A DNA stretch of 64,000 bases from Xinfangfangia pollutisoli (lineage in GTDB: Bacteria; Pseudomonadota; Alphaproteobacteria; Rhodobacterales; Rhodobacteraceae): contig NZ_JAICBZ010000009.1 of the NCBI RefSeq assembly GCF_020179405.1, forward strand, positions 1-64,000, written 5' to 3'. The notes beneath the pieces are model-generated. The model saw only the letters and a list, made by a program, of their open reading frames with translations. It was not told where the DNA came from and ran no database searches. How positions within the stretch are numbered: position 1 is the first letter of the stretch; every line of letters starts with the position of its first letter. The translations under genes and the position numbers were made by a program. This document shows, in pieces, positions 1 to 64,000 of the stretch.

Positions 1-72
1 GCATCACACCCGCCCAGAAACTGAAGATGGCTGCCTGAAGTCTACTGCTGCACCCCGTTAAAACGGGGAGGA

Positions 73-1281
73 TTACCAAGTCAACTGTTCCGGGAAGAGC
101 CCCGGCATCCAGTCGCTCGCCAGCCTAGCCGGAAAGCTCATCCGCAAAGGCGCCCGTTGAGTGTCCGACTTCAGCGCCCCTGCCGCCAGCAGTTCCGCCG
201 TGACCTTTCGCGTCTGACGATCGCTGACGCCGAGAAGGCTGGGCAGCGCCCCGCGTTCGACCTCGCCAGACATCAGCGCCTCGCGCATGACGATATCTGC
301 GCCCTTGGTCAGCGTCCCCTTGGCCATCTCGCCTTTGCACCAGGTCATGATCCGCTCGCGCAGGCGTTGCGGTTGCATCAAGGATTCCATAAAGCGGACC
401 TGATCGATGCAGGCTTCAAGGAAGAAGGTCGCGAATTCGGCGAGGCGCTGTTCAGAGAGGTTGCCTCGGCCGTCAGCGCCGCCGTGGCGCGGTTCGTCAG
501 CGGCCATGAGACGTTGCTTGTATTCGGTGTCCCGGCGAGCAAGGCCCCGCGCGGCGGACCAGAGGCCATCGGAGCCGACGGTGTCGCGCAGCATTGCGTG
601 GGCGACCATGCGCGAGACGCGGCCGTTCAGGTCGATGAAGGGGTGGACCCAGACAAGGCGATGGTGGGCGCAGGCTGTGGCGATGATCGCGCCGCTTCGG
701 CCCTGCAGCCCGTACATCTTGCGCATGTGCGCCAGAAGGCGCGGCACGGCGCCGGGGCTGGGGGCGACATGCTTGCCGACCTGGACAAAGTCCGTTCGGA
801 ATTCGCCGGGGACAATCGGGATCTCGGTGCCGTTTGGTTTGTGCACGACGAGTAGTTTCGGGGGCAGGTTCTGGCAGAAACGACGGTGGATTTCCCGCAG
901 GCTTTCGGGCGCAAGCGGGTGGTCGGTCAGGCCGCCCTTGTCGATCCAACGCTGCACCTCGATGTGAGCGACGGCCTCAAGCTGCAGGTTCCGTTTCTCG
1001 GCATCGGCGCTGAAATCCTTGTTCAGGGCACGCTCGATGTCGATCGGGTGGGTGTTGTGACCCTCGATCAGGTTCGAATAGTAGCAGTTCATCGACCGGA
1101 CGAGGTCGGCAAGCGGCGCGCGGATGCCTTCGGGCATGGATGATCGCAGCGCTGACGACTGGCTGGCCAGTTCGACGGCGAGATCGTTCAGCGGGGGCCT
1201 ATACTTTGACGCTTCCTCGGGGATCAGCGGCTCGACGATGGTGATCGCTTCGCCCTTGTCTGCTACAGTATCGGTCGACAT
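73..1281 (-). CDS. Fic domain-containing protein (class II, autoinhibited type)
   Basis: 402 aa, complete. Fic proteins usually transfer AMP from ATP to hydroxyl side chains of target proteins. Seen: the core motif H213-P-F-x-D-L-N-G-R221 with R224 after it, and S69-x-x-x-E73-G, the inhibitory-helix signature of Fic proteins carrying the autoinhibitory helix N-terminally. The position normally occupied by the first Gly of D-G-N-G is Leu218, a departure in the anion-binding loop that may alter the reaction. The last ~80 residues resemble a winged helix, as in many stand-alone Fic proteins. Just past the stop, 53-68 is a perfect 7-bp inverted repeat without a U tract. It is the only non-mobility gene visible on this element, so it is cargo; target unknown. 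Confidence 0.88.
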   Translation of the reverse strand: MSTDTVADKGEAITIVEPLIPEEASKYRPPLNDLAVELASQSSALRSSMPEGIRAPLADLVRSMNCYYSNLIEGHNTHPIDIERALNKDFSADAEKRNLQLEAVAHIEVQRWIDKGGLTDHPLAPESLREIHRRFCQNLPPKLLVVHKPNGTEIPIVPGEFRTDFVQVGKHVAPSPGAVPRLLAHMRKMYGLQGRSGAIIATACAHHRLVWVHPFIDLNGRVSRMVAHAMLRDTVGSDGLWSAARGLARRDTEYKQRLMAADEPRHGGADGRGNLSEQRLAEFATFFLEACIDQVRFMESLMQPQRLRERIMTWCKGEMAKGTLTKGADIVMREALMSGEVERGALPSLLGVSDRQTRKVTAELLAAGALKSDTQRAPLRMSFPARLASDWMPGLFPEQLTW

Positions 1282-1428
1282 GCTGCTCCTAGATGCAAGG
1301 CCCGGCGGCCCTGTTAGAGTTCCGGTTCGTGTTCCAGGCTCGGCGAGGAGCTTAGCGCACTTAACGTCAATAAAATAGGGAAAAAATCTGCAGCCAGATC
1401 GCAGGCATGGCCCGATCTGTTCCGCTGG

Positions 1429-1452
1429 AAGTTCCGTTTCAAGTTCCGTTTC
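1429..1452. repeat. Two tandem copies of a 12-bp repeat between fic and the relaxase gene
   Basis: AAGTTCCGTTTC occurs back to back at 1429-1440 and 1441-1452, in the 180-bp gap between the fic start and the relaxase stop; related GTTCCG/GTTCC runs occur near 1318-1338. This could be part of a fic control region or of oriT, but no nick-site consensus was recognised. Confidence 0.5.
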
Positions 1453-1461
1453 CTGCCCCCG

Positions 1462-3012
1462 CTACAGCTCATGCCCCCAGTCCCGTTCTCTCAGCGCCGC
1501 CTCAGCCGTTCTTCGGCGGCCTTCGCTTGCTTCAAGCTCTCGCTCAGCTGCCTGTCGATCGCCCCCAAGTTCGCGGCTTCGCTCAGCAAACCACGCAAGG
1601 CCGTCATGGACTCGATCTGCGACTGAATGAGCAGCGAGACGCAGTCGGCCAAGCCATCCATCCTCAGCCCCATCCGGTTGGTCGAGCGTGCTTCCAAGGC
1701 GCGCAAGGCCTGCGCTGAGGTTTCGGAGGCTGTCGACAACCGTTCGACGTAGCCAAGCAATTCGCGCTCCAGCGCTGTCAGGGGTGTCTGCATTCATTTC
1801 TCCTTTATCTGAATGCACAACACCGATCCCTGATCGCTGATCGCGCATGTCTGAATACTCGCCCGTTCCGGGTCGGTCAGAAGGTAGGTCGTCCCGCCCT
1901 GGTCGATCCGCTGCAGGCCAAGGCGCGTCAGCTCCGACTTCGACAGCATCGCGCTCCAGAACCAGCTCAGCACGAGCAGCGCCGTGATCGCGGCGGTTGC
2001 GGTCGCCAGTAGGATCACCGGCGCCAAGGTCAGCCAGCGCGTGATCCGGTTCTGAAAGCTCTGCATCGTGCCCGAGGTCGCGTGCAGAAACATGCGGGTA
2101 TCGGCCTCGATTGTATCGCGCGCGTGCGTCGCAATGGCTGTCAAATCGCCCCTGAAGCTCTGCAGCTGGGATGCCATCAAGGCGGCGTTCTCGTGCCGCA
2201 GGGCTTCCAGATCCGCGTTCAGCCTCTCGCTGAGCCGCGGGGTCGGCTTTCCAGTCGTCATGGAAGATGTCTCCTTTCAGTCGCCAGCGTTCGCCCGTGT
2301 TGGGGTCCTGGACGGTGACGTATTCCTTGCCAGCACGCGGGACGGTGAAGCCAACATCGGTCATCAGCGCGACCATGCTGGCGCGGTCGGTTATGGTGCC
2401 GACAGAAATCTCGTCGAGGATCCAGCTCTGGACCTCCTCGCGGGTCTTGGCACGCTGTGGGGTTTCAAGGGTGGGCTGCACCTCCTGGGCGCGGTGGGCG
2501 TCCATCGGGTCCGCCCAGCCGTGTGCCTGGTTCATTAGGTCGCGAAAGGAGTCGAAGGCGGTCTGATAACCGGGCGGGGCGATGTTCAGGCTGCGGCCAG
2601 AGGACAGATCGAGGCGCGGGGTGCAGAAGTGCAGCTCGACGCGGCCCTCGTGGCTGTGGCGGACCCAGAGGATGTCGAACTGCTCGGGGTCGAGGCCCGC
2701 GAAGGCGAGCTTTTCGAAGCCGTCCATGACCTCGGCCTGCTGCGCCTCGGTCGGGGCGTCGTCGGAAGCGAAGCTGATGACGCCGGCGCGGTAGGTCCAG
2801 GCATGGAGGCTGGCATCGATCAGCGCCTCGGTCCGGTCGGGGCTGCCCCGCAGGACTTCGGGGCGCGGGTCGCGGATCGTGTGCGTTGGCAGGCCAGCCT
2901 CATCGCGGATCAGGTCGCGGTTGGCGTCGTAGGCCAGCACCTGATCGGCGATCAGGTAGCCGACGGGGTCGGAGCCGCGCCCCTGGCCGTTGGGGAAGAA
3001 CTTGATCAGCAT
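1462..3012 (-). CDS. Mobilization relaxase, MobA/MbeA type (MOBP, HEN-like group)
   Basis: 516 aa. Relaxases nick oriT on one strand and lead the DNA into a recipient through a helper conjugation channel. Residues 1-240 look like a folded relaxase: candidate nucleophile Tyr19 in D-P-V-G-Y, and around 119-128 the run H-S-H-E-G-R-V-E-L-H-F, matching the HEN motif of ColE1-type relaxases but with His128 where Asn is usual. From about residue 250 the composition is Arg/Asp/Gly-rich and low in hydrophobics, because this half overlaps two genes in another frame. Start Met-Leu-Ile-Lys-Phe is chosen because mobC ends 7 nt inside it (coupled translation); the frame stays open upstream but reads as noise there. 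Confidence 0.82.
   Translation of the reverse strand: MLIKFFPNGQGRGSDPVGYLIADQVLAYDANRDLIRDEAGLPTHTIRDPRPEVLRGSPDRTEALIDASLHAWTYRAGVISFASDDAPTEAQQAEVMDGFEKLAFAGLDPEQFDILWVRHSHEGRVELHFCTPRLDLSSGRSLNIAPPGYQTAFDSFRDLMNQAHGWADPMDAHRAQEVQPTLETPQRAKTREEVQSWILDEISVGTITDRASMVALMTDVGFTVPRAGKEYVTVQDPNTGERWRLKGDIFHDDWKADPAAQREAERGSGSPAARERRLDGIPAAELQGRFDSHCDARARYNRGRYPHVSARDLGHDAELSEPDHALADLGAGDPTGDRNRRDHGAARAELVLERDAVEVGADAPWPAADRPGRDDLPSDRPGTGEYSDMRDQRSGIGVVHSDKGEMNADTPDSAGARIAWLRRTVVDSLRNLSAGLARLGSTLDQPDGAEDGWLGRLRLAAHSVADRVHDGLAWFAERSRELGGDRQAAERELEASEGRRRTAEAALRERDWGHEL
1491..1793 (-). CDS. MbeD-like small mobilization protein nested in the relaxase gene
   Basis: 100 aa, wholly inside the relaxase gene in another frame. 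It is Leu/Ala/Glu/Arg-rich and likely largely helical or coiled coil, with no membrane segment. A strong Shine-Dalgarno AAAGGAGA (minus strand, 1799-1806) lies 5 nt from ATG 1793, and the preceding nested gene ends at 1794, directly adjacent. In ColE1-family plasmids mbeB and mbeD lie inside mbeA in the same way and are entry-exclusion or accessory mobilization proteins. The family assignment rests on position and composition rather than recognised residues. Confidence 0.6.
   Translation of the reverse strand: MQTPLTALERELLGYVERLSTASETSAQALRALEARSTNRMGLRMDGLADCVSLLIQSQIESMTALRGLLSEAANLGAIDRQLSESLKQAKAAEERLRRR
1794..2261 (-). CDS. MbeB-like mobilization protein with one membrane segment, nested in the relaxase gene
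   Basis: 155 aa, read inside the relaxase gene in a different frame. N-terminal ~75 residues are helical and charged, residues ~77-102 form one hydrophobic segment (T-L-A-P-V-I-L-L), followed by ~50 residues with two Cys. The sequence has normal protein composition, whereas the overlapping relaxase tail does not. A Shine-Dalgarno AAAGGAGA (2270-2277) is 8 nt from ATG 2261. The stop abuts the next nested gene. In ColE1-type mob regions MbeB fills this place and helps anchor the relaxosome; that role is inferred here. Confidence 0.65.
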   Translation of the reverse strand: MTTGKPTPRLSERLNADLEALRHENAALMASQLQSFRGDLTAIATHARDTIEADTRMFLHATSGTMQSFQNRITRWLTLAPVILLATATAAITALLVLSWFWSAMLSKSELTRLGLQRIDQGGTTYLLTDPERASIQTCAISDQGSVLCIQIKEK

Positions 3013-3467
3013 TCGCGGCCCTGGGCGAGGAGCTGGGCAAGCTGACGCTCGACGGACAGAAGGCGGCGCGCGACTTCGACTGCGTCGATCGTGGGGGCGA
3101 GGCCAGCGGCATGGGCGCGGTTCAGCCAACGGGCGATCTGGTTGAGGTTGCCGCCGATGCGCCCGACGGCCAGCACAAGCGCCGGATCGACACGCGGGGC
3201 GGGCTTGCGGCGGCGGGCATCTGTGCGGCCAAGGGCCTCGCGCAGGAGGGTCGCCACCGGGACGCCCGCTGCTTCGGCCTTTTGCCGAAGCTCGGCCTTC
3301 TCGGCCGCCGTGCAGCGGAACACGAAGGTGTCCGTCAGTGCCGGCTTTTCGCGGGCAGCGCCCGCGCCGGTGGGGTTCGAAGGGGAGGCTTGCCACCCCT
3401 CGCAAGGCCCCGTGTCAGCAGCGCCAGCGTATGACACGGGTCGCCTTGCTCCCTGCTCATCCCGCAT
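3006..3467 (-). CDS. mobC: MobC-like relaxosome accessory protein
   Basis: 153 aa. MobC proteins bind oriT and help the relaxase open the strands. Seen: F-R-C-T-A-A-E-K followed by a helix-rich stretch, then G-G-N-L-N-Q-I-A-R-W-L-N, the signature of the MobC family. Start ATG 3467 is preferred because it overlaps the end of the upstream winged-helix gene by 11 nt; an earlier ATG at 3503 would lengthen that overlap. The stop overlaps the relaxase start by 7 nt, so winged helix-mobC-mobA form one translationally coupled unit. Confidence 0.85.
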   Translation of the reverse strand: MRDEQGARRPVSYAGAADTGPCEGWQASPSNPTGAGAAREKPALTDTFVFRCTAAEKAELRQKAEAAGVPVATLLREALGRTDARRRKPAPRVDPALVLAVGRIGGNLNQIARWLNRAHAAGLAPTIDAVEVARRLLSVERQLAQLLAQGREC

Positions 3468-4227
3468 GACGCTGCTCCATCTGCCCGGCTTCCTTCCCGG
3501 CAAGACAGCGCAGCTGTCGCACCTGCTCCCGCCATTCCGGGCTTCCCCTTGGGGCGGGGCTTCGGGCTGGAACCCAGAAGCCGCGATGGGGGCCGTTCAC
3601 AGCCAAGGGCAGACTTCGATCGAGTGTGGCCAGCCCCTCCTGCGCCAGTCGGTCATTCCAGTCGCGGGCAAAGCAGATGCCCTGCGGCACGAAGACCAGC
3701 GCCGATGGCGGGGCGTTCTGGGCCGGGGCTGTGTCGGATTGCCCTTTCCCGGGCAAATCCGGCGCGGCAGCGGCCGTTCTTGGTTTAAGTTCCTTTTCTC
3801 TGTTCGGGGGGCGTTCCTGTCCCCCTTTTCCGGACAGATATGCCCCCTCGGGCGGACAGGATTGTCCCCCTTTCGCCCGTGAAAGGGGGACGATCTTGTC
3901 CCCCTCCCGCCGCCGCTGCGTGGCGCGCCGCAGGGCATCTTCGGTGGGGCGATAGCGCGAGGCATTGCCGCGATTGGTGCCGCGCACGACCGTCAGGTGA
4001 CGCGCCATCTCGGGCTTGTTCAGGGCGCGCTTCACCGATTTCGCGTGCCGCCCAAGCGCCGTGCCGATCGTCTCAAACGACGGATGGCATTCGCCGGTGT
4101 CATGGTCGGCATGGGTCAGCGCCAGATAGGCGGCGACGCGGAAGGCGTTGTCGTCCAGCGACTGGTCGAGGACGAGGTCGAGAAGGTACTGCAGCTTGAC
4201 CTGGCAGAAAGGCAGAATGTCAGACAT
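3457..4227 (-). CDS. Winged-helix DNA-binding protein, probable replication-type gene of the mobile element
   Basis: 256 aa. Residues ~20-100 form a winged HTH (D-N-A-F-R-V-A-A-Y-L-A-L, then P-S-F-E-T-I-G-T-A-L-G-R as turn and recognition helix), as in helix-turn-helix proteins encoded beside mob genes on small plasmids and mobilizable islands. The middle (~110-170) is low complexity with repeated K-G-G-Q-x-x-P-P-like blocks, probably a linker. The last ~80 residues are Trp/Arg-rich and unassigned. First gene of the mob transcript. It may initiate replication or regulate the mob genes; sequence alone cannot decide. Confidence 0.65.
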   Translation of the reverse strand: MSDILPFCQVKLQYLLDLVLDQSLDDNAFRVAAYLALTHADHDTGECHPSFETIGTALGRHAKSVKRALNKPEMARHLTVVRGTNRGNASRYRPTEDALRRATQRRREGDKIVPLSRAKGGQSCPPEGAYLSGKGGQERPPNREKELKPRTAAAAPDLPGKGQSDTAPAQNAPPSALVFVPQGICFARDWNDRLAQEGLATLDRSLPLAVNGPHRGFWVPARSPAPRGSPEWREQVRQLRCLAGKEAGQMEQRHAG

Positions 4228-4295
4228 GCAGGCCCCCGGTGATTGCGCCGGAGTCCGCGCTTTGGTATCCTGTCAGGACTGTGACTTCGAATGTG

Positions 4296-4334
4296 CCGTC
4301 GAGGTGGGTGGCCGCCCCCTCGACGGTTTTTCTT
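4296..4334 (+). terminator. Rho-independent terminator-like hairpin
   Basis: Perfect 9-bp stem (4296-4304 with 4318-4326), 13-nt loop, then a T-rich tract from 4327. No plus-strand gene ends nearby, while the minus-strand winged-helix gene starts at 4227. It could end a short antisense transcript across that gene's leader, or be a hairpin in that leader. Confidence 0.6.
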
Positions 4335-4356
4335 TGCCCCGGATCGCCCGAAAACC

Positions 4357-4437
4357 GGTTTGACAATCGCCCCTTAAGTGCTTGATTTCCCGTAGGGGGT
4401 TTGACAGGAAAACGCCGCGCAACCGGTTGATTTCCCG
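4357..4437. repeat. Imperfect direct repeats near the element end
   Basis: GGTTTGACA occurs at 4357-4365 and 4398-4406, and TTGATTTCCCG at 4382-4392 and 4427-4437, giving two related ~40-bp units just inside the tRNA-Phe fragment. Candidate integrase/excisionase arm sites, iterons or an operator for the winged-helix protein. Confidence 0.55.
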
Positions 4438-4451
4438 CGCCGGTGGACGGC

Positions 4452-4496
4452 TTGAAAATCCGCGTGTCGCTGGTTCGATTCCGGCTCTGGGCACCA
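4452..4496 (+). other. attachment-site remnant: 3' part of tRNA-Phe(GAA)
   Basis: Reads from the anticodon loop (TTGAAAA), through the 3' anticodon stem TCCGC, a short variable loop, a T arm with GGTTCGATTCC, the acceptor strand TCTGGGC and ACCA. This matches alphaproteobacterial tRNA-Phe. The bases before the anticodon (GGACGGC) do not pair with the stem, so the 5' half is absent and this cannot be a working tRNA. It marks the distal end of an element integrated into tRNA-Phe. Confidence 0.8.
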
Positions 4497-4963
4497 CTTA
4501 AATCCCCTCAGAAGTTCCAAGATGTACCTGTCGGACAGCGCGGGCTGCATGCGTACAGCGTGACGCTGAAGTTCCAGTTGAAACGTCGTTCCGTTGAGAT
4601 CGAGCAGCGTCTTGACAACAGCACCGCCGCTTTTGGCGAGAAACTCCGGGACGCATTAGATCTACCTGATCTTGATCAGGTTTCAGACTGGGTTCGTCCC
4701 GGAGCCGCCCGCGCGGCTTTCCGGTCGACGCTGACCGGGGCAGAGACCCTTCGGCCCCCCGAGCCGCTGCACCCGTCACGCCGATCGTAGCGCGCAATCC
4801 TATCATATTCTAAGACGAATGCTGGATCACCCAAGCGCCGTTGAAAAAGCGAAGTTTCTACTTCTTGTGTCGAAAGGTGACGAAGCAATAGGCTTGCGAG
4901 ACATTTGGATTCTGTATTCTTACGATGACAATGAAGTCACCGTTCACGGGTTCAAACTCGCTG
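4497..4963. other. Gap without a confident gene
   Basis: 467 bp. One plus-strand frame (to 4790) contains a K-F-Q-L-K-R-R-S-V-E stretch reminiscent of the C-terminal part of serine recombinases, but the frame runs back through the tRNA fragment and has no proper start. It may be a decayed recombinase remnant. GC content falls toward 4800-4960. No tRNA or terminator was seen. Confidence 0.4.
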
Positions 4964-5131
4964 ATGTCTGACAAATCGCAGCAAGATCGTTTCCGTGAAG
5001 CCGCCCGCGAAGTCGGCGCGGACGAGTCCGACGATGCGCTTGACCGGATCATGCGTAAGCTGGACCTGAAGAAGAAGCCGGAAGCTACGCCCCCGGCCAC
5101 AGAGCCGCAATCATCTGACAAGCAGCGGTAA
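4964..5131 (+). CDS. Small hydrophilic protein, unknown function
   Basis: 55 aa from ATG 4964 (an in-frame ATG at 4925 would add 13 residues). Highly charged with a helical centre (A-A-R-E-V-G-A-D-E-S-D-D-A-L-D-R-I-M-R-K-L) and a Pro/Thr-rich tail. No domain recognised. Its last 47 nt overlap the end of the convergent gene 5085-5771. The acidic/amphipathic pattern is protein-like, but no clear ribosome-binding site was seen. Confidence 0.5.
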   Translation: MSDKSQQDRFREAAREVGADESDDALDRIMRKLDLKKKPEATPPATEPQSSDKQR

Positions 5132-5771
5132 GATCGTTCACGCGCCGGGTGTTGGAGTTTGGCGCGATGAAAACCTCCCCGTGCTGCACGTCGATGGACA
5201 TGCAGAGCTTGTTCGCTGGCTTGAGGTCTGTAGGAATGTTCTGATCGACGTGCAGCCTGACCATCGTCGCGACGTACAGCCCCATCTGCTTGCGCTTCTC
5301 GATTGCCGCTTCGGTCGACGCATCGTCCTGCGTCATGCGAAGCAGAGCAGCGCCGATACTGTCCTTGGCGTATACCAGCATGTCCGCATATACCGACACC
5401 TCCACCCCGGCCAGAACCAGCTTCCCTTGCTTGGACGGTGCAGGGCCGAAGTTGTAGGTCGAAAGCTGGTTCTGCATGCCCTGGATTGCATGCAACACCT
5501 CGATGGACTTCGCCGCGTCGTCTCTGCGTAGGGTGCTTTCCGACATATCGGCAACCCGCTGCTGGAACATTTGCTCGGCAGTAACGAGGGGATTCAGTTT
5601 CTTAGCAGGATCGGTAAGATAGGTCGTGATCGCCGGCCTGGCGTCCTTGTATCGGATGATGGGCGGGATGATCGGGGTCTTGGCCCGCTTCACGATCCCC
5701 AACTGGGCGGTGGTGGACGAGACCATAAACAGGGCAAGGTCATTTGCTGAAATTCTGGGAGGGTTAGGCAT
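5085..5771 (-). CDS. Conserved-looking protein of unknown function
   Basis: 228 aa from ATG 5771 with GAGGAAG (5778-5784) 6 nt upstream. Soluble, no signal or membrane segment. N-terminal ~35 residues (I-S-A-N-D-L-A-L-F-M-V-S-S) are basic and suggest a compact fold; the middle is Gln/Met-rich and helical. The C-terminal third has alternating beta-like segments ending A-L-W-P-G-A. Family not recognised. Its start codon overlaps that of the divergent gene at 5770. Confidence 0.65.
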   Translation of the reverse strand: MPNPPRISANDLALFMVSSTTAQLGIVKRAKTPIIPPIIRYKDARPAITTYLTDPAKKLNPLVTAEQMFQQRVADMSESTLRRDDAAKSIEVLHAIQGMQNQLSTYNFGPAPSKQGKLVLAGVEVSVYADMLVYAKDSIGAALLRMTQDDASTEAAIEKRKQMGLYVATMVRLHVDQNIPTDLKPANKLCMSIDVQHGEVFIAPNSNTRRVNDLTAACQMIAALWPGA

Positions 5772-5994
5772 GGATGACTTCCTCGCGACAAAATCAATTG
5801 GGAATGGACGCAACCTGCATATCGCGAGTCTGGCAAAGCACACAATTGAAGATTGTGGCGCTGCGCACATGGGGTACGAGGGTTACTTCGTCTTCGAGGC
5901 GTCAGACTTGCCGGACAGAAGCGGGATAACGATCTTCGGCAAGGCCGCGTCCTATGAGGCCGCGCTTGCCTTGGCGGATATCATTGCCGCTTAG
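5770..5994 (+). CDS. Small protein of unknown function, divergent with overlapping start
   Basis: 74 aa, ATG 5770 preceded by GGGAGGG (5757-5763) at proper spacing. Mixed alpha/beta composition, two central aromatic clusters (M-G-Y-E-G-Y-F-V-F-E) and an Ala-rich C-terminal helix; no domain recognised. ATG 5770-5772 overlaps the opposite-strand ATG of 5771-5769 by two bases, so each gene's ribosome-binding site lies in the other's first codons. Either both are genuine or one start is wrong. Confidence 0.55.
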   Translation: MDDFLATKSIGNGRNLHIASLAKHTIEDCGAAHMGYEGYFVFEASDLPDRSGITIFGKAASYEAALALADIIAA

Positions 5995-6035
5995 CTGGGT
6001 ACGGGAAGTATAATATCGCCGAACTTATCGCCGGG

Positions 6036-6227
6036 GTGTTCGCGGCGAACCGCAACATCAAAGAAATTCAAACCCAAATGCAGGAAAACTTTATCATGTT
6101 GCGTTTCACGAGGGCGCAATACAGATGGTATAAGGGTTCCGAGTTCCAATATTATGACATGAAACCGCCCAAGGATACTGACCTTGTAAAGTGGCATAGC
6201 AAAGGCGGTTTCACTGTCCTCGACTAG
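6036..6227 (+). CDS. Possible small protein, unknown function
   Basis: 63 aa from GTG 6036; the frame is open further upstream to about 5988 without an ATG. Sequence is AT-richer than surroundings, with normal-looking composition (Y-R-W-Y-K-G-S-E-F-Q-Y-Y). No ribosome-binding site clearly seen and no family recognised. Confidence 0.35.
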   Translation: MFAANRNIKEIQTQMQENFIMLRFTRAQYRWYKGSEFQYYDMKPPKDTDLVKWHSKGGFTVLD

Positions 6228-6296
6228 CCAGATTGGGAAGGCCGCCTTGCGCAGGCTTTCCCCGAAAGGGGCAGGCCATTGCCCCGCAGGTCACGC

Positions 6297-7262
6297 TCAG
6301 CTCTCTTCCGGGGTCTTCGACAGAAACCGGCAGAGATGCTCGCCAAAGACGCGGGCGGCGCCGCTCATGCTTTTGCCGCGCAGATGGATGTAGCTGAAGA
6401 TATAGTCGTGTTCCGTGCCGTCAATCGCGCGCCAGCCGACATTCGTGCGCCCGCCGCGCACGACATAGCCCGGGAAGATCGCAACGCCGACACCGGCGCT
6501 GGCCAGCGCCACCGCCGTGTTGATCATCGTCACGCTCAGGACGTGGCGGTCATCAAGATGGCCGAGCTTCTCGATCACCCCGGTGATGTGGCCGACGCCG
6601 AACTTGCTGCGCAGACCGATGCGCGGATATTGCGCGATCTGCTCCCAGGTGACGCGGCCATATTGCTCCAGCGGATGGCCATGGGGAAAGCAGACGATCA
6701 TCGATTCCCGCACCACCGCAATCTCGGTCACGGCCAGTTCGGCCGGCAATTCGTGGTTCTGGTCGGGCAATCCGCCGATCAGGCCGACATCGCTTGTTCC
6801 ATTGGCGATATGCTCGACCATCTGCTTGCGGGTCTGGCAATCGTAAAGCGAGAAATGGATGCTGGGATTGGCCTGGATGAAGCCGCCCACCACCGGCGCC
6901 ACGATCTGCGTCGACATGTTCGAGGCCGAACAGATGCGCAATTCGCCGCGCGTTCCCTGGGCAAGGTTGCGCAGCTGGCCCAGGGACTGCTCGAATTGCT
7001 GCAACATGGCGCTGGCAGAGGTCGCGAAGGCGCGGCCCTCGGCGGTCAGTTCCAGCCGGCGGGTCGAGCGGTCCAGCAGCCGCACGCCCAGCCTGTGTTC
7101 AAGCTCGGCGATGCGCTTGCTGACCGCCGATTGGGTGATGTTCAGCTGCCCCGCGGCCCCGGTGAAAGATCCCGTCCGCACCAGGGCCACGAAGGCCATC
7201 AGGTCGCGGGTCGAGATGTTTTCCTTCAGATTGATCAAGGCTGGTTCCGGGGGATGGGGCAC
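6297..7262 (-). CDS. LysR-family transcriptional regulator
   Basis: 321 aa, usual LTTR length. Residues ~15-75 form the winged HTH (D-L-M-A-F-V-A-L-V-R-T-G-S-F-T-G-A-A, then S-A-V-S-K-R-I-A-E-L-E). Residues ~100-300 form the periplasmic-binding-protein-like effector domain. It is the last gene of the minus-strand run and follows the M20 amidohydrolase by 43 bp, so it probably senses a substrate or product of that transporter/hydrolase pathway. Co-transcription with its targets, rather than divergence from them, is less common for LysR genes. Confidence 0.9.
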   Translation of the reverse strand: MPHPPEPALINLKENISTRDLMAFVALVRTGSFTGAAGQLNITQSAVSKRIAELEHRLGVRLLDRSTRRLELTAEGRAFATSASAMLQQFEQSLGQLRNLAQGTRGELRICSASNMSTQIVAPVVGGFIQANPSIHFSLYDCQTRKQMVEHIANGTSDVGLIGGLPDQNHELPAELAVTEIAVVRESMIVCFPHGHPLEQYGRVTWEQIAQYPRIGLRSKFGVGHITGVIEKLGHLDDRHVLSVTMINTAVALASAGVGVAIFPGYVVRGGRTNVGWRAIDGTEHDYIFSYIHLRGKSMSGAARVFGEHLCRFLSKTPEES

Positions 7263-7305
7263 CGACAGGGGGTGCGGCGCCCCATTCTAGTTTACCTGCG
7301 GCCGA

Positions 7306-8760
7306 TCAGGCAACTTCGTGCGGCGGCTGCGGCGTCACGTTCTCGGGGATCGGCGAAATATAGGGCCTGCCGCCGCGCCGGCGCCGCCATTCGGCCTTGG
7401 CGGCCTCCATCTGCGCGGGGTTCATCAGCAACTCGGCCGCGCCGGCTGCCATGGTCTTGGCGGCATGAACCATCGCCTTGTGGGCCGCCGGGCTTTTGCC
7501 TTGGGCGACGACCTGCCAGGAATGGCCCGGCGTGCCCAGGGCCCAGGTCGCGGTCCAGCATTGCGCCGTGGGAGTCACCCAGCTGACATCGCCGACATCC
7601 GTCGAGCCGGCGCGGAAATGCGGCCCGCCTTCGTACCGGCGCACGCCCGTGTGCAGCGGCGTGTCCCGGTCGACGCGATTGTGCACCGCATCGTCGGTGA
7701 AGTGGTACAGCTTGATGCAGGCGTCGATGGCATTGGGCGGGAAGGTCTTCTGCAATTCCCGGGCATAGGCCTGATCGGCCTCGTCGAACGGGATCGGCCC
7801 CAGCTCCATCAGCTTGTTGTGCAGAACGCTTTCCATCACCGGGTTGGGGATCAGATTGGACGAGCCGCGCTCGACCGTGATCTCGACCTCGGTTCCGGTC
7901 ATCAGCGCCGCGCCGCGGGCCACGTCATGCAGCCGTTCGGCAACCTCCAGCGCTTCGGCCAGATCCGGCGCGCGCACGTAATACAGCGTCTCGGCGGCCG
8001 CCTGCACGACATTGGGCGAGCTGCCGCCGCCATTGGTGATGGCATAATGCATGCGCACATCGGGGCCGACATGTTCGCGCAGGAAGTTGGTGCCGACATG
8101 CAGAAGCGCCATGGCATCCACCGCGCTGCGGCCAAGATGGGCCGAGTGGCTGGCATGGGCCGAGCGGCCGCGGAATTTGTAGTAGATCCCGGTGACCGCA
8201 AGATTTTCATTCGAACGCGCCCCGGTGATCGGGGCCGGATGCCAGGTGAAGGCAACGTCGACATCGTCGAAAAGCCCCTCGCGGACCATGAAGGCCTTGC
8301 CCGAGCCACCCTCTTCGCCGGGGCAGCCATAGTAGCGCACCCGCACCGGAACGTTGGTTTCGCGGGCGACATCCGCAAGCGTGGTCGCGGCCAGCATCGA
8401 GCCCGCGCCCAGAAGATTGTGGCCGCAGCCATGCCCGGTCGCGCCGGCCTTGAGCGGCTTCGGTTCAAGCGCGCCCGCTTCCTGGCTCATCGCCGCCAGG
8501 GCATCGAATTCGCCCAGAAAGGCGATGACCGGGCCCGACTCGCCCTTTTCGGCGACGAAAGCGGTCTCGATGCCTGCAAGATGGCGGCGGACCTTGAAGC
8601 CGTGTTTCTCGAGCACCGCAATCTGCGCCGCTGCCGAGCGATGTTCGATGAAACGCAGTTCGGCATGCGCCCAGATCTCGTCGCTGACCTGGATGAAATC
8701 GTCGCGCAGCCGTTCGGCCGTCGCGGCCACCAGCGCGGTCGCGTTTTGCTTCTCAGACAT
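7306..8760 (-). CDS. M20-family amidohydrolase (AbgB-like metallo-aminoacylase)
   Basis: 484 aa, near the length of AbgB (p-aminobenzoyl-glutamate hydrolase subunit B). M20 enzymes cleave N-acyl or peptide amide bonds with one or two metal ions. Seen: G-H-G-C-G-H-N around residue 110 (metal-binding motif), acidic E-E-G-G-S-G-K near 160, and the conserved H-A-S-H region near 210. It lacks a signal peptide, so acts in the cytoplasm. It lies 77 bp downstream of the ABC binding-protein gene, which suggests it hydrolyses the imported compound; substrate not determinable. Confidence 0.88.
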   Translation of the reverse strand: MSEKQNATALVAATAERLRDDFIQVSDEIWAHAELRFIEHRSAAAQIAVLEKHGFKVRRHLAGIETAFVAEKGESGPVIAFLGEFDALAAMSQEAGALEPKPLKAGATGHGCGHNLLGAGSMLAATTLADVARETNVPVRVRYYGCPGEEGGSGKAFMVREGLFDDVDVAFTWHPAPITGARSNENLAVTGIYYKFRGRSAHASHSAHLGRSAVDAMALLHVGTNFLREHVGPDVRMHYAITNGGGSSPNVVQAAAETLYYVRAPDLAEALEVAERLHDVARGAALMTGTEVEITVERGSSNLIPNPVMESVLHNKLMELGPIPFDEADQAYARELQKTFPPNAIDACIKLYHFTDDAVHNRVDRDTPLHTGVRRYEGGPHFRAGSTDVGDVSWVTPTAQCWTATWALGTPGHSWQVVAQGKSPAAHKAMVHAAKTMAAGAAELLMNPAQMEAAKAEWRRRRGGRPYISPIPENVTPQPPHEVA

Positions 8761-8837
8761 TGGAAACCCATGAGTATCTTGAAGAGGTACTCGCGCCGCC
8801 GCAGTCGGTCGGCGCGAGCAGGATCAGCGGCCGGGTC

Positions 8838-10382
8838 TTAGTCCAGCGAGACGTTCCACAGCCGCGGATAGCTTTCCCAGACCGGCATGCCGGTCATCGA
8901 TTTGGGGGCCAGCCAGTTGTAGACCATGTTGTAGATGAAGACCGAGGGCATCTCTTCCATCATCAGCTTGTGCATCTCATCGAAGATCTCCTGCCGTTTG
9001 GCCGGGTCGGTCTCGGTGTAGGAGCGGTCCATCAATTCGATGGCGCGCGGGTCTTCCCACATCCTGCTCGGATCCTTGTCCTTGTCCCCGATGAAGAACG
9101 TATAGGTGAAGGACGGATCGAAGCGCGGGGTGACCGAGACCGAGGAAATCTGGCCCACGCCTTCGCGGCGCTGGTCGGTCTGAATGGCGAAGTCCAGCAC
9201 CTCGATCTGGGCATTGATGCCGACGGCCTGCAGCATGGCCTGCGCCGCGATGGCGGCGGCATAGCTGGGCACGTTGCTGCGGCGGTTGGCCTTGATGGTG
9301 ATGGGCTCGCCCTTGTAGCCCGCGGCCTGAAGGCGGGCGCGCGCGCTTTCCGGATTGTAGGCCGGGCGCTGCGCCTGCACGTCCGAATACCAGGACGAGC
9401 CGACCGGGATCAGCGACATGTTCGGCGTGCCGGTCCCGTTCGAGGCCATGGCGACCAGTTGGTCCAGGTCGATGGCTTCGGCGATGGCGCGGCGGATTTC
9501 GACATTGTCCATGGGCGCGTTGCGCGTCTGGAAATACAGGATGTTATGCCCGCCCGTCGGCACGCTCAGCAGTTGCAGCGTCGGGTGATCGCGGAATTCG
9601 TCGATCTGTTCGGCCGAGATCGAGCCGAAATGGATCGCCCCGGTACGGATGCCGGCAATCACCGTCGCGCCATCGGGCACCACCATGTAGCGCAGGAAAT
9701 CGACCTTCGGGTCCTTGTTGCCGACAAGACCGTCCGAGGTGCCGTCATTCGGCGGCGACACATAGTCGGTGAAGGCTTCAAGCTGGAAATATTCGCCCTT
9801 GCGCCATTCCTGCCATTTGAACGGACCCGTGCCGATCGGGAACTGGAACGTGCCATCGGCGCCGACGCTGTCGGGATGCATGATCGCCGTCTGGCCACAT
9901 TCGGGCCGCGCCAGCAGCGCCAGGAAGACCGGCGAGGGCGCGTCGATCGTCATCACCACGGTCTTGGGATCGGGCGTTTCGACCGAGGTCACATTGACGA
10001 CGCGCGATCCGTCGAAATCGGTCCGGCAGGACCATTGCGTGGCCGGGTCCATATAGCGCTTCCAGCTCCACAGGAATTCGGCCGAGGTGACCGGCGCGCC
10101 ATTGTGGAATTTCAGGCCGTCCCGCAGGGTGAAGGTGAACCGGGTGAAGTCGTCGGAAACCTCGACACGTTCGGCCAGCATCGGCGCAATCGACATGTCA
10201 TTGCGGGCCCCGACCAGGCCTTCCAGGATGTGCATCAGCACGCCATCGGAATTGCCGTCGCGGTTCACGCCCGGATCATTGGTGCGCAGATCGGCATTCA
10301 GCGACACGTTCAGCGTCGTCTGTGCCTCTGCGGCGCCGATCAGCGCCAGACTGGCCACCCCGGCCATCAGCAGATGTTTCAT
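8838..10382 (-). CDS. ABC transporter substrate-binding protein, family 5 (peptide/nickel type)
   Basis: 514 aa. Signal peptide: M-K-H-L-L, hydrophobic core, cleavage likely after A-E-A (residue ~20). The mature protein has the SBP_bac_5 pattern: L-R-D-G-L-K-F-H-N-G-A-P-V near 85-97, G-T-G-P-F-K near 190 and the R-R-A-I-A-E-A-I-D block near 305. It captures a peptide-like or cationic ligand in the periplasm and hands it to the permeases encoded upstream. Trp/Tyr-rich C-terminus as in the family. Confidence 0.92.
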   Translation of the reverse strand: MKHLLMAGVASLALIGAAEAQTTLNVSLNADLRTNDPGVNRDGNSDGVLMHILEGLVGARNDMSIAPMLAERVEVSDDFTRFTFTLRDGLKFHNGAPVTSAEFLWSWKRYMDPATQWSCRTDFDGSRVVNVTSVETPDPKTVVMTIDAPSPVFLALLARPECGQTAIMHPDSVGADGTFQFPIGTGPFKWQEWRKGEYFQLEAFTDYVSPPNDGTSDGLVGNKDPKVDFLRYMVVPDGATVIAGIRTGAIHFGSISAEQIDEFRDHPTLQLLSVPTGGHNILYFQTRNAPMDNVEIRRAIAEAIDLDQLVAMASNGTGTPNMSLIPVGSSWYSDVQAQRPAYNPESARARLQAAGYKGEPITIKANRRSNVPSYAAAIAAQAMLQAVGINAQIEVLDFAIQTDQRREGVGQISSVSVTPRFDPSFTYTFFIGDKDKDPSRMWEDPRAIELMDRSYTETDPAKRQEIFDEMHKLMMEEMPSVFIYNMVYNWLAPKSMTGMPVWESYPRLWNVSLD

Positions 10383-10461
10383 TCAAACCTCCTTGGCCTG
10401 CGGCCCTTTGTTCTGGTTTCGCGGTCTGCCGGGGCGGGCCCCGGCGGATTTCTTGGGTCGG

Positions 10462-12096
10462 CTAGTGACCGCCGACATCGCGCGTGCGCATCTCGATCCC
10501 CCCGCCAGAGGCCAGCACCAGGGCCGGGATCGCCGACAGCAATTTGCGGGTGTAGGCGTGCTGGGGCCGGTCGAAGACCTCGTCGCGGCTGCCCTGCTCG
10601 ACGATTTCGCCGTGCTGCATGACGATGACCCGGTCCGCCACCTGTTCCACCACGCCAAGGTCGTGGCTGATGAACAGGCAGGAAAAGCCGTGCCGCTTCT
10701 GAAGCTGGGCGAAAAGATCCAGCACCTGGGCGCGCACCGTCACATCCAGCGCCGAGACGGGTTCATCGGCGATCAGGAAGCGGGGATTGCGGATCAGGGC
10801 ACGGGCAATCGCGACGCGCTGACGCTGCCCGCCCGACAATTCATGCGGGAAACGGTCCAGGAAGGCCGTCCCCAGGCCCACCTCGTCCAGGATCGCCGCC
10901 ACACGATCGCGCTTCTGCGGGCGGGAAAGACCCGGCTCGTGGCGCAGGGGCTCGGCCACCAGCGCGGCGATCTTCATGCGCGGATCCAGCGAGGAATAGG
11001 GGTCCTGAAACACCATCTGGCTGTTGGTCCGCCATTCGGCATAGCCCGGCGCGCCGCGGATCACCGGCTTGCCGTCATAGAGAAGGCGGCCGGATGTGGC
11101 CGGGACCAGCCCCGCAATCACATTGCCAAGCGTCGTCTTGCCCGAGCCCGATCCGCCGACCACCGCCACAACCTCGTTGGGTTGCACCGCGATATCGACG
11201 CCCTTCAGCGCGCGCTTGGGCTGGCTGCGGCGGAACAGCCTTTGCTGTCCGCCATAGTCGACGACCAGGCCTTCCACGGCGATGACCGGCGTCGTGGTCC
11301 GGTCCACCGCACGGGCCGGGCCGCGCCAGGGGATCGCGGCAAGCAGCTTGCGCGTATAGTCGTGCTGCGGCCGGGCCAGGATGTCGCGGGCGGGGCCTTG
11401 CTCGACCAGTTCGCCAGAGCGCATCACCAGAATGCGGTCGGCGTAATGGGCGACCATGGGCAGGTCGTGGCTGATCAGCAGCACCGCGGTATTGGCGCTG
11501 CGGGTCAGTTCGACCATCAGCTCCATCACGTCGCGCTGGACCACCGCGTCAAGCGCCGTCGTCGGCTCGTCGGCGATCAGAAGCGCGGGCTCCAGCAGCA
11601 TGACCGAGGCCAGCATGATCCGCTGGCGCATGCCGCCCGAGAATTCATGCGGATAGGCGCGCATCGCATGCGCGACATCCTGGATGCCGACGCGGCGCAG
11701 CATGGTGGCGACCTTCGCAAGCCGCTCTTCCTGCGACATCTTGCGATGCAGCTCCAGCCCTTCCAGCAATTGCCGGCCGATGGTCAGCGACGGGTTGAGG
11801 CTGGTCATGGGTTCCTGGAACACCATGCCGATCTCGCTGCCGCGGATCTTGCGCTTCTCGCGGTCGGGCAGGGCGAAGATGTCCCGGCCCTTGAACAGGC
11901 TTTCACCGGCGCGGCGGCGGATGGCCTTGTGGGTCAGGTCCATGACCGCGCGGGCCACCTGGGTCTTGCCAGAGCCGGATTCGCCGACAATGGCCACGAT
12001 CTCTCCGGGTTCGACGCGCAACGACACGTCGTTGACGATGACCGAATGGGTGCGGGCGACTTCCAGCGTCAGATTGCGGATTTCAAGGAGCGACAT
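10462..12096 (-). CDS. Dual ATP-binding subunit of a dipeptide/oligopeptide-type ABC transporter
   Basis: 544 aa with two nucleotide-binding domains in one chain (DppD-DppF fusion, as in GsiA/YejF). Domain 1: Walker A G-E-S-G-S-G-K-T near residue 36, signature S-G-G-M-R-Q-R, Walker B L-L-I-A-D-E-P. Domain 2 (from ~265): Walker A G-G-S-G-S-G-K-T-T, signature S-G-G-Q-R-Q-R, Walker B F-L-I-A-D-E-P. It powers import through the two permeases; its start overlaps the permease stop by one base (TGATG). Confidence 0.94.
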   Translation of the reverse strand: MSLLEIRNLTLEVARTHSVIVNDVSLRVEPGEIVAIVGESGSGKTQVARAVMDLTHKAIRRRAGESLFKGRDIFALPDREKRKIRGSEIGMVFQEPMTSLNPSLTIGRQLLEGLELHRKMSQEERLAKVATMLRRVGIQDVAHAMRAYPHEFSGGMRQRIMLASVMLLEPALLIADEPTTALDAVVQRDVMELMVELTRSANTAVLLISHDLPMVAHYADRILVMRSGELVEQGPARDILARPQHDYTRKLLAAIPWRGPARAVDRTTTPVIAVEGLVVDYGGQQRLFRRSQPKRALKGVDIAVQPNEVVAVVGGSGSGKTTLGNVIAGLVPATSGRLLYDGKPVIRGAPGYAEWRTNSQMVFQDPYSSLDPRMKIAALVAEPLRHEPGLSRPQKRDRVAAILDEVGLGTAFLDRFPHELSGGQRQRVAIARALIRNPRFLIADEPVSALDVTVRAQVLDLFAQLQKRHGFSCLFISHDLGVVEQVADRVIVMQHGEIVEQGSRDEVFDRPQHAYTRKLLSAIPALVLASGGGIEMRTRDVGGH

Positions 12097-12914
12097 CAGA
12101 CGGCTCCCCGCATCTGAGGATCAAGCCGGTCGCGAAGCGCATCGCCCAGCAGGTTGATTCCCAGCAGCGTCAACGAGATGCAAAGACCCGGGAAGATCGC
12201 AAGCCACGAGGCCTGCTCGATGAAGGGCCGGCCGGCCGCCAGCATGTTGCCCCAGGTCGGGGCCGGCGGGGGCACGCCCAGGCCCAGGAAGGACAGCGCG
12301 CTTTCCGACAACAGCGTCCAGCCGAACATCGAAGTGGCAAGCACGATCAGCGGCGCCAGGCAATTGGGCAGCACATGGCGCATCATGGTGTAGATCTCGC
12401 TGTTGCTCATGGTGCGCGAGGCACGGATGAATTCGCGCTCGCGCAGCGACATCACCGCACCGCGGATCACGCGCGCCACCGACGGTGTATAGGCCAGGCC
12501 AAGGGCGACGATGATGCCGTATTGATTGGCGCCGAACACGCTAAGCAGGCCAAGCGCCAGCAGCATGCCTGGAAAGGCCAGAAGCGCATCGTTGAAGGTC
12601 ATGATGATGCGGTCGACGAGGCCGCGGTTGTAGCCGCTGACAAGGCCGATCGTGGTGCCCAGCAGGACGGCAAGGCCCACCGTCATCAGCGCGATCGACA
12701 CGCTGGTCGAGGCGCCCATCATCAGCCGGCTGACAATGTCGCGGCCGAATTCGTCGGTGCCCAGCAGGAATTCGGCGGAAGGCGCCTGCAGGCGGGCCGC
12801 GAAGTTAAGTTTCAGCGGATCATGCGGCATCCAGAATGTCTGGAGCGCGGCGACGCCGAACAGCAGACCAATCAGCACCCCGCCGATCAGCGCATTGGGG
12901 GCAAAGCGCCTCAT
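12096..12914 (-). CDS. ABC transporter permease, DppC type
   Basis: 272 aa, inner-membrane protein with about six transmembrane segments (first at residues ~8-28). N-terminal OppC-like H-D-P-L-K-L-N and G-T-D-E-F-G-R-D-I-V-S-R motifs, and the binding-protein-dependent transport (EAA) loop around I-R-A-S-R-T-M-S-N. Pairs with the DppB-type permease encoded immediately upstream, with a 4-nt ATGA overlap. Confidence 0.93.
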   Translation of the reverse strand: MRRFAPNALIGGVLIGLLFGVAALQTFWMPHDPLKLNFAARLQAPSAEFLLGTDEFGRDIVSRLMMGASTSVSIALMTVGLAVLLGTTIGLVSGYNRGLVDRIIMTFNDALLAFPGMLLALGLLSVFGANQYGIIVALGLAYTPSVARVIRGAVMSLREREFIRASRTMSNSEIYTMMRHVLPNCLAPLIVLATSMFGWTLLSESALSFLGLGVPPPAPTWGNMLAAGRPFIEQASWLAIFPGLCISLTLLGINLLGDALRDRLDPQMRGAV

Positions 12915-13855
12915 TGAGTCATCACCTTGGGATCAAAGAAGGAATAGAGAAGGTCGATGAACAGGTTCACCAGGATGTAGATGAAGGCGATGAACAGCAT
13001 GCAGCCCTGGATGACGGGGTAGTCGCGGGCATAGATCGCATCGACCATCAGACGGCCCAGCCCGGGTATGGTGAACACCGTCTCGATCACCGCAATGCCG
13101 CTCAGGAGATTGCCCAGGATCAGCCCCAGCAGGGTCAGCGTCGGGCCGAAGGCATTCTTGAACGTGTGGCGCCACAGGATCGCGCCTTCCGACAGGCCCT
13201 TGGCGCGTGCATGGGTGATGTAGTCCAGCCGAAGCACTTCAAGGGTCGAGGCCCGCGACATGCGGATGATCGTGCCGATCTCGTGCAGCAGAAGCGTCAG
13301 GATGGGCAGGATCAGATACAGCAGCCCGCCCACGAAATCGGTGCGGACCGAGACATAGCCCACGACCGGCAACCAGCCCAGATGCAGGCCGAAGACCAGA
13401 AGGAACAGCAGGCCAAGCCAGAAGGTCGGGATGGACAGAAGCAGGGTCGCGACCGAGATCAGCCCCACGTCCACGACGCTGTTCTGCCGCGCCGCCGCCA
13501 GGATGCCGGCCGGCACCGCGATCAGGGTCGCCAGGATCACCGCCGGAATGACGACCTGCACGCTGACCAGGAATTTCTGGATGATCAGCGGCAGCACCGG
13601 CTCGCCGACCCAGATCGAGGTGCCGAAATCCCCCGACAGGACCTTGAAGAACCAGATGCGGAACTGGGTCAGGACCGATTGGTCAAGGCCCAGCTGCGCG
13701 CGCAACTCGGCCAGCGCCGCCGCGTCGCCATGGTCGCCCAGCAGCAGCGCCGCCGGATCGCCCGGCACCAGCCGGATCAGGAAGAACACGGTCACGCTGA
13801 CGATCAGCAGCGTGGGGATCGCCGACAGGATGCGGCCAAGAACGAAGCGCAGCAT
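12911..13855 (-). CDS. ABC transporter permease, DppB type
   Basis: 314 aa from ATG 13855. The N-terminus (M-L-R-F-V-L-G-R-I-L-S-A-I-P-T-L) and L-V-P-G-D-P-A-A just after the first membrane segment are typical DppB/OppB. About six membrane segments; EAA-type loop Y-I-T-H-A-R-A-K-G-L-S. An in-frame open stretch upstream of this start reads through the preceding hydrolase gene and is not protein-like. Start is 2 bp after the hydrolase stop. Confidence 0.93.
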   Translation of the reverse strand: MLRFVLGRILSAIPTLLIVSVTVFFLIRLVPGDPAALLLGDHGDAAALAELRAQLGLDQSVLTQFRIWFFKVLSGDFGTSIWVGEPVLPLIIQKFLVSVQVVIPAVILATLIAVPAGILAAARQNSVVDVGLISVATLLLSIPTFWLGLLFLLVFGLHLGWLPVVGYVSVRTDFVGGLLYLILPILTLLLHEIGTIIRMSRASTLEVLRLDYITHARAKGLSEGAILWRHTFKNAFGPTLTLLGLILGNLLSGIAVIETVFTIPGLGRLMVDAIYARDYPVIQGCMLFIAFIYILVNLFIDLLYSFFDPKVMTQ

Positions 13856-13857
13856 CC

Positions 13858-14799
13858 TTAGCCCACCCGCTTGGCAGGCGGACGGGCGCGCGTGGCGGCG
13901 GCCAGAGCCTTGGCCTGTGCCACGAACGAGGTCACCGCGCGGGCAAAGGCCGCCGGTTGTTCCCAATGCGGGAAATGCCCGGCCGCGTTGAGCACGCGCA
14001 ATTCGGTGTCGCGCTGGCGCACCGCCAGCAATTCCATCAGGTAGCGCGCATTCTCGAAGGGCGCGATGGGATCGTTGAAGCCCCAGACGATAAGCGTGGG
14101 GCAGGGCAGCCCCTCGGCATGGATGATCCGGTGCAGCGCCGCGCGCTGCGCGTTCCACTGGCCGACCTGCTGGCGCAGATACAGTTCTTCATCGGCCATG
14201 ACCGCGATCGCGGCGCGCGTCTTGTCCAGACCGGCGACAGCGGTTGCCTCATCCATCCAGGCGTCGGTGACGGCCAGATGCGACTGGCAGGCGCGTTCGT
14301 AATGCCAGCGCAGGCTGGCCGAGGACAGAAGCGGCAGCAAGGGATCCGACAGCACGATGCCGCGCCGGTCGGAGCCCGGGGTCAGCGAATTGGCCGAGAC
14401 CAGGGTGACGCTGGCCACAAGATCGGGATGCGCGCAGGCCAACTGGGCCGCGACAAAGGCACCCTCGTCATGGCCGACCAGGTGATAGGGGCCGCTGCCA
14501 AGCGATTGCAGGAAGGCCAGGGTATGGGCGACGCTGGCCGCATGGCCATAGCCCGCGGACGTGGCGGGATTGGCGGTGTGCCCCTGCCCAAGCCGGTCCA
14601 GCGCCACGGTATGGAACTTTGCCGCAAAGGCGCCGAAGACGCTGCCCCACATCAGCGAGGACGCCACCTCGGTCGGCGCACCCGCATGTCCGTTGTGCAG
14701 CAGCACGACCGTCTCGCCAGAGCCCGCGCTGTAGAAGCGGGTTTCGATCTCGTCCAGAACCGTTGTCCGGGCAAAGGATTGCATTGCTTCAAATCCCAT
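13858..14799 (-). CDS. Alpha/beta hydrolase with Asp nucleophile
   Basis: 313 aa from ATG 14799, which overlaps the previous hydrolase stop by 11 nt. Alpha/beta-hydrolase fold: V-V-L-L-H-N-G-H-A-G near residue 30 (oxyanion region, Asn where Gly is usual), nucleophile elbow G-H-D-E-G near 110, acidic residue in W-G-F-N-D-P near 240 and His in A-G-H-F-P-H-W near 283. Asp in the elbow is the pattern of epoxide hydrolases and haloalkane dehalogenases rather than esterases. It lies between another hydrolase and the transporter; substrate unknown. Confidence 0.87.
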   Translation of the reverse strand: MGFEAMQSFARTTVLDEIETRFYSAGSGETVVLLHNGHAGAPTEVASSLMWGSVFGAFAAKFHTVALDRLGQGHTANPATSAGYGHAASVAHTLAFLQSLGSGPYHLVGHDEGAFVAAQLACAHPDLVASVTLVSANSLTPGSDRRGIVLSDPLLPLLSSASLRWHYERACQSHLAVTDAWMDEATAVAGLDKTRAAIAVMADEELYLRQQVGQWNAQRAALHRIIHAEGLPCPTLIVWGFNDPIAPFENARYLMELLAVRQRDTELRVLNAAGHFPHWEQPAAFARAVTSFVAQAKALAAATRARPPAKRVG

Positions 14800-15679
14800 C
14801 GTCGGCCGCCTCAAGATGATTTCCAAGTACGCGCATGAAGGGTTCGAAGCGCTCGCGATAGGCCGAATGGCCGGATTGGTTCACCACATGCATCGAGACG
14901 CGGGGCTGATGCCGGGCGATCAGCGCGAACAGGTCATAGCCCATCTGGATGGGTGCCGTGGGGTCGTTGAAGGCCCAGATGATCTGCACGCGCCGCTTCA
15001 GCGGTTCATGCTTCAGACGCATGAACAGCTCTTCGCGCGCCTTCAGCAGGCCGGGAAGATAGTGCTTCACCCGATAGCCGCCAGGCCCCATGCGCTGGAT
15101 GGCGGCGCGGATTTTCGGCGTGGCAAGGATATCCAGCTTCTTCTGCGCCAGCTCGCGCGACAGGGTTTCGGGCGAGAAGTAGTAAAGATTGGTGGTGAAT
15201 TCCATCGCCTCGATGCTGCCGGGCGGATGGGGATTGCGCAGGTGGATGCCTTCGTTGCGCGCGCCGCCCGGCGCCACCGTGTTGCTGTCGCCGATCGTCA
15301 GCGAGGCGACAAGGTCGGGGCGCTCCAGCGTGGTGCGGGTGACGACATAGCCGCCCCGCGACTGTCCGACCAGGTGGTAGGGGCCGGCATTCATCACTTC
15401 CAGGAAGCGGATGAAATGCTTGACCGAGCCGTCCATCGTCCAGCCCTCGATATCGTCAAGGGGCGGGTTGTCGGTGTAGCCATGCCCGAGCCGGTCGACG
15501 GAAATCGCCCGGCGCGTCGGCGCGCAGGCTTCGACCAGCGGCAGGAAGTCGTCGGCGCTTGAGGCAGAGCTTGCATCGCCGATGGTGCCGCCATGGACAA
15601 AGACAACTGGCAGGCTTCCGTGACCGGCTTCGATATAGCGGGTGCGGATGCCATCGACGTCGACGAAGTGGGTCTGCAT
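14789..15679 (-). CDS. Alpha/beta hydrolase with Ser nucleophile
   Basis: 296 aa, first gene of the long minus-strand run. Oxyanion motif V-V-F-V-H-G-G-T near residue 25, nucleophile elbow G-Q-S-R-G-G near 105, F-N-D-P near 240 and catalytic His in Q-S-G-H-S. The pattern fits serine hydrolases such as C-C or ester hydrolases. It aligns by eye along its length with the next gene, which has Asp in place of Ser, so the pair look like diverged paralogues. Upstream is a 630-bp gap holding the likely operon promoter. Confidence 0.88.
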   Translation of the reverse strand: MQTHFVDVDGIRTRYIEAGHGSLPVVFVHGGTIGDASSASSADDFLPLVEACAPTRRAISVDRLGHGYTDNPPLDDIEGWTMDGSVKHFIRFLEVMNAGPYHLVGQSRGGYVVTRTTLERPDLVASLTIGDSNTVAPGGARNEGIHLRNPHPPGSIEAMEFTTNLYYFSPETLSRELAQKKLDILATPKIRAAIQRMGPGGYRVKHYLPGLLKAREELFMRLKHEPLKRRVQIIWAFNDPTAPIQMGYDLFALIARHQPRVSMHVVNQSGHSAYRERFEPFMRVLGNHLEAADDGI

Positions 15680-16309
15680 GGGGGCTCCTGAATGGTTTGT
15701 GCACGTTCTGTGACGTAGGATCGGTAGTCAAAGGAATTGATTCGATTAATTCATTCCTGTTTGGAATTTGCAGGCGATAACATGATGTTGATGGGGGATT
15801 CGTGGGGATTGGCGGTGTTCGACCGGGCATTTCCAGCGCCGTCCGGTTCCTGATCCGGGCGAGAAACCGGGGCGGGAAGGCGGCGCGGCACGATCTGCGC
15901 AACGGGTTACGCCTTTGGCGACCCTACGGCAGGCGGCGCAGGCGGTTGTTTGAACGGGCGCCCCCACCCTCCGGATGACGGAGAATTGCCCCCCCGATTC
16001 GGCGGTGAAGCCCGGATACGAAAGACGGGATCAGGGGGCCGAGGCGGGGCGGTTCAACGGCTCATCGCAGGGGCTGCGCAGGGCATCTGGCCGTGGCGGG
16101 ACGCAGCCATCACGCAGGGAAGCGCCGCGCGTTCCGAAGGCCCGATGCAGAGGCGCGCCGCGCCACGGGCAAAGCCAACCACGGACGTCTCGGTCCCCAG
16201 TCGCGGCAGAAGCTGCGCGGTACCGCCAACATTCCGAAAACGGCGACCCGCCGCTGCAGCCTGCGCGGGCACGAGGAAAAACCTCATGCATTCCAGTATC
16301 TTGGCGGGG
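15680..16309. other. Gap between the hydrolase operon and the satellite
   Basis: 630 bp. The first ~120 bp (15680-15800) are AT-richer and probably hold the operon promoter (AATTGATTCGATTAATTCATTCC near 15732-15754 is palindrome-like). The rest is GC-rich with open frames on several strands, none protein-like. It is the original downstream flank of tRNA-Glu before the satellite integrated. Confidence 0.4.
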
Positions 16310-16329
16310 AAAGTGGCAGCCCGTAGGGG
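16310..16329. repeat. attL core of the satellite
   Basis: 20 bp identical to 28256-28275. It duplicates the last 16 nt of tRNA-Glu plus 4 flanking bases and marks the left boundary of the integrated element. Confidence 0.9.
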
Positions 16330-16365
16330 GCTGCGGAAAGTCTGAAAAATCAACAGGTTAAGGCC

Positions 16366-16424
16366 GGTGGGACATTGGCGCTTTCCTGTAGGTTTCCAAG
16401 GTTTTCTAGGATTTTTGTCCCACC
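16366..16424. promoter_or_regulatory. Inverted pair of GGTGGGACA motifs, left end
   Basis: GGTGGGACA at 16366-16374 and its reverse complement at 16416-16424, 36 bp inside attL. The same motif pair occurs near attR (28178-28214). Symmetric placement at both ends is what integrase or excisionase arm-type binding sites show. Between them lies an AT-rich stretch. Confidence 0.55.
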
Positions 16425-16520
16425 ATTTCAGCGGCCTAGCAGACAGGTTGAACGCAAACCGCCGCCCCGAGTGCCATCGGGGCGGCGGCCTGAATCTGCA
16501 TACGCTTGAAGGGAGCGAAA

Positions 16521-18584
16521 ATGCACCACAATCATACAGGAATCCCGACCCCCGAACAAGCTGTTGCGGCGCTGGTCGGTGATGGAAACCCCAATCTTTC
16601 CTGCGCCTTGGGTCTTGCCAAGCGGGGCCTTCCGGTCTTCCCGGCCGGGCCGGACAAGCGGCCGCTGGTGAAGGACTGGCAGGCCCGCGCGACGGCCGAT
16701 CCGGGGGCAATCCGGCGCTGGTGGCGGCGCTGGCCCGATGCCATGCCCGCGCTGCCCATGGGCCGCCGATCCGGGCTGGCCGTGCTGGACGTGGACCGGA
16801 AGAACGGCAAGGACGGCATGGCCGCCCTGCGCAAGCTGGGGCACGATCCGGCCGCCCTGTCCCCCGTGACCATCGCCACGCCATCGGGCGGCCTGCACGC
16901 CTATTTTCGCTGGCCAGAGGGCATGGGCAACAGCCCGGCCGGGATGCCCGCTGGCGTGGACGTGCGGGCCGCTGGCGGTTACGTCATCGCGCCGGGGGCC
17001 AGAGGCCCCATGGGCCGTTATAGGGCCAAGGGCGACGATCTGGTGGACCTGCTGCTGGTCGGGCCGGAAATGCTGCCCGAGTGGCCCGAGGCCCTGCGCC
17101 CGCGCGCCAGATCGGCCGATGATGCGCCGCCAGCCGAGCCCGGCCAGATCGCCCTAGAGACGCTGCGCGCCGCGCTGCTGGCCGTTCCAAATGACGGATC
17201 GAACCCTGACTCCGACTCGCGCGACTGGTGGCTGACCATCGGCGCGGGCCTGCACTATGAAACGGGCGGATCGGCCGAAGGGCTGGACCTCTGGCTGGAC
17301 TGGTCGGCCCGCTGGCCCGGCCATGACCCGGAAGCCGCCGAAGCCGTGTGGCAGTCCTTCCGCCGCCGGGACGGCGCGCTGCGCACCGGGGCGACGATCC
17401 TTGCCGAAGCCGCGAAACACGGCTGGACCGATACGGGGCGAATCCTGTCGCTCTATGACGATCCCGACGACGATCTGGACGCCATGACGGCCGCGCTGCT
17501 GGGCTTTGACGACAAGCCCGCCGAACCGGCGGCCGGTGGCCTGACCTTCCTTTCCCCGGCCGACTGCACCACGGCCACGGCCCGGCGCTATGTCGTCAAG
17601 GGGCTGGTGGCCGCTGGCGACGTGGCCGCAATCGTCGGTGCGCCGGGCGTGGGCAAGTCGCTGATCGCCCCCCGGCTTGGCTATGCCGTGGCACAAGGCA
17701 GCCCCGCGTTCGGGCTGAAGGTCCGGCAAGGGGGCGTGATGTATGTCGCGGCCGAAGACGAGTCCGGGATGCGCGCCCGTGTCGCGGCACTGCGCGAGGA
17801 ATACGGCGATGCGCCCGACTTCGCTCTGGTCGGTGGCGTCACAAGCCTGTTCCCGGACGGCGACCACAAGGTATTGCGTGCGGCCGTGAAGGCCCGCCGC
17901 CCGGTGCTGATCGTCATTGACACGCTGGCCATGGCCTTCCCCGGCCTGCGCGAGAATGAGGCCGAATCCATGGGCCTTGTCGTGGCCGCCGCCCGTGCCC
18001 TGACCAAATGGGGCGCGGCCGTGGTGCTGGTGCATCACGATACAAAGGACGGGGCGCAGGGCCTGCCGCGTGGCCATTCCATCCTGAACGGCGCGCTGGA
18101 CATGAGCCTGCATCTGACCCGCGACGGCAACGTGGTGCGGGGCCGCCCGACCAAGAACAGGAACGGTTCGGCCGACGTTGATCTGGCCTTCACCATCGCC
18201 ACCCGAGTCTTGGGGGAGGATGAAGACGGGGACGAAATCCGCGCCGCCTTCGCCCGCGATCTGGAACCGGGCGACGTGGACGCCAAGCCCGCGCGCCTAT
18301 CACCATCGGCCAAGGCGGCGCTGGACATCTTCCATGAACTGGCCGGGGAAAGCGGGGCTGTCTCTGTGGAGGCATGGCGACAAGCCTGCATCGAATCCCC
18401 ACGGGTGAACGCTTCCGACAAACCCGACTCCCGGCGGGCTGCCTTCCGGCGGGCGTTCGAGATGCTGGCCCGATCAAATCGACTGATCGAATCCGGGGGC
18501 GAAATCCGCCGGGTGAATCCCCACGGGCGGATTGCGGACAGGTTTGACGATGCAGAGGGGGAAACAACCGATGGCAAACTGTAG
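16521..18584 (+). CDS. Replication protein: Prim-Pol primase-polymerase fused to RepA-like helicase
   Basis: 687 aa from ATG 16521 (GGAG 8 nt upstream). Domains: residues ~15-190 bifunctional primase/polymerase (L-D-V-D-R-K catalytic acidic pair near 90, P-S-G-G-L-H-A-Y-F near 120); ~205-290 PriCT-2-like domain (W-L-T-I-G-A-G-L-H-Y, D-L-W-L-D-W-S); ~350-560 RecA-like ATPase with Walker A G-A-P-G-V-G-K-S and Walker B V-L-I-V-I-D-T-L. Such proteins let satellites and plasmids prime and unwind their own origin. First gene of the element, followed by a repeat-rich stretch that may be its origin. Confidence 0.88.
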   Translation: MHHNHTGIPTPEQAVAALVGDGNPNLSCALGLAKRGLPVFPAGPDKRPLVKDWQARATADPGAIRRWWRRWPDAMPALPMGRRSGLAVLDVDRKNGKDGMAALRKLGHDPAALSPVTIATPSGGLHAYFRWPEGMGNSPAGMPAGVDVRAAGGYVIAPGARGPMGRYRAKGDDLVDLLLVGPEMLPEWPEALRPRARSADDAPPAEPGQIALETLRAALLAVPNDGSNPDSDSRDWWLTIGAGLHYETGGSAEGLDLWLDWSARWPGHDPEAAEAVWQSFRRRDGALRTGATILAEAAKHGWTDTGRILSLYDDPDDDLDAMTAALLGFDDKPAEPAAGGLTFLSPADCTTATARRYVVKGLVAAGDVAAIVGAPGVGKSLIAPRLGYAVAQGSPAFGLKVRQGGVMYVAAEDESGMRARVAALREEYGDAPDFALVGGVTSLFPDGDHKVLRAAVKARRPVLIVIDTLAMAFPGLRENEAESMGLVVAAARALTKWGAAVVLVHHDTKDGAQGLPRGHSILNGALDMSLHLTRDGNVVRGRPTKNRNGSADVDLAFTIATRVLGEDEDGDEIRAAFARDLEPGDVDAKPARLSPSAKAALDIFHELAGESGAVSVEAWRQACIESPRVNASDKPDSRRAAFRRAFEMLARSNRLIESGGEIRRVNPHGRIADRFDDAEGETTDGKL

Positions 18585-18589
18585 TCACC

Positions 18590-18710
18590 GGGCAACGCGA
18601 CAAGGCGCGACAGTCGCGCGACAATCGCGTCTTGTCGTGTCCGGCAAAGCGGCGGTTGGGCGCGACACGACACGACACCCCCCTATAGGGGTGTCGCGTG
18701 TCGCGTCCCC
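18590..18710. repeat. GCGACA-rich repeats with an imperfect inverted repeat, candidate replication origin
   Basis: Multiple GCGACA/CGACA units in both orientations from 18597 to 18705, ending in an imperfect hairpin centred on CCCTATAGGG (18681-18690) whose arms continue through CGACAC/GTGTCG. It lies directly after the replication gene in the 273-bp gap before the terminase genes. Iteron-like repeats beside a Prim-Pol/RepA gene suggest an origin; a hairpin regulating the packaging genes is the alternative. Confidence 0.5.
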
Positions 18711-18857
18711 GATGCACCAGTTTGATGGGGTTTCGGGGTGTTCTTGGGACAACCTACCATCGGTTGCGACGGGTCCTTCCCCATGGGGGCCGGTTGCGGG
18801 GGGCGCGGAGCCCCGACACTTCATCCCCCACAGAAAATTTTGAATCGGAAAACTGAT

Positions 18858-19406
18858 ATGGCCGCTGGTGACATTCCCCCCGACGTTCTCGATCTGCTGG
18901 GCTTTTCCCCCCTTGGGGACTCCCCCGTGGTGAAATCCCCCGACGCCGGGATTCCCGCAATCGTCACCCGTGGGGAACTGCGCGCGCTGCTGGGAGTCTC
19001 GGAAACCCGGTCCCGTGATCTGGCCGCCCGCGTCTGGGTGAAGGTCGGCCGCGACCGATACGACGCCCGCGCCAGCATCGCGGCGCATGTGGCCGACATG
19101 GGCATGGAAGCCAAGCGCAGCGCGACCCCGGAACTGGACGCGGAAAAGCTGCGGCTGGCGCGGGAACAGGCCGACAAACTGGCGCTGGCGAACGCCAAGG
19201 CGCGGGGCGATCTGCTGGACGCGGCCGACGTGGCGCGCGAGTGGGCATCTGTCCTGCGCGACGTTCGCGCCGCCGTGCTGGCCGCCCCGTCCCGGATCGG
19301 GTCGCGCCTGCCGCATCTGTCGGCCCATGACGTGGGCGAGATCGCCCGCGAACTGGCCGCTGCCCTGTCCGACCTTGCCGAAGGGAAAGCCGATGACCGC
19401 GATTGA
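18858..19406 (+). CDS. Terminase small subunit-like DNA-packaging protein (Nu1 type)
   Basis: 182 aa from ATG 18858. Residues ~38-85 form a HTH (V-T-R-G-E-L-R-A-L-L-G-V-S-E-T-R) like the DNA-binding domain of lambda Nu1. Then a long Ala/Arg/Glu coiled helix (~90-130) and a C-terminal helical part that would contact the large subunit. It recognises the packaging site on satellite DNA. Overlaps the large-subunit start by 14 nt. Confidence 0.75.
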   Translation: MAAGDIPPDVLDLLGFSPLGDSPVVKSPDAGIPAIVTRGELRALLGVSETRSRDLAARVWVKVGRDRYDARASIAAHVADMGMEAKRSATPELDAEKLRLAREQADKLALANAKARGDLLDAADVAREWASVLRDVRAAVLAAPSRIGSRLPHLSAHDVGEIARELAAALSDLAEGKADDRD

Positions 19407-21165
19407 CCGAGTCCGCCGCGATGCCCTGCGCGCGCTGATGCCCCCGCCCGTCCTGCCGCTGGCCGACTGGATCGAGTCCACGATCCATTTCCCGGCGACG
19501 GTTTCCGCCCTGCCGGGTCGGGTCCGCCTCTGGGCATATCAGCGGGGCATCTGCGAGGCCATTGACGATCCGGAAATTGAGCGGGTCACTGTGATCAAGT
19601 CGGCCCGGATCGGCTACACCAGCCTGTTGACCGGAGTCATCGCGTCCTATGTCGCCAACCAGCCCAGCCCGATCTTGGCCGTTCTGCCGACGCAAGACGA
19701 CTGCCGCGACTATTCGGTGGGGGACGTGGAAGGCACCTTTGACGCCAGCCCGGCGTTGCGCGGCCTGCTGGACGCGGAAGCCGACGAGTCCGGCCGGTCA
19801 ACCCTGCTGGCCCGCCGCTTCCCCGGTGGCAGCCTGAAATTTGTGGCCGCCAAGAGCCCCCGCAACTTGCGCCGACACAATGCCCGCGTGTTGCTGCTGG
19901 ACGAAATAGACGGATTCGAGATCGGGCAGGAAGGCGACCCGATCAAGCTGGCGGAAATGCGCACCTTGGCCTTTCGTGATCGGAAGATCATCGCCGGGTC
20001 CACCCCGATCTTTGACCATGGCCCCGTGTCGCGCCTCTATGCGGAATCTGACCAGCGGGTGTTCGAGGTTCCTTGTCCCGAGTGTGGCGACTTCCACGAA
20101 ATCCGCTGGTCCGAAATCCAGTGGCCCGACGGCCGACCCGAGGAAGCCGCATGGGCCTGTCCCGGCTGCGGCTGCATCATCCCCGAGCGGCACAAGGCCG
20201 CCATGGTCAGCCGGGGCCGCTGGCGGGCCACAGCGCCCCATGTGACGGGTCATGCGGGCTTTCGGATCAACGCGCTTGTGAGCCCCCACGCGAACGCCGC
20301 GTGGGGCAAGCTGGCGGCCGAGTTCATTCGGGCCAAGGACAACCCGGCCACGCTTCAGACCTTCATCAACCTGACCCTTGGCGAACCATGGCGCGAGACG
20401 CAGGACGACTTGGACGAACACGAACTGGCCGCGAAGCGCGAGCCTTTCGGCCTGCCGGATCGTCTGCCGCCTGAAGTGCTGATCGTGACCGCCGGAGTCG
20501 ATTGCCAAGACGACCGGCTGGAACTGGTCTTCACCGGCCATGGGAAGGGCGATGCCACCTTCATTCTTGCGCATAGCGTCATCTGGGGCGCGGTGGACGC
20601 GGAAACGACATGGCTGGAACTTGACGACGCCCTGCGCAGCGTCTGGAAACACCCGGCAGGCGGCGCGCTGCGCGTGGACGCGGCCGTGATCGACTCGGGC
20701 GACGGCGGCCACGCTGATCTTGTCCACGCCTTCACCCGGCCGCGCTTTGGGCGGCGCATCGTGTCGGGCAAGGGCGTGCCGGGTTTCGCGCGGCCGTTCA
20801 TCCAGAGGTCAGGGGCAAAGGGCGCACCGCTGTTCCTGATCGGGGTGGATGCGATCAAGGCCCAACTGTTCCAGCGGCTGGCGCGCGGGTCCGGCTTCCG
20901 CTTCAGCGCCGATCTAGAGCCCGTGTTCTTCGAGCAACTGACTTCAGAACGGCGCGTGGTGAAATACTACAAGGGCCAGCCCGTCCGCCGGTTCGAGCGC
21001 ATCCCCGGCAAGCGGGCAGAGGCGCTTGACGCCGTGGTCTATGCGCTGGCCGCCCGTGGGCTGATCGGGGCTGATCTGGACCGCCGCGAAACGGAAGTCG
21101 CCCAAGTGACAGCCCCAGCGAAAGCGGCTACCGTGATCCGGTCCAAGTGGTTGCAGGGGGGATAG
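19393..21165 (+). CDS. Phage terminase large subunit, lambda GpA family
   Basis: 590 aa from ATG 19393 (AAGGGAAA upstream). Packaging motor: N-terminal ATPase with K-S-A-R-I-G-Y-T-S (Walker A-like, near 63) and V-L-L-L-D-E-I-D (Walker B, near 165). A Cys-rich insert C-P-E-C-G...C-P-G-C-G (~225-265) and a C-terminal nuclease domain with G-V-D-C-Q-D-D-R near 365 and D-S-G-D-G-G near 435. Full length for the family, no disruption. It cuts and translocates DNA into the element's own procapsid. Confidence 0.93.
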   Translation: MTAIDRVRRDALRALMPPPVLPLADWIESTIHFPATVSALPGRVRLWAYQRGICEAIDDPEIERVTVIKSARIGYTSLLTGVIASYVANQPSPILAVLPTQDDCRDYSVGDVEGTFDASPALRGLLDAEADESGRSTLLARRFPGGSLKFVAAKSPRNLRRHNARVLLLDEIDGFEIGQEGDPIKLAEMRTLAFRDRKIIAGSTPIFDHGPVSRLYAESDQRVFEVPCPECGDFHEIRWSEIQWPDGRPEEAAWACPGCGCIIPERHKAAMVSRGRWRATAPHVTGHAGFRINALVSPHANAAWGKLAAEFIRAKDNPATLQTFINLTLGEPWRETQDDLDEHELAAKREPFGLPDRLPPEVLIVTAGVDCQDDRLELVFTGHGKGDATFILAHSVIWGAVDAETTWLELDDALRSVWKHPAGGALRVDAAVIDSGDGGHADLVHAFTRPRFGRRIVSGKGVPGFARPFIQRSGAKGAPLFLIGVDAIKAQLFQRLARGSGFRFSADLEPVFFEQLTSERRVVKYYKGQPVRRFERIPGKRAEALDAVVYALAARGLIGADLDRRETEVAQVTAPAKAATVIRSKWLQGG

Positions 21166-21166
21166 A

Positions 21167-22222
21167 ATGCCGACTCTGGGGCGGATCGAAGAAAAGCGGC
21201 TGCGAAATATCCCTCTCCAATATAGGGCCGATCACGAATTTTGCTTCCATATACATGATCTGATGGTTGGCCTTCTTGTGGAGATGGAGGCCAAAAGAAG
21301 CGGCATGGTCTCCTTCAAGATCGAAACCGAAGAAGACCTGAGCGCCCTTCAGTCGGGGGCACATATACTTGATTTTCTGAGTAGGACGGGCCGAGGGAAT
21401 CTAGAGAGGCGGGCTGTGGTCAATCACGTGACCGCAGCTTTGTTTTCCGACATGCTTCATTTCGTTTATGAGGGGTTGCTGGCGCTCGAAAAACGAAAAT
21501 TCTCGGTTAGCCTAAATCTACTTCGTAAGCCATTCAAGGAGAATATGTTAATTGCCGCTCTTGCCTGTGCGGATGAAGAAAAATTCTTCGAGAAGCTGAA
21601 GAGTGACGCTAAGAACTTGCTTAATAAAAAAGAACTTGATCCGGCAAGAATCATTCAAGTTATCGAGTCTGCGAAACAAAGGTGTAGGGGTTCTGCGTTC
21701 GCAAATTCCGATCAAATCTATTCTATCGCTTTTGATCGAAAAAATATTGATGGCCTTGCTCCGCTGTTCGACAAGGCGACTCATTTGGTAACTGAGAACC
21801 AGCAGATTGCCACCGAGGACTACAACCTAAATTTCATCTTCAAGAACCCCGAAGACAATGATATTTACTCGTCAATTTACCGGAAGCTGTCGGTTCTGCT
21901 TCTATTCTGCCATGTGATGCAGGTAGAGTTGGTTGGGCGGACGGGGTTGAAGAAGAAGGGCTATCTTGATTGGCTTCTTTTTACCGCTATCGGCTCGTAC
22001 GAGTCATTGTTTGCCGCTGGTCGCTCCAATACGGCAGCGATGATAAACAAGGAGTTCAAGCAATTCCTGAATTGTCCGGCTTGCGGCGATGATATTTCGA
22101 TTAGGAAGGCAGACCTTGCCAAATTCCTTATTTGCGAGATTGCGGATTGCAAGGCTTGTGGCACATCACACCACTTTCCCGTCGGCTGGCTTCTTTCTCG
22201 TATCGACCTGAATATTTCGTAG
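21167..22222 (+). CDS. AT-rich cargo gene of unknown function with C-terminal zinc ribbon
   Basis: 351 aa, starts 2 bp after terL. Base composition is clearly lower in GC than all neighbours, and rare-for-this-genome codons (AAA, ATT, TTA) are frequent: a recent import. Residues 1-290 look mainly helical and soluble, with a notable S-L-N-L-L-R-K-P-F-K-E-N-M-L-I stretch near 115-130. Four Cys in C303-x2-C306 and C328-x2-C331 (plus C323) form a probable zinc ribbon. No known domain recognised. It sits between terminase and portal, a place where satellites and prophages carry accessory genes, often anti-phage defence; that role is inference. Confidence 0.75.
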   Translation: MPTLGRIEEKRLRNIPLQYRADHEFCFHIHDLMVGLLVEMEAKRSGMVSFKIETEEDLSALQSGAHILDFLSRTGRGNLERRAVVNHVTAALFSDMLHFVYEGLLALEKRKFSVSLNLLRKPFKENMLIAALACADEEKFFEKLKSDAKNLLNKKELDPARIIQVIESAKQRCRGSAFANSDQIYSIAFDRKNIDGLAPLFDKATHLVTENQQIATEDYNLNFIFKNPEDNDIYSSIYRKLSVLLLFCHVMQVELVGRTGLKKKGYLDWLLFTAIGSYESLFAAGRSNTAAMINKEFKQFLNCPACGDDISIRKADLAKFLICEIADCKACGTSHHFPVGWLLSRIDLNIS

Positions 22223-22227
22223 ACGGG

Positions 22228-22425
22228 TCAAAGTCCAAATCGAGCCCGCAACTTCGCCAGCGCCGTTTCCCGCGCCTCTGGCGCGAGGTCGCGGGGCAGC
22301 TTGGCGGCGGCGGCCCGAAAGGCACGGCGGCGCTGACGATCTGACCGCGCGAAGGCGTTCGGGGATCGGTTATCGCGGCCGGGTCCGCCGCCCCCAGCGA
22401 GATGCCGGGCGTAGGGAAGAGTCAT
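22228..22425 (-). CDS. Small basic protein, opposite strand within the satellite
   Basis: 65 aa from ATG 22425 with AGGTGA 6 nt upstream. Arg/Ala-rich, helical C-terminus (A-L-A-K-L-R-A-R-F-G-L). Only minus-strand gene in the element, facing the end of the cargo gene. No family recognised; could be a small DNA-binding or regulatory protein. Confidence 0.45.
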   Translation of the reverse strand: MTLPYARHLAGGGGPGRDNRSPNAFARSDRQRRRAFRAAAAKLPRDLAPEARETALAKLRARFGL

Positions 22426-22560
22426 TGCGTCACCTTTGGGTAAAGTTGCCGGGGGCGGGGGAGATGAGTCCCGCCCCCGGCGGCCGCACAAGGAGGCCGG
22501 GGGACACCACTCGCCCCGGCGAAGAACCGCCGGGATCAACCAACCGGCAGCGGAATCAGT

Positions 22561-22597
22561 AATTACAGATTCTAGTTGCATCGTCAATTACGAATCA
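22561..22597. promoter_or_regulatory. Direct repeats upstream of the satellite regulator
   Basis: AATTACAGATTC (22561-22572) and AATTACGAATCA (22586-22597), 25 bp apart, in an AT-rich patch 32-68 bp before the regulator ATG. Spacing near two helical turns suggests an operator/promoter. A -35-like TTGCAT lies at 22576-22581; the -10 is unclear. Confidence 0.5.
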
Positions 22598-22628
22598 TGT
22601 AGGGTCGGCCCAGATGAAGGAGGCCGCC

Positions 22629-23177
22629 ATGACCCTTGCCACCCTGCGCGAGATGACCGACGCAATCACGACCGTTGAACAGCGGCCGGACACTGAACGG
22701 GTGTTCATGCAACTGAAGGGGGCAGCGCAGCGCGGCCTTCTGAAGCACAAGGACACTCACGGGCCGAAGGGGGCGATGCGCTTCCCGCTTGTTGAGGTCG
22801 CGCTTGCGCGTGTCCTGATGCGCGCGCTCGACAGCGGCATGTCCGGCGAAGACATGAAAGTCTTCGCAGACGCGCTTCGCGTAGAGGTGCGGCGTGCCCT
22901 TCCCGACGGGAAGCACGTCATCTTATCTTTGGACGAGGCCGTGCAGACGATCCGCAAAAAGCGGTGGACCCTCGAAATTGTCCAGTCGCGGGACGAGAAA
23001 GGGACGCAGGCCGCTACCATCCTCTGGCTGCCTAACGGCGTCCGCTTCGGAGAGCCTGACCCCATGGACCCCGACGTGTTCATTCCGGGGCGCGTGATTG
23101 AAGAGATACGGTTCATTCCGTTCACCGCTCTGGTGCGGCCGATCCTCGACCATCTGATTGCCAAGTCCGGGGCTTGA
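22629..23177 (+). CDS. Putative transcriptional regulator in the satellite head region
   Basis: 182 aa from ATG 22629, preceded by AAGGAGG. Residues ~20-90 resemble a MerR/phage-type DNA-binding region (G-A-A-Q-R-G-L-L-K-H..., then V-A-L-A-R-V-L-M-R-A-L-D-S-G-M). The C-terminal half is a beta-rich domain (T-L-E-I-V-Q-S, I-L-W-L-P-N-G). It has its own repeat-containing upstream region and ends 2 bp before the portal start, so it could control the head genes. Family assignment is weak. Confidence 0.55.
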   Translation: MTLATLREMTDAITTVEQRPDTERVFMQLKGAAQRGLLKHKDTHGPKGAMRFPLVEVALARVLMRALDSGMSGEDMKVFADALRVEVRRALPDGKHVILSLDEAVQTIRKKRWTLEIVQSRDEKGTQAATILWLPNGVRFGEPDPMDPDVFIPGRVIEEIRFIPFTALVRPILDHLIAKSGA

Positions 23178-23179
23178 CC

Positions 23180-24514
23180 ATGGGCCTGCTGGACCGCCTC
23201 TTTCGCCGCATCGACCGCCCCGCCCACGTCCGCCGATTCGACGGTGCTGCGGGTGGCCGTCGCGGTTTCGGCCTTGGCGGTTTCGGCCGGACGGGCGCGG
23301 AAACCATGGCGGCCGGGCCGACCTTGCGCGCCCGCGCCCGATACCTTGCCAACAATAACCCGTGGATTTCCCAAGCGGTTGCCAACTGGACCGGCGCTTT
23401 GATCGGCCCCGGAATTGAGCCGACGGCGGACCCGGCGGCCGTGGCCGCATACAACGCATGGGCGGACGTGGCCGACGCTGACGGGCGGACAGATGCGCGT
23501 GGCCTTCAGGCCGACGTGGCGCGGGCGCTGGTCGTGGACGGGGAATCATTCGTTCAGATTATCGACACGTCAGACGGCCCCCGCCTGCGCCTGATCCCGT
23601 CCGAACTGGTGGACGAGTCGATGACCCGCGAACTGCCCGGCGGCCGATTCATCGTGTCGGGCGTGGAGTTCAACGCCGATGGCACCCGTTCCCACTACCA
23701 CGTTCTGCCCGCCCGGCCGACCGACGTTTTCGCCACCACTGGCACGCCCGTTCGCATCCCCGCCGCTGAAATCCTGCACATTTTCAAGCCGCTGGGGCCG
23801 GGTCAGGTCCGGGGCGTGTCGTGGCTGGCCCCGGTCATCCTTCCGGCGGGCGAGTTCGATCAACTGATTGACGCGCTGCTGGTCGGCACCAAGGTCAGCG
23901 CAATGTTCGCCGGATTCGTGGTCAATCAGAACGCTGTCGGGGGCGACGATCCCTTTGACGGCGAGACGCAGCCCAGCCTTGAACCGGGGACTCTTCAGCG
24001 TCTTGCGGGTGGGTGGGACGTTAAATTCGCCACCCCGGCGCAGGCGCAACAGGTCGCGCCATTCATCCGCTTGAATCTTCAGATGCTGGCCGCCGGGCTG
24101 GGGCTTCCCGAGCATCTGCTATCGGGCGATCTGACAAACGCGAATTATTCCAGCCTGCGCGCGGGGCTGCTGCCGTTCCGCCAGCGCGTGGAGCAAATCC
24201 AGTATCACGTCCTTGTCCCGCAACTGCTGGGGCCGATCTGGCGCGAGGTCATCCGCTGGGCCGCCGCCGCTGGCGAACTGCCCGAGTTCGAGTCCGACCC
24301 GCGCCGCTTCCTGTCGGTGGAATGGCTTCCGCCGCGCCCGATGCAAGTCGATCCGCTGAAGGACGTGGAGGCCACGGTTGCCGAGATCAACGCGGGCCTT
24401 ACCAGCCGGAAAAAGGCCGTGGCCGAACGCGGCTGGGCGCTGGCCGATCTGGACTCGGAAATCGCCCTGGACTCGTTCCGGCCGCGCACCAAGCCTGAAG
24501 GGACTCCGACATGA
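23180..24514 (+). CDS. Phage portal protein, lambda family
   Basis: 444 aa from ATG 23180. Forms the dodecameric DNA entry ring of the capsid. Seen: basic N-terminus, A-R-Y-L-A-N-N-N-P-W-I-S-Q-A-V near 50, G-P-G-I-E-P near 75, L-R-L-I-P-S-E-L-V near 140, F-K-P-L-G-P-G-Q-V-R-G-V-S-W near 200 and N-Y-S-S-L-R-A-G near 315, all typical of lambda-type portals. Complete, slightly short for the family. Ends with a 4-nt overlap with the capsid gene. Confidence 0.92.
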   Translation: MGLLDRLFRRIDRPAHVRRFDGAAGGRRGFGLGGFGRTGAETMAAGPTLRARARYLANNNPWISQAVANWTGALIGPGIEPTADPAAVAAYNAWADVADADGRTDARGLQADVARALVVDGESFVQIIDTSDGPRLRLIPSELVDESMTRELPGGRFIVSGVEFNADGTRSHYHVLPARPTDVFATTGTPVRIPAAEILHIFKPLGPGQVRGVSWLAPVILPAGEFDQLIDALLVGTKVSAMFAGFVVNQNAVGGDDPFDGETQPSLEPGTLQRLAGGWDVKFATPAQAQQVAPFIRLNLQMLAAGLGLPEHLLSGDLTNANYSSLRAGLLPFRQRVEQIQYHVLVPQLLGPIWREVIRWAAAAGELPEFESDPRRFLSVEWLPPRPMQVDPLKDVEATVAEINAGLTSRKKAVAERGWALADLDSEIALDSFRPRTKPEGTPT

Positions 24515-26271
24515 TCCACATTCGCGCAGCCGAGTTCCGACCCGGCACCTATGACCCCGACGCGGGCACGGTGGAAGCCGTCGCTTCCACCTTCGCCCCG
24601 GTCAAGCGCCGCGATACGCGCGGCCCCTATCTGGAACGGCTGGACCCGGCCGGGCTGGACACGTCGGCCCTGATCGGCCTGCCGGTGCTGGACGGGCACC
24701 GCCAAGGCGGGGCGCGTGACGTGGTGGGCAGCATCGCCGCTGCCCGGATGGAAGACGGCCGCCTTGTCGTCACCATCCGCCGAACCAGCGCGCCCGACGC
24801 CGAACCGATCTGGGCACGGGTGGCCGACGGGACGCTGAAGGGCGTGAGCATTGGCTATGGCGTTCAGCAGTGGCGCGAGACGACCGAAGGCGGCCAGCGG
24901 GTCAGGACCGGCCGCCCGGTGATCCGGGAAGTGTCAATCGTGGCGATCCCGGCCGACCCGCAGGCAATCATCAGGCAAGAGGAAACGACCATGCCGAAGG
25001 ATACAACGACTCCCGAAACCGAAGACCGCGCCGCGCTGATCGCGCGTTGCCGGGCCGCGCATCCCGCCCTTGGCGACGAATGGGCGACCCGCATGGAAGA
25101 GGCGGGCGACGTGCTGACCGACGCGGAAGTGATCGCGGATGCCCGCGAAACCGCGCAGGCGGCCCGCCAGACCCGCACCGCGCCAGTCATCCGCACCGCC
25201 GCCCCGGCGGCCGATGACCCGGCCGTGATCCGCACCCGGCAAGCCGAGGCGCTGGCCTGCCGCATGATGGGCACGGCCCCGTCGGAAGCCGCCCGGCCGT
25301 TCATGGGCTACGGCCTTGCCGATCACGCCCGCGAGGCGCTGGCCGCTGCTGGCATCGCCACGCGGGGCCTTGGTGCCGAAGACCTGCTGACGCGCGCCAT
25401 GCACGGCACCAGCGACTTTCCGGCCCTGCTGACCGAGTCCGGCAACCGGACGCTGGCAAGCGCCTATCAGGCCGCCCAAAGCCCCCTGAAGGCCATCGCG
25501 CGCCAGCGGACGGCGAACGACTTCCGGGCGCTTTCCGTCCTGAAGCTGGGCACCTTCAGCGGGCTTCAGAAGGTCAGCGAACACGGCGAGGTCAAGGCCA
25601 TGACCACGGGCGAGGCCAAGGAAGGCTATGCGCTGGAAACCTTCGCTGGCACCTTCGCCCTGTCGCGCAAGGCGCTGGTCAATGATGACCTTGGGGCCTT
25701 CGGCCGCTGGGGCGAGATGATGGGCCGGGCCGCCGCCGAGACGGAAGCCGCGCAACTGCTGGCGCTGCTGACCCAATCCAGCGGGGCCGGGCCGATGATG
25801 GGCGAAGACGGCAAGCGCCTGTTCCATGCCGACCATGGAAACCTGTCCAGCCTTGCCGCCGCGCCGGACGTGGACACGCTTTCCGTTGCCCGGCAGGCGC
25901 TGCGCACGATGAAAGGGCTGGACGGCAAGACCCCGATCAACGTGGTTCCCCGCTTCCTGCTGGTCGGCCCGGCGCTGGAAACGGAAGCCGAAAAGCTGCT
26001 GGCCAGCATCTATGCGGCCACCACCGACGATGTGCAGCCGATCCGGCTCACTCTGCTGGTGGAACCGCGCCTGACCGGCAACGGCTGGTATGTCTTCGCA
26101 GACCCGGCGACGGCCCCGGTGCTGGAATACGCCTATCTGTCCAGCGCGCCGGGGCCGCAACTGTCCAGCCGCGACGGCTGGGACGTGCTGGGCCGCGAGT
26201 TCCGAGTCGTTCTCGACTTCGGTTGCGGGGCCACCGACTGGCGCGGCGCGTATCGCAATCCGGGGGCCTGA
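24511..26271 (+). CDS. Fused prohead protease and major capsid protein
   Basis: 586 aa. Residues ~1-160 are an HK97-type prohead protease (V-L-D-G-H near 63, V-S-I-G-Y near 115, E-V-S-I-V near 140, as in the family's His-Ser arrangement). Residues ~165-270 are charged and Ala-rich, like a scaffold/delta domain. Residues ~280-586 form a Mu gpT-like major capsid domain (F-H-A-D-H-G-N-L, C-terminal D-F-G-C-G-A-T-D-W-R-G). One chain thus supplies protease, scaffold and shell. ATGA overlap with portal. Confidence 0.88.
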   Translation: MIHIRAAEFRPGTYDPDAGTVEAVASTFAPVKRRDTRGPYLERLDPAGLDTSALIGLPVLDGHRQGGARDVVGSIAAARMEDGRLVVTIRRTSAPDAEPIWARVADGTLKGVSIGYGVQQWRETTEGGQRVRTGRPVIREVSIVAIPADPQAIIRQEETTMPKDTTTPETEDRAALIARCRAAHPALGDEWATRMEEAGDVLTDAEVIADARETAQAARQTRTAPVIRTAAPAADDPAVIRTRQAEALACRMMGTAPSEAARPFMGYGLADHAREALAAAGIATRGLGAEDLLTRAMHGTSDFPALLTESGNRTLASAYQAAQSPLKAIARQRTANDFRALSVLKLGTFSGLQKVSEHGEVKAMTTGEAKEGYALETFAGTFALSRKALVNDDLGAFGRWGEMMGRAAAETEAAQLLALLTQSSGAGPMMGEDGKRLFHADHGNLSSLAAAPDVDTLSVARQALRTMKGLDGKTPINVVPRFLLVGPALETEAEKLLASIYAATTDDVQPIRLTLLVEPRLTGNGWYVFADPATAPVLEYAYLSSAPGPQLSSRDGWDVLGREFRVVLDFGCGATDWRGAYRNPGA

Positions 26272-26273
26272 TC

Positions 26274-26495
26274 GTGGCAACGCTGGCCGACCTGATCCGC
26301 TTCCGCGATGACTTGCGCGCCGCCCGCTATTCCGGGGCGCGGGTCTTTCAGGACCAGAACGGGGAACGGATCGAATACCGATCCGACCGCGAACTGGCGG
26401 CGGCCATGGCGGCGCTGGAATCCGAAATCGCGGCCATGGCGGCCAAGCCCGCCAGCCGCATCCTTCCCAGAACATCGAGAGGACTCGACCGATGA
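26274..26495 (+). CDS. Head-tail joining protein, gpW-like
   Basis: 73 aa from GTG 26274. Pattern of lambda gpW: helix (L-A-D-L-I-R-F-R-D-D-L), a beta hairpin around G-E-R-I-E-Y-R-S and a second helix (E-L-A-A-A-M-A-A-L-E-S-E-I). gpW plugs the portal after packaging and makes the head competent to bind a tail. Its presence in an element without tail genes fits the use of helper tails. Overlaps the next gene by 4 nt. Confidence 0.75.
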   Translation: MATLADLIRFRDDLRAARYSGARVFQDQNGERIEYRSDRELAAAMAALESEIAAMAAKPASRILPRTSRGLDR

Positions 26496-26833
26496 AGAAC
26501 TATGTGCAGCGGGGCGACACGATCACGGTTGCGGCCCCGGCAACCACCACGGGCGGCACTGTCGTCACCATTGGCGAACTGGTCGGCATCGCGGCCGGTG
26601 ACGCGGCCACGGGCGAACCGCTGGACGTGGTGACGGTGGGCGTGTTCGATCTGCCCAAGGTCGGCACCGACGTTATCGCCGTGGGCGATCTGGTCTTTGC
26701 CGACGGCGACGGGCTGGTGACGGTGGAGGAAGACGACGGGGGCACCCCGACGCCGGTTGCCTTCACGCTGCTGGGCCTTGCCGTCACGGCCGCCGGATCG
26801 GGCGTTGCAAGCGTCCATGTGAAGATCGGCTGA
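26492..26833 (+). CDS. DUF2190-type capsid decoration protein
   Basis: 113 aa, beta-rich: starts M-K-N-Y-V-Q-R-G-D-T-I-T-V, then repeated Val/Gly/Asp-rich strands (T-V-V-T-I-G-E-L-V-G-I-A-A-G). Typical DUF2190 proteins, which resemble lambda gpD and stabilise mature shells. Acidic. Last head gene. Confidence 0.82.
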   Translation: MKNYVQRGDTITVAAPATTTGGTVVTIGELVGIAAGDAATGEPLDVVTVGVFDLPKVGTDVIAVGDLVFADGDGLVTVEEDDGGTPTPVAFTLLGLAVTAAGSGVASVHVKIG

Positions 26834-26834
26834 C

Positions 26835-27083
26835 ATGCAGACCGCGACCCGCCAGCATAGGGTCTTGCCGCCCCCGACCGCGCGACTCCTGTCGCGGGTT
26901 GAGGGGGCGGCCTATGCTGGCGTGTCGCCTTCCACCTTTGACCGCATGGTGGCCGACGGCATGATGCCCGGCCCCAAGCGGGTCTATGGCCGCGTCTTGT
27001 GGGACGTTCGGGCGCTGGACGCCGCAATTGATGCCTTGCCCGGTGGTGATGATTCCCCGCAAGCTGGGAACCCATGGGACTGA
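26835..27083 (+). CDS. AlpA/excisionase-like HTH protein
   Basis: 82 aa. Central winged-helix-like HTH (L-L-S-R-V-E-G-A-A-Y-A-G-V-S-P-S-T-F-D-R-M-V), then G-P-K-R-V-Y-G-R-V-L-W-D-V-R-A-L-D-A-A-I, the classic AlpA/Xis wing. In PICI-like elements such proteins activate or assist excision. Located between the head genes and int; its stop lies in a hairpin before int. Confidence 0.82.
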   Translation: MQTATRQHRVLPPPTARLLSRVEGAAYAGVSPSTFDRMVADGMMPGPKRVYGRVLWDVRALDAAIDALPGGDDSPQAGNPWD

Positions 27084-27091
27084 TCCCATGG
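27072..27091 (+). promoter_or_regulatory. Perfect hairpin across the alpA-like stop and the int ribosome-binding site
   Basis: 8-bp arms (CCATGGGA 27072-27079, TCCCATGG 27084-27091) with a 4-nt loop containing most of the TGA stop. The right arm covers the first G's of GGAG (27090-27093), the only Shine-Dalgarno before int ATG 27100. Ribosomes finishing the HTH gene would open it, coupling int translation to the HTH protein. Confidence 0.55.
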
Positions 27092-27099
27092 AGTGCAAC

Positions 27100-28170
27100 A
27101 TGAAAGTGAGAATCAAGTATGTGGTGGAGGATACCGACCGGCATGGAAACGTCCGCGTTTACCTGCGCAAAGACGGCCGGAAAGTCCGCCTGCGCGGGCC
27201 TTTGGGCTCGCCCGAGTTCTGGCGCGAGTATCACGCCGCGCTGAAACCGCCGCCCAAGGTCAGGGGCGAAAAGAAGACCATTCCCGGCACGATCCAGAAG
27301 GGCACCATGCGTTGGCTGGTGGCCCAATACACCGCATCGGGCATGTTCAAGCAACTAGGGGCCAAGACCCAGAAGGACCGGCGGGCAACGCTGGAACGCT
27401 TCTGTAACAACGTCCCCAAGGGCAGCACCGCGCCGGACGGCGAAAAGCCGTTCGACCAGCTTCAGGCCAAGCATATCCGGTTGCGGCGTGACGCGCTGGT
27501 GGCAACACCCGAGGCCGCGAACACCATGCTTAAGGCCATCAAGCAGGTGTTCAAGTTCGCCGTCCAGTATGAGCATCTGGACCGCAACCCTGCCGCCGAT
27601 GTGGAGCCGCTGAAGTCCAAGGGCGACGGCTATCATAGCTGGACGCTGGAAGAGATAGAGAAGTTCGAGTCGGTCCATCCCGTCGGCACCACCGCGCGGC
27701 TGGCCTTGGCTCTGGCGCTCTATACCGGCCAGCGGCGTTCCGATCTGGTGAAGTTCGGAAAGCAACACGTCCGGGACGGGTGGCTGGTCTTCACGCAATT
27801 CAAGGGGCGCGAGAACAAGCCTGTCCGGCTTGAACTTCCGATCATCCCGGAACTGCAACGCATCATTGACGCATCCCCGACGGGCGATCTGGCCTTCCTT
27901 GCGACGGCCTACGGCAAGCCCTTCACAGCGGCAGGATTCGGCAACCGGATGCGCGAATGGTGCGACAAGGCCAAACTGTCGGATTGCTCGACCCATGGTC
28001 TTCGGAAGGCCGCCGCCGCGCGTCTGGCGGAACTTGGCTGCACCGAATTTGAGATCATGGCTATCACCGGCCACCAGACCAGCAAGGAGGTCACACGCTA
28101 CACCAAGGCCGCATCGCAAAGGCTACGCGCGGAGTCCGCGCTGGCAAAGCTGACCGGGACCAGAAGCTGA
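27100..28170 (+). CDS. int: Tyrosine-type integrase
   Basis: 356 aa from ATG 27100 (GGAG 6 nt upstream; ATG 27088 is an in-frame alternative). N-terminal arm/core-binding domain to ~175; catalytic domain with Arg in Y-T-G-Q-R-R-S-D (~215), H-G-L-R-K (~305), T-G-H-Q (~328) and nucleophile Tyr in V-T-R-Y-T-K (~337). All catalytic residues are present. It ends 90 bp before tRNA-Glu and is oriented toward it, as usual for tRNA-integrating elements. Confidence 0.95.
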   Translation: MKVRIKYVVEDTDRHGNVRVYLRKDGRKVRLRGPLGSPEFWREYHAALKPPPKVRGEKKTIPGTIQKGTMRWLVAQYTASGMFKQLGAKTQKDRRATLERFCNNVPKGSTAPDGEKPFDQLQAKHIRLRRDALVATPEAANTMLKAIKQVFKFAVQYEHLDRNPAADVEPLKSKGDGYHSWTLEEIEKFESVHPVGTTARLALALALYTGQRRSDLVKFGKQHVRDGWLVFTQFKGRENKPVRLELPIIPELQRIIDASPTGDLAFLATAYGKPFTAAGFGNRMREWCDKAKLSDCSTHGLRKAAAARLAELGCTEFEIMAITGHQTSKEVTRYTKAASQRLRAESALAKLTGTRS

Positions 28171-28177
28171 ACAAAAG

Positions 28178-28214
28178 TGTCCCACTTTTGACCCCCGTGT
28201 GACACGGTGGGACA
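28178..28214. promoter_or_regulatory. Inverted pair of GGTGGGACA-type motifs, right end
   Basis: TGTCCCAC at 28178-28185 and GGTGGGACA at 28206-28214, 41 bp inside attR; the pair matches the left-end motifs at 16366-16424. The first copy overlaps a perfect CAAAAGTG/CACTTTTG inverted repeat (28172-28190) just after the int stop. Confidence 0.55.
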
Positions 28215-28255
28215 AAACCGAACGCTAGGTTGCTGATTTTGTTGGGGAAAAAATA

Positions 28256-28275
28256 AAAGTGGCAGCCCGTAGGGG
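28256..28275. repeat. attR core of the satellite
   Basis: 20 bp identical to 16310-16329; it covers the last 16 nt of tRNA-Glu, including its CCA, and 4 bases beyond. Integration leaves the tRNA intact here. Confidence 0.9.
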
Positions 28276-28334
28276 AGTCGAACCCCTCTTCCCAGGTTGA
28301 AAACCTGGTGTCCTAACCGATAGACGAACGGGCC
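28260..28334 (-). tRNA. tRNA-Glu (anticodon UUC)
   Basis: 75 nt including encoded CCA. Acceptor GGCCCGT pairs with ACGGGCT (one G-U); anticodon stem CAGGT/ACCTG with loop containing TTC; T arm GAGGGGTTCGACTCCCCT. Intact and functional-looking; integration target of the satellite. Confidence 0.95.
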
Positions 28335-28395
28335 ACGCTGTCGGTGGGCGGTGAATAATCGGGGCGTCGGGGGAGCGCAAGAGGAAAAATGACAG

Positions 28396-30141
28396 TCAGG
28401 CCAAAGCGGCGTCATCAAGGCGCAATTGCACCCGCGACCGGCCGCCCCAGGTGTTCACCTCGACCTTGCCGGCCAGGTGAAACGCCCGGTGGCCGGGGTT
28501 CTCCAGCGCCGGACCCAGCGCGGTTTCGAAGGCGCCGAAGGCCACGGCTTCGGTCAGCCCGCCGCGGGGGCCGGCCAGGGTCAGGCGCAGATGCATCTCG
28601 CCGATTCGCCGCGCGGTGAAGACCGCGGCGGGAATCGCGAATCGCGGGGCAGGGGCGGCGGCGCCGAACGGGCCGGCCGAGGCGATCTGCTCGGCCAGGG
28701 CCAGGGTCGCCGCCTCGGGCATCAACAGGCTGTCGATGCGCAGATCGCGCGGCGGCGCGGTGCCGGCGCCCTGGCGGGCCAGCAACTCGGCCAGCCGGGC
28801 CATCGCGGCCTCCAGCCCGTCGCGCGCGACGGTCAGCCCCGCCGCCATCGGATGGCCGCCGCCTTTCAGCAAAAGCCCCTCGGCCGCGACGCGCTGCACC
28901 GCAGCACCCAGATCCACCCCCGCGACCGAGCGGCCCGAGCCCTTGCCGACCGCCCCATCCATGCCGATGACCACGGCAGGCCGCCCCGTCGCCTCTTTCA
29001 GCCGCGCCGCGACAATGCCCACGACGCCCGGATGCCAGCCCTCATCGGCGGCCCAGACCAGCGGGCCGTCCAGCCCCCGCGCCTCGGCCTGGGCCATGGC
29101 GGCTTCGCGGACGCGTTCGGTGATCTCGCGGCGTTCGGTGTTCAGCTGGTCCAGCCTTTCGGCCAGGGCCTGGGCCTCGCGCTCATCCGCGGTGGCCAGA
29201 AGCCGCGCGCCCAGATCCGACTGGCCGATCCGCCCGCCGGCATTGATGCGCGGGCCCAAGAGGAAGCCCAGCGAATAGGCGGTGGGGGCGGTGTCCATCC
29301 GGGCGATGTCGGACAGGGCCCGCAGGCCCGGCCGGTCGCGCCGCGCCATGACCTTCAGCCCCTGGCGCACGAAGGCGCGGTTGACGCCCAGCAGCGGCGC
29401 CACATCGGCCACGGTGGCCAGCGCCACCAGATCCAACAGCGCCATCAGATCGGGCCCGGCCTGGCCGGCGGCACGCAGCTGGCGATTGGCCTCGACCAGC
29501 ATCAGGAACACGACCGAGGCCGCGCAGAGATGCGACAGGCTGCCGTCTTCGTCCTGGCGGTTGGGGTTCACCACCGCATGGGCGGCGGGCAACTCGGGCA
29601 GGGCGAGGTGATGGTCAAGGATCACCACCTCGGCCGGCGCCGCGGCCGCCACCGGCTCATGCGACAGGGTTCCGCAATCGACGCAGACGATCAGCCCATG
29701 CGCGCGCCCCAGCGCCTGCATGGCGGGGACGTTCGGGCCATAGCCCTCGTCGATGCGGTCGGGGATATACAGCGTCGCCTCGCGGCCCAGGCTGCGCAGC
29801 CAGGCCAGCAGCAGGGCGGCGGACGAGCCGCCATCCACGTCATAATCGGCGAAGATCGCGATCTTTTCGCCCGACTGCAGCGCCGCGATCACCCGCGCCG
29901 CCGCCTTTTCCATGTCGCGCAGCGACCGCGGATCGGGCAGCAGGTCTTTCAGCGTGGGCGCCAGGAAGGCCTCGGCCTCGGCGGGCTGCACGCCGCGCGC
30001 CACCAGCACCCGGGCCAGCGGCAGGGGCAGGCGGGTCGCCTGCACCATCGCTTCGGCCAGACGTTCCGCCGCCGGCTCGGGTCCGCGCCAGCGCCGCCCG
30101 GTCAGCGATTGCTCGACCTTGAGAAATGCCTCATCGACCAT
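28396..30141 (-). CDS. recJ: Single-stranded-DNA-specific exonuclease RecJ
   Basis: 581 aa from ATG 30141. 5'-3' ssDNA exonuclease of RecF-pathway recombination and mismatch repair. DHH domain motifs: A-D-Y-D-V-D-G (~90), V-D-C-G-T (~145), L-D-H-H (~165). DHHA1 domain with K-G-G-G-H-P-M-A-A-G (~430) and a C-terminal OB-fold. Last gene of hom-glpX-recJ; 67 bp after glpX. Confidence 0.95.
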   Translation of the reverse strand: MVDEAFLKVEQSLTGRRWRGPEPAAERLAEAMVQATRLPLPLARVLVARGVQPAEAEAFLAPTLKDLLPDPRSLRDMEKAAARVIAALQSGEKIAIFADYDVDGGSSAALLLAWLRSLGREATLYIPDRIDEGYGPNVPAMQALGRAHGLIVCVDCGTLSHEPVAAAAPAEVVILDHHLALPELPAAHAVVNPNRQDEDGSLSHLCAASVVFLMLVEANRQLRAAGQAGPDLMALLDLVALATVADVAPLLGVNRAFVRQGLKVMARRDRPGLRALSDIARMDTAPTAYSLGFLLGPRINAGGRIGQSDLGARLLATADEREAQALAERLDQLNTERREITERVREAAMAQAEARGLDGPLVWAADEGWHPGVVGIVAARLKEATGRPAVVIGMDGAVGKGSGRSVAGVDLGAAVQRVAAEGLLLKGGGHPMAAGLTVARDGLEAAMARLAELLARQGAGTAPPRDLRIDSLLMPEAATLALAEQIASAGPFGAAAPAPRFAIPAAVFTARRIGEMHLRLTLAGPRGGLTEAVAFGAFETALGPALENPGHRAFHLAGKVEVNTWGGRSRVQLRLDDAALA

Positions 30142-30208
30142 GGCGCAGCCCTGCCGCAAAGCGGGGCCGCGCGCAAGGGGAATGCCGCCTGTCGCGGGCC
30201 TTCCCGGC

Positions 30209-31186
30209 TTAGGTCCGCGATTGCGCGGCGGGGCTGCGGTAGATCATCCGCCGCACCGAGCCGGTCTTCGAGCGCATCAGCAGCGTCTCGGTGGTGACCC
30301 AGCCCGGCTCGCGCTTGATCCCATGGACCAGCGAGCCATTGGTGACCCCGGTCGCGGCGAAGATCACGTCCGAGCGCACCAGATCGTCGCGGGTATAGAC
30401 GCGGTCGAAATTGACGATGCCGGCCTTGCTGGCACGGGCGCGTTCGTCATCGTTGCGGAACAGAAGCTTGCCGAAGAACTGCCCGCCCATGCATTTCATC
30501 GCCGCCGCGGCCAGAACGCCCTCGGGGGCGCCGCCCGAGCCCATGTACATGTCGATGCCGGTCACTTCCGGCTCGGCGCAATGCATCACGCCCGCCACGT
30601 CGCCATCGGTGATCAGCCGGATCGCGGCGCCGGTCGAGCGGATCTCGGCGATCAGCGCCTCGTGGCGGGGGCGTTCCAGCACGCAGACGGTGATGTCCTC
30701 GGTCGAAACCCCCTTGGCCGCGGCCAGGGCCGAGACGCGCTCGGACGGGGTCATGGTCATGGTGACGGTGCCGGGGCGGTAGCCCGGGCCGATCGCCAGC
30801 TTTTCCATATAGACGTCGGGCGCATGCAGAAGCGAGCCGCGCGGCGCCATGGCGATCACGGTCAGGGCATTGGGCATGTCCTTGGCGGTCAGCGTGGTGC
30901 CTTCCAGCGGATCGAGCGCAATGTCCACCGCCGGGCCTTTGCCGGTGCCGACTTCCTCGCCGATATACAGCATCGGCGCCTCGTCGCGCTCGCCCTCGCC
31001 GATCACCACGACGCCGGAAATATCCAGCTGGTTCAACTGGTCGCGCATCGCGTTGACGGCGGCCTGATCGGCGGCCTTTTCGTCGCCACGGCCAACAAGC
31101 CAGCCCGAGGCCAGGGCGGCGGCTTCCGAGACGCGCGCAAGGCCAAGCGACAACAGACGGTCGTGAAATTCGACGGGGTCGGACAT
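30209..31186 (-). CDS. glpX: Class II fructose-1,6-bisphosphatase GlpX
   Basis: 325 aa from ATG 31186. Dephosphorylates fructose-1,6-bisphosphate in gluconeogenesis (often also sedoheptulose bisphosphate). Seen: G-E-G-E-R-D-E-A-P-M-L-Y-I-G-E (~62-76, metal site), D-P-L-E-G-T-T (~90), I-T-D-G-D-V-A (~192), G-I-D-M-Y-M-G-S-G-G-A-P-E-G (~210). Lies between hom and recJ, the arrangement common in Rhodobacteraceae. Confidence 0.96.
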   Translation of the reverse strand: MSDPVEFHDRLLSLGLARVSEAAALASGWLVGRGDEKAADQAAVNAMRDQLNQLDISGVVVIGEGERDEAPMLYIGEEVGTGKGPAVDIALDPLEGTTLTAKDMPNALTVIAMAPRGSLLHAPDVYMEKLAIGPGYRPGTVTMTMTPSERVSALAAAKGVSTEDITVCVLERPRHEALIAEIRSTGAAIRLITDGDVAGVMHCAEPEVTGIDMYMGSGGAPEGVLAAAAMKCMGGQFFGKLLFRNDDERARASKAGIVNFDRVYTRDDLVRSDVIFAATGVTNGSLVHGIKREPGWVTTETLLMRSKTGSVRRMIYRSPAAQSRT

Positions 31187-31372
31187 TTGATTTTCCCTGA
31201 AGAGGCGTTCCGGCAAAGCCTTAGCGGCGCCGGGGCCGGGCGGCAAGGATGGTGACGCTAACGGCAGCCGCGCCGCGCGGGCGGCGGCGGGCAGATGCTG
31301 GAAATCGGGCGGCGGGCCGCGGCTTTGTGCCGGACGGGGGCGGCGGGCGGGCCTGCGCGCCGGGTGGCGGGC

Positions 31373-32671
31373 TCAGACCTCTTCGATGCGGATCGCGACC
31401 GGGGCGCCCACCAGAACGCCCGTGGCGGCAAAGCGCGACAGCGCATCGGCAATGTCCGAGGGCGCGGCCTTGTGGGTGACGATCAGCACGATCGCATCGT
31501 CATCCTGATCGCCCTTCTGGTTGATCTGGCGCATCTGGTCGATCGAGACGCCAGCCTCACCCAGGCAGGTGGCGATCTTGGCCAGGGCGCCGGGTTTGTC
31601 CAGAAGCGTCATGCGCAGGTAATAGGGCGCGGGCGTGGCGGCCAGGGCGGGGACGGCCTGGGCCAGTTGCGCCGCGGGCAGGCCGAAGGTCGGCACATGG
31701 AAGCCGCGCGCCAGGTCGATCACATCGCCCATGACCGCGCTGGCGGTCGGGCCCTGGCCTGCGCCGGGGCCGCGCAGCACGATCTGGCCGACGCTGTCGC
31801 CTTCCAGCACCACCATGTTCGTCCCGCCCATCAAGGGGCCGAAGGGGCTGTCGGTCGGCACCAGGCAGGGCGTCATCCGCTGTTCCAGCCCGCGCCCGGT
31901 CATCTGTGCCACGCCCAGAAGCTTGATCCGGTAGCCCATCTCGTCGGCGAGCCGGATATCGTCGATCGAGACATTGCCGATCCCTTCCAGCTCGACCGCA
32001 TCGAAGGCGACGCGTGTGCCGAAGGCGATGGCTGCCAGCAGCGACAGCTTGTGCCCGGCGTCGATCCCCCCAACGTCAAGATTGGGGTCGGCTTCCAGAT
32101 AGCCCAGCTGGCGGGCTTCCTCGAACACCGTCTCATAGGGCAGACCGGCGGCCTGCATCCGGGTCAGGATATAGTTGCAGGTGCCGTTCATCACGCCCAT
32201 GACGCGCTTGATGCGGTTGCCGGCCAGACCTTCGGTCAGGGCCTTGATCACCGGGATGCCGCCCGCGACGGCGGCTTCGAAGCGGATCGTCGTGCCCTTG
32301 GCCTCGGCCAGTTCGGCCAGTGCCTGACCGTGATGCGCAAGCAGTGCCTTGTTCGCGGTGACCACGGGCTTGCCGGCCGCCAGCGCGGCCTCGGTCGCGG
32401 CCTTGGCCGCGCCTTCGGACCCGCCCATCACCTCGACGAAGACATCGACATCCTCGCGCAGCGCCAGCGCCACCGGATCGGTTTCCCAGGCGAAGCCCGA
32501 CAGATCGGCATCGCGGTTGCGGCTGCGGTCGCGGGCCGAGACGGCGGTGATGGTCACGGGCCGGCCGGCGCGGGCGGCGATCAGCGCGGCTTCGCGGTCC
32601 AGGATCTTCACCACGCCGATGCCCACAGTGCCAAGACCGGCAAGACCAAGACGAAGCGGCGCGGCAGACAT
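31373..32671 (-). CDS. hom: Homoserine dehydrogenase
   Basis: 432 aa from ATG 32671. Reduces aspartate semialdehyde to homoserine for threonine and methionine synthesis. N-terminal Rossmann motif G-L-A-G-L-G-T-V-G; catalytic domain with G-T-C-N-Y-I-L-T and D-V-G-G-I-D-A-G-H-K (~220); C-terminal ACT domain (~350-432), the usual threonine-feedback site. 186 bp before glpX; possibly a separate promoter there. Confidence 0.96.
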   Translation of the reverse strand: MSAAPLRLGLAGLGTVGIGVVKILDREAALIAARAGRPVTITAVSARDRSRNRDADLSGFAWETDPVALALREDVDVFVEVMGGSEGAAKAATEAALAAGKPVVTANKALLAHHGQALAELAEAKGTTIRFEAAVAGGIPVIKALTEGLAGNRIKRVMGVMNGTCNYILTRMQAAGLPYETVFEEARQLGYLEADPNLDVGGIDAGHKLSLLAAIAFGTRVAFDAVELEGIGNVSIDDIRLADEMGYRIKLLGVAQMTGRGLEQRMTPCLVPTDSPFGPLMGGTNMVVLEGDSVGQIVLRGPGAGQGPTASAVMGDVIDLARGFHVPTFGLPAAQLAQAVPALAATPAPYYLRMTLLDKPGALAKIATCLGEAGVSIDQMRQINQKGDQDDDAIVLIVTHKAAPSDIADALSRFAATGVLVGAPVAIRIEEV

Positions 32672-32743
32672 GGAAGAACCTTTCGGCAGAGATGTGTCCC
32701 GCCTGTTAGCCGTTCGGCGCGGGCCTTGCAACTTGGGTGGCGC

Positions 32744-33016
32744 TTAGCGCTGCGCCGCGGTCTCGGCGCGCAGCCGGGCGGCGCGGGCGGTCAGCGCTTC
32801 GGCGGTTTCCTCGGTGGCGCGCGGGGCCACCTGAGCCTGCGCCAGCAGCGCATCCAGCGGCAGCAAAGCCGGCGGCGGGGCGGGCGCCAAAGGCGGTGCG
32901 ACGCGGTCAACTTCGGGAAAGCTGTCGCAGCCCGTCAGCGCGGCGCAGGCCGCGACGGCAAACAGGGACAGGCGACGGGGCAGGGGTTTGGGCACGGGCG
33001 CACGGGGCTGGATCAC
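32744..33016 (-). CDS. Small putative lipoprotein
   Basis: About 90 aa; start uncertain (GTG 33016 or GTG 32995; no ATG). R-R-L-S-L-F-A-V-A-A-C-A-A-L-T-G-C gives a signal peptide with lipobox L-T-G-C. The mature part is Pro/Ala-rich, then an Ala/Glu/Arg helix. No family recognised. Confidence 0.5.
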   Translation of the reverse strand: MIQPRAPVPKPLPRRLSLFAVAACAALTGCDSFPEVDRVAPPLAPAPPPALLPLDALLAQAQVAPRATEETAEALTARAARLRAETAAQR

Positions 33017-33085
33017 ATCGGCCGCAACCCTAGGGGCGGGGCCGGGGAAGGGCAAGCCTTCGCCCCGGGCCCCGGCGGCGCCGGG

Positions 33086-33652
33086 TCACAGATTGCTGGG
33101 GCAGCTGCCGCCGCCGACCAGGCAGATCCGCCGGTAATAGCGCGGCCGGGTGACGACGAAATTGTCGAAAGTGCTGGCCGGAATGCCGATGTCGAAGGCC
33201 GGGCGATAGGCGGTCAGCGTCTCGACGATGACCACGCTGTCGCGGTCGGACATGGCGGGAATGCTTTTGCGCAGCGCATAGACATTGGCCGCGGTCAGCG
33301 CCGGCATCTTGCCCCCGGGCGAGCGCGAGAACAGCACGTAATACTTGTTCTCGGCCTGCATCCACTGCACCGAGGTGACGCGGACCTGCACATCGGATTC
33401 GCTGGTCAGGTACTGCATGACATTGCTCATGCCGTCGACCAGCTTCGTATCCACCTCTTTCTGGCGCGAGATCAGGTCCGAGATCGCATAAGATGCCTTC
33501 TGCGCCTGATTGATGGTGCGGAAGGCATCCCAATAGACGAACATCGCCAGGAAGGTCCAAATCAGCAGCGGCAGCAGGATCAGGAATTCGGTCAGAATCA
33601 GACCGTCTTCCCGGTTCCGGAAGTCGCGCAGGCGCTGTGTCAGACGGGTCAT
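33086..33652 (-). CDS. TadE-family pilus assembly protein
   Basis: 188 aa from ATG 33652. N-terminal R-N-R-E-D-G-L-I-L-T-E-F-L-I-L-L-P-L-L, the TadE pseudopilin-like motif with one membrane segment (~22-45); rest periplasmic, with a Cys pair at the C-terminus (Y-R-R-I-C...S-C-P). Third gene of a TadG-TadE-TadE set without other tad genes in view. Confidence 0.82.
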   Translation of the reverse strand: MTRLTQRLRDFRNREDGLILTEFLILLPLLIWTFLAMFVYWDAFRTINQAQKASYAISDLISRQKEVDTKLVDGMSNVMQYLTSESDVQVRVTSVQWMQAENKYYVLFSRSPGGKMPALTAANVYALRKSIPAMSDRDSVVIVETLTAYRPAFDIGIPASTFDNFVVTRPRYYRRICLVGGGSCPSNL

Positions 33653-33677
33653 GCGGAGGCTCCTCGCCCTCATGCGC

Positions 33678-34226
33678 TTAGCTGGGCTCGTTCACAAAGA
33701 TGGTGGCGGCGATCATCTGGTAGCCGCCTTGGCTGTCGGATTTCAGTTCCAGCCCAAGCCCGGTGGTCGGGAAGATCGGATCCTGGATCGCGCAGATCCG
33801 CACCACCATGATCTCGTTTTCATCGCCGCTTTTGAAGGTCGGCTCGTTCTCGATCGTGCCGCCGCGATCCACGCAGGTGGGCGGCGTTGCGGGCATCTTC
33901 CAGGTCGTGGTGTCGATCGGTTCGAGCGAGACTTTCAGCACCGAGCGGCAATCGGAAAGATAGGGCGAGGCATCGCAGATCAGGTTGCGCAGCTGGTCAT
34001 GCGTGACCGTGCCCAGCCGGCCCAGACGGAATTCGCGCATCACCAGATCCAGCGCGCGTTCCATCATCACATGGCGGATCATGTACAGGCCCGATTCCAT
34101 CGAGGCCATGAAGATCGTCAGCACGATCGGCACGACAAAGACGAATTCGATCGTCGCCGTGCCGTCCTCGCGCCGGAAGCCCCGGGCCAGGCGGCGGCCG
34201 AAGCGGCGAAGACGGGCGCCGATCAT
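33678..34226 (-). CDS. TadE-like pseudopilin
   Basis: 182 aa. Basic N-terminus, then F-R-R-E-D-G-T-A-T-I-E-F-V-F-V-V-P-I-V-L (TadE signature) and one membrane segment (~23-45). Periplasmic part with Cys pairs. Start overlaps the TadG-like stop by 4 nt. Confidence 0.85.
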   Translation of the reverse strand: MIGARLRRFGRRLARGFRREDGTATIEFVFVVPIVLTIFMASMESGLYMIRHVMMERALDLVMREFRLGRLGTVTHDQLRNLICDASPYLSDCRSVLKVSLEPIDTTTWKMPATPPTCVDRGGTIENEPTFKSGDENEIMVVRICAIQDPIFPTTGLGLELKSDSQGGYQMIAATIFVNEPS

Positions 34227-35944
34227 TGCGTCAACCTCAGCTGCGACAGGTTCGAGGCGATCTGGGTGAAGGCAATGTCCAGCTCGGCCCCGATCACGTC
34301 GAAGAAGAAATTCGACGAGGGTTTCGAAGCGCAGTTCTTGATCGCCGTGGCCCCCGCGCTCGTGGCCTCGAAAGCGATGCCATAGACCAATACGCCCTGC
34401 GCCTTGGCCGTGCTGCAGACCGTGTTCAGCCGCGTGTCCATCGTGCCGGTATCGGTGTAATCGGCGAAAGCGGTTTCCCAGCTGTTATAGGTCGAGCTCC
34501 GGCAGGACGAGGTGGTGCACAGCGCGCGGGCATACATCTGCCAGGCCACCCAATCGGTGCGCGCGATCTGCCAGACGCCATTCCAGGTCAGGCGGTTGAC
34601 GCCGGTATAGCTGGCGGTCGGGACATATTTCACCGTCGTGCCGGGCGCGGTGCCATTCCAGGGCTGGGTCTGCCAGGTGCCACGATGCGGCACCCAGAAG
34701 GGCTTGCTTGCTGCAATCGTGGTCGAAGAGGAATAGTCGACCTTGCTGTCATGATAGATCGACAGATAGCCGTCCTTGGTGCTTTTCCAGATTGGCGAGG
34801 GGTCACCGCGAAAGGTGTCGCCGAAACGTTCCTGGGTGAAATTCTCGCCGTCGGTCATCAGCACCACGACTTTCAGCGTCTCGGTATCGTCATAGGGCGC
34901 GGGGCGGGTGCGGAAATAGCTGGCCACCTTGCCCGCATCCGCCAGTTCGGCATTGATCGAGCGCGACGAGGGGTCCAGCAGGAAGGTGCCCCATTTCATC
35001 CCCAGGTCGATCGAGGTGGCGCCGATCGCCACCAACCCGTCGATCTGGCTTTTCAGCGTCGTGCGGTTGTTGCCGAAGGGGCGCACATAATTCGCCGCGA
35101 CCGGCTGGCACCAGACATTGCCGTAAAGCCCGCGCGACGAGTCAAAGCTGGGCGCCTGGATCGCCAGATAGCTGGTCTGCTGCGTCGTGCCCGACCAGCT
35201 GTCGCCGAAGGGCGTCTGCGGATAGGCGGTTATGCGTGACAGGGTGGTCGAGGAATAGGTCGAGGTCGGCAGATCCAGGCAATAGCTGTTGGGGTAGCTG
35301 TGCGCGCCGGATTTGGTGAATTTCGCATACAGATCGGGGCCGATATTCACCTGGCCGTTATAGGGCACGATCGCGATCGAGATCTTGTTCTCGTCATCGC
35401 CCGTCAGCACCTTGTCGACGAAGTTCTTCGCGGCGGATTTCAGGTTGGTGATCCGCGAATAGGAATTGTACATCGAACCCGACACGTCCAGCACCAGCGC
35501 GATCTCGATATTGGTGATGCGCTGTTCGGCTTCGCTGACATTGGCGCCCTGCAGCGTGGGCACTTCCATCATCGACATGAAGTAATTGTCCGAGATCACC
35601 GTCGCATCGGCCTTCACGATCCGGTAATTCATCCCCTCGGTCACGCGGACCGAGTCCAGTTCCTGGCCAAGGCCGGCCTTGGCGAAATAGTCATGCACCA
35701 CGTCCTCGGGATCCAGTTCCTGGCGCAGGCTGGCCGCGGCCAGCGTGGCGCGGTCCATGGTGTTCTGCACCGCGACGCGGCGGGTTTCGAAGCGCATCAC
35801 ATCGACCGCGACCCCGCCCACAAGCAGCATCAGGAAGAAGAAGATCAGGACCATCGGCGCCATGACCCCGGCTTCCGAGCGGGCAAAGCGGCGCAAGCGG
35901 CAAGCGGCGTCGCGCAGCAGGGGCCCGAAATGATCCGTCACCAT
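34223..35944 (-). CDS. TadG-like protein with von Willebrand A domain
   Basis: 573 aa from ATG 35944. N-terminal F-A-R-S-E-A-G-V-M-A-P-M-V-L-I-F-F-F (Tad-type processing/membrane motif, ~20-50). VWA domain from ~150 with MIDAS D-V-S-G-S-M, V-L-M-T-D-G-E-N, and Thr-containing loops. A long Tyr/Ser/Thr-rich insert (~240-520). TadG proteins belong to Flp pilus or surface-attachment systems in the periplasm. Confidence 0.88.
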   Translation of the reverse strand: MVTDHFGPLLRDAACRLRRFARSEAGVMAPMVLIFFFLMLLVGGVAVDVMRFETRRVAVQNTMDRATLAAASLRQELDPEDVVHDYFAKAGLGQELDSVRVTEGMNYRIVKADATVISDNYFMSMMEVPTLQGANVSEAEQRITNIEIALVLDVSGSMYNSYSRITNLKSAAKNFVDKVLTGDDENKISIAIVPYNGQVNIGPDLYAKFTKSGAHSYPNSYCLDLPTSTYSSTTLSRITAYPQTPFGDSWSGTTQQTSYLAIQAPSFDSSRGLYGNVWCQPVAANYVRPFGNNRTTLKSQIDGLVAIGATSIDLGMKWGTFLLDPSSRSINAELADAGKVASYFRTRPAPYDDTETLKVVVLMTDGENFTQERFGDTFRGDPSPIWKSTKDGYLSIYHDSKVDYSSSTTIAASKPFWVPHRGTWQTQPWNGTAPGTTVKYVPTASYTGVNRLTWNGVWQIARTDWVAWQMYARALCTTSSCRSSTYNSWETAFADYTDTGTMDTRLNTVCSTAKAQGVLVYGIAFEATSAGATAIKNCASKPSSNFFFDVIGAELDIAFTQIASNLSQLRLTQ

Positions 35945-36327
35945 GGCTAGTCCATCCTGTACCCAGGGCCGCCCTTGACCGGGCAACCGGAACCGCTGGC
36001 AGGAAGCCCCCGCGATCAGGCGGAATTGTGGCGCGGCGCGGACGGGCCGGGTACATTTCGATGGCCTGGAAACGGTGTTCTGCCGCAGTGCGGATTGTTC
36101 GCCTGCGCGGAACGCCGCCGGCACGCCCTGCCGCGAATCACCGCGCCCGGACGGGCCGCGCCCCGCCAAGGACTCAGATTGCCGGATTTTCGGTTAAGAT
36201 GTGCGGCGCTTACCTGCCTGTCGTGAACAAACTTCCCGTGCAGCGCGGCGCCCTGCGGTCTAGGCTGGCTTTCGGCAACCGGCACGCGGGCCCGCGCGCC
36301 GGGGCGTCTCGGCAGGGAGGAAGGCAT
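35945..36327. other. Divergent control region between the Tad genes and the dehydrogenase
   Basis: 383 bp between opposite-facing genes. Minus-strand frames continue through it but with non-protein composition. No clear promoter box, hairpin or RNA gene was identified. Confidence 0.45.
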
Positions 36328-37761
36328 ATGCTGGCGACAAACGAGCCCAGTTTCCGGGAATCGGTCGATCTGATGTTCAATCGCGCGGTGCGGCTGATGG
36401 ATCTCAGCCCCGGGCTGGAACAGAAGATCCGGGTCTGCAATTCGACCTATACGGTGCGCTTCGGCGTGCGTCTGCGCGGCAAGATCGAGACCTTCACCGG
36501 ATACCGCTCGGTCCATTCCGAACATATGGAGCCGGTCAAGGGCGGCATCCGCTATGCGATGTCGGTCAACCAGGACGAGGTCGAGGCGCTGGCGGCGCTG
36601 ATGACCTACAAATGCGCGCTGGTCGAGGCGCCGTTCGGCGGCTCGAAGGGCGGGCTGTGCATCGACCCGCGCGCCTGGGACACGCACGAATTGGAACAGA
36701 TCACCCGCCGCTTCGCCTATGAGCTGATCAAGCGCGACCTGATCCATCCGGCGCAGAACGTGCCGGCGCCCGACATGGGCACGGGCGAGCGCGAAATGGC
36801 CTGGATCGCCGACCAATATGCGCGGATGCATACGACCGATATCAACGCCTGGGCCTGCGTCACCGGCAAGCCCACCCATATGGGCGGGATGAAGGGCCGG
36901 GTCGAGGCGACGGGCCGGGGCGTGCAATATGCGCTGCGCGAATTCTTCCGTCATCCCGAAGATGTCGCGGCCGCGCATCTGACCCCCGGTCTGGCCGGAA
37001 AGCGGGTCGTGGTGCAGGGCCTGGGCAATGTGGGATATCATGCAGCCAAGCTGCTTTCCGAGGAAGACGACTGCCGGATCATTGCCATTATCGAACGCGA
37101 CGGGGCGCTGGTCGACGAAAACGGCCTGGACGTGCAGGCGGTGCGCGACTGGATGAGCCAGCATGAGGGATCGCTGGCGGGCTATCCCGGCACCGGCCTG
37201 ACGCCCGACGGGGCAGCGGCGCTGGAACTGGATTGCGACATCCTGATCCCGGCGGCGATGGAGGGGGTGATCCATCAGGGCAATGCCGCACGGATCAAGG
37301 CGCCCCTGATCGTCGAGGCGGCCAATGGCCCGATCACCTTCGGTGCCGATGAAATCCTGCGCCAGCGCGGCACGGTGATCATTCCCGACATGTATGCCAA
37401 TGCGGGCGGCGTGACGGTTTCGTATTTCGAATGGGTCAAGAACCTGTCGCATATCCGCTTTGGCCGGATGCAGCGCCGCGCCGAAGAGGCGCGCTCGCGG
37501 CTGCTGGTCGAGGAACTGGAGCGGCTGTCCTCGGACAAGGGGCTGGGCTGGACGCTGGCCGAGGATTTCAAGGATCGCTTCCTGCAGGGCTCGGACGAGC
37601 TGGAACTGGTGCGCTCGGGCCTGGATGACACGATGCGCACCGCCTATCAGTCGATGCGCGAGGTCTGGCGCAGCCGCGACGATGTCGAGGATCTGCGCAC
37701 CGCCGCCTATATCGTGGCAATCGACCGGGTGGCGAAATCCTATCGCTCGAAGGGGCTGTAG
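36328..37761 (+). CDS. Glu/Leu/Phe/Val dehydrogenase
   Basis: 477 aa from ATG 36328 with GGGAGGAAGG 5 nt upstream. Oxidative deamination of an amino acid (probably glutamate) with NAD(P). Seen: K-G-G-I-R-Y near 72, catalytic Lys region E-A-P-F-G-G-S-K-G-G (~105), P-A-P-D-M-G-T-G (~148), and Rossmann motif V-V-Q-G-L-G-N-V-G (~230). Longer than NAD-GDHs of ~415-450 aa owing to the C-terminal helices. Glutamate versus branched-chain specificity not resolved. Confidence 0.9.
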   Translation: MLATNEPSFRESVDLMFNRAVRLMDLSPGLEQKIRVCNSTYTVRFGVRLRGKIETFTGYRSVHSEHMEPVKGGIRYAMSVNQDEVEALAALMTYKCALVEAPFGGSKGGLCIDPRAWDTHELEQITRRFAYELIKRDLIHPAQNVPAPDMGTGEREMAWIADQYARMHTTDINAWACVTGKPTHMGGMKGRVEATGRGVQYALREFFRHPEDVAAAHLTPGLAGKRVVVQGLGNVGYHAAKLLSEEDDCRIIAIIERDGALVDENGLDVQAVRDWMSQHEGSLAGYPGTGLTPDGAAALELDCDILIPAAMEGVIHQGNAARIKAPLIVEAANGPITFGADEILRQRGTVIIPDMYANAGGVTVSYFEWVKNLSHIRFGRMQRRAEEARSRLLVEELERLSSDKGLGWTLAEDFKDRFLQGSDELELVRSGLDDTMRTAYQSMREVWRSRDDVEDLRTAAYIVAIDRVAKSYRSKGL

Positions 37762-37938
37762 CGGCGCCGGTCCCGGCGCGGCGGGGCGGGGGCAGCCGGT
37801 CACATTGTCAGGAAGCGACAGGATTTCGTCGCTGAGATGCTGGTCGGCTGTCCCCTGCGCTTGTAAACCTCGGTCAAAGCCGGTTCACTCGGGCCGGAAG
37901 GACGTGCCGGAAACGCGGCCGGAAAGACGGGGGCGGTC

Positions 37939-39189
37939 ATGCGCTATTCGGGCCTGAAGGTCTTCACCGAAGGGCTGTTCGGCAACAAGGGTTGGCGGCC
38001 CGCCTGGCGCGACCCTGCCCCCAAGGCCGAATATGATGCGGTGATCATCGGCGGCGGCGGGCATGGGCTGTCGACCGCCTATTACCTGGCCAAGAACCAC
38101 GGGCTGACCAATATCGCCGTGCTGGAGAAGGGCTATCTGGGTGGCGGCAATGTCGGGCGCAACACCACGATCGTGCGCGCGAATTACTTCCTGCCCGGCA
38201 ATTCCGAATTCTACAGCCACAGCCTGAAACTGTGGGAAGGGCTTGAGGCCGATCTCAACTACAACGTGATGCATTCGCAGCGCGGGCTGATCAACCTGTT
38301 CCATTCCGACGGCCAGCGCGATGCTTTCGCGCGCCGCGGCAATGCGATGATCAACCAGGGCGACGATGCGGTGCTGCTGGATCGCGACGGCGTGCGCGAG
38401 ATGCTGCCCTATCTGGATTTCGACCAGACCCGCTTCCCGATCTATGGCGGCCTGTTGCATCCGCGCGGCGGCACGGCGCGGCATGATGCGGTGGCCTGGG
38501 GCTATGCCCGCGGCGCCGACCGGCGCGGGGTCGACCTGATCCAGAATTGCGAAGTCACCGGGATCGACATTCAGAATGGCCGCGTGACCGGCGTGCAAAC
38601 CACGCGCGGCGCGATCCGGGCGGGGAAGGTGGGCATGGTCGTGGCCGGCCGCTCGGGCCAGGTCGCGGCCATGGCCGGCATGCGCCTGCCGGTCGAAAGC
38701 CACATCCTGCAGGCCTTCGTGACCGAGGGGCTGAAGCCCGTCATCGACCATGTCATCTCGTTCGGGATGGGGCATTTCTACATTTCGCAATCCGACAAGG
38801 GCGGGCTCGTCTTCGGCGGCGACCTGGATTTCTACACAAGCTACGCCCAACGCGGCAATCTGCCGATGGTGGAACATGTGATGGAGGCCGGCATGACGCT
38901 GATGCCGATGATCGGCCGGGCGCGCGTGTTGCGCAGCTGGGGCGGGATCATGGACATGACGCCCGACGGCTCGCCCATCATCGACAAGACCCCGGTGGAA
39001 GGCCTGTTCGTCGATTGCGGCTGGAACTACGGCGGGTTCAAGGCGGTGCCGGCGTCGGGCTGGTGCATGGCGCATCTGATGGCCACCGGCGAAAGCCATG
39101 CCGTCGCCCGCCGCTTCACCCTGAACCGGTTCCTGACCGGCCATCTTCTGGACGAAGAAGGCACCGGCAGCCAGCATAACCTGCATTGA
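37939..39189 (+). CDS. soxB: Sarcosine oxidase subunit beta
   Basis: 416 aa. FAD/FMN-binding catalytic subunit of heterotetrameric sarcosine oxidase, which converts sarcosine to glycine with formaldehyde transfer to tetrahydrofolate. FAD fingerprint V-I-I-G-G-G-G-H-G-L-S-T near residue 35; G-N-V-G-R-N-T-T-I-V-R near 72 (covalent flavin region); C-terminal W-N-Y-G-G-F-K. First gene of soxBDAG. Confidence 0.96.
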   Translation: MRYSGLKVFTEGLFGNKGWRPAWRDPAPKAEYDAVIIGGGGHGLSTAYYLAKNHGLTNIAVLEKGYLGGGNVGRNTTIVRANYFLPGNSEFYSHSLKLWEGLEADLNYNVMHSQRGLINLFHSDGQRDAFARRGNAMINQGDDAVLLDRDGVREMLPYLDFDQTRFPIYGGLLHPRGGTARHDAVAWGYARGADRRGVDLIQNCEVTGIDIQNGRVTGVQTTRGAIRAGKVGMVVAGRSGQVAAMAGMRLPVESHILQAFVTEGLKPVIDHVISFGMGHFYISQSDKGGLVFGGDLDFYTSYAQRGNLPMVEHVMEAGMTLMPMIGRARVLRSWGGIMDMTPDGSPIIDKTPVEGLFVDCGWNYGGFKAVPASGWCMAHLMATGESHAVARRFTLNRFLTGHLLDEEGTGSQHNLH

Positions 39190-39247
39190 TCATGGCCCGG
39201 ATCCCGCGCCCCTTACTTGCGACGCCTGCCCAGATGGAGACCGCATC

Positions 39248-39511
39248 ATGCGCCTGACCTGCCCGCTTTGCGGCGACCGTGACCGGCGCGAATTCACCTA
39301 TTACGGCGCCGAGGATTACCTGCACCGCCCCGCGGCCGAGGCGCCTCTGGCCGATTGGGATGGCTATCTGCATCTGCGCGACAACCCGGCGGGCGAGACC
39401 AGGGACCTGTGGTATCACGAGGCCGGCTGCGCGCAGTGGCTGCTGGTCAGCCGCAACACGGTGACGCATGCGATTTCCAAGGTCGAACTGGTGGCGGAGC
39501 GCAAGGCATGA
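39248..39511 (+). CDS. soxD: Sarcosine oxidase subunit delta
   Basis: 87 aa. Zinc-binding small subunit: C-P-L-C-G near the N-terminus plus C-terminal His/Cys (Y-H-E-A-G-C). Stop overlaps the soxA start by 4 nt (ATGA). Confidence 0.96.
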   Translation: MRLTCPLCGDRDRREFTYYGAEDYLHRPAAEAPLADWDGYLHLRDNPAGETRDLWYHEAGCAQWLLVSRNTVTHAISKVELVAERKA

Positions 39512-42426
39512 GGATTGATGGCAAGGGGCTGATCGACCGCAGCAAGCCTTTGCGCTTCCGCTTCGACGGGCGCGAATATGCGGGCTTCAAGGGCGACACG
39601 CTGGCCTCGGCGCTTCTGGCCAATGACGTGCGGCTGGTCGGGCGGTCGTTCAAATATCACCGCCCGCGCGGCATTCTGACCGCCGGCTCGGAAGAGCCCA
39701 ACGCGCTGGTGGAAATCCACGGTCCGACCAACCAGACCCCCAATGTGCGCGCGACGGTGCAGGAAGTCTTCGACGGGCTGGAGGCGCGCAGCCAGAACCG
39801 GCTGGGCAGCCTGCGGTATGATCTTCTGGCGGTGAATGACCTGCTGGCGCCGTTTTTCTCGGCCGGCTTCTATTACAAGACCTTCATGTGGCCGCGCGCC
39901 TTCTGGGAAAGGCTGTACGAGCCGATGATCCGCCGGGCGGCGGGCTTGGGGCGGTTGTCGGGCAAGCATGACGAAGGGGCCTATGAAAAGGCCTATGCCT
40001 TCTGCGACCTTCTGGTGATCGGCGGCGGGCCCGCCGGGCTGATGGCGGCGCTGACGGCGGCGCGGGCCGGGGCGGATGTGATCCTGGCCGAGGAAACGCC
40101 GGCACTGGGCGGCAGGCTTCTGGCCGATGGTGGCACGATTGGCGGCCAACCCGCGGCGGATTGGCTGGCAGCGGTTCAGGCCGAACTGGCGGCGCTGCCC
40201 AATGTCCGGGTGATGACCCGCACCACCGTGACCGGCGCCTATGATGGCGGCACTTATGGCGCGCTGGAACGGGTGGGGCTGCATCGCAAGGGCCGGCCGA
40301 ACCTGCCGCGCGAATGTTTCTGGCGGATCGTCGCCGGTCGCGCCATCCTGGCCGCCGGAGCGCTGGAGCGCCCGATCGCCTTCCCGATGAACGACCGGCC
40401 CGGGATCATGATGGCCGGCGCCGTCCGCACCTATCTGAACCGCTACGGCGTCAGCCCCGGCAAGCGGGTGACGATCTTCGCCAATACCGACAGCGCCCGC
40501 GGTCTGGTCCGCGACCTGACCGCCGCCGGCGTCACCGTCGCCGCGATCATCGACCCGCGGCCCGAGGCCTCGGCGCTGGAAGACTGCCCCGTCCATCGCG
40601 GCGCCGTGGTCAGCGGCACGCGCGGCCGGCACGGGCTGCACGAGATCACCGTGCGCCAGGCCGATGGGGCCGAGATCAAGGTGGAAACCGATTGCCTGGC
40701 CATGTCGGGCGGCTGGAATCCGGCGGTGCATCTGACCTGCCATATGGGCGGCCGGCCGCGCTGGTCGGAAGATCTGGCGGCCTTCGTGCCGTCTGAGGGC
40801 GCGGTGCCGGGCCTGGTCGCCGTGGGGGCGGCCAATGGCACGATGTCGACGCATGGCGCGCTGTCTTCCGGCCGGACTGCGGCCGAAGCGGTGCTGCAGG
40901 CCTTGGGCCGCAGGGCCGATGCAGCCCCGCTGCCGGAAGCCGAGGACGCGCCCTATGCGGTCCGCGCGCTGTGGGCCGTTGACGGCAAGGGCCGCGCCTG
41001 GCTGGACTTCGGCAATGACGTGACCACCAAGGATGTGCGGCTGGCCGCGCAAGAGAACTATTCCAGCGTCGAGCATATGAAGCGCTACACGACGCAGGGC
41101 ATGGCCCCGGATCAGGGCAAGACGTCCAATGTCTCGGCGCTGGCGGTTCTGGCCGATGCGACGGGCCGCGGCATCCCGGAAACCGGCACCACCACCTTCC
41201 GGCCGCCCTATGTGCCAGTGTCCATCGCCGCGATGGGCGCCGGCGGGCGCGGGGCGGGCTTTGCGCCGCAACGCTTCCTGACCAGCGATCAGGCCAGCCG
41301 CGACCGCCACGCGCCGATGATCGAGGCGGGGCTGTGGTATCGGCCCAGCTACTTCCCCAAACCGGGCGAAACGACCTGGAAGGAGGCCTGCGACCGCGAA
41401 GTGACGATGGTGCGCAATGCGGTGGGCGTGGCCGATGTCTCGACCCTGGGCAAGATCGACATCCAGGGCCGCGATGCCGCGCGCTTCCTGGACCTGGTCT
41501 ATACCAACACCTTCTCGACCCTGCCGGTGGGGCGGGTGCGCTATGGGCTGATGCTGCGCGAAGACGGCCATGTCTTCGACGATGGCACCACGGCGCGGCT
41601 GGGCGAGACCCATTATGTGATGACCACCACCACCGCCGCCGCCGGCCCGGTGATGCGGCATCTGGATTTCATCCATCAGGCCTTCTGTGCCGGCTGGGAC
41701 CTGCGCTTCATCTCGGTCACCGAATCCTGGGCGCAATTCGCCGTGGCCGGGCCGAAGGCGCGGGCGCTGCTGGATTCGATCCTGGATGCGCCCCTGGGCG
41801 ATTTCCCCTTCATGTCGGTGGCGCCCGCCACCGTCGGGGGCGTGGCGGCGCGGCTGTTCCGCATCTCGTTCTCGGGCGAGGAAGGCTATGAGATCGCGGT
41901 GCCCGCCCGCTATGGCGAGGCGCTGTTCCGCGACCTGCTGGCCCGGGCCGAAACCATGGGCGGCGGTCCCTACGGGATGGAGGCGCTGAATGTGCTGCGG
42001 ATCGAGAAGGGTTTCATCACCCATGCCGAGATCCACGGCCGCGTGACCGCCTTTGACATCGGCATGGCGAAGATGGTCAGCGCGAAGAAGGATTGCATCG
42101 GCAAGGCGGCGGCGCAGCGGCCCGGGCTTCTGGGCCCCGAGCGCGAGCAGCTGGTCGGGCTGAAATCCGACCAGCCGATCGCCGCGGGCGCGCATCTTTT
42201 CAAGCCCGGCTTCGCGGCCGAGCGCGAGAATGACGAGGGCTATGTCACCTCGGTCTGCTGGTCGCCCACGCTGGGCGCCTGGCTGGGCCTGGCCTTCCTG
42301 AAGGATGGCCGCGCGCGCCATGGCCAGCATGTCCGGCTGGTCGATCACCTGCGCGGGATCGACACGCTGTGTACGGTCGAGGACCCGGTCTTCCTTGACC
42401 CGGATGGAGGGCGGATGCGTGGCTGA
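39508..42426 (+). CDS. soxA: Sarcosine oxidase subunit alpha
   Basis: 972 aa from ATG 39508, normal for the subunit. Residues ~1-100 Fer2-like fold (F-K-G-D-T-L-A-S-A-L-L-A); ~165-480 NAD/FAD Rossmann (V-I-G-G-G-P-A-G-L-M-A-A); ~580-970 aminomethyltransferase-type tetrahydrofolate domain (Y-G-L-M-L-R-E-D-G, C-terminal G-Y-V-T-S). Binds NAD and folate and forms 5,10-methylene-THF. Confidence 0.97.
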   Translation: MRIDGKGLIDRSKPLRFRFDGREYAGFKGDTLASALLANDVRLVGRSFKYHRPRGILTAGSEEPNALVEIHGPTNQTPNVRATVQEVFDGLEARSQNRLGSLRYDLLAVNDLLAPFFSAGFYYKTFMWPRAFWERLYEPMIRRAAGLGRLSGKHDEGAYEKAYAFCDLLVIGGGPAGLMAALTAARAGADVILAEETPALGGRLLADGGTIGGQPAADWLAAVQAELAALPNVRVMTRTTVTGAYDGGTYGALERVGLHRKGRPNLPRECFWRIVAGRAILAAGALERPIAFPMNDRPGIMMAGAVRTYLNRYGVSPGKRVTIFANTDSARGLVRDLTAAGVTVAAIIDPRPEASALEDCPVHRGAVVSGTRGRHGLHEITVRQADGAEIKVETDCLAMSGGWNPAVHLTCHMGGRPRWSEDLAAFVPSEGAVPGLVAVGAANGTMSTHGALSSGRTAAEAVLQALGRRADAAPLPEAEDAPYAVRALWAVDGKGRAWLDFGNDVTTKDVRLAAQENYSSVEHMKRYTTQGMAPDQGKTSNVSALAVLADATGRGIPETGTTTFRPPYVPVSIAAMGAGGRGAGFAPQRFLTSDQASRDRHAPMIEAGLWYRPSYFPKPGETTWKEACDREVTMVRNAVGVADVSTLGKIDIQGRDAARFLDLVYTNTFSTLPVGRVRYGLMLREDGHVFDDGTTARLGETHYVMTTTTAAAGPVMRHLDFIHQAFCAGWDLRFISVTESWAQFAVAGPKARALLDSILDAPLGDFPFMSVAPATVGGVAARLFRISFSGEEGYEIAVPARYGEALFRDLLARAETMGGGPYGMEALNVLRIEKGFITHAEIHGRVTAFDIGMAKMVSAKKDCIGKAAAQRPGLLGPEREQLVGLKSDQPIAAGAHLFKPGFAAERENDEGYVTSVCWSPTLGAWLGLAFLKDGRARHGQHVRLVDHLRGIDTLCTVEDPVFLDPDGGRMRG

Positions 42427-42973
42427 GCTGATCGCGAAGGGCCCGTTCGACGGGCAAGAGCCGGTCTCGGCCGGTGGGGCGGTGCTGGCGCCCTTGGCGC
42501 TGGGGCCGATCTGGTCGCTGGCGCTGTTCCCGGGCCAGGCGAAGGCTGCCGAACAGGCGCTGAAGCCGCTGGATCTGGGCTTTCCGGCGCCGGGGCAGTG
42601 GCTGCAGGGCAAGGCCGGGGCGCGGCTGGTCTGGACCGGGCGCGACCAGGCCTTCCTGATCGGGGCCGAGCCGCTCGAGGCCCTGGCCGGGCTGGCGGCG
42701 ATCACCGACCAGTCGGATGGCTGGGCGGCGCTGGCGCTGAAGTGCAGCGCGGCCGAGGCGGTGCTGGCGCGGCTGGTGCCGGTCGACCTGCGCGCGCAGG
42801 CCTTCCCGCCGGGCCGGGCGATCCGCGCCGGGCTGAACCACATGCCGGCGGTGATCCTGCGGGTCGAGAGCGGATTCGAGATCCTGACCTTCCGCTCGAT
42901 GGCGCGCACCGCCTGGCACGAACTGGCCGAGGTGCAGGCCCATCTGGCCGCCCGCGCGGCGCTGACGGTATAG
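42419..42973 (+). CDS. soxG: Sarcosine oxidase subunit gamma
   Basis: 184 aa from GTG 42419 (ATG 42404 in frame is an alternative). Overlaps soxA by 8 nt. GcvT-like small domain: L-I-G-A-E-P, D-Q-S-D-G-W, and C-terminal F-R-S-M-A-R-T-A-W-H-E-L. Completes the heterotetramer. Confidence 0.92.
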   Translation: MAELIAKGPFDGQEPVSAGGAVLAPLALGPIWSLALFPGQAKAAEQALKPLDLGFPAPGQWLQGKAGARLVWTGRDQAFLIGAEPLEALAGLAAITDQSDGWAALALKCSAAEAVLARLVPVDLRAQAFPPGRAIRAGLNHMPAVILRVESGFEILTFRSMARTAWHELAEVQAHLAARAALTV

Positions 42974-43114
42974 CGCGGGCGCGGCCCCCCAAGATCTGGT
43001 GGCAAAGCCGGCCGGGAACAGCGGAATCCGGCCGCCTGTTACATTTGTCACTGGCGCGTTACGGCCATCGTGTTTACACAGAACCTGAAGCGGAGTTTCA
43101 GGAAAGCTGAAAAC

Positions 43115-44302
43115 ATGGCCCCCGACGGACAGACCCTCGCCCCCAATGTCTATGATGCCGAAGCGATCCCCGACGCCGCGCGCGCCGAGATCGACCGGCT
43201 GCTGCTGTCGGGCGACCTGTTTCGCTACACCGCGCCGCAGGATGCGCCGGTCGCGCTGCTGGAAGCGGAATTCGCGGCGCTGATGGGCGCGCGCTATGCG
43301 CTGGCGGTGTCGTCCTGCTCGGCCGCGCTGTTCCTGTCGCTGAAGGCGCTGGATCTGCCGCGCGGCGCGAAAGTGCTGATCCCGGCCTTCACCTTCGCCG
43401 CCGTGCCCTCGTCGATCGTGCATGCCGATTGCGTGCCGGTTCTGGTCGAGGTGGGGGCGAATTACCGCGTCGACATGGCGGATTTCGCCGCCAAGCTGCC
43501 GGGCGCGGATGCGGTGATGATCAGCCATATGCGCGGCCATACCAGCGACATGGATGCGATCATGGCGCTGGCCGATGCGGCCGGCATTCCGGTGATCGAG
43601 GATGCGGCGCATTCGCTGGGCACGGAATGGCATGGGCGCAAGATCGGCACGATCGGCAAGATCGGCTGTTTCAGCTTCCAAAGCTACAAGATGGTCAATG
43701 CGGGCGAGGGCGGGATCCTGATCACCGACGACCCGGAAGTCGCGGCGCGGGCGATCATCATGTCGGGCGCCTATGAGGAAAACTGGAAGAAGCATCCGGG
43801 TCTGGCCAACAGCTGCGCGCATTGGCAGAACAAGCTGCCGCTGTACAATCTGCGCCTGCAGAACCTGTCGGCCGCGGTGATCCGCCCGCAGCTGCCCTTG
43901 GTGGCCGAACGGGTGGAAAAGGGCCGGGCGAACCATGACCATGTGGCCGACCGGCTGAACGCCAGCCCCTGGCTTGAGGTGCCGGCGCCCCTGGGCCCGG
44001 AACAGCGCGCGCCCGACTCGATCCAGTTCAACCTGGCGGGCGACTGGTCGGATGACGAGGCGCGGGCCTTCCAGCGCGCGACCAAGGCGCGCGGCGTGTC
44101 GGTGCAGGTCTTCGGGCTGAGCGAGGGCAATGCGCGGGCCTATTGGAACTGGCAGTTCCTGGGCGATCTGCCCGAGCTGCCGGCGACGCGGGCGATGCTG
44201 ATGCGGGCCTGCGACGTGCGGCTGCCGACGCGGCTGACGCGGGTCGAGCTGGATTTCATCGCCGAGGCCCTGGTGGGCGCGGCGGTCGAAGTGAAGGGCT
44301 GA
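43115..44302 (+). CDS. DegT/DnrJ/EryC1/StrS-family PLP aminotransferase
   Basis: 395 aa from ATG 43115. PLP fold-type I enzyme. Phosphate/PLP-binding S-S-C-S-A-A-L near 65, conserved P-A-F-T-F-A-A near 90, V-I-E-D-A-A-H-S near 165 and catalytic Lys in F-Q-S-Y-K-M-V-N-A-G-E-G-G (~192). The family usually aminates keto-sugars, but no sugar genes are nearby; it follows soxG by 141 bp, so a role in methylated-amine or amino-acid metabolism is possible. Confidence 0.88.
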   Translation: MAPDGQTLAPNVYDAEAIPDAARAEIDRLLLSGDLFRYTAPQDAPVALLEAEFAALMGARYALAVSSCSAALFLSLKALDLPRGAKVLIPAFTFAAVPSSIVHADCVPVLVEVGANYRVDMADFAAKLPGADAVMISHMRGHTSDMDAIMALADAAGIPVIEDAAHSLGTEWHGRKIGTIGKIGCFSFQSYKMVNAGEGGILITDDPEVAARAIIMSGAYEENWKKHPGLANSCAHWQNKLPLYNLRLQNLSAAVIRPQLPLVAERVEKGRANHDHVADRLNASPWLEVPAPLGPEQRAPDSIQFNLAGDWSDDEARAFQRATKARGVSVQVFGLSEGNARAYWNWQFLGDLPELPATRAMLMRACDVRLPTRLTRVELDFIAEALVGAAVEVKG

Positions 44303-44341
44303 CCGGCGCGGCGCCGATTTTTCGTCGAAAAATCGGGCGCG

Positions 44342-45292
44342 CTACAACACCGTCAGCGCCTCGCCCAGCCAGGGCCAGGCGGTGCGCAGCGGCGTGACCA
44401 CTTCGGTGGTGATGCGCCGGCGCAGACGCGTGGCGATCTGGCCCGGAATCTCTTGCAGCACGCCCGCGCGCGCCGACAGCGACAGGCTGCGCTCGAAGGG
44501 CTCGAAGGGCAGGGGGCGGACATCGACCGCCTCGCGGAAGCGCCGTGCCTTGTGCAGCGCCAGGGGCGTCAGGATCGCCCAGCCGCCGCCCGCCGCCACC
44601 AGCGCCAGAATGGCATGGTAACTGTCCAGCTCGAACCGCGCCGCCGGGCGCAGGCCGATCTTGGCCAGATGCGCGCCGATCTGCCGGCCCATCATGTGCC
44701 GCGCGGTGTAATGGATCAGCGGCAGATCCTCGGGCGCGCGTCCGCGCGGCGTCACCGCGACAAAGGGTTCGCGCAGGATCGGATGCACTTCGCGCCAGCT
44801 GGCCTCGGCCGAAGGGTCGTCGGGAATGTCGGCGGTCACCACCACGTCCAGCGCCCGGGTTTCCAGCTGGTCGATCAGCCGGTGCGAGGGGCCCGTCTCC
44901 AGCAGGAACCGGCAGCCCTTCAGATCGGCCGCCAGATCCGACAGAAGATGCGGGGTCACATCGGCCTCGAAATCCTCGATCATGCCCAGCCGCAGCGTCG
45001 TCAGCCCCGCCAGATCGGCCCGCGCAAGTTCGGCCCGGGCTTCCTGCGCGGCGTTCAGCATCACCTGGGCATGGCGGCGGAACATGGCGCCCGCGGGCGT
45101 CATCCGCATCGGCCTCGACGAGCGGTCAAGAAGCGGCGCCCCCAGCGCCGTCTCAAGCCCCGACAATTGCTGACTGACGGCCGAGGGGCTGACCCCCAGC
45201 CGCCGCGCCGCAGCAGAGATCGCGCCCTCTTCGGCGGCGGCGAGGAAGATCTCGATCCCCCAAAGCGTGACGCGGCCCTCGGCCTCGGCCAT
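44342..45292 (-). CDS. LysR-family transcriptional regulator
   Basis: 316 aa. HTH at residues ~10-70 (A-A-A-E-E-G-A-I-S-A-A-A-R-R-L-G-V-S-P-S). Effector domain ~95-300. Converges with the DegT gene and follows phaR by 21 bp on the same strand, so it may be co-transcribed with phaR. Target genes not determinable. Confidence 0.9.
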   Translation of the reverse strand: MAEAEGRVTLWGIEIFLAAAEEGAISAAARRLGVSPSAVSQQLSGLETALGAPLLDRSSRPMRMTPAGAMFRRHAQVMLNAAQEARAELARADLAGLTTLRLGMIEDFEADVTPHLLSDLAADLKGCRFLLETGPSHRLIDQLETRALDVVVTADIPDDPSAEASWREVHPILREPFVAVTPRGRAPEDLPLIHYTARHMMGRQIGAHLAKIGLRPAARFELDSYHAILALVAAGGGWAILTPLALHKARRFREAVDVRPLPFEPFERSLSLSARAGVLQEIPGQIATRLRRRITTEVVTPLRTAWPWLGEALTVL

Positions 45293-45313
45293 GGCGGCGC
45301 CCCCTGCGCGCGG

Positions 45314-45868
45314 TCAGAGCTTCGACAGTTTCGCCTGCAGTTCCGCAAGCTGGCGCTTGATCTCGGCGATGTCATCGGGCTTTTCGCCCGTGTCATCCTC
45401 GCGCCCCGGGCCCGACCCGGCCCAGCCCGGCACACCGCCCATCATGGATTTCAGGAAAGCCTCCTGCTGCTTGCGCAGCGCCTCGAACCCCGGCAGCGAG
45501 GCCATGGGAAGCGGGAAGGTGGTCAGGTTTTCCATCATCTTGGTCTGGCTGTTCCTGAGCATCTCGAAGCTTGAGGCCAGGAACTGCGGCATCACCGACT
45601 GCATGCCGGTGGCATAGCTGCGCACCAGATCGGTCAGCACATCGACGGGCAGAACGTTTTCGCCCTTCGATTCATGCTCGGCCACGATCTGCAGCAGATA
45701 TTGCCGCGTCAGGTCGTCGCCGGTCTTCAGATCGACGATCTGCACCTCGCGGCCCTTGCGGATGAAGCCGGCAATGTCTTCCAGCGTCACATAATCCGAC
45801 GTCTCGGTGTTGTAGAGGCGGCGGCTGGCGTAGCGCTTGATCAGCAGCGGTTTATCCGTATCGGCCAT
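45314..45868 (-). CDS. phaR: Polyhydroxyalkanoate synthesis repressor PhaR
   Basis: 184 aa. N-terminal PHB/PHA-accumulation regulator domain: I-K-R-Y-A-S-R-R-L-Y-N-T-E-T-S, V-T-L-E-D-I-A, then PHB_acc region. PhaR represses the phasin gene until granules form and titrate it. Its expected sites CTGC-N3-GCAG occur upstream of phaP and between phaC and phaZ. Confidence 0.95.
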   Translation of the reverse strand: MADTDKPLLIKRYASRRLYNTETSDYVTLEDIAGFIRKGREVQIVDLKTGDDLTRQYLLQIVAEHESKGENVLPVDVLTDLVRSYATGMQSVMPQFLASSFEMLRNSQTKMMENLTTFPLPMASLPGFEALRKQQEAFLKSMMGGVPGWAGSGPGREDDTGEKPDDIAEIKRQLAELQAKLSKL

Positions 45869-45933
45869 GCTGCGGCACCTCCCCGGCTTTTGCGTGTGCA
45901 GAGAAGCTTAAGGGCTGGGCGGAACAAAAAGCA

Positions 45934-45958
45934 AGGGCGGGCTCGATGAGCCCGCCCT
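45934..45958 (-). terminator. Rho-independent terminator after phaP
   Basis: Perfect 11-bp stem (45934-45944 with 45948-45958) with a 3-nt loop, then U-rich tract on the minus strand (TTTTTG from 45928 downward). Separates phaP from phaR. Confidence 0.85.
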
Positions 45959-46000
45959 GCGATCTTACTTGTTACCGGCCTGGGGCCGACCTTGGGCGCC

Positions 46001-46450
46001 TTACTTGGCGGCCGAGGCAACCTTCTTGGCGGCGGTCGTCACTTCGGCGGTCGCCTTCTGCACCGCGGCGGAAGCTTCGGCCGACATGTCCTTGCCGGCG
46101 GCCAGCATCAGCTCGACGGTTTCCATTTGCACCTTCTTCGCCACTTCGGCGAAAGCGGCCATGTTTTCGGCGGCCATTTCAGCAGCGGCCGAAGCGAAAT
46201 CGGTCACCGACTTGGTGTAATCGGCCGGGTCAGCCTTGGCCTTGGCGACGTCGCCGATCTTGGCGATCGCGTCCTTGGCCCATTTGGCCGAGATCTCGGT
46301 CGACTTTTCGGCAGCTTCCAGCGCGACCTTGGCGAATTTCTCGCCGAAAGCGGCCTGGTTCTTGAACGCGTTCTGGAACGCAGCGGTGTCGACCGGGAAA
46401 GCTGCCATCATCTCTTGCATCACTTTGGTGAAGTCGGGGGTCTTGGTCAT
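46001..46450 (-). CDS. phaP: Phasin PhaP
   Basis: 149 aa, Ala/Lys-rich, almost wholly amphipathic helix, beginning M-T-K-T-P-D-F-T-K-V-M. Granule-coating protein of PHA inclusions. Phasin-family F-G-E-K-F-A-K-V-A-L-E-A. Preceded by a strong promoter with two PhaR sites. Confidence 0.94.
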   Translation of the reverse strand: MTKTPDFTKVMQEMMAAFPVDTAAFQNAFKNQAAFGEKFAKVALEAAEKSTEISAKWAKDAIAKIGDVAKAKADPADYTKSVTDFASAAAEMAAENMAAFAEVAKKVQMETVELMLAAGKDMSAEASAAVQKATAEVTTAAKKVASAAK

Positions 46451-46493
46451 TTCGGTTTCTCCTGAGGAAAGGGTCTGCCTGTTTCCTAAGCAC

Positions 46494-46541
46494 TATATAC
46501 ATGCTGCAGTGCAGCATTTCAAGTATATTTCTGCAATGCAG
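46494..46541 (-). promoter_or_regulatory. phaP promoter with two PhaR operators
   Basis: On the minus strand: -35 TTGAAA (46522-46517), 17-nt spacer, -10 TATATA (46499-46494). One CTGC-N3-GCAG site (46504-46514) lies in the spacer, a second (46531-46541) just upstream, centres 27 bp apart. Occupied PhaR would block polymerase. Confidence 0.85.
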
Positions 46542-46802
46542 CATTAGCAGGAGTCGATTGCAGCGCTATGACATTCAGCCGGAAGTGGAATGACGCTGCG
46601 TCAATGAATGCTGTCGGCCAAGTGCTTGACGGCGGCTGATTTCCCGCAGCCAGACCCGGGGCGCCGCCGCGCTGGCGCACCTTTGCCGCGGGCCTGCCGG
46701 ACAGGCCCCGGGGCGCCGGTCGGGCGGCGGCAGGCCCCCATCCGTCAGCGAAAGGGCCGACCCCAGGGGGCCGGCCCGTCGCCGCAACGCCGGAAAGGCG
46801 AA
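46542..46802. other. phaC-phaP intergenic remainder
   Basis: GC-rich. Complementary GGCC/GGGCC runs near 46750-46790 could form a terminator hairpin for phaC, but no U tract was found. No gene seen. Confidence 0.4.
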
Positions 46803-48617
46803 TCAGGTCTGGGGCGTGGCGGGGGCGCCCAGGACATAGGTGCCGGGCGCGGCGGCCAGGATCGGCGCGCCCGTGCTGCCGGGCACGCGCGCGGGCACCA
46901 TCGGCCCCGAAGACTGCGCCAGCCAGTCGCGCCAGCGCGGCCACCAGCTGCCCGGGGTCTTCGACGCAGCCGCAAGCCAGGCCTCGGGCGTGCCGGCCAC
47001 CGGGCCGGGATTGGTGTAATGGCCGTATTTGCCCTTGGAGGGCGGGTTGATGATTCCGGCGATATGGCCCGATTCCGACAGGATGAAGGTCTTGTCTTCC
47101 GATCCCATCTGCCGGATCCCCGAGAAACTGGCCTTCCAGGGGGCGATATGATCGGTTTCGCAGGCAATGGCGCACAGCGGCACCTTCACATCCGCCAGCG
47201 AGACCGGCCGGTCAAAGACCTTGAATTCGCCGCGCGCCAGCTTGTCCTGCTGACACAGGCCGCGCAGGTATTGCATGGCCATCTTGGCGGGAAGATTGGT
47301 CGAGTCGCCATTCCAGAACAGCAGATCGAAAGCCGGCGGCGTTTCGCCCAGCATGTAGCTTTTGATCGCCGGCCCATAGATCAGGTCATTCGATCGCAGG
47401 AACGAGAAGGTGCGCTGCATGTACAGCTTGTCCAGAATCCCGTCCGCCGCGGTCTGCCGGTCCAGCCCGTCGATGAAATCATCGGTCAGGAAGGCGCCGA
47501 ATTCGCCCGCATCCGAGAAATCGGTCATGGTGGTGAAGAAGGTAGCGGTCTTCACCGTCTGGTCGCCCGCCTTCTGCAGATGCGCCAGCGTCAGCGACAG
47601 GGTGGTGCCGGCGATGCAATAGCCCACGGCGTTGATCTGCTTCTCGCCGGTGATGCGCCGCGTCTCGGCCATGGCGCGCAGATAGCCGTCGCGGATATAG
47701 TCATCCAGGCCCACCTCGGCATAAGAGGCGTCGGGGTTGACCCAGGACACCACGAACAGCGTGAAGCCCTGATCGACGATCCACTTGATCAGCGAATTCT
47801 GCGGCTTCAGATCCATGATGTAGAATTTGTTGATCCAGGGCGGGAAGATCAGCAGCGGCGTCTGATGCACCGTCTCGGTCGTGGGCGCGTATTGGATCAG
47901 TTCGAACAGGTGATTGCGGTAGACGACCGAGCCGGGGGTGGTGGCCAGGTTGCTGCCCACCTTGAAGGCTTCGGTATCGGCCAGGGTGACGATCAGCTCG
48001 CCCTTGTTGGTCTCGATGTCGCGGACCAGATTCTCCAGCCCCTGCACCAGACTGGCGCCGTCGGTTTCGACCGCCTTTTCCAGCGCTTCGGGATTGGTGC
48101 CCAGGAAATTCGTCGGGCTGAACATGTCGACGATCTGGCGGGTGAAATATTCGACTCGGCGCCGGTCTTCCGGGGGCAGCTGTTCCATGTCCCCGACGGC
48201 GGTCATGATCGCCTCGGAGTTCATCTGATACTGTTGTTTGAGGAAATTGAAGAAAGGGTGTGTTTCCCAAAGCGGATTCTGAAAGCGCCGATCCTTCGGA
48301 TTCGGATCCTCGGGCGCCTTCAATTCGCCCTTGGCCAAAAGCTGCTGCGCCTCGACATAATGCTTCAGCGTCTTGCCCCAATAGGCGATCTGATGTTCCA
48401 GAACCCGGGCGGGATTCTGCATCATTTCCGCAAGATAGGCGGTGGCGGCCTTCATATACAGCTCGGACGAGGGGGCATCCAGCGCCGGGTCGTGCAGGCG
48501 GCGCTGGGCCAGGGCGGCGGCCAGGCGCTTGGACAGGTCGTCCATCTTCTGCAGATTGGTGTTCAGTCGATCCTGACGCAGGACCGCGTCATCAGAGCCC
48601 GTTGTCATGATCCTCAT
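46803..48617 (-). CDS. phaC: Class I poly(R)-hydroxyalkanoate synthase PhaC
   Basis: 604 aa, typical class I length. Polymerises (R)-3-hydroxyacyl-CoA at the granule surface. Lipase-like box G-Y-C-I-A-G with catalytic Cys (residue ~330), acidic residue region, and His in S-E-S-G-H-I-A-G. N-terminal PhaC domain and P-P-W-I-N-K-F-Y-I-M-D-L. Divergent from phaZ. Confidence 0.96.
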   Translation of the reverse strand: MRIMTTGSDDAVLRQDRLNTNLQKMDDLSKRLAAALAQRRLHDPALDAPSSELYMKAATAYLAEMMQNPARVLEHQIAYWGKTLKHYVEAQQLLAKGELKAPEDPNPKDRRFQNPLWETHPFFNFLKQQYQMNSEAIMTAVGDMEQLPPEDRRRVEYFTRQIVDMFSPTNFLGTNPEALEKAVETDGASLVQGLENLVRDIETNKGELIVTLADTEAFKVGSNLATTPGSVVYRNHLFELIQYAPTTETVHQTPLLIFPPWINKFYIMDLKPQNSLIKWIVDQGFTLFVVSWVNPDASYAEVGLDDYIRDGYLRAMAETRRITGEKQINAVGYCIAGTTLSLTLAHLQKAGDQTVKTATFFTTMTDFSDAGEFGAFLTDDFIDGLDRQTAADGILDKLYMQRTFSFLRSNDLIYGPAIKSYMLGETPPAFDLLFWNGDSTNLPAKMAMQYLRGLCQQDKLARGEFKVFDRPVSLADVKVPLCAIACETDHIAPWKASFSGIRQMGSEDKTFILSESGHIAGIINPPSKGKYGHYTNPGPVAGTPEAWLAAASKTPGSWWPRWRDWLAQSSGPMVPARVPGSTGAPILAAAPGTYVLGAPATPQT

Positions 48618-48631
48618 TCCCCCCTATCTTG

Positions 48632-48642
48632 CTGCCACGCAG
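48632..48642. promoter_or_regulatory. PhaR operator between phaC and phaZ
   Basis: CTGC-CAC-GCAG, matching the site type at phaP, in the 96-bp divergent region, 15 bp from the phaC start. Suggests PhaR controls phaC, and possibly phaZ. Confidence 0.75.
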
Positions 48643-48713
48643 CATAGCGTCGCCGGCCTCGGGGGGACATGCGGCGGAACAGCCGGGGCCCCTCTCCCGG
48701 GCAAGGAGACGCG

Positions 48714-49994
48714 ATGAAGTATATGGCGACCTACGATCTGATGGAAAGCGTCCGCAACACCAATGAGTGGTTGGGCGCCTCGGCCCGCGCGCTGGCCTCG
48801 TACCCGCTTTTCGCCCTGTCGCCCAATCCGATGCTTCCGCTTCTTGCCGCCTGGGGCGAAGTGACCGAGCGCAGCTTCGCACGGATGGTCACGAAACCCG
48901 ACTGGGGCATCCGCTCGATCGTCGGCCCCGAGGGCCAGGACCATCTGGTCGATGTGAAGACCGTGGTGGCAAAGCCCTTCGGCAATCTGATCCATTTCTC
49001 GGTCCGCCGCCGGGCGCCGATGGCGCGCAAGATCCTGCTGGTCGCGCCGATGTCGGGCCATTACGCCACGCTGATGCGGTCAACCGTCGCCTCGCTTCTG
49101 CCCGATGCCGAGGTCTATGTGACCGACTGGCACAATGCCCGCGACATTCCCGTCAGCGAGGGCAAGTTCTGCGTCGAGGATTACACGCTCTATCTGGTTG
49201 AATTCCTGCGCCATATGGGGCCGGACACCAATCTGATCGCCGTCTGTCAGCCCGCGCCTTTGGCGCTGGCCGCCGTGGCCTATCTGGCCGAGGAAGACCC
49301 CGCCGCCCAGCCGCGCACCATGACGCTGATCGGCGGCCCGATCGACCCGGACGCCGCCGCGACCGAAGTCACCGATTTCGGCCGCCGGGTGACGATGGGG
49401 CAGCTGGAACATCTGGCGATCCAGCGTGTCGGCTTCAAATACAAGGGCGCGGGGCGGCTGGTCTATCCGGGCTTGCTGCAGCTGGCGGGCTTCATGTCGA
49501 TGAATGCCGAACGGCATTCCCAGGCCTTTGGCGAGCAGATCCTGCGGGTCGCGCGCGGCGAGGCGGGCGATCACGACGCGCATAACCGCTTCTATGACGA
49601 ATATCTGGCGGTCATGGACATGACGGCGGAATTCTACCTGTCGACCGTCGAGCGGTTGTTCAAGAATGGCGAGATCGCGAAGAACATCTTCACCGTCGCG
49701 GGCAAGCGGGTGGATATCGGCAAGATCACCCAGGTCGCGGTCAAGACGGTGGAAGGGGCGAATGACGATATCTCGGCCCCCGGCCAATGCGTCGCGGCGC
49801 TGCGCCTGCTGACCGGGCTGCCGGATTCGATGAAGGCCAACCATCTGGAGCCGGGCGCGGGCCATTACGGCATCTTCGCCGGCAAGAGCTGGCGGCTGAA
49901 CATCCGCCCGCTGGTGCTAAGCTTCATCGACGCCAATGCCGGCGCGCCGCGTCCGCAGAAGAAAGCGCCGATCAAGCTGGCGGCCTCGAACTAG
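48714..49994 (+). CDS. phaZ: Intracellular poly-3-hydroxybutyrate depolymerase PhaZ
   Basis: 426 aa from ATG 48714 (AAGGAGA 6 nt upstream). Degrades stored PHB. Nucleophile Cys in V-C-Q-P-A-P (~residue 180); H-Y-A-T-L-M-R and C-terminal G-A-G-H-Y-G-I-F with catalytic His. Cytoplasmic, no signal peptide. Transcribed away from phaC; terminator follows. Confidence 0.95.
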   Translation: MKYMATYDLMESVRNTNEWLGASARALASYPLFALSPNPMLPLLAAWGEVTERSFARMVTKPDWGIRSIVGPEGQDHLVDVKTVVAKPFGNLIHFSVRRRAPMARKILLVAPMSGHYATLMRSTVASLLPDAEVYVTDWHNARDIPVSEGKFCVEDYTLYLVEFLRHMGPDTNLIAVCQPAPLALAAVAYLAEEDPAAQPRTMTLIGGPIDPDAAATEVTDFGRRVTMGQLEHLAIQRVGFKYKGAGRLVYPGLLQLAGFMSMNAERHSQAFGEQILRVARGEAGDHDAHNRFYDEYLAVMDMTAEFYLSTVERLFKNGEIAKNIFTVAGKRVDIGKITQVAVKTVEGANDDISAPGQCVAALRLLTGLPDSMKANHLEPGAGHYGIFAGKSWRLNIRPLVLSFIDANAGAPRPQKKAPIKLAASN

Positions 49995-50006
49995 GGCGTA
50001 AGGGCA

Positions 50007-50029
50007 GGGGCGCCACGGCGCCCCTTTTT
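50007..50029 (+). terminator. Terminator after phaZ
   Basis: GGGGCGCC (50007-50014) and GGCGCCCC (50017-50024) with a minimal loop, then five T's. Lies 12 bp after the phaZ stop and touches the stop of the convergent hydrolase. Confidence 0.85.
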
Positions 50030-51018
50030 CAGTCCTGAGCCCAGCCCTTGGCCCAGTCCAGGATCAGATCCACCACCGCTTCGGTCTGGCCGGGCGACAG
50101 GATGTCGCCGGCGATCACATGGCGCATCGGATCGTCGCCGGCCTGCATCTGGCGGGGCTCGATCCGCACCTTGCCGCCCCAGGCCTGGGTGACGGGCCAG
50201 ATCGCCGCCGGGTCGATCACCTGATCCTCGGGCGCATAGATCACCAGAAGCGGCATTTTCGCCCGGGTGTAATCCAGCCCCCGCGCCTCGCGCAGCAGCG
50301 CCGCCATCGGGAAGGCCGCGACCGAAGGGTAGCGCGTCGTCCAATAGCGCGCGCGCTCGGCATTGCCCGTGTCGACGCCCAGCGTGTCGCCGGCGATCCA
50401 GGGCGCCCAGACCCGCGCGAAGGGCAGGTCCAGAAGGAAGGCGCCCCTCAGCCGCAGGCCGAAATTCGGCGAGACCATGACGATTCCGGCCAGATCCGGG
50501 TTCAGAAGCGGGTCGGTCGCGGCGATTGCCGCCAGCGTGCCTCCGGTCGAGGTGGAAATCACCAGCACCCGCTGCCCCAGCCGCCGCCCGATCGCCAGCG
50601 CCTCGGCCGTGTCCTCGATCCAGTCGCCGGCCTCGGGTTCGGCCATCGCATCCGGCCCGCGGCCATGGCCGGCCAGCCGGGTGAAGAACAGATTGGCCCC
50701 CAGCGCCTTTGCCACCTCGTCGGGGACGGGGCGGATTTCCTGGCCGGTGGCCGAGAAGCCATGCAGATAGACCACTGCCAGCGGCGTCTGCACACCCGGC
50801 GCGCCGGCCCAGAGGATGCGCTTCTGCGTGCCGGGGGTGATGTCGGGAAAGCGCGCTTCTTCGCGTGCCAGATACTGGTCCAGATCCGCGCCCAGCCGCG
50901 CCGGGTCGAAGCTGATCTCGCGATCCACCCGGTCTTGCGGCGCCAGCGCCCAGATCAGCGCCAGCACCGCGGCCAGCGCCAGCAGCGCCGCCGCGATCCG
51001 CGCCCCGATCCGCCGCAT
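50029..51018 (-). CDS. Membrane-anchored alpha/beta hydrolase
   Basis: 329 aa. N-terminal hydrophobic segment (~8-26: A-A-L-L-A-L-A-A-V-L-A-L-I) acts as signal anchor. Hydrolase fold: Y-L-H-G-F near 86, nucleophile elbow in S-T-S-T-G-G near 155, Y-A-P-E-D-Q near 265 and His in M-R-H-V near 300. Substrate unknown. Starts 1 bp after the stop of the next hydrolase gene. Confidence 0.85.
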   Translation of the reverse strand: MRRIGARIAAALLALAAVLALIWALAPQDRVDREISFDPARLGADLDQYLAREEARFPDITPGTQKRILWAGAPGVQTPLAVVYLHGFSATGQEIRPVPDEVAKALGANLFFTRLAGHGRGPDAMAEPEAGDWIEDTAEALAIGRRLGQRVLVISTSTGGTLAAIAATDPLLNPDLAGIVMVSPNFGLRLRGAFLLDLPFARVWAPWIAGDTLGVDTGNAERARYWTTRYPSVAAFPMAALLREARGLDYTRAKMPLLVIYAPEDQVIDPAAIWPVTQAWGGKVRIEPRQMQAGDDPMRHVIAGDILSPGQTEAVVDLILDWAKGWAQD

Positions 51019-51019
51019 C

Positions 51020-51763
51020 TCAGACCCGCCCCAGCACGTCGTCCACCGCCGCGGCGATCAGCGCCAGACAGTCGGGGGTCGAGAAGCGGTGATCGGCGCC
51101 CTTGACCAGGGTCAGCCGAAGATCGGGGCCGGTCGCATGGTCGAGAAGCGTCAGCGCCACCTCGGGCAGCACGTCGCGATCGGCCGTGCCCTGCAGCAGC
51201 CGCACCGGGAAGGGCAGGGGCAGCGGCGCGGTCAGCACCTGCTGCCGGGCGCCATCCTCGAACAGGCGCCTGGTGAACAGATAGGGCGCGCCATAGTCTG
51301 AAGGCAGATGCGTGCGGCCGGTGGCTTCCACCTCGTGCCGCTGCGCCTCGGTCAATTCGTCGCGCCAGGTCCGCAGGGTGAAATCCGGCGCCGCGGCGAT
51401 CGTGACCAGACCGGCGATGCGGTCGGGGATCTGGCGCGTCATCAGCAGCGAGATCCAGCCGCCCATGGACGAGCCGACCAGCACCTGCGGCCCCGTCGTC
51501 AGCGTTTCAATCGCGGCGCGGGCATCTTCGGCCCAGTCGCCGATGCAGCCGTCTTCAAAGGCGCCCGAGGATTGGCCATGGCCGGAATAGTCGAAGCGCA
51601 GGAAGGCGCGGCCCTGGGCGCGGGCCCAATCGTGCAGGTAGCTGGCCTTCGAGCCCTGCATGTCGGAATTGAACCCGCCCAGAAACACGATGCCGGGGCC
51701 TTTGCCGGTGGTCTGTTCATAGGCCAGGCGGCGGCCGGTGGGCGTGGTCAGATGGTCGGGCAT
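51020..51763 (-). CDS. Alpha/beta hydrolase, ABHD10-like
   Basis: 247 aa. [11 protein letters not shown] near 25, F-D-Y-S-G-H-G-Q-S near 57, nucleophile elbow G-S-S-M-G-G near 97, D-R-D-V near 195, and G-A-D-H-R-F near 225 (catalytic His). The G-G-F-x-S-D-M start is typical of the ABHD10/acyl-protein-thioesterase-like group. Precedes the membrane-anchored hydrolase in the same operon. Confidence 0.86.
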
Positions 51764-51787
51764 TGCGGTCTCCTGTCGGGGGCAAGC

Positions 51788-52450
51788 CTAGCCCGCGTCG
51801 ATCGACTGCGCCAGAACCCGGCTGATCTGGGTCAGCGTCAGGCCCGATTCCGCCTGCCAGGCGTTGAAGGCCGCCTGCACCGCCTTCAGCGCCTTGGCCG
51901 AGGTGGCGGGGCCCGCGATCACCCCTTCCTCTTGCAGCCGCGCCACCACGTCGCGCGACAGCAAGAACCCCTCCTTGCCCATGAACCGCAGCATATAGGC
52001 GCCGGTATTGCCACCCAACCGGCTGAAGCGCGCATTCAGATCGGCCAGAAGGCCCGCGAAATCGCTGGCGGGCCAATCGGCCACGCGGCGGCCAAGGCCG
52101 GGGTTGGCGGCCAGTTCGACGCCATTGTCGCGGATCGCCACGATCTTCGCGCCCGAGCGGATCACGCGCGGGTCCGACAGCAGCGCGTCCAACTCGTCCC
52201 CCTCGATCAGGGCGACGCGGCCGGGCGCGAAGCCGTGGAAGGCCGCTTCGATGCCGGGCCATTTCGCCTCGACCACCGACCAACTGATGCCGGCCTGGAA
52301 AATGCCCTTGGCCATCTGCGCCAGCCAGCGGTCGTCGGGGATGGCGGCCAGTTCGGCCGCCGATTTGACCGGCGCGGCGCCGGCCAGAACAGCCTCGGCG
52401 CTGCCCTTGCGGGCGGCGGCGATGGCGAGGATCTCGGCGAATGCACGCAT
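51788..52450 (-). CDS. DNA-3-methyladenine glycosylase I family protein
   Basis: 220 aa. Helix-hairpin-helix-like repair glycosylase resembling Tag: [18 protein letters not shown] (~48-66), then I-V-A-I-R-D-N and a helical C-terminus. Would excise alkylated adenine. Same strand as the two hydrolases, 24 bp upstream of them. Confidence 0.82.
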
Positions 52451-52603
52451 GGGGGCCTCCTGTCCTGCTGCGGCGAAACTGCCAGTTCCGCCCGATCACG
52501 GCAAGGCGGGGGCTTGACGACGCCCGGGCCCGGGGGCAATCAGGCGCCCCATATAACCCGCAACCGGGCGTTTCGTAGGCGCCAGAACGACGAGGATCAG
52601 GCC

Positions 52604-54550
52604 ATGGCCCAAATCTCCCTCACCTTCCCCGATGGCAACAAGCGCGATTACCCGGCCGGGGTGACCGCCGCCGAAGTGGCGCAGAGCATCGCGCCCTCGC
52701 TGGCCAAGGCCGCGATCTCGGCCCAGCTGAACGGCAAGCATTGGGATCTGCAATGGCCGATCACCGCAGACGCCAATATCAGCCTGAACACGCTGAAGGA
52801 TGACGGCCCGGCGCTTGAGCTGATCCGCCATGACTGCGCCCATATCATGGCCCGCGCCGTACAAGAGCTGTGGCCCGACACCAAGGTGACGATCGGCCCG
52901 GTGCGCGACTACGGCTGGTTCTACGATTTCGACCGGGCCGAGCCCTTCACGCCGGAAGATCTGGGCGCCATCGAAGCGCAGATGAAGAAGATCATCAACG
53001 CGCGCGAGCCGGTGCGGACCGAGGTCTGGTCGCGCGACGCCGCGGTGGAATATTACCGCGGCAAGGGCGAACCCTTCAAGCTGGAACTGCTGGACCGGAT
53101 CCCCGAAGGCGAAGACATTCGCATGTACTGGCATGGCGACTGGCAGGATCTGTGCCGGGGGCCGCATTTCCAGCATACGGGCCAGGTGCCGGCCGACGGG
53201 TTCAAGCTGACCCATGTCGCGGGCGCCTATTGGCTGGGCGATGCCTCGCGCCCGATGCTGCAGCGCATCTACGGCCTGGCCTTCAAGAACCGCGACGACC
53301 TGAAGGCGCATCTTCACATGCTTGAGGAAGCCGCCAAGCGCGACCACCGCAAGCTAGGCCGCGAGATGGACCTGTTCCATATGCAGGAGGAAGCGCCGGG
53401 CCAGGTGTTCTGGCATCCGAATGGCTGGACGATCTACACCACGCTGCAAGACTATATGCGCCGCCGCCAGCGCGAGGACGGCTATGTCGAGGTCAACACG
53501 CCGCAGGTCGTGAACCGCAAGCTCTGGGAAGCCTCGGGCCATTGGGAAAACTACCGCGAGAACATGTTCATCGTCGAAGTGGACGAGGAAGGCGCGCGGG
53601 AAAAGGTCATCAACGCGCTGAAGCCGATGAACTGCCCCTGCCATGTGCAGATCTTCAACCAGGGCATCAAAAGCTATCGCGACCTGCCCTTGCGCATCGC
53701 CGAATTCGGCAGCTGCGCGCGCTATGAACCCAGTGGCGCCTTGCATGGCATCATGCGGGTGCGCGGCTTTACCCAGGACGACGCGCATATCTTCTGCACG
53801 CTGGAGCAGGTCGAGGCGGAATCGAAGAAGTTCATCGAATTCCTGTCGCGGATCTATGCCGAACTGGGCTTCGACAAATGGCGGATCAAGCTGTCGACCC
53901 GGCCGGAAAAGCGCGTGGGCTCGGATGAGATCTGGGACAAGATGGAAACCGCTTTGGCCAATGCGGTGACCGCGGCCGGCTACAGCTATACGATCTTCCC
54001 GGGCGAGGGCGCCTTCTATGCGCCGAAGCTGGAATTCGTGCTGACCGACGCGATCGGCCGCGACTGGCAGTGCGGCACCTTGCAGCTGGACCCGAACCTG
54101 CCCGAGCGGCTGGATGCGGCCTATATCGGCGAGGATGGCGCCAAGCACCGGCCCTTCATGCTGCACCGCGCCGTGCTGGGGTCGTTCGAGCGTTTCATCG
54201 GCATGATGATCGAGAACCATGCCGGCAAACTGCCGTTCTGGCTGGCGCCGCGGCAGGTTGTGGTGGCCAGCATCGTCTCGGATGCCGATCCTTTCGTGGC
54301 CGAAGTGGTCGCGGCGCTGAAGAAGGTGGGCGTCCGGGCCGAGGCCGATATCCGCAACGAGAAGATCAACTACAAAGTGCGCGAACATTCCGTCGCCAAG
54401 GTGCCGGTGATCCTGGCCGTGGGGATGAAGGAAGTGGAAGAGCGCACCGTGTCGGTGCGCCGCCTGGGCGAGACCCGGACCGAGACCATGACGATCGAGG
54501 CCGCGGTGGCCGAATTCGCCAAGGCCGCGCTGCCGCCCGATCTGGTCTGA
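52604..54550 (+). CDS. thrS: Threonyl-tRNA synthetase
   Basis: 648 aa from ATG 52604. TGS domain (~1-62), editing domain (~65-240: H-D-C-A-H, C-R-G-P-H), class II core with motif 2 [11 protein letters not shown] (~370) and zinc-site residues, anticodon domain (~550-648). Monocistronic; terminator at 54580. Confidence 0.98.
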
Positions 54551-54579
54551 GCCGAAGCCCAAGCCGTTGAAAGCATTGG

Positions 54580-54612
54580 GGGCCGTCGCGAGAGGATCGC
54601 GGCGGCCCTTTT
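54580..54612 (+). terminator. Terminator after thrS
   Basis: 12-bp stem (54580-54591 with 54597-54608, two G-U pairs) with a 5-nt loop, then a short T run (TTTT). Confidence 0.75.
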
Positions 54613-54756
54613 GCTTCGTCGCAAGGGAATTGCGCGTTACGCGATCACGAAGAAATTTTCCTGCGCCCGGCCGCGTAATGCGCCCGGCCGCGGCCCCGTA
54701 AGGACAGGCGTATCGCAGGCAAGCGGTGCGTGAACCTTTGAACGGGGAGATCCGAC

Positions 54757-55062
54757 ATGACGATGCAAGCGAAGACCCTGGCCGTGGCCTCGGCCCTGGC
54801 CTGTGCGATGACCGTGCAGCTTTCGGGCGCGGCCAAGGCCGACGAGATGGAGAAATGCTACGGCGTGGCGCTGGCCGGGCAGAATGACTGCAAGGCGGGC
54901 GAGGGCACGACCTGCGCCGGGACCTCGAAGGTCGATTACCAGGGCAATGCCTGGAAGCTGGTTCCGGCCGGCACCTGCACCACGATGGAACTGCCCGCGG
55001 GCATGGATGGCATGGCGCGGATGGGCAGCATGGAACCGCTGGACCGCGACATGGCGATGTAG
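54757..55062 (+). CDS. bufA: Bufferin precursor, DUF2282 (BufA1-like)
   Basis: 101 aa, GGGGAG 8 nt before ATG 54757. Signal peptide 1-28 (A-G-A-A-K-A cleavage), exporting the peptide to the periplasm. The mature part carries four Cys (34, 45, 53, 74) in the DUF2282 pattern E-K-C-Y-G-V, N-D-C-K-A-G, T-T-C-A-G-T and P-A-G-T-C. In Caulobacter, bufferins are RiPPs whose core Cys are turned into thiooxazoles by an MNIO enzyme to bind copper. The following genes encode exactly that machinery. A Met-rich tail may add copper ligands. Confidence 0.9.
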
Positions 55063-55080
55063 GCGCTTTTGGCAGGCGTC

Positions 55081-55172
55081 CGGGGGGCTTCGCGCCCCCC
55101 CTCGCCACCGGTTTCTCGAGCCGGTGGCGAAACCGGGGGTCGCCCCCTGGGGATATTTCTGAACAGATGAAA
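55081..55172. repeat. Hairpins and conserved GGGATATTT-CAGA intergenic element between bufA and bufB
   Basis: Two stems: G6/C6 (55082-55100) and a perfect 10-bp stem TCGCCACCGG/CCGGTGGCGA (55102-55130). Then GGGGATATTTCTGAACAGATGAA. A related element occurs at 63419-63467. The stems may attenuate transcription, giving more precursor than enzyme. Confidence 0.6.
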
Positions 55173-55181
55173 GGACAGGGG

Positions 55182-56030
55182 ATGTTTGATCGGGTGGACA
55201 GGGATTTGCCCGCGCGGGCGGGCGTGGGCTACAAGCCGCAGCATTTTTCCGCGCTGCTCGAAAATCCGGGCGCGGTGGATTGGCTGGAGATCCATGCCGA
55301 GAATTACCTGGGCGACGGCGGGCGGCCCTTGGCGCAATTGCGGCATCTGGCCGGACGGTTTCCGATCTCGGTCCATGGTGTCGGCCTGTCGATCGGCGGC
55401 GAGGCGCCTTTGGACGCGGATCATCTGGCGCGGCTGAAGGCGCTGTGTGACTGGCTGCAGCCGGCGTCCTTTTCCGAACATCTGGCCTGGTCGACGCATG
55501 AGGGCGCCTTCCTGAACGATCTTCTGCCCTTGCCCTATACGGCGGCGACGCTGGCGCGGGTGGCGGATCACATCGACCAGGTGCAAGAGGCGCTGGGGCG
55601 GCGGATGCTGCTGGAAAACCCCTCGACCTATCTGGCCTTTGCCGAAAGCGAGATGGCGGAAGTTGAATTTCTGCAAGAAATCGCCCGGAGGACCGGGTGT
55701 TTCCTGCTTCTGGATGTCAACAATGTGCAAGTCTCGGCCGTGAACCAGGGGCGCTCGGCCGAGGCCTATCTGGATGCTTTCCCGCTGGATCTGGTGGGCG
55801 AGATCCATCTGGGCGGGCATCATGCCGATCGCGATGACCAGGGCGCGGTGCTGCTGATCGACAGCCATGCGGCGCCGGTCGAGGATCGGGTCTGGGCCCT
55901 GTACCGCCGGGTGATTGCCCGCGGCGGGCCCAAGCCCACGCTGATCGAATGGGATGACGACCTGCCCGACTGGCCGGTGCTGGAGGCCGAGGCCGCGCGG
56001 GCGGCGCGGGTGCTGGCGGGGGCGGCATGA
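55182..56030 (+). CDS. bufB: MNIO-family (DUF692) bufferin maturation enzyme BufB
   Basis: 282 aa from ATG 55182 (AAAGGA upstream). Multinuclear non-heme iron-dependent oxidase: TIM barrel with metal ligands in H-A-E-N-Y (~44), H-G-V-G-L-S (~68), H-L-A-W near 102, L-L-E-N-P-S (~142), D-V-N-N-V (~180), H-L-G-G-H (~210). Oxidises Cys of the bufferin to thiooxazoles with BufC. Ends overlapping bufC by 4 nt. Confidence 0.93.
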
Positions 56031-56755
56031 TGCAGGCGGGGTTTGTCGCGGCGCTGCTGGATCCCGATCTGCCGGTGCCCGCGGGGCTGGTCGCGCCCGA
56101 TGGCGCCCCCGCCGGGCGGCGCTTTGATGTCTATCGCAACACCGTGGCGGGCGGGCTGACCCGGGTGCTGGAAGCCGGCTTTCCGGCCCTGCGCAGGCTG
56201 GTGGGGGCCGACTTCTTTGCCGCCATGGCCGGCGTCTTCCTGCGCGCGCATCCGCCGCGCAGCCGGATCCTGATGCTGTACGGCGCCGATTTCCCTGGCT
56301 TTCTGCAGCACTTTCCGCCGGTAGCGCATCTGCCCTATCTGCCCGATGTGGCGCGGCTGGAGCAGGCGCTGCGCGACAGCTATCACGCCGCCGATCACCG
56401 CCCTGCCGATCTGGGCGCGATCCCGCCCGAGGCCTTGCTGGGCTGTCGCTTGCGTCTGGCGCCCTCGGCGCGGCTGCTGCGGTCGGCCTGGCCGGTTCGG
56501 TCGATCCGGGCGGCGGCGCTGCAGGGCGGGCCGTCTCCGGCATGGCGGGCCGAGGATGTGCTGGTGCTGCGGGCGGGATTCGATCCCGAGCCGCATCTTC
56601 TGCCCCCCGGCGGCGGCGCGATGCTGGCGGCACTGATCGGCGGCGCGACCTTGGGGGCGGCGATGGATGCGGGCGGCGAAGGCTGCGATGCCGCGGCGGT
56701 TCTGGGGCTTTTGCTGGCGCAGGGCGCCGTGGCGGGTGTGGAATGCGCAGAGTGA
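56027..56755 (+). CDS. bufC: DUF2063 partner protein BufC
   Basis: 242 aa. N-terminal DUF2063 domain ([23 protein letters not shown]), C-terminal beta-rich part that likely binds the precursor peptide and presents it to BufB. Overlaps bufB and bufD. Confidence 0.9.
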
Positions 56756-57297
56756 TCGGGGCGGCAAACCGGGTTTCGGCCTGGCTTGCGCGGCAGGACG
56801 GGGCGCTGGCCCTGCTGGCGCGGCTGGTCTTTGCCGCGGTGCTGCTGCGCTATTTCTGGGCCTCGGCGCTGACCAAATTCGGCACGGGGCCCTTTGCGCC
56901 CTCGGCCGGGGCCTATGCGCAGATCTTTCCGCGCCAGTTGGAGGCGGTGGGCTATGATCCTGCGGCGCTTGGGTTTTTTGCCGATCTGACCGTGCTGGCC
57001 GGAACCTGGGCCGAGATCCTGCTGCCGGCGCTGATCGTGCTGGGCCTGATGACGCGGCCGGCGGCGCTGGCCATGGCGGGCTTTGTCTGCGTGCAAAGCC
57101 TGACCGACATCTTCGGCCATGGCGCCGCCCCCGGCGCCTGGTTCGATGCCGCACCCGACAGCGCGATCGCCGATCAGCGCGCCTTCTGGCTTCTTCTGTT
57201 GGCTTTGCTGGTCAGCAAAGGCGGCGGCGCGGTTTCGGCTGACCGTCTTCTGGGCAGCTTGTGGCGGCGCCTGGCCGCAATGCGCCATATTTCTTGA
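56743..57297 (+). CDS. bufD: DoxX-family membrane protein BufD
   Basis: 184 aa from ATG 56743, overlapping bufC by 13 nt. Four predicted membrane segments with F-A-A-V-L-L-R-Y-F-W-A-S-A-L-T-K-F-G. DoxX proteins accompany bufferin operons; the exact role is unsettled. Confidence 0.88.
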   Translation: MRRVIGAANRVSAWLARQDGALALLARLVFAAVLLRYFWASALTKFGTGPFAPSAGAYAQIFPRQLEAVGYDPAALGFFADLTVLAGTWAEILLPALIVLGLMTRPAALAMAGFVCVQSLTDIFGHGAAPGAWFDAAPDSAIADQRAFWLLLLALLVSKGGGAVSADRLLGSLWRRLAAMRHIS

Positions 57298-57436
57298 TTT
57301 TCATTCCGGGCGTGTCATTCTTCTGTCAGTAACGACAGACTTTCTTGCTGCCTCTCACTGAAGAAAGGCCCGGAAGACCTGGCGGCTACGCCCGGTGTAA
57401 TGACGCGCCGGGAGGTTTCGAATGGGGAGAGGCGGA

Positions 57437-57643
57437 ATGCCGACAGGCACCGTGAAGTGGTTTAACGCAACGAAAGGATATGGGTTCATTGCGCCTGACG
57501 ACGGCGGCAAGGATGTGTTTGTCCATATCTCGGCGGTCGAGCGGGCGGGTCTGAAAGGCCTCAACGACAATCAGAAAGTGTCGTACGAGTTGCTTTCGGG
57601 CCGCGATGGCCGGTCTTCCGCAGGCGATCTGAAGCTTCTGTAA
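57437..57643 (+). CDS. Cold-shock domain protein
   Basis: 68 aa from ATG 57437 (an in-frame ATG 57422 with its own GGGAGG is an alternative). RNA-chaperone fold: V-K-W-F-N, RNP1 K-G-Y-G-F-I, RNP2 V-F-V-H-I-S. A 139-bp leader upstream with small hairpins. Confidence 0.94.
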   Translation: MPTGTVKWFNATKGYGFIAPDDGGKDVFVHISAVERAGLKGLNDNQKVSYELLSGRDGRSSAGDLKLL

Positions 57644-57668
57644 GCCGGTGCGGGGGTGACCCCGCGCC

Positions 57669-57992
57669 TCAGGCCGTCAGCGTGGCTTCGGTCTCGGCAT
57701 CCCAGCCCAGGTACCAGCGGTCCGCCTGGATCACGGGCCGCTTCATCACGGTGGGCTGGGCCTTGATCTGGGCCTCGGGCTCGGAGGCTTTCAGGAAATC
57801 GCTGAAGCTGCGATAGGTGGTGGACTGGCGGTTCACGGCCTTGTCGCCGAATTCCGCGACGATGGCGGCGATTTCCGCCTCGTCCAGCGGCTGGGCGCGG
57901 ATATCGCGGAAGGTGACGGGCTTTCCGGCCCGTTCCAGCGCCTTGAGCGCCTTCTTGCAGGTGTCGCAGGTCGAGATGCCGTAAAGGATCAT
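57669..57992 (-). CDS. ArsC/Spx-family protein (YffB-like)
   Basis: 107 aa. Thioredoxin fold with C-D-T-C-K-K at 9-14 and R-P-V-I as in the ArsC family. Not a proven arsenate reductase; no ars genes nearby. Convergent with the cold-shock gene. Confidence 0.88.
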   Translation of the reverse strand: MILYGISTCDTCKKALKALERAGKPVTFRDIRAQPLDEAEIAAIVAEFGDKAVNRQSTTYRSFSDFLKASEPEAQIKAQPTVMKRPVIQADRWYLGWDAETEATLTA

Positions 57993-58214
57993 GGCCGGGC
58001 CTTTCCTGGGCGCCCCTGGCGGGCGGATGGGTCAAGCCGCTGGACTTGCACGGCTTTGGGATCGGATCGCCCCCTGTTAACACATTGCGCCTGGCCCCGG
58101 AAGCCGCCCGGGCATCGGGCCTGGGCAAGGCGGGTGTGAAACCATTTCCCGCTTCATGCGTTGATCTGTCAGACCCTGTGGCCAGTCTGGCCCGCAGCAG
58201 GAAGCGAGACGATC

Positions 58215-59234
58215 ATGCGCAAGTTTACCCATCCCATCCTTCTGGCAACCGGCCTGGCGACCGGCATCGCCTTCGCGCCGCCGCTGCGCGCCGAGACCGA
58301 TCTTGGCGACGTGATCAGCGGCGTCGCCCAGTCGCTGATCCAGCAAGAGCTGGACAAGAACGCCTATATCGCCGCACGCGAGGCCAATACGATCAGCGCC
58401 TATCGCGATTACCTGGCGAAATACCCCAAGGGCTTGTACCGCGCCAATGCCGAACAGGCGATCATCCGTCTGGGCGGCACGGCCGACGGCTCGCCCACGG
58501 CGGCGCAGACCGAGGCGAGCCTTGGCCTGACGCTCAGCCAGAAGATCGGCGTGCAGCGCGCGTTGACCCGGCTGGGCTATAACACCTATGGCGCCGATGG
58601 CGTCTGGGGCCGCAACACCCGCTCGGCGCTGGCGACCTGGCAGCGCGACAGCGGGCTGACGGCAACGGGCTATATGACCGCGCCGCAGCTGAAGACGCTG
58701 CTGAAGGATGGCGAGGGCGGCATTTCGCCCAATGATCCCGCCGGTGGCGGCGCGATGAGCGCGGCCGAGACCGAGGCGCAGCTGCGCCTGTCGCGCAGCG
58801 AGCGGATCCAGATCCAAAGCCAGCTGACCCAGTTGGGCTACAATGCCGGGGTGGCCGATGGCCTGTGGGGCAGCCGCACCCGCGCCGCGATCGGTGCCTG
58901 GCAGAAGGCCAACAAGGAAACCCAGACCGGCTATGTCACCGGCGCCCAGGTCACGCTGATGGCCAAGCAGGCCGGCAAGGTCGCCGCCCCGCAGCCCGAG
59001 GCCGGCAGTGATGCCGCGCTGGAAGAAAGCCTGCTGGGCCTGACCCGATCCGAGAAGATCGCGCTGCAGCGCGGGCTGACGCGGCTGGGCTACAACACCT
59101 ATGGCGCCGATGGCGTCTGGGGGCGCAACACCCGCACCGCGATTTCCGCCTGGCAGCGGGACGAGGGCCAGACCGTGACCGGCTATCTGACCGCCGATCA
59201 GGTGCGGCAGATCCGGGTCGATACCGGGATCTAA
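58215..59234 (+). CDS. Exported protein with three peptidoglycan-binding repeats
   Basis: 339 aa from ATG 58215. Signal peptide to ~26 (L-R-A). Helical region ~28-105, then three PG-binding-type-1 repeats of ~50 residues: L-G-Y-N-T-Y-G-A-D-G-V-W-G-R-N-T-R at ~135, L-G-Y-N-A-G-V-A-D-G-L-W-G at ~213 and a near-copy of the first at ~295. Repeats 1 and 3 are almost identical, suggesting duplication. Periplasmic. Confidence 0.88.
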   Translation: MRKFTHPILLATGLATGIAFAPPLRAETDLGDVISGVAQSLIQQELDKNAYIAAREANTISAYRDYLAKYPKGLYRANAEQAIIRLGGTADGSPTAAQTEASLGLTLSQKIGVQRALTRLGYNTYGADGVWGRNTRSALATWQRDSGLTATGYMTAPQLKTLLKDGEGGISPNDPAGGGAMSAAETEAQLRLSRSERIQIQSQLTQLGYNAGVADGLWGSRTRAAIGAWQKANKETQTGYVTGAQVTLMAKQAGKVAAPQPEAGSDAALEESLLGLTRSEKIALQRGLTRLGYNTYGADGVWGRNTRTAISAWQRDEGQTVTGYLTADQVRQIRVDTGI

Positions 59235-59250
59235 GATACCGGGATCTAAG
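59221..59250. repeat. 15-bp tandem duplication over the stop codon
   Basis: ATACCGGGATCTAAG twice in tandem; the first copy contains the gene's stop TAA. Duplicates the end of the coding sequence without changing the protein. Confidence 0.9.
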
Positions 59251-59262
59251 TCGCCGGGAAGC

Positions 59263-59297
59263 AAGAAAAAGCCCCGTCCCCGGGCAGGGGGCGGGGC
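59263..59297 (-). terminator. Terminator for thyX (minus strand)
   Basis: 11-bp stem (59271-59281 with 59287-59297, one wobble), loop of 5, followed on the minus strand by TTTTTCTT. It also sits after the plus-strand PG-binding gene. Confidence 0.8.
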
Positions 59298-59365
59298 CTA
59301 TTCTGTCGATCGGGGCCCGCCGGTGGGCTGGCGGGCCGACATGAGGGGCGGGGCAGGGGCTGGGG

Positions 59366-60286
59366 TCAGCCCCAGACCGCCTCGAATTCCCGCCATTCCC
59401 CCTTGGACATGCCCGAGCCTTCCTGGCCTACCGTCTCTCCCGCCAGCCGGCGCTTCAGCACCGCAATCGCCTTGGCCGACAGCGTCGTGCCGCCCATCCG
59501 GTAATCCTCGAAGGCGGCATAGGCCAGGGGCACCCAATCCTTCACGCAATCCGCAATCGCTTCGGCATAGACGCGGATCTCGTATTGCGCATGCGCATCG
59601 GCGCGCAGGCGCAGGAAGTGGAACAGGTTGTGCAGGTCGGTCTTCCAATACCATTGCGTGTAGATGTTCGCGGGCAGGTTCATCCGCGCCAATTCCCGCG
59701 CCAGGCCCTGCTGCGGCGTGCCATCGGCCTGGGTCTGGCTGAGCATCGCCTCGTAATCGTCATAGCATTGCGCTGCGTCGCGCTTCAGCATCTCCAGCAC
59801 GCGGGCGGCTTCGGGGCCGGCCAGTACCTCGCCGCGGCCCTGATTGTTCACCGTCGACTGCGCGGCCAGCTGTTCCGGCGCCGGAATGTAGAATTCGCGG
59901 TCCAGAATCGAATAGCGCGCCGAGTATTCATTCACATTGGCGGTGCGGTGGCGAATCCATTGCCGGGCCACGAAGACCGGCAATTTCACATGCAGCTTCA
60001 CCTCGCACATTTCGAACGGGGTCGAATGCCAATGCCGCATCAGATAGCGGATCAGCCCCTCGTCATTCGAGACATGCTTGGTGCCGGCGCCATAGCTGAC
60101 CCGCGCCGCCTGCACGATGGCACTGTCATCGCCCATGTAATCGATGACCCGGATGAAGCCGTGGTCCAGCACCTCATGCGCACGGTAGAGATGCGCCTCC
60201 ATCCCTTCGGACACCGCACGCAACGTCGGGCGCGGCGTGGCGCGGGCGGCTTCGATCTCGGCACGCTGGTCATCGGTCAGGGGCAT
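59366..60286 (-). CDS. thyX: FAD-dependent thymidylate synthase ThyX
   Basis: 306 aa from ATG 60286. Makes dTMP from dUMP with methylene-THF, FAD and NADPH. ThyX motif [14 protein letters not shown] near residue 107. Longer than the ~230-aa minimal enzymes because of N- and C-terminal extensions common in alphaproteobacteria. Confidence 0.96.
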
Positions 60287-60481
60287 GGGGCGGGCCTTTC
60301 TGTGGGGAGTGAGTCGGCGACGACTATATCTGGTGGTGCGGCATCCGAAAACCGCAGGATCAAGCGTGATGCGGGCCGGAAACGGCCGGGCCGAAAGCTG
60401 TGAACAACCCGTTTCTGCTCTGACTTTCAAGGGCTTTGACAGCATTCCTTATGTGGATTTCTTTACGGCCGGGTGGGCGGT

Positions 60482-61498
60482 ATGTCACAACGCTATGCGC
60501 AGGTTCTGGTTCTGGCGGGTTTCCTGGCCGGCTGCGGGGGCAACCCCTTCCTTCCCGACGAGCCCAGCGAAGAGCCGGCGAACCCGGTCGAGCAACTGCC
60601 CGGAACCGAAAAGCCCTCGGCCAGCAAGTCGATCACCCGATACGAGGCGCGCGAAGACGGCAATGGCAATGGCTATGCCGAAAACATCACCTATGACGCG
60701 GAAAACGATACGTTCTCGGTCGACAATCTGGGGTTCGACGGCGACAACCTGTACAGGCGCGGCATGGCGGTGGCCAGTCTGGGGCCCTATCGGGTCTATG
60801 AGGCCAGCGAAGTCGTCGAAGATCCCTATTCGCACCGGATGATCCCGCAATTCGAACACCGGCTGCTGGCCGGCGTGTCAGACTCGGGCAAGACCAGCTT
60901 CGCCATCGTGCGGACCGGCGCCTATATGGATTACGGCTTTGGCGGTTTCGTGATGAAACGCGAGGGCGGGGTAAACCTGCCCAGTTCGGGCCAGGCCGGC
61001 TATCTGGGGGATTATGCCGCGATCCAGGATGCGAAGGGTGCCAGTGGCTTGCGTTATGTCACCGGCCAGGCGCAGGTGGCCATCGACTTTGCCGATTTCA
61101 ACGATGGCGATGCGGTGCAGGGCGCGATCTACAACCGCCAGATCTTTGACGTGAACGGCAATGACATCACCGCGGCGGTGATCGGTCAGCTGAATGACGA
61201 ATTCAACCCGGACCGGATCGGCGGGAACGATATCAGTGAATTGCCGGTGCTGTCCTTCCGGGTCGGGCCAGGGGCCATTGACGCGAATGGCGAAATCCGC
61301 GGCATGGTCGACAGTTTCCTGGTGGATTACGGCAGCGGCGGCGCGCAGGTCGTGACCTATGAGACCGGGAATTACTACGCGATCATCGCGGGCGAGAATG
61401 CCGAAGAGATCGTCGGCATCATCGTGGTCGAATCCGCCGATCCCTATTTTGACAATGTGACGGTGCGCGAGACCGGCGGCTTCATCGCCTACCGATGA
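60482..61498 (+). CDS. Surface lipoprotein, likely Slam-dependent
   Basis: 338 aa from ATG 60482. Signal peptide with lipobox L-A-G-C (Cys ~18), then a Pro/Glu-rich linker and a beta-rich, Gly/Asp-rich domain; the last ~150 residues resemble a TbpB-like lipoprotein barrel. Overlaps the Slam gene by 4 nt, which makes it the probable Slam substrate. Ligand unknown. Confidence 0.78.
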   Translation: MSQRYAQVLVLAGFLAGCGGNPFLPDEPSEEPANPVEQLPGTEKPSASKSITRYEAREDGNGNGYAENITYDAENDTFSVDNLGFDGDNLYRRGMAVASLGPYRVYEASEVVEDPYSHRMIPQFEHRLLAGVSDSGKTSFAIVRTGAYMDYGFGGFVMKREGGVNLPSSGQAGYLGDYAAIQDAKGASGLRYVTGQAQVAIDFADFNDGDAVQGAIYNRQIFDVNGNDITAAVIGQLNDEFNPDRIGGNDISELPVLSFRVGPGAIDANGEIRGMVDSFLVDYGSGGAQVVTYETGNYYAIIAGENAEEIVGIIVVESADPYFDNVTVRETGGFIAYR

Positions 61499-62868
61499 GC
61501 GGCGGGCGCGTCACGAAGCGGCTGCGGGCTCTGGCGCTGATGCTGGCACTGTTGCCGGCCCCGGCGGCGGCAGAGCCGATGCAACTGGACCCGGCCAACT
61601 TGCTGCGGCTTGCCGTGATCATGCTGGACAGCCAGCGCCCGGCCGAGGCGCTGGCCATGGCCGAGGCGCTGGTGCAGCGCGATCCCGGCGATGCCGGGGC
61701 GCTGGCGGTGAAGTCGCGGGCCGAGCGCGATCTGGGCCGCACCGATCAGGCGGTGGCGACGGCGCGGCTGGCCTGGAAGGCGGCGGAAGATCCGGGGCAG
61801 AAATACGATGCGGCCATGGTGATGGCCCAGGGCCTGGCCTCGGGCGGGTCGAAATTCCGTGCCCAGTTCTGGCTGCGCCGGGCGATGGAAGTGGCCCCGG
61901 ATGCCGCCGCCCGCCGCGCGGCCGAGCGCGATTTCCGCTATGTCCGCACCCGCAGCCGGCTGTGGCTGCGCTTTGATGCCTCGCTCCGGCCTTCGTCCAA
62001 CGTCAACAACGGCTCGTCCAGTTCGGTTCTTTGGTTCTACGGCCTGCCCTTCGTCCTGTCGGGCGATGCGATGGCCCTGTCGGGAACCGAGGGCGATCTG
62101 GCGATCTCGCTGCGCTGGCGCGTGCAAGAGACCGAAAGCGCCAAGACCGATCTGCGGCTTGGGATGGTGCAAAGCTTCGTGATCCTGTCGGATGAGGCGA
62201 AGCGGCAGGCGCCTGACGCCCGGGGGTCGGACTATGCCTATGCCGCGATCGAGGCGGGGCTGGATCATGCCTGGAAGCCCTTCGAGGGCGGCGAGATCAC
62301 GGTTGCGGGCCGGGCGGGGCACAGCTGGTATGGCGGCGCCGAGCTGTCGGATTATCTGGGCGTCGATCTGGGCCTGTCCAAGGCGCTGGACAAGCGCCTG
62401 ACGCTGAGCGCCGGGCTGGGCTATGAGCGGCAGAACCGGCTCGATTCCGCGCGGAATTCGGCGGATGTCTTCACGCTTCGGCTGGGCGCGACGCGGCGGT
62501 TCGCCTCGGGCGACCGGCTGGTGCTGGGCCTGACCGCGCGCGACACGCAATCGGGCGCGACCGAGATCGACCATGTTGCGGCGCGGCTGCGGCTGGACTG
62601 GGACCGGGCACGGCCGGTTCTGGCCGGAGCGGCGACGCTGTCGCTGGGCCTGTGGGCCGAGACGCGGGATTATGCGCAGTCGCGCTATGCCGCGGGCGGG
62701 CGCGAGGATGTGACGCTGGGGGCCGAAGTTTCGCTGGGCTTCGAGAAGGTCGATTACATGGGGTTCATCCCGGTGATGACGCTGGGCGCGCAGCGCACCG
62801 ACTCGAATGTCAGCCTGTATGACAGCGAGACCCTGGGCCTGGGCCTGGCGATCCGCTCGAAATTCTGA
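61495..62868 (+). CDS. Surface lipoprotein assembly modifier (Slam, DUF560)
   Basis: 457 aa. Signal peptide to ~26 (A-A-A-E). Two TPR-like repeats (~35-150), then a beta-barrel domain (~155-457) ending F, with many alternating strands (L-W-L-R-F-D-A-S-L-R-P-S-S-N). Slams move lipoproteins across the outer membrane. Pairs with the lipoprotein before it. Confidence 0.85.
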   Translation: MSGGRVTKRLRALALMLALLPAPAAAEPMQLDPANLLRLAVIMLDSQRPAEALAMAEALVQRDPGDAGALAVKSRAERDLGRTDQAVATARLAWKAAEDPGQKYDAAMVMAQGLASGGSKFRAQFWLRRAMEVAPDAAARRAAERDFRYVRTRSRLWLRFDASLRPSSNVNNGSSSSVLWFYGLPFVLSGDAMALSGTEGDLAISLRWRVQETESAKTDLRLGMVQSFVILSDEAKRQAPDARGSDYAYAAIEAGLDHAWKPFEGGEITVAGRAGHSWYGGAELSDYLGVDLGLSKALDKRLTLSAGLGYERQNRLDSARNSADVFTLRLGATRRFASGDRLVLGLTARDTQSGATEIDHVAARLRLDWDRARPVLAGAATLSLGLWAETRDYAQSRYAAGGREDVTLGAEVSLGFEKVDYMGFIPVMTLGAQRTDSNVSLYDSETLGLGLAIRSKF

Positions 62869-62974
62869 CCCGCCCGGCGCCGATTTCTGCCGCAGCCGAC
62901 CCGCCCGGACGATCCACCCTGTCGCTTTGCCGCAGCACCGGGTTAGGATCGGCGTCATGACAGGAGGGCGTCTG

Positions 62975-63403
62975 ATGCCGATCAAATATCTTCACACCAT
63001 GGTCCGGGTTCTGGATCTGGACAAATCCATCGCGTTTTTCCGGCTGCTGGGGCTGGAAGAGACCCGTCGCCACGACAGCGAGGCCGGGCGCTATACGCTG
63101 GTCTTCCTGGCGCCGCCCGGCCAGCCGGATTGCCCGGTGGAACTGACCTACAACTGGGATGGCGACGAGGGCCTGCCCTCGGACAGTCGGCATTTCGGCC
63201 ATCTGGCCTATGAGGTTGACGACATCTATGCGACCTGCGCGCATCTGCAGGCCAATGGCGTGCTGATCAACCGCCCGCCGCGCGATGGCCGGATGGCCTT
63301 TGTCCGCTCGCCCGACAATATCTCGATCGAGCTTTTGCAGGCGGGGCCGGCGAAGGCACCGGCCGAGCCCTGGGTGAGCATGGAGAATAGCGGGCATTGG
63401 TAG
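62975..63403 (+). CDS. VOC-family protein, glyoxalase I-like
   Basis: 142 aa from ATG 62975. Vicinal-oxygen-chelate fold: H7-T-M-V-R-V-L-D-L-D, E-L-T-Y-N-W (~52), H-L-A-Y-E-V-D-D (~75), and S-I-E-L-L. Metal ligands (H, E, H, E) are at glyoxalase I positions, so lactoylglutathione lyase is likely. Confidence 0.87.
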   Translation: MPIKYLHTMVRVLDLDKSIAFFRLLGLEETRRHDSEAGRYTLVFLAPPGQPDCPVELTYNWDGDEGLPSDSRHFGHLAYEVDDIYATCAHLQANGVLINRPPRDGRMAFVRSPDNISIELLQAGPAKAPAEPWVSMENSGHW

Positions 63404-63418
63404 GGAATTTGGCTGGTG

Positions 63419-63467
63419 GCCGGGGGCTCTGCCCCCGGACCCCCGGGATATTTTCGCAGAGAGGAAG
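63419..63467. repeat. Second copy of the GGGATATTT-CAGA intergenic element
   Basis: GC hairpin CCGGGGGC/GCCCCCGG (63420-63437), then CCCCCGGGATATTTTCGCAGAGAGGAAG. It resembles the element after bufA and lies between two convergent genes. Confidence 0.6.
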
Positions 63468-63470
63468 GCG

Positions 63471-64000
63471 CTAGAAAGACCAGAGGCTGAACTGGTCGGG
63501 GCCAAGGGTCTGGGTCTCGCGCAGGGTCAGCCGCGGGGCGTCGGCCAGGCGGTCCAGCCCGAGCGGGCCCAGAAGCGGGCGGCTTTCGGCGCCGAGAAGA
63601 AGGCCGGCGCTGTACAGCGCCAGGTCGTCGACAAGGCTTTCGGCAACCAGCGCGGCGGCAAGCGTGGCGCCGCATTCGGCCAGGATCCGGGTCAGGCCTT
63701 CCTCGGCCAGGCTGCGAAAGGCCTGGGGCAGGGCGATATGGCCATTGGGCGTGGTTGCGACCTCGATCAGCCTTGCGCCGGTTTCGGCCCAGGCCAAGCG
63801 GCGGGGCTGGGGCGCGTCGGGGCCGTGCAGGATCCAGACCGGATGGGTTTCGGCCGAGCGGCCAAGCCGGCTGTCGGGGGAATGGCGCAGGTTGCTGTCC
63901 AGCACGATCCGCAGCGGTTGGTGGCCGGTGCGGCCCAGATGGCGCACGGTCAGATCGGGGTCGTCGGCCAGGGCCGTGCCCGATCCGATCAGCACCGCAT
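63471..64000 (-). CDS. ribD: Riboflavin biosynthesis protein RibD, C-terminal reductase part (partial)
   Basis: Only ~175 residues in the window; the gene continues past the right edge. Reductase-domain motifs: M-L-I-G-S-G-T-A-L-A-D-D-P-D-L-T-V-R (substrate/NADPH loop), I-L-A-E-C-G-A-T-L-A. The first Met at 63995 is internal, so the deaminase half should lie beyond. Second and third steps of riboflavin synthesis. Confidence 0.9.
   Translation of the reverse strand, partial: AVLIGSGTALADDPDLTVRHLGRTGHQPLRIVLDSNLRHSPDSRLGRSAETHPVWILHGPDAPQPRRLAWAETGARLIEVATTPNGHIALPQAFRSLAEEGLTRILAECGATLAAALVAESLVDDLALYSAGLLLGAESRPLLGPLGLDRLADAPRLTLRETQTLGPDQFSLWSF

Follow-up and report, generated by a model that had tools for sequence, protein, structure and literature searches.

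A probable head-making, tail-less phage satellite at a tRNA-Glu gene of Xinfangfangia pollutisoli and its relatives in Alphaproteobacteria

An integrated element at tRNA-Glu

The window analyzed here, a 64,000-nucleotide stretch of Xinfangfangia pollutisoli DNA (contig NZ_JAICBZ010000009.1), holds an element of ≈11.9 kb at positions 16310–28275 that is bounded by exact 20-bp direct repeats, attL (16310..16329, plus strand) and attR (28256..28275, plus strand). Because the tRNA-Glu(ttc) gene (anticodon UUC) was called at 28260..28334 on the minus strand, the 3′ end of this gene, the apparent integration target, falls within the right repeat. The repeat, originally predicted from the letters alone, withstood an exact-repeat search: only two copies occur in the window even when three mismatches are allowed, and 100 shuffles yield none. 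The element carries both the integrase and the flanking repeats at a specific site that characterize an integrated satellite. The tRNA-Glu side of the site is shared by all 13 genomes of the genus that were compared. No close copy of the element was found in the other searched genomes of the genus, nor was a strict empty site, because the left flank matched other genomes over no more than 29 bp. A scan for promoters and terminators gave no signal beyond that of shuffled sequence.

The element begins with a primase-helicase of 687 residues (Prim-Pol, PriCT_2, and AAA_25; 16521..18584, open reading frame from 16506), followed by the terminase small subunit TerS (phrog_57; 18858..19406, with a start at 18738 or 18858) and the large subunit TerL, which combines a GpA ATPase with a GpA nuclease (19393..21165). 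An AT-rich cargo gene and a MerR-type regulator separate these from the head genes: a lambda-family portal protein (Phage_portal_2; 23180..24514), a 586-residue fusion of a Peptidase_S78 prohead protease to a Phage_capsid_4 major capsid protein (phrog_4523; 24511..26271), the 73-residue gpW/head-tail adaptor Ad1 (phrog_2545, E 2.9e-10; 26274..26495), and a decoration protein (Phage_cement_2; 26492..26833). An AlpA-like HTH protein, a likely excisionase or regulator (phrog_25900 and phrog_66; 26835..27083), whose sole Pfam match, HTH_17, lies below its cut-off, precedes the integrase (phrog_1; 27100..28170), which reads towards the tRNA. All of these genes lie on the plus strand, and the scans against Pfam and PHROGs matched every module named in the original prediction. 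The predicted absence of tail and lysis genes also held, with no match to such families among ten proteins scanned against both libraries or for the integrase and a small minus-strand reading frame scanned against PHROGs, although small tail genes that lack a profile could escape such a scan.

Decayed head genes were looked for in the window; instead, the head genes are full-length reading frames and are under purifying selection. Compared with the relative L033, dN/dS is 0.15 for the portal and 0.25 for the capsid, and values for terL, portal, and capsid in eight further pairs range from 0.04 to 0.19 (0.04–0.25 over the nine pairs computed).

Two genes between terL and the portal, at 21167–22222 and 22614–23177, were missing from the gene list of the original prediction. 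The first (21167..22222, plus strand) encodes 351 residues at a GC content of 0.47, compared with 0.65 for the element. Pfam, PHROGs, and PADLOC assign it to no family above threshold; a zinc-ribbon match in Pfam lies below it. Searches of the 384 further genomes in a set of 385 from the class, of phages, and of viral contigs found no relatives; four weak relatives (25–28% identity) all lie on plasmids, one of them adjoining toxin-antitoxin genes. Its predicted fold is unusable (pLDDT 37). We regard it as a possible defense gene. HNH genes occur as cargo in some relatives, and sequence comparison shows the terL–portal gap to be a slot in which cargo genes are swapped.

The second gene (22614..23177, plus strand, perhaps starting at the ATG at 22629) encodes a 187-residue protein that is predicted to have a MerR winged helix and the fold of the CvkR C-terminal domain. 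The structure model (pLDDT 86; Foldseek E 1.1e-3) matches CvkR (PDB 7xn2) over 144 residues at 3.8 Å with Z 12.4, the next chain reaching only Z 6.8; at 12% identity, the likeness is one of fold only. The viral structure library held no match to it at E 0.001. A profile of this regulator abuts the portal in 13 of 28 type I/II elements and in none of 10 of type III (types being our own names for these elements), and profile comparison did not link the family to the pre-capsid gene of capsid-only elements or plasmids. Beside it lies a small divergent reading frame (22228..22587, minus strand) of uncertain start that matched no family in the scans, PHROGs among them; minus-strand frames are called in a similar position in many relatives.

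Relatives and known satellites

Full-length capsid matches occur at 49 places in 42 of 394 genomes of the same family, the window included. Among 38 of the 48 other places that were inspected, ten of them by layout only, most repeat the head and packaging block and none has a tail block; bounding repeats were located at 20, spanning 9.9–13.7 kb. In a wider set of 160 loci (80 genome and 80 viral), 46 entries are repeat-bounded, with a median of 12.2 kb and a range of 10.2–13.2 kb, at least one element being entered twice; L148, whose repeat is a 2.6-kb duplication, is left out of these sizes. All but one of these 46 sit at tRNA or tmRNA genes, relatives using 13 kinds of such sites in all. The terL, portal, capsid, gpW, and decoration genes are present in 46/46 and terS in 44/46, and no tail or lysis family is among those listed for the relatives. 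The hosts of the 80 genome loci are Rhodobacterales (59), Hyphomicrobiales (11), Sphingomonadales (3), Acetobacterales (2), Caulobacterales (1), Rhodospirillales (1), Hyphomonadales (1), and two that are unassigned. Repeat-bounded relatives lie in the culture-collection strains Roseivivax lentus DSM 29430 (L101) and Aquimixticola soesokkakensis CECT 8620 (L108). The Rhodospirillales element, in Zavarzinia, shares pieces of its backbone at 88–93% DNA identity with eight of the compared Rhodobacterales loci, and the match is interrupted at the cargo slot. Terminal repeats, which would point to circular or packaged DNA, were found in none of the 80 viral and 80 genome loci, a set that includes several pieces trimmed from longer contigs.

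Satellites that make heads and borrow tails are described from Enterobacteriaceae, several Firmicutes groups, Vibrio, and Streptomyces (PMC10690885, PMC13230959, PMC10803314, PMC11389934). Among these, cf-PICIs are defined by their own capsid, maturation protease, portal, and connector genes (PMC10690885), all of which Pfam and PHROGs identify in the window element, together with its own TerS and TerL and no tail genes. Integrated cf-PICIs, such as that of E. coli EDL933 (named in PMC11389934), have the same terminase, portal, protease, capsid, and connector modules, and their average of 14 kb (PMC10803314) is near the size found here. They need a helper for tails only, and the window element would resemble them in this. 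This shared module set and strategy (PMC10690885) would fit a diverged member of the cf-PICI family proper, a reading we nonetheless consider unlikely. The HNH endonuclease of the cf-PICI packaging module is absent from every scanned protein of the element. Published cf-PICI capsids were gathered using PF05065 (PMC13230959), whereas the window capsid matches only PF25209, PF10124, and PF04586 in Pfam up to E 0.1. The Phage_capsid_4–S78 fusion, the GpA-type TerL, and the lambda-family portal differ as well, and the alphaproteobacterial hosts lie outside the main cf-PICI hosts listed in PMC10803314, although cf-PICIs have been called widely distributed across Bacteria (PMC10690885). Since the PF05065 capsid and the HNH gene are lacking, we call the element one that appears to work like a cf-PICI yet belongs to a separate alphaproteobacterial lineage, cf-PICIs being compared here by description only. 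The cf-PICI-like anatomy originally predicted fits in this sense, and membership in the published family is not supported.

Other satellites offer partial parallels. The cf-PISP and PISP satellite-plasmids are likewise tail-less, and PISPs, with capsid, head protease, small terminase, and MerR-like regulator, resemble the capsid-only elements seen here; they are, however, episomal, reported only from Vibrio, and built on PF05065 or PF03864 capsids (PMC13230959), whereas the window element, an integrated one, encodes a portal and TerL of its own. The helper-dependent Streptomyces satellites MulchRoom and MiniFlayer share with it the possession of their own capsid and packaging genes. As described in PMC10690885, they have terminal-repeat genomes, no obvious replicase, and no reported homology to other satellites, and MiniFlayer, unlike the window element, has its own short tail fibers.

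Tailed homologs and the position of gpW

Homologs of the head genes occur in tailed phages and prophages, as would be expected if the element were a defective prophage whose tail and lysis genes were lost by recent deletion. Four annotated tailed phages, RcMamaDuck, Paracoccus phage Psul1, Shewanella phage 1/44, and Microcystis phage yong2, carry TerS, TerL, gpW/connector, portal, and a protease-capsid fusion as the window does, with capsids 32–37% identical to that of the window over the aligned part. Unlike the window, all four place gpW/connector between terL and the portal, and their tail or attachment genes come soon after the decoration position, at most a few genes on; the window has its AlpA-like and integrase genes there instead. 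Among loci with a gpW call, in sets that overlap in genomes, gpW follows the capsid gene in 192/192 of satellite type and precedes it in 19/19 of tailed type. The suggestion that gene order may mark a separate lineage is borne out to this extent: the gene set recurs across Alphaproteobacteria, and the order is seen in none of the 19 tailed-type loci. Protease type was dropped as a marker of the tail-less state, because S78 fusions and ClpP-like ones are both present in tailed phages. A protease search had matches in 192 of 198 genomes, most of them weak, which cellular ClpP would be expected to produce; only two were informative.

The capsid and TerL phylogenies are all quick trees without bootstrap. 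One branch (support 100) splits tailed from tail-less capsids in a 99-row tree. With a few more rows, support falls to 14 and 65 of 68 tail-less capsids stay on one side; in a 61-row tree, the tail-less side takes in five tailed capsids (support 99), yet a single clade is not rejected (p-AU 0.41). For TerL, 54 tail-less and two long-branch tailed rows share one side (support 82). The case for one tail-less origin, appealing in the 99-row tree, is weakened by the other row sets.

Decay does occur in some copies, with plain damage in at least six relatives (L035, L045, L049, L055, L058, and L068). Recent loss from a prophage is nevertheless very improbable for the window element, given its intact, selected genes, the likeness of gene set, size, and order across many genera and several orders, a gpW position unseen in the 19 tailed-type loci with a gpW call, and the two-sided 99-row capsid tree. 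Gene transfer agents are known from the host family and tail-less head genes could have another use, yet a domesticated, non-mobile head module (a GTA-like device or a protein shell that the cell puts to its own use) can be set aside almost entirely in view of the element's own integrase, att repeats, primase, and terminase, the lack of a close copy in the other searched genomes of the genus, and relatives at 13 kinds of tRNA/tmRNA site in several orders.

A model for tail borrowing

The element is very probably an integrated phage satellite that makes its own heads and takes tail and lysis functions from a helper. We infer helper dependence because tail and lysis genes are missing, and the gene content suggests that the element and its relatives borrow tails from other viruses. 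In our model, the integrase would insert the element at the 3′ end of tRNA-Glu, and its own primase/helicase would replicate it after induction. TerS and TerL, the portal, the protease-capsid fusion, and the decoration protein would build and fill a small head, which the element's own gpW would close. This head would then take the next neck part and a tail from a tailed helper phage, either resident in the same cell or infecting it, that would also supply lysis. Excision and the head operon are probably under the control of the CvkR-fold MerR-type regulator together with AlpA, and the terL–portal gap is where cargo genes, defense genes among them, are exchanged.

A search of the host for tailed prophages, as the original prediction had proposed, found one on contig C154; its head genes are 29–35% identical to those of the element, and it is a possible helper. 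The host also carries a second tail-less element with protease and capsid only.

Related protease-capsid fusions lie on small plasmids as well, including, outside the class, a 7.8-kb plasmid of Synechococcus elongatus. Evenly balanced, in our judgment, is the broader proposal of a long-separated alphaproteobacterial head-making lineage, independent of cf-PICIs, with two grades of reduction (a full head and packaging set, or, as in the second element of this host, little beyond protease and capsid, with which the element would make its own shell on a helper's portal and terminase), of which the plasmid fusions would be further cases.

Three radiations of cf-PICI capsids are known (PMC11389934). 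If our reading is true, this class-wide family of Alphaproteobacteria would be a further radiation on a different head module. The placement of gpW after the capsid gene would give a sharp genomic marker for tail-less satellites, and the family would come with a cargo slot already mapped and with cultured hosts suited to tests of tail borrowing.

Features of the element and its distribution

An exact 20-bp repeat, present at 16310-16329 and again at 28256-28275, bounds a single element in the window, its right-hand copy overlapping the 3′ end of a tRNA-Glu gene; the repeat is above chance expectation and has no other copies in the window. The element holds eleven plus-strand genes, beginning with the primase/helicase and ending with an integrase that points to the tRNA. 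Profile searches verified all of the genes named in the original prediction, which had omitted an AT-rich gene (351 aa) that follows terL and a second gene (187 aa) that precedes the portal gene. Among the scanned proteins of the interval, these searches gave no match to tail or lysis families. The tRNA-Glu side is conserved in 13/13 genomes of the genus. The left flank (14700-16309) is missing from the other 12, save for a 29-bp match in one, and for this reason may be accessory DNA itself. With the portal as query, the best match in 11 other genomes of the genus was 41%, to an element in G365 of our type III (we sort these satellites into types I, II, and III).

Using the protease-capsid fusion as query, we found matches in 105 of 394 same-family genomes; full-length one-piece matches occupy 49 places in 42 genomes by a count of the listing, the window's own included. 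We fetched 38 of the 48 other full-length places for reading. Most share a common order: a primase or other replication module, terS, terL, a variable gap, portal, capsid, gpW, and decoration genes, and in most type I and II cases a small HTH gene and an integrase adjoin a tRNA. Repeats flank 20 of the 38 loci, giving element sizes of 9.9-13.7 kb; several are just 13-15 bp, weak alone, yet abut tRNA 3′ ends. Type III comprises ten loci, several near tRNA-Met, most of them with a larger gap and a more distant TerL (about 36%). Visible damage affects at least six copies: the portal is interrupted in L035, no whole terL is present in L045, L055, or L068, terL is split over two frames in L049, and terL and the primase are cut in L058. 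A few copies run off contigs. The L035 portal gene is split (9038-11313) by two genes that recur elsewhere, which we take to be IS21-like.

A profile search of genome contigs recovered at least 80 loci, mostly from Rhodobacterales, with others in Hyphomicrobiales, Sphingomonadales, Acetobacterales, Caulobacterales, Rhodospirillales, and Hyphomonadales, and viral contigs contributed 80 more. The counts over these 160 loci are not independent, because the family search drew on some of the same genomes and there is at least one duplicate entry (L112 and L192). Repeats bound 46 of the 160 (L148 left out), with a median length of 12,175 bp, and 45 of these 46 lie at tRNA or tmRNA genes of 13 kinds. 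By our own profiles, terL, portal, capsid, gpW, and decoration genes are each present in 46/46 bounded loci, terS in 44, integrase in 37, primase in 32, and AlpA in 16. L148, from Paracoccus aminovorans, has an exact 2.6-kb direct repeat, its copies 11.8 kb apart around the capsid region, which may be a duplication or tandem elements. Module order is permuted or inverted in L109, L117, L140, L190, L195, L205, and L343, for example with head genes ahead of primase and terS, or with terL-terS inverted. In a phylum sample of 398 genomes, 11 places match from the capsid N terminus, ten of them inside the class, including the window's own; the sole place outside, G792, is a tailed-type prophage with tailed gene order, the one locus read among 23 matching genomes outside the class.

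Across nine pairs, dN/dS is 0.04-0.25 for terL, portal, and capsid (no terL value for the window pair), up to 0.40 for gpW and decoration, and 0.21-0.70 for primase and integrase; the high values of this last range stem from pairs whose primase and integrase genes appear swapped. For the Zavarzinia marina element (Rhodospirillales), backbone pieces share 88-93% DNA identity with eight Rhodobacterales loci, against 76-85% for most other loci compared. The match breaks between terL and portal, and it may be assembly contamination of a draft genome.

Tail genes, gene order, and cargo

The absence of tail genes was examined in several protein sets. For type I and II relatives, 130 non-core proteins were called, and 117 were scanned together with the window's 187-aa protein; nine of the remaining 13 were covered along with the cargo set. 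No tail family appears among the most frequent 25 of the 44 families matched. Of 85 ORFs of at least 100 aa in the slot, the cargo-holding terL-portal gap, 45 plus the window's were scanned, and the 25 of 46 families listed include no tail family; for type III, the scan covered slot proteins only. The 46 bounded loci retain 18 unlabelled ORFs of at least 250 aa, and the ten scanned comprise five primases/helicases, one integrase, one family of unknown function, and three without a match, with no tail gene among the matches. As a positive control, the tailed prophage on contig C154 of the same genome gave matches for the major tail protein, the tape measure, and a tail fibre.

Gene order also separates the two kinds of loci. 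In satellite-type loci (38 family, 80 genome, and 80 viral, many of the last being short contigs that cannot prove tail absence), gpW follows the capsid gene in 192/192 with a gpW call, and six lack a call. Among 22 tailed-type loci, gpW precedes the capsid gene in 19/19 with a call and three lack one; these were assigned by gene layout, with a profile check for C154 alone, and some are cut off by contig ends. In four annotated tailed phages, the connector precedes the portal, and tail or attachment genes come soon past the decoration position, a place taken by AlpA and int in the window. These differences in gpW, connector, and tail-gene placement suggest that satellite heads would be finished up to gpW, with a helper providing the tail as well as the neck component that comes next.

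In all 32 of the 32 loci that have a gap, the slot, regulator included, is 0.01 to 0.12 lower in GC than its own element. Methyltransferases, Vsr, ribbon-helix-helix regulators, and restriction genes resembling BsuBI and SmaI are among the slot's products; ORF size, in tallies without member names, suggests that the restriction genes belong to type III. In L337, an annotated Paracoccus plasmid copy, the slot holds a cytosine methyltransferase, an HNH endonuclease, and a second methyltransferase. PADLOC matched the type I cargo of L049 to the candidate PDC-M36A, and nine other proteins scanned beside it, the window's three included, gave no match. The 187-aa pre-portal protein, confidently modelled (pLDDT 86), has the predicted fold of a MerR-type regulator nearest CvkR (7xn2), with a Foldseek E of 1.1e-3 and a VIA Z of 12.4 across 144 residues, against 6.8 for the next match. 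Hits to the profile of this protein adjoin the portal in 13/28 type I/II, 43/79 genome-contig, and 27/76 viral loci, and in 0/10 type III and 0/21 tailed-type loci.

Phylogeny and comparison with known satellites

Trees were built by a quick method without bootstrap. In a 99-capsid tree, one branch parts 72 tail-less from 27 tailed rows (SH-aLRT 100); in an enlarged tree, its support falls to 14, and three tail-less rows (L343, a Sphingomonas plasmid island, and a Synechococcus plasmid) exit the group. In a 61-row set, five tailed capsids group with the tail-less side (support 99), yet a tree constrained to one clade is not rejected by the AU test (p 0.41 with L343). With L343 removed, the constrained tree outscores the free one, and therefore the free search had missed it. 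The TerL tree places 54 tail-less and two long-branch tailed rows together (support 82). Taken together, the capsid and TerL trees make one main tail-less lineage likely, while the two further capsid sets weaken the case for a single origin of every tail-less element.

PMC10690885 describes cf-PICIs as widely distributed and as making capsid, protease, portal, connectors, terminases, and HNH while borrowing tails. The window element would share this strategy, but its capsid family differs and HNH is missing (compared with PMC13230959). The main hosts listed in PMC10803314 include no Alphaproteobacteria, and we found no description of this alphaproteobacterial satellite family in the open-access literature, which leaves out most subscription papers.

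Capsid-only elements and plasmids

Contig C113 of the window's host genome carries a tail-less 8.8-kb element (L054:9160-17982) between 45-bp repeats at tRNA-Arg(cct). It encodes a replication initiator, probable Arc-like repressors, a ClpP-like head protease, a capsid, and an integrase; terminase, portal, and gpW genes were not found with our profiles. In the host genome, a search for GpA terminases returned none beyond those of the window and C154. Judged by gene content, C113-type elements would represent a second grade of reduction. Seven similar loci (L261 and L297-L302) have protease and capsid without portal or TerL by profile; six lie beside a tRNA or tmRNA, and L297 has a TerS-profile match. 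L261, one of 20 loci fetched as likely tailed, is tail-less and was grouped here. The 9003-bp contig L299 has a 123-bp terminal repeat and is thus probably circular, at about 8.9 kb. This capsid-only design has a known parallel, since the Vibrio satellite-plasmid PISP is reported (PMC13230959) to carry capsid, protease, TerS, and a MerR gene.

Protease-capsid fusions also occur on annotated plasmids. Rhodovastum atsumiense plasmid RHOAph (L335; NZ_OW485609.1, 10,690 bp) encodes one along with ParA, a DUF3987 protein, and the two genes of a toxin-antitoxin pair, and its annotation includes no terminase and no portal. A small Synechococcus elongatus plasmid (L336; NZ_CP006473.1, 7842 bp) has a fusion beside a replication gene, with homology over nearly its full length (hhalign 99.9%). 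This gene content makes the Synechococcus plasmid a possible satellite-plasmid, which would then occur in a laboratory model organism.
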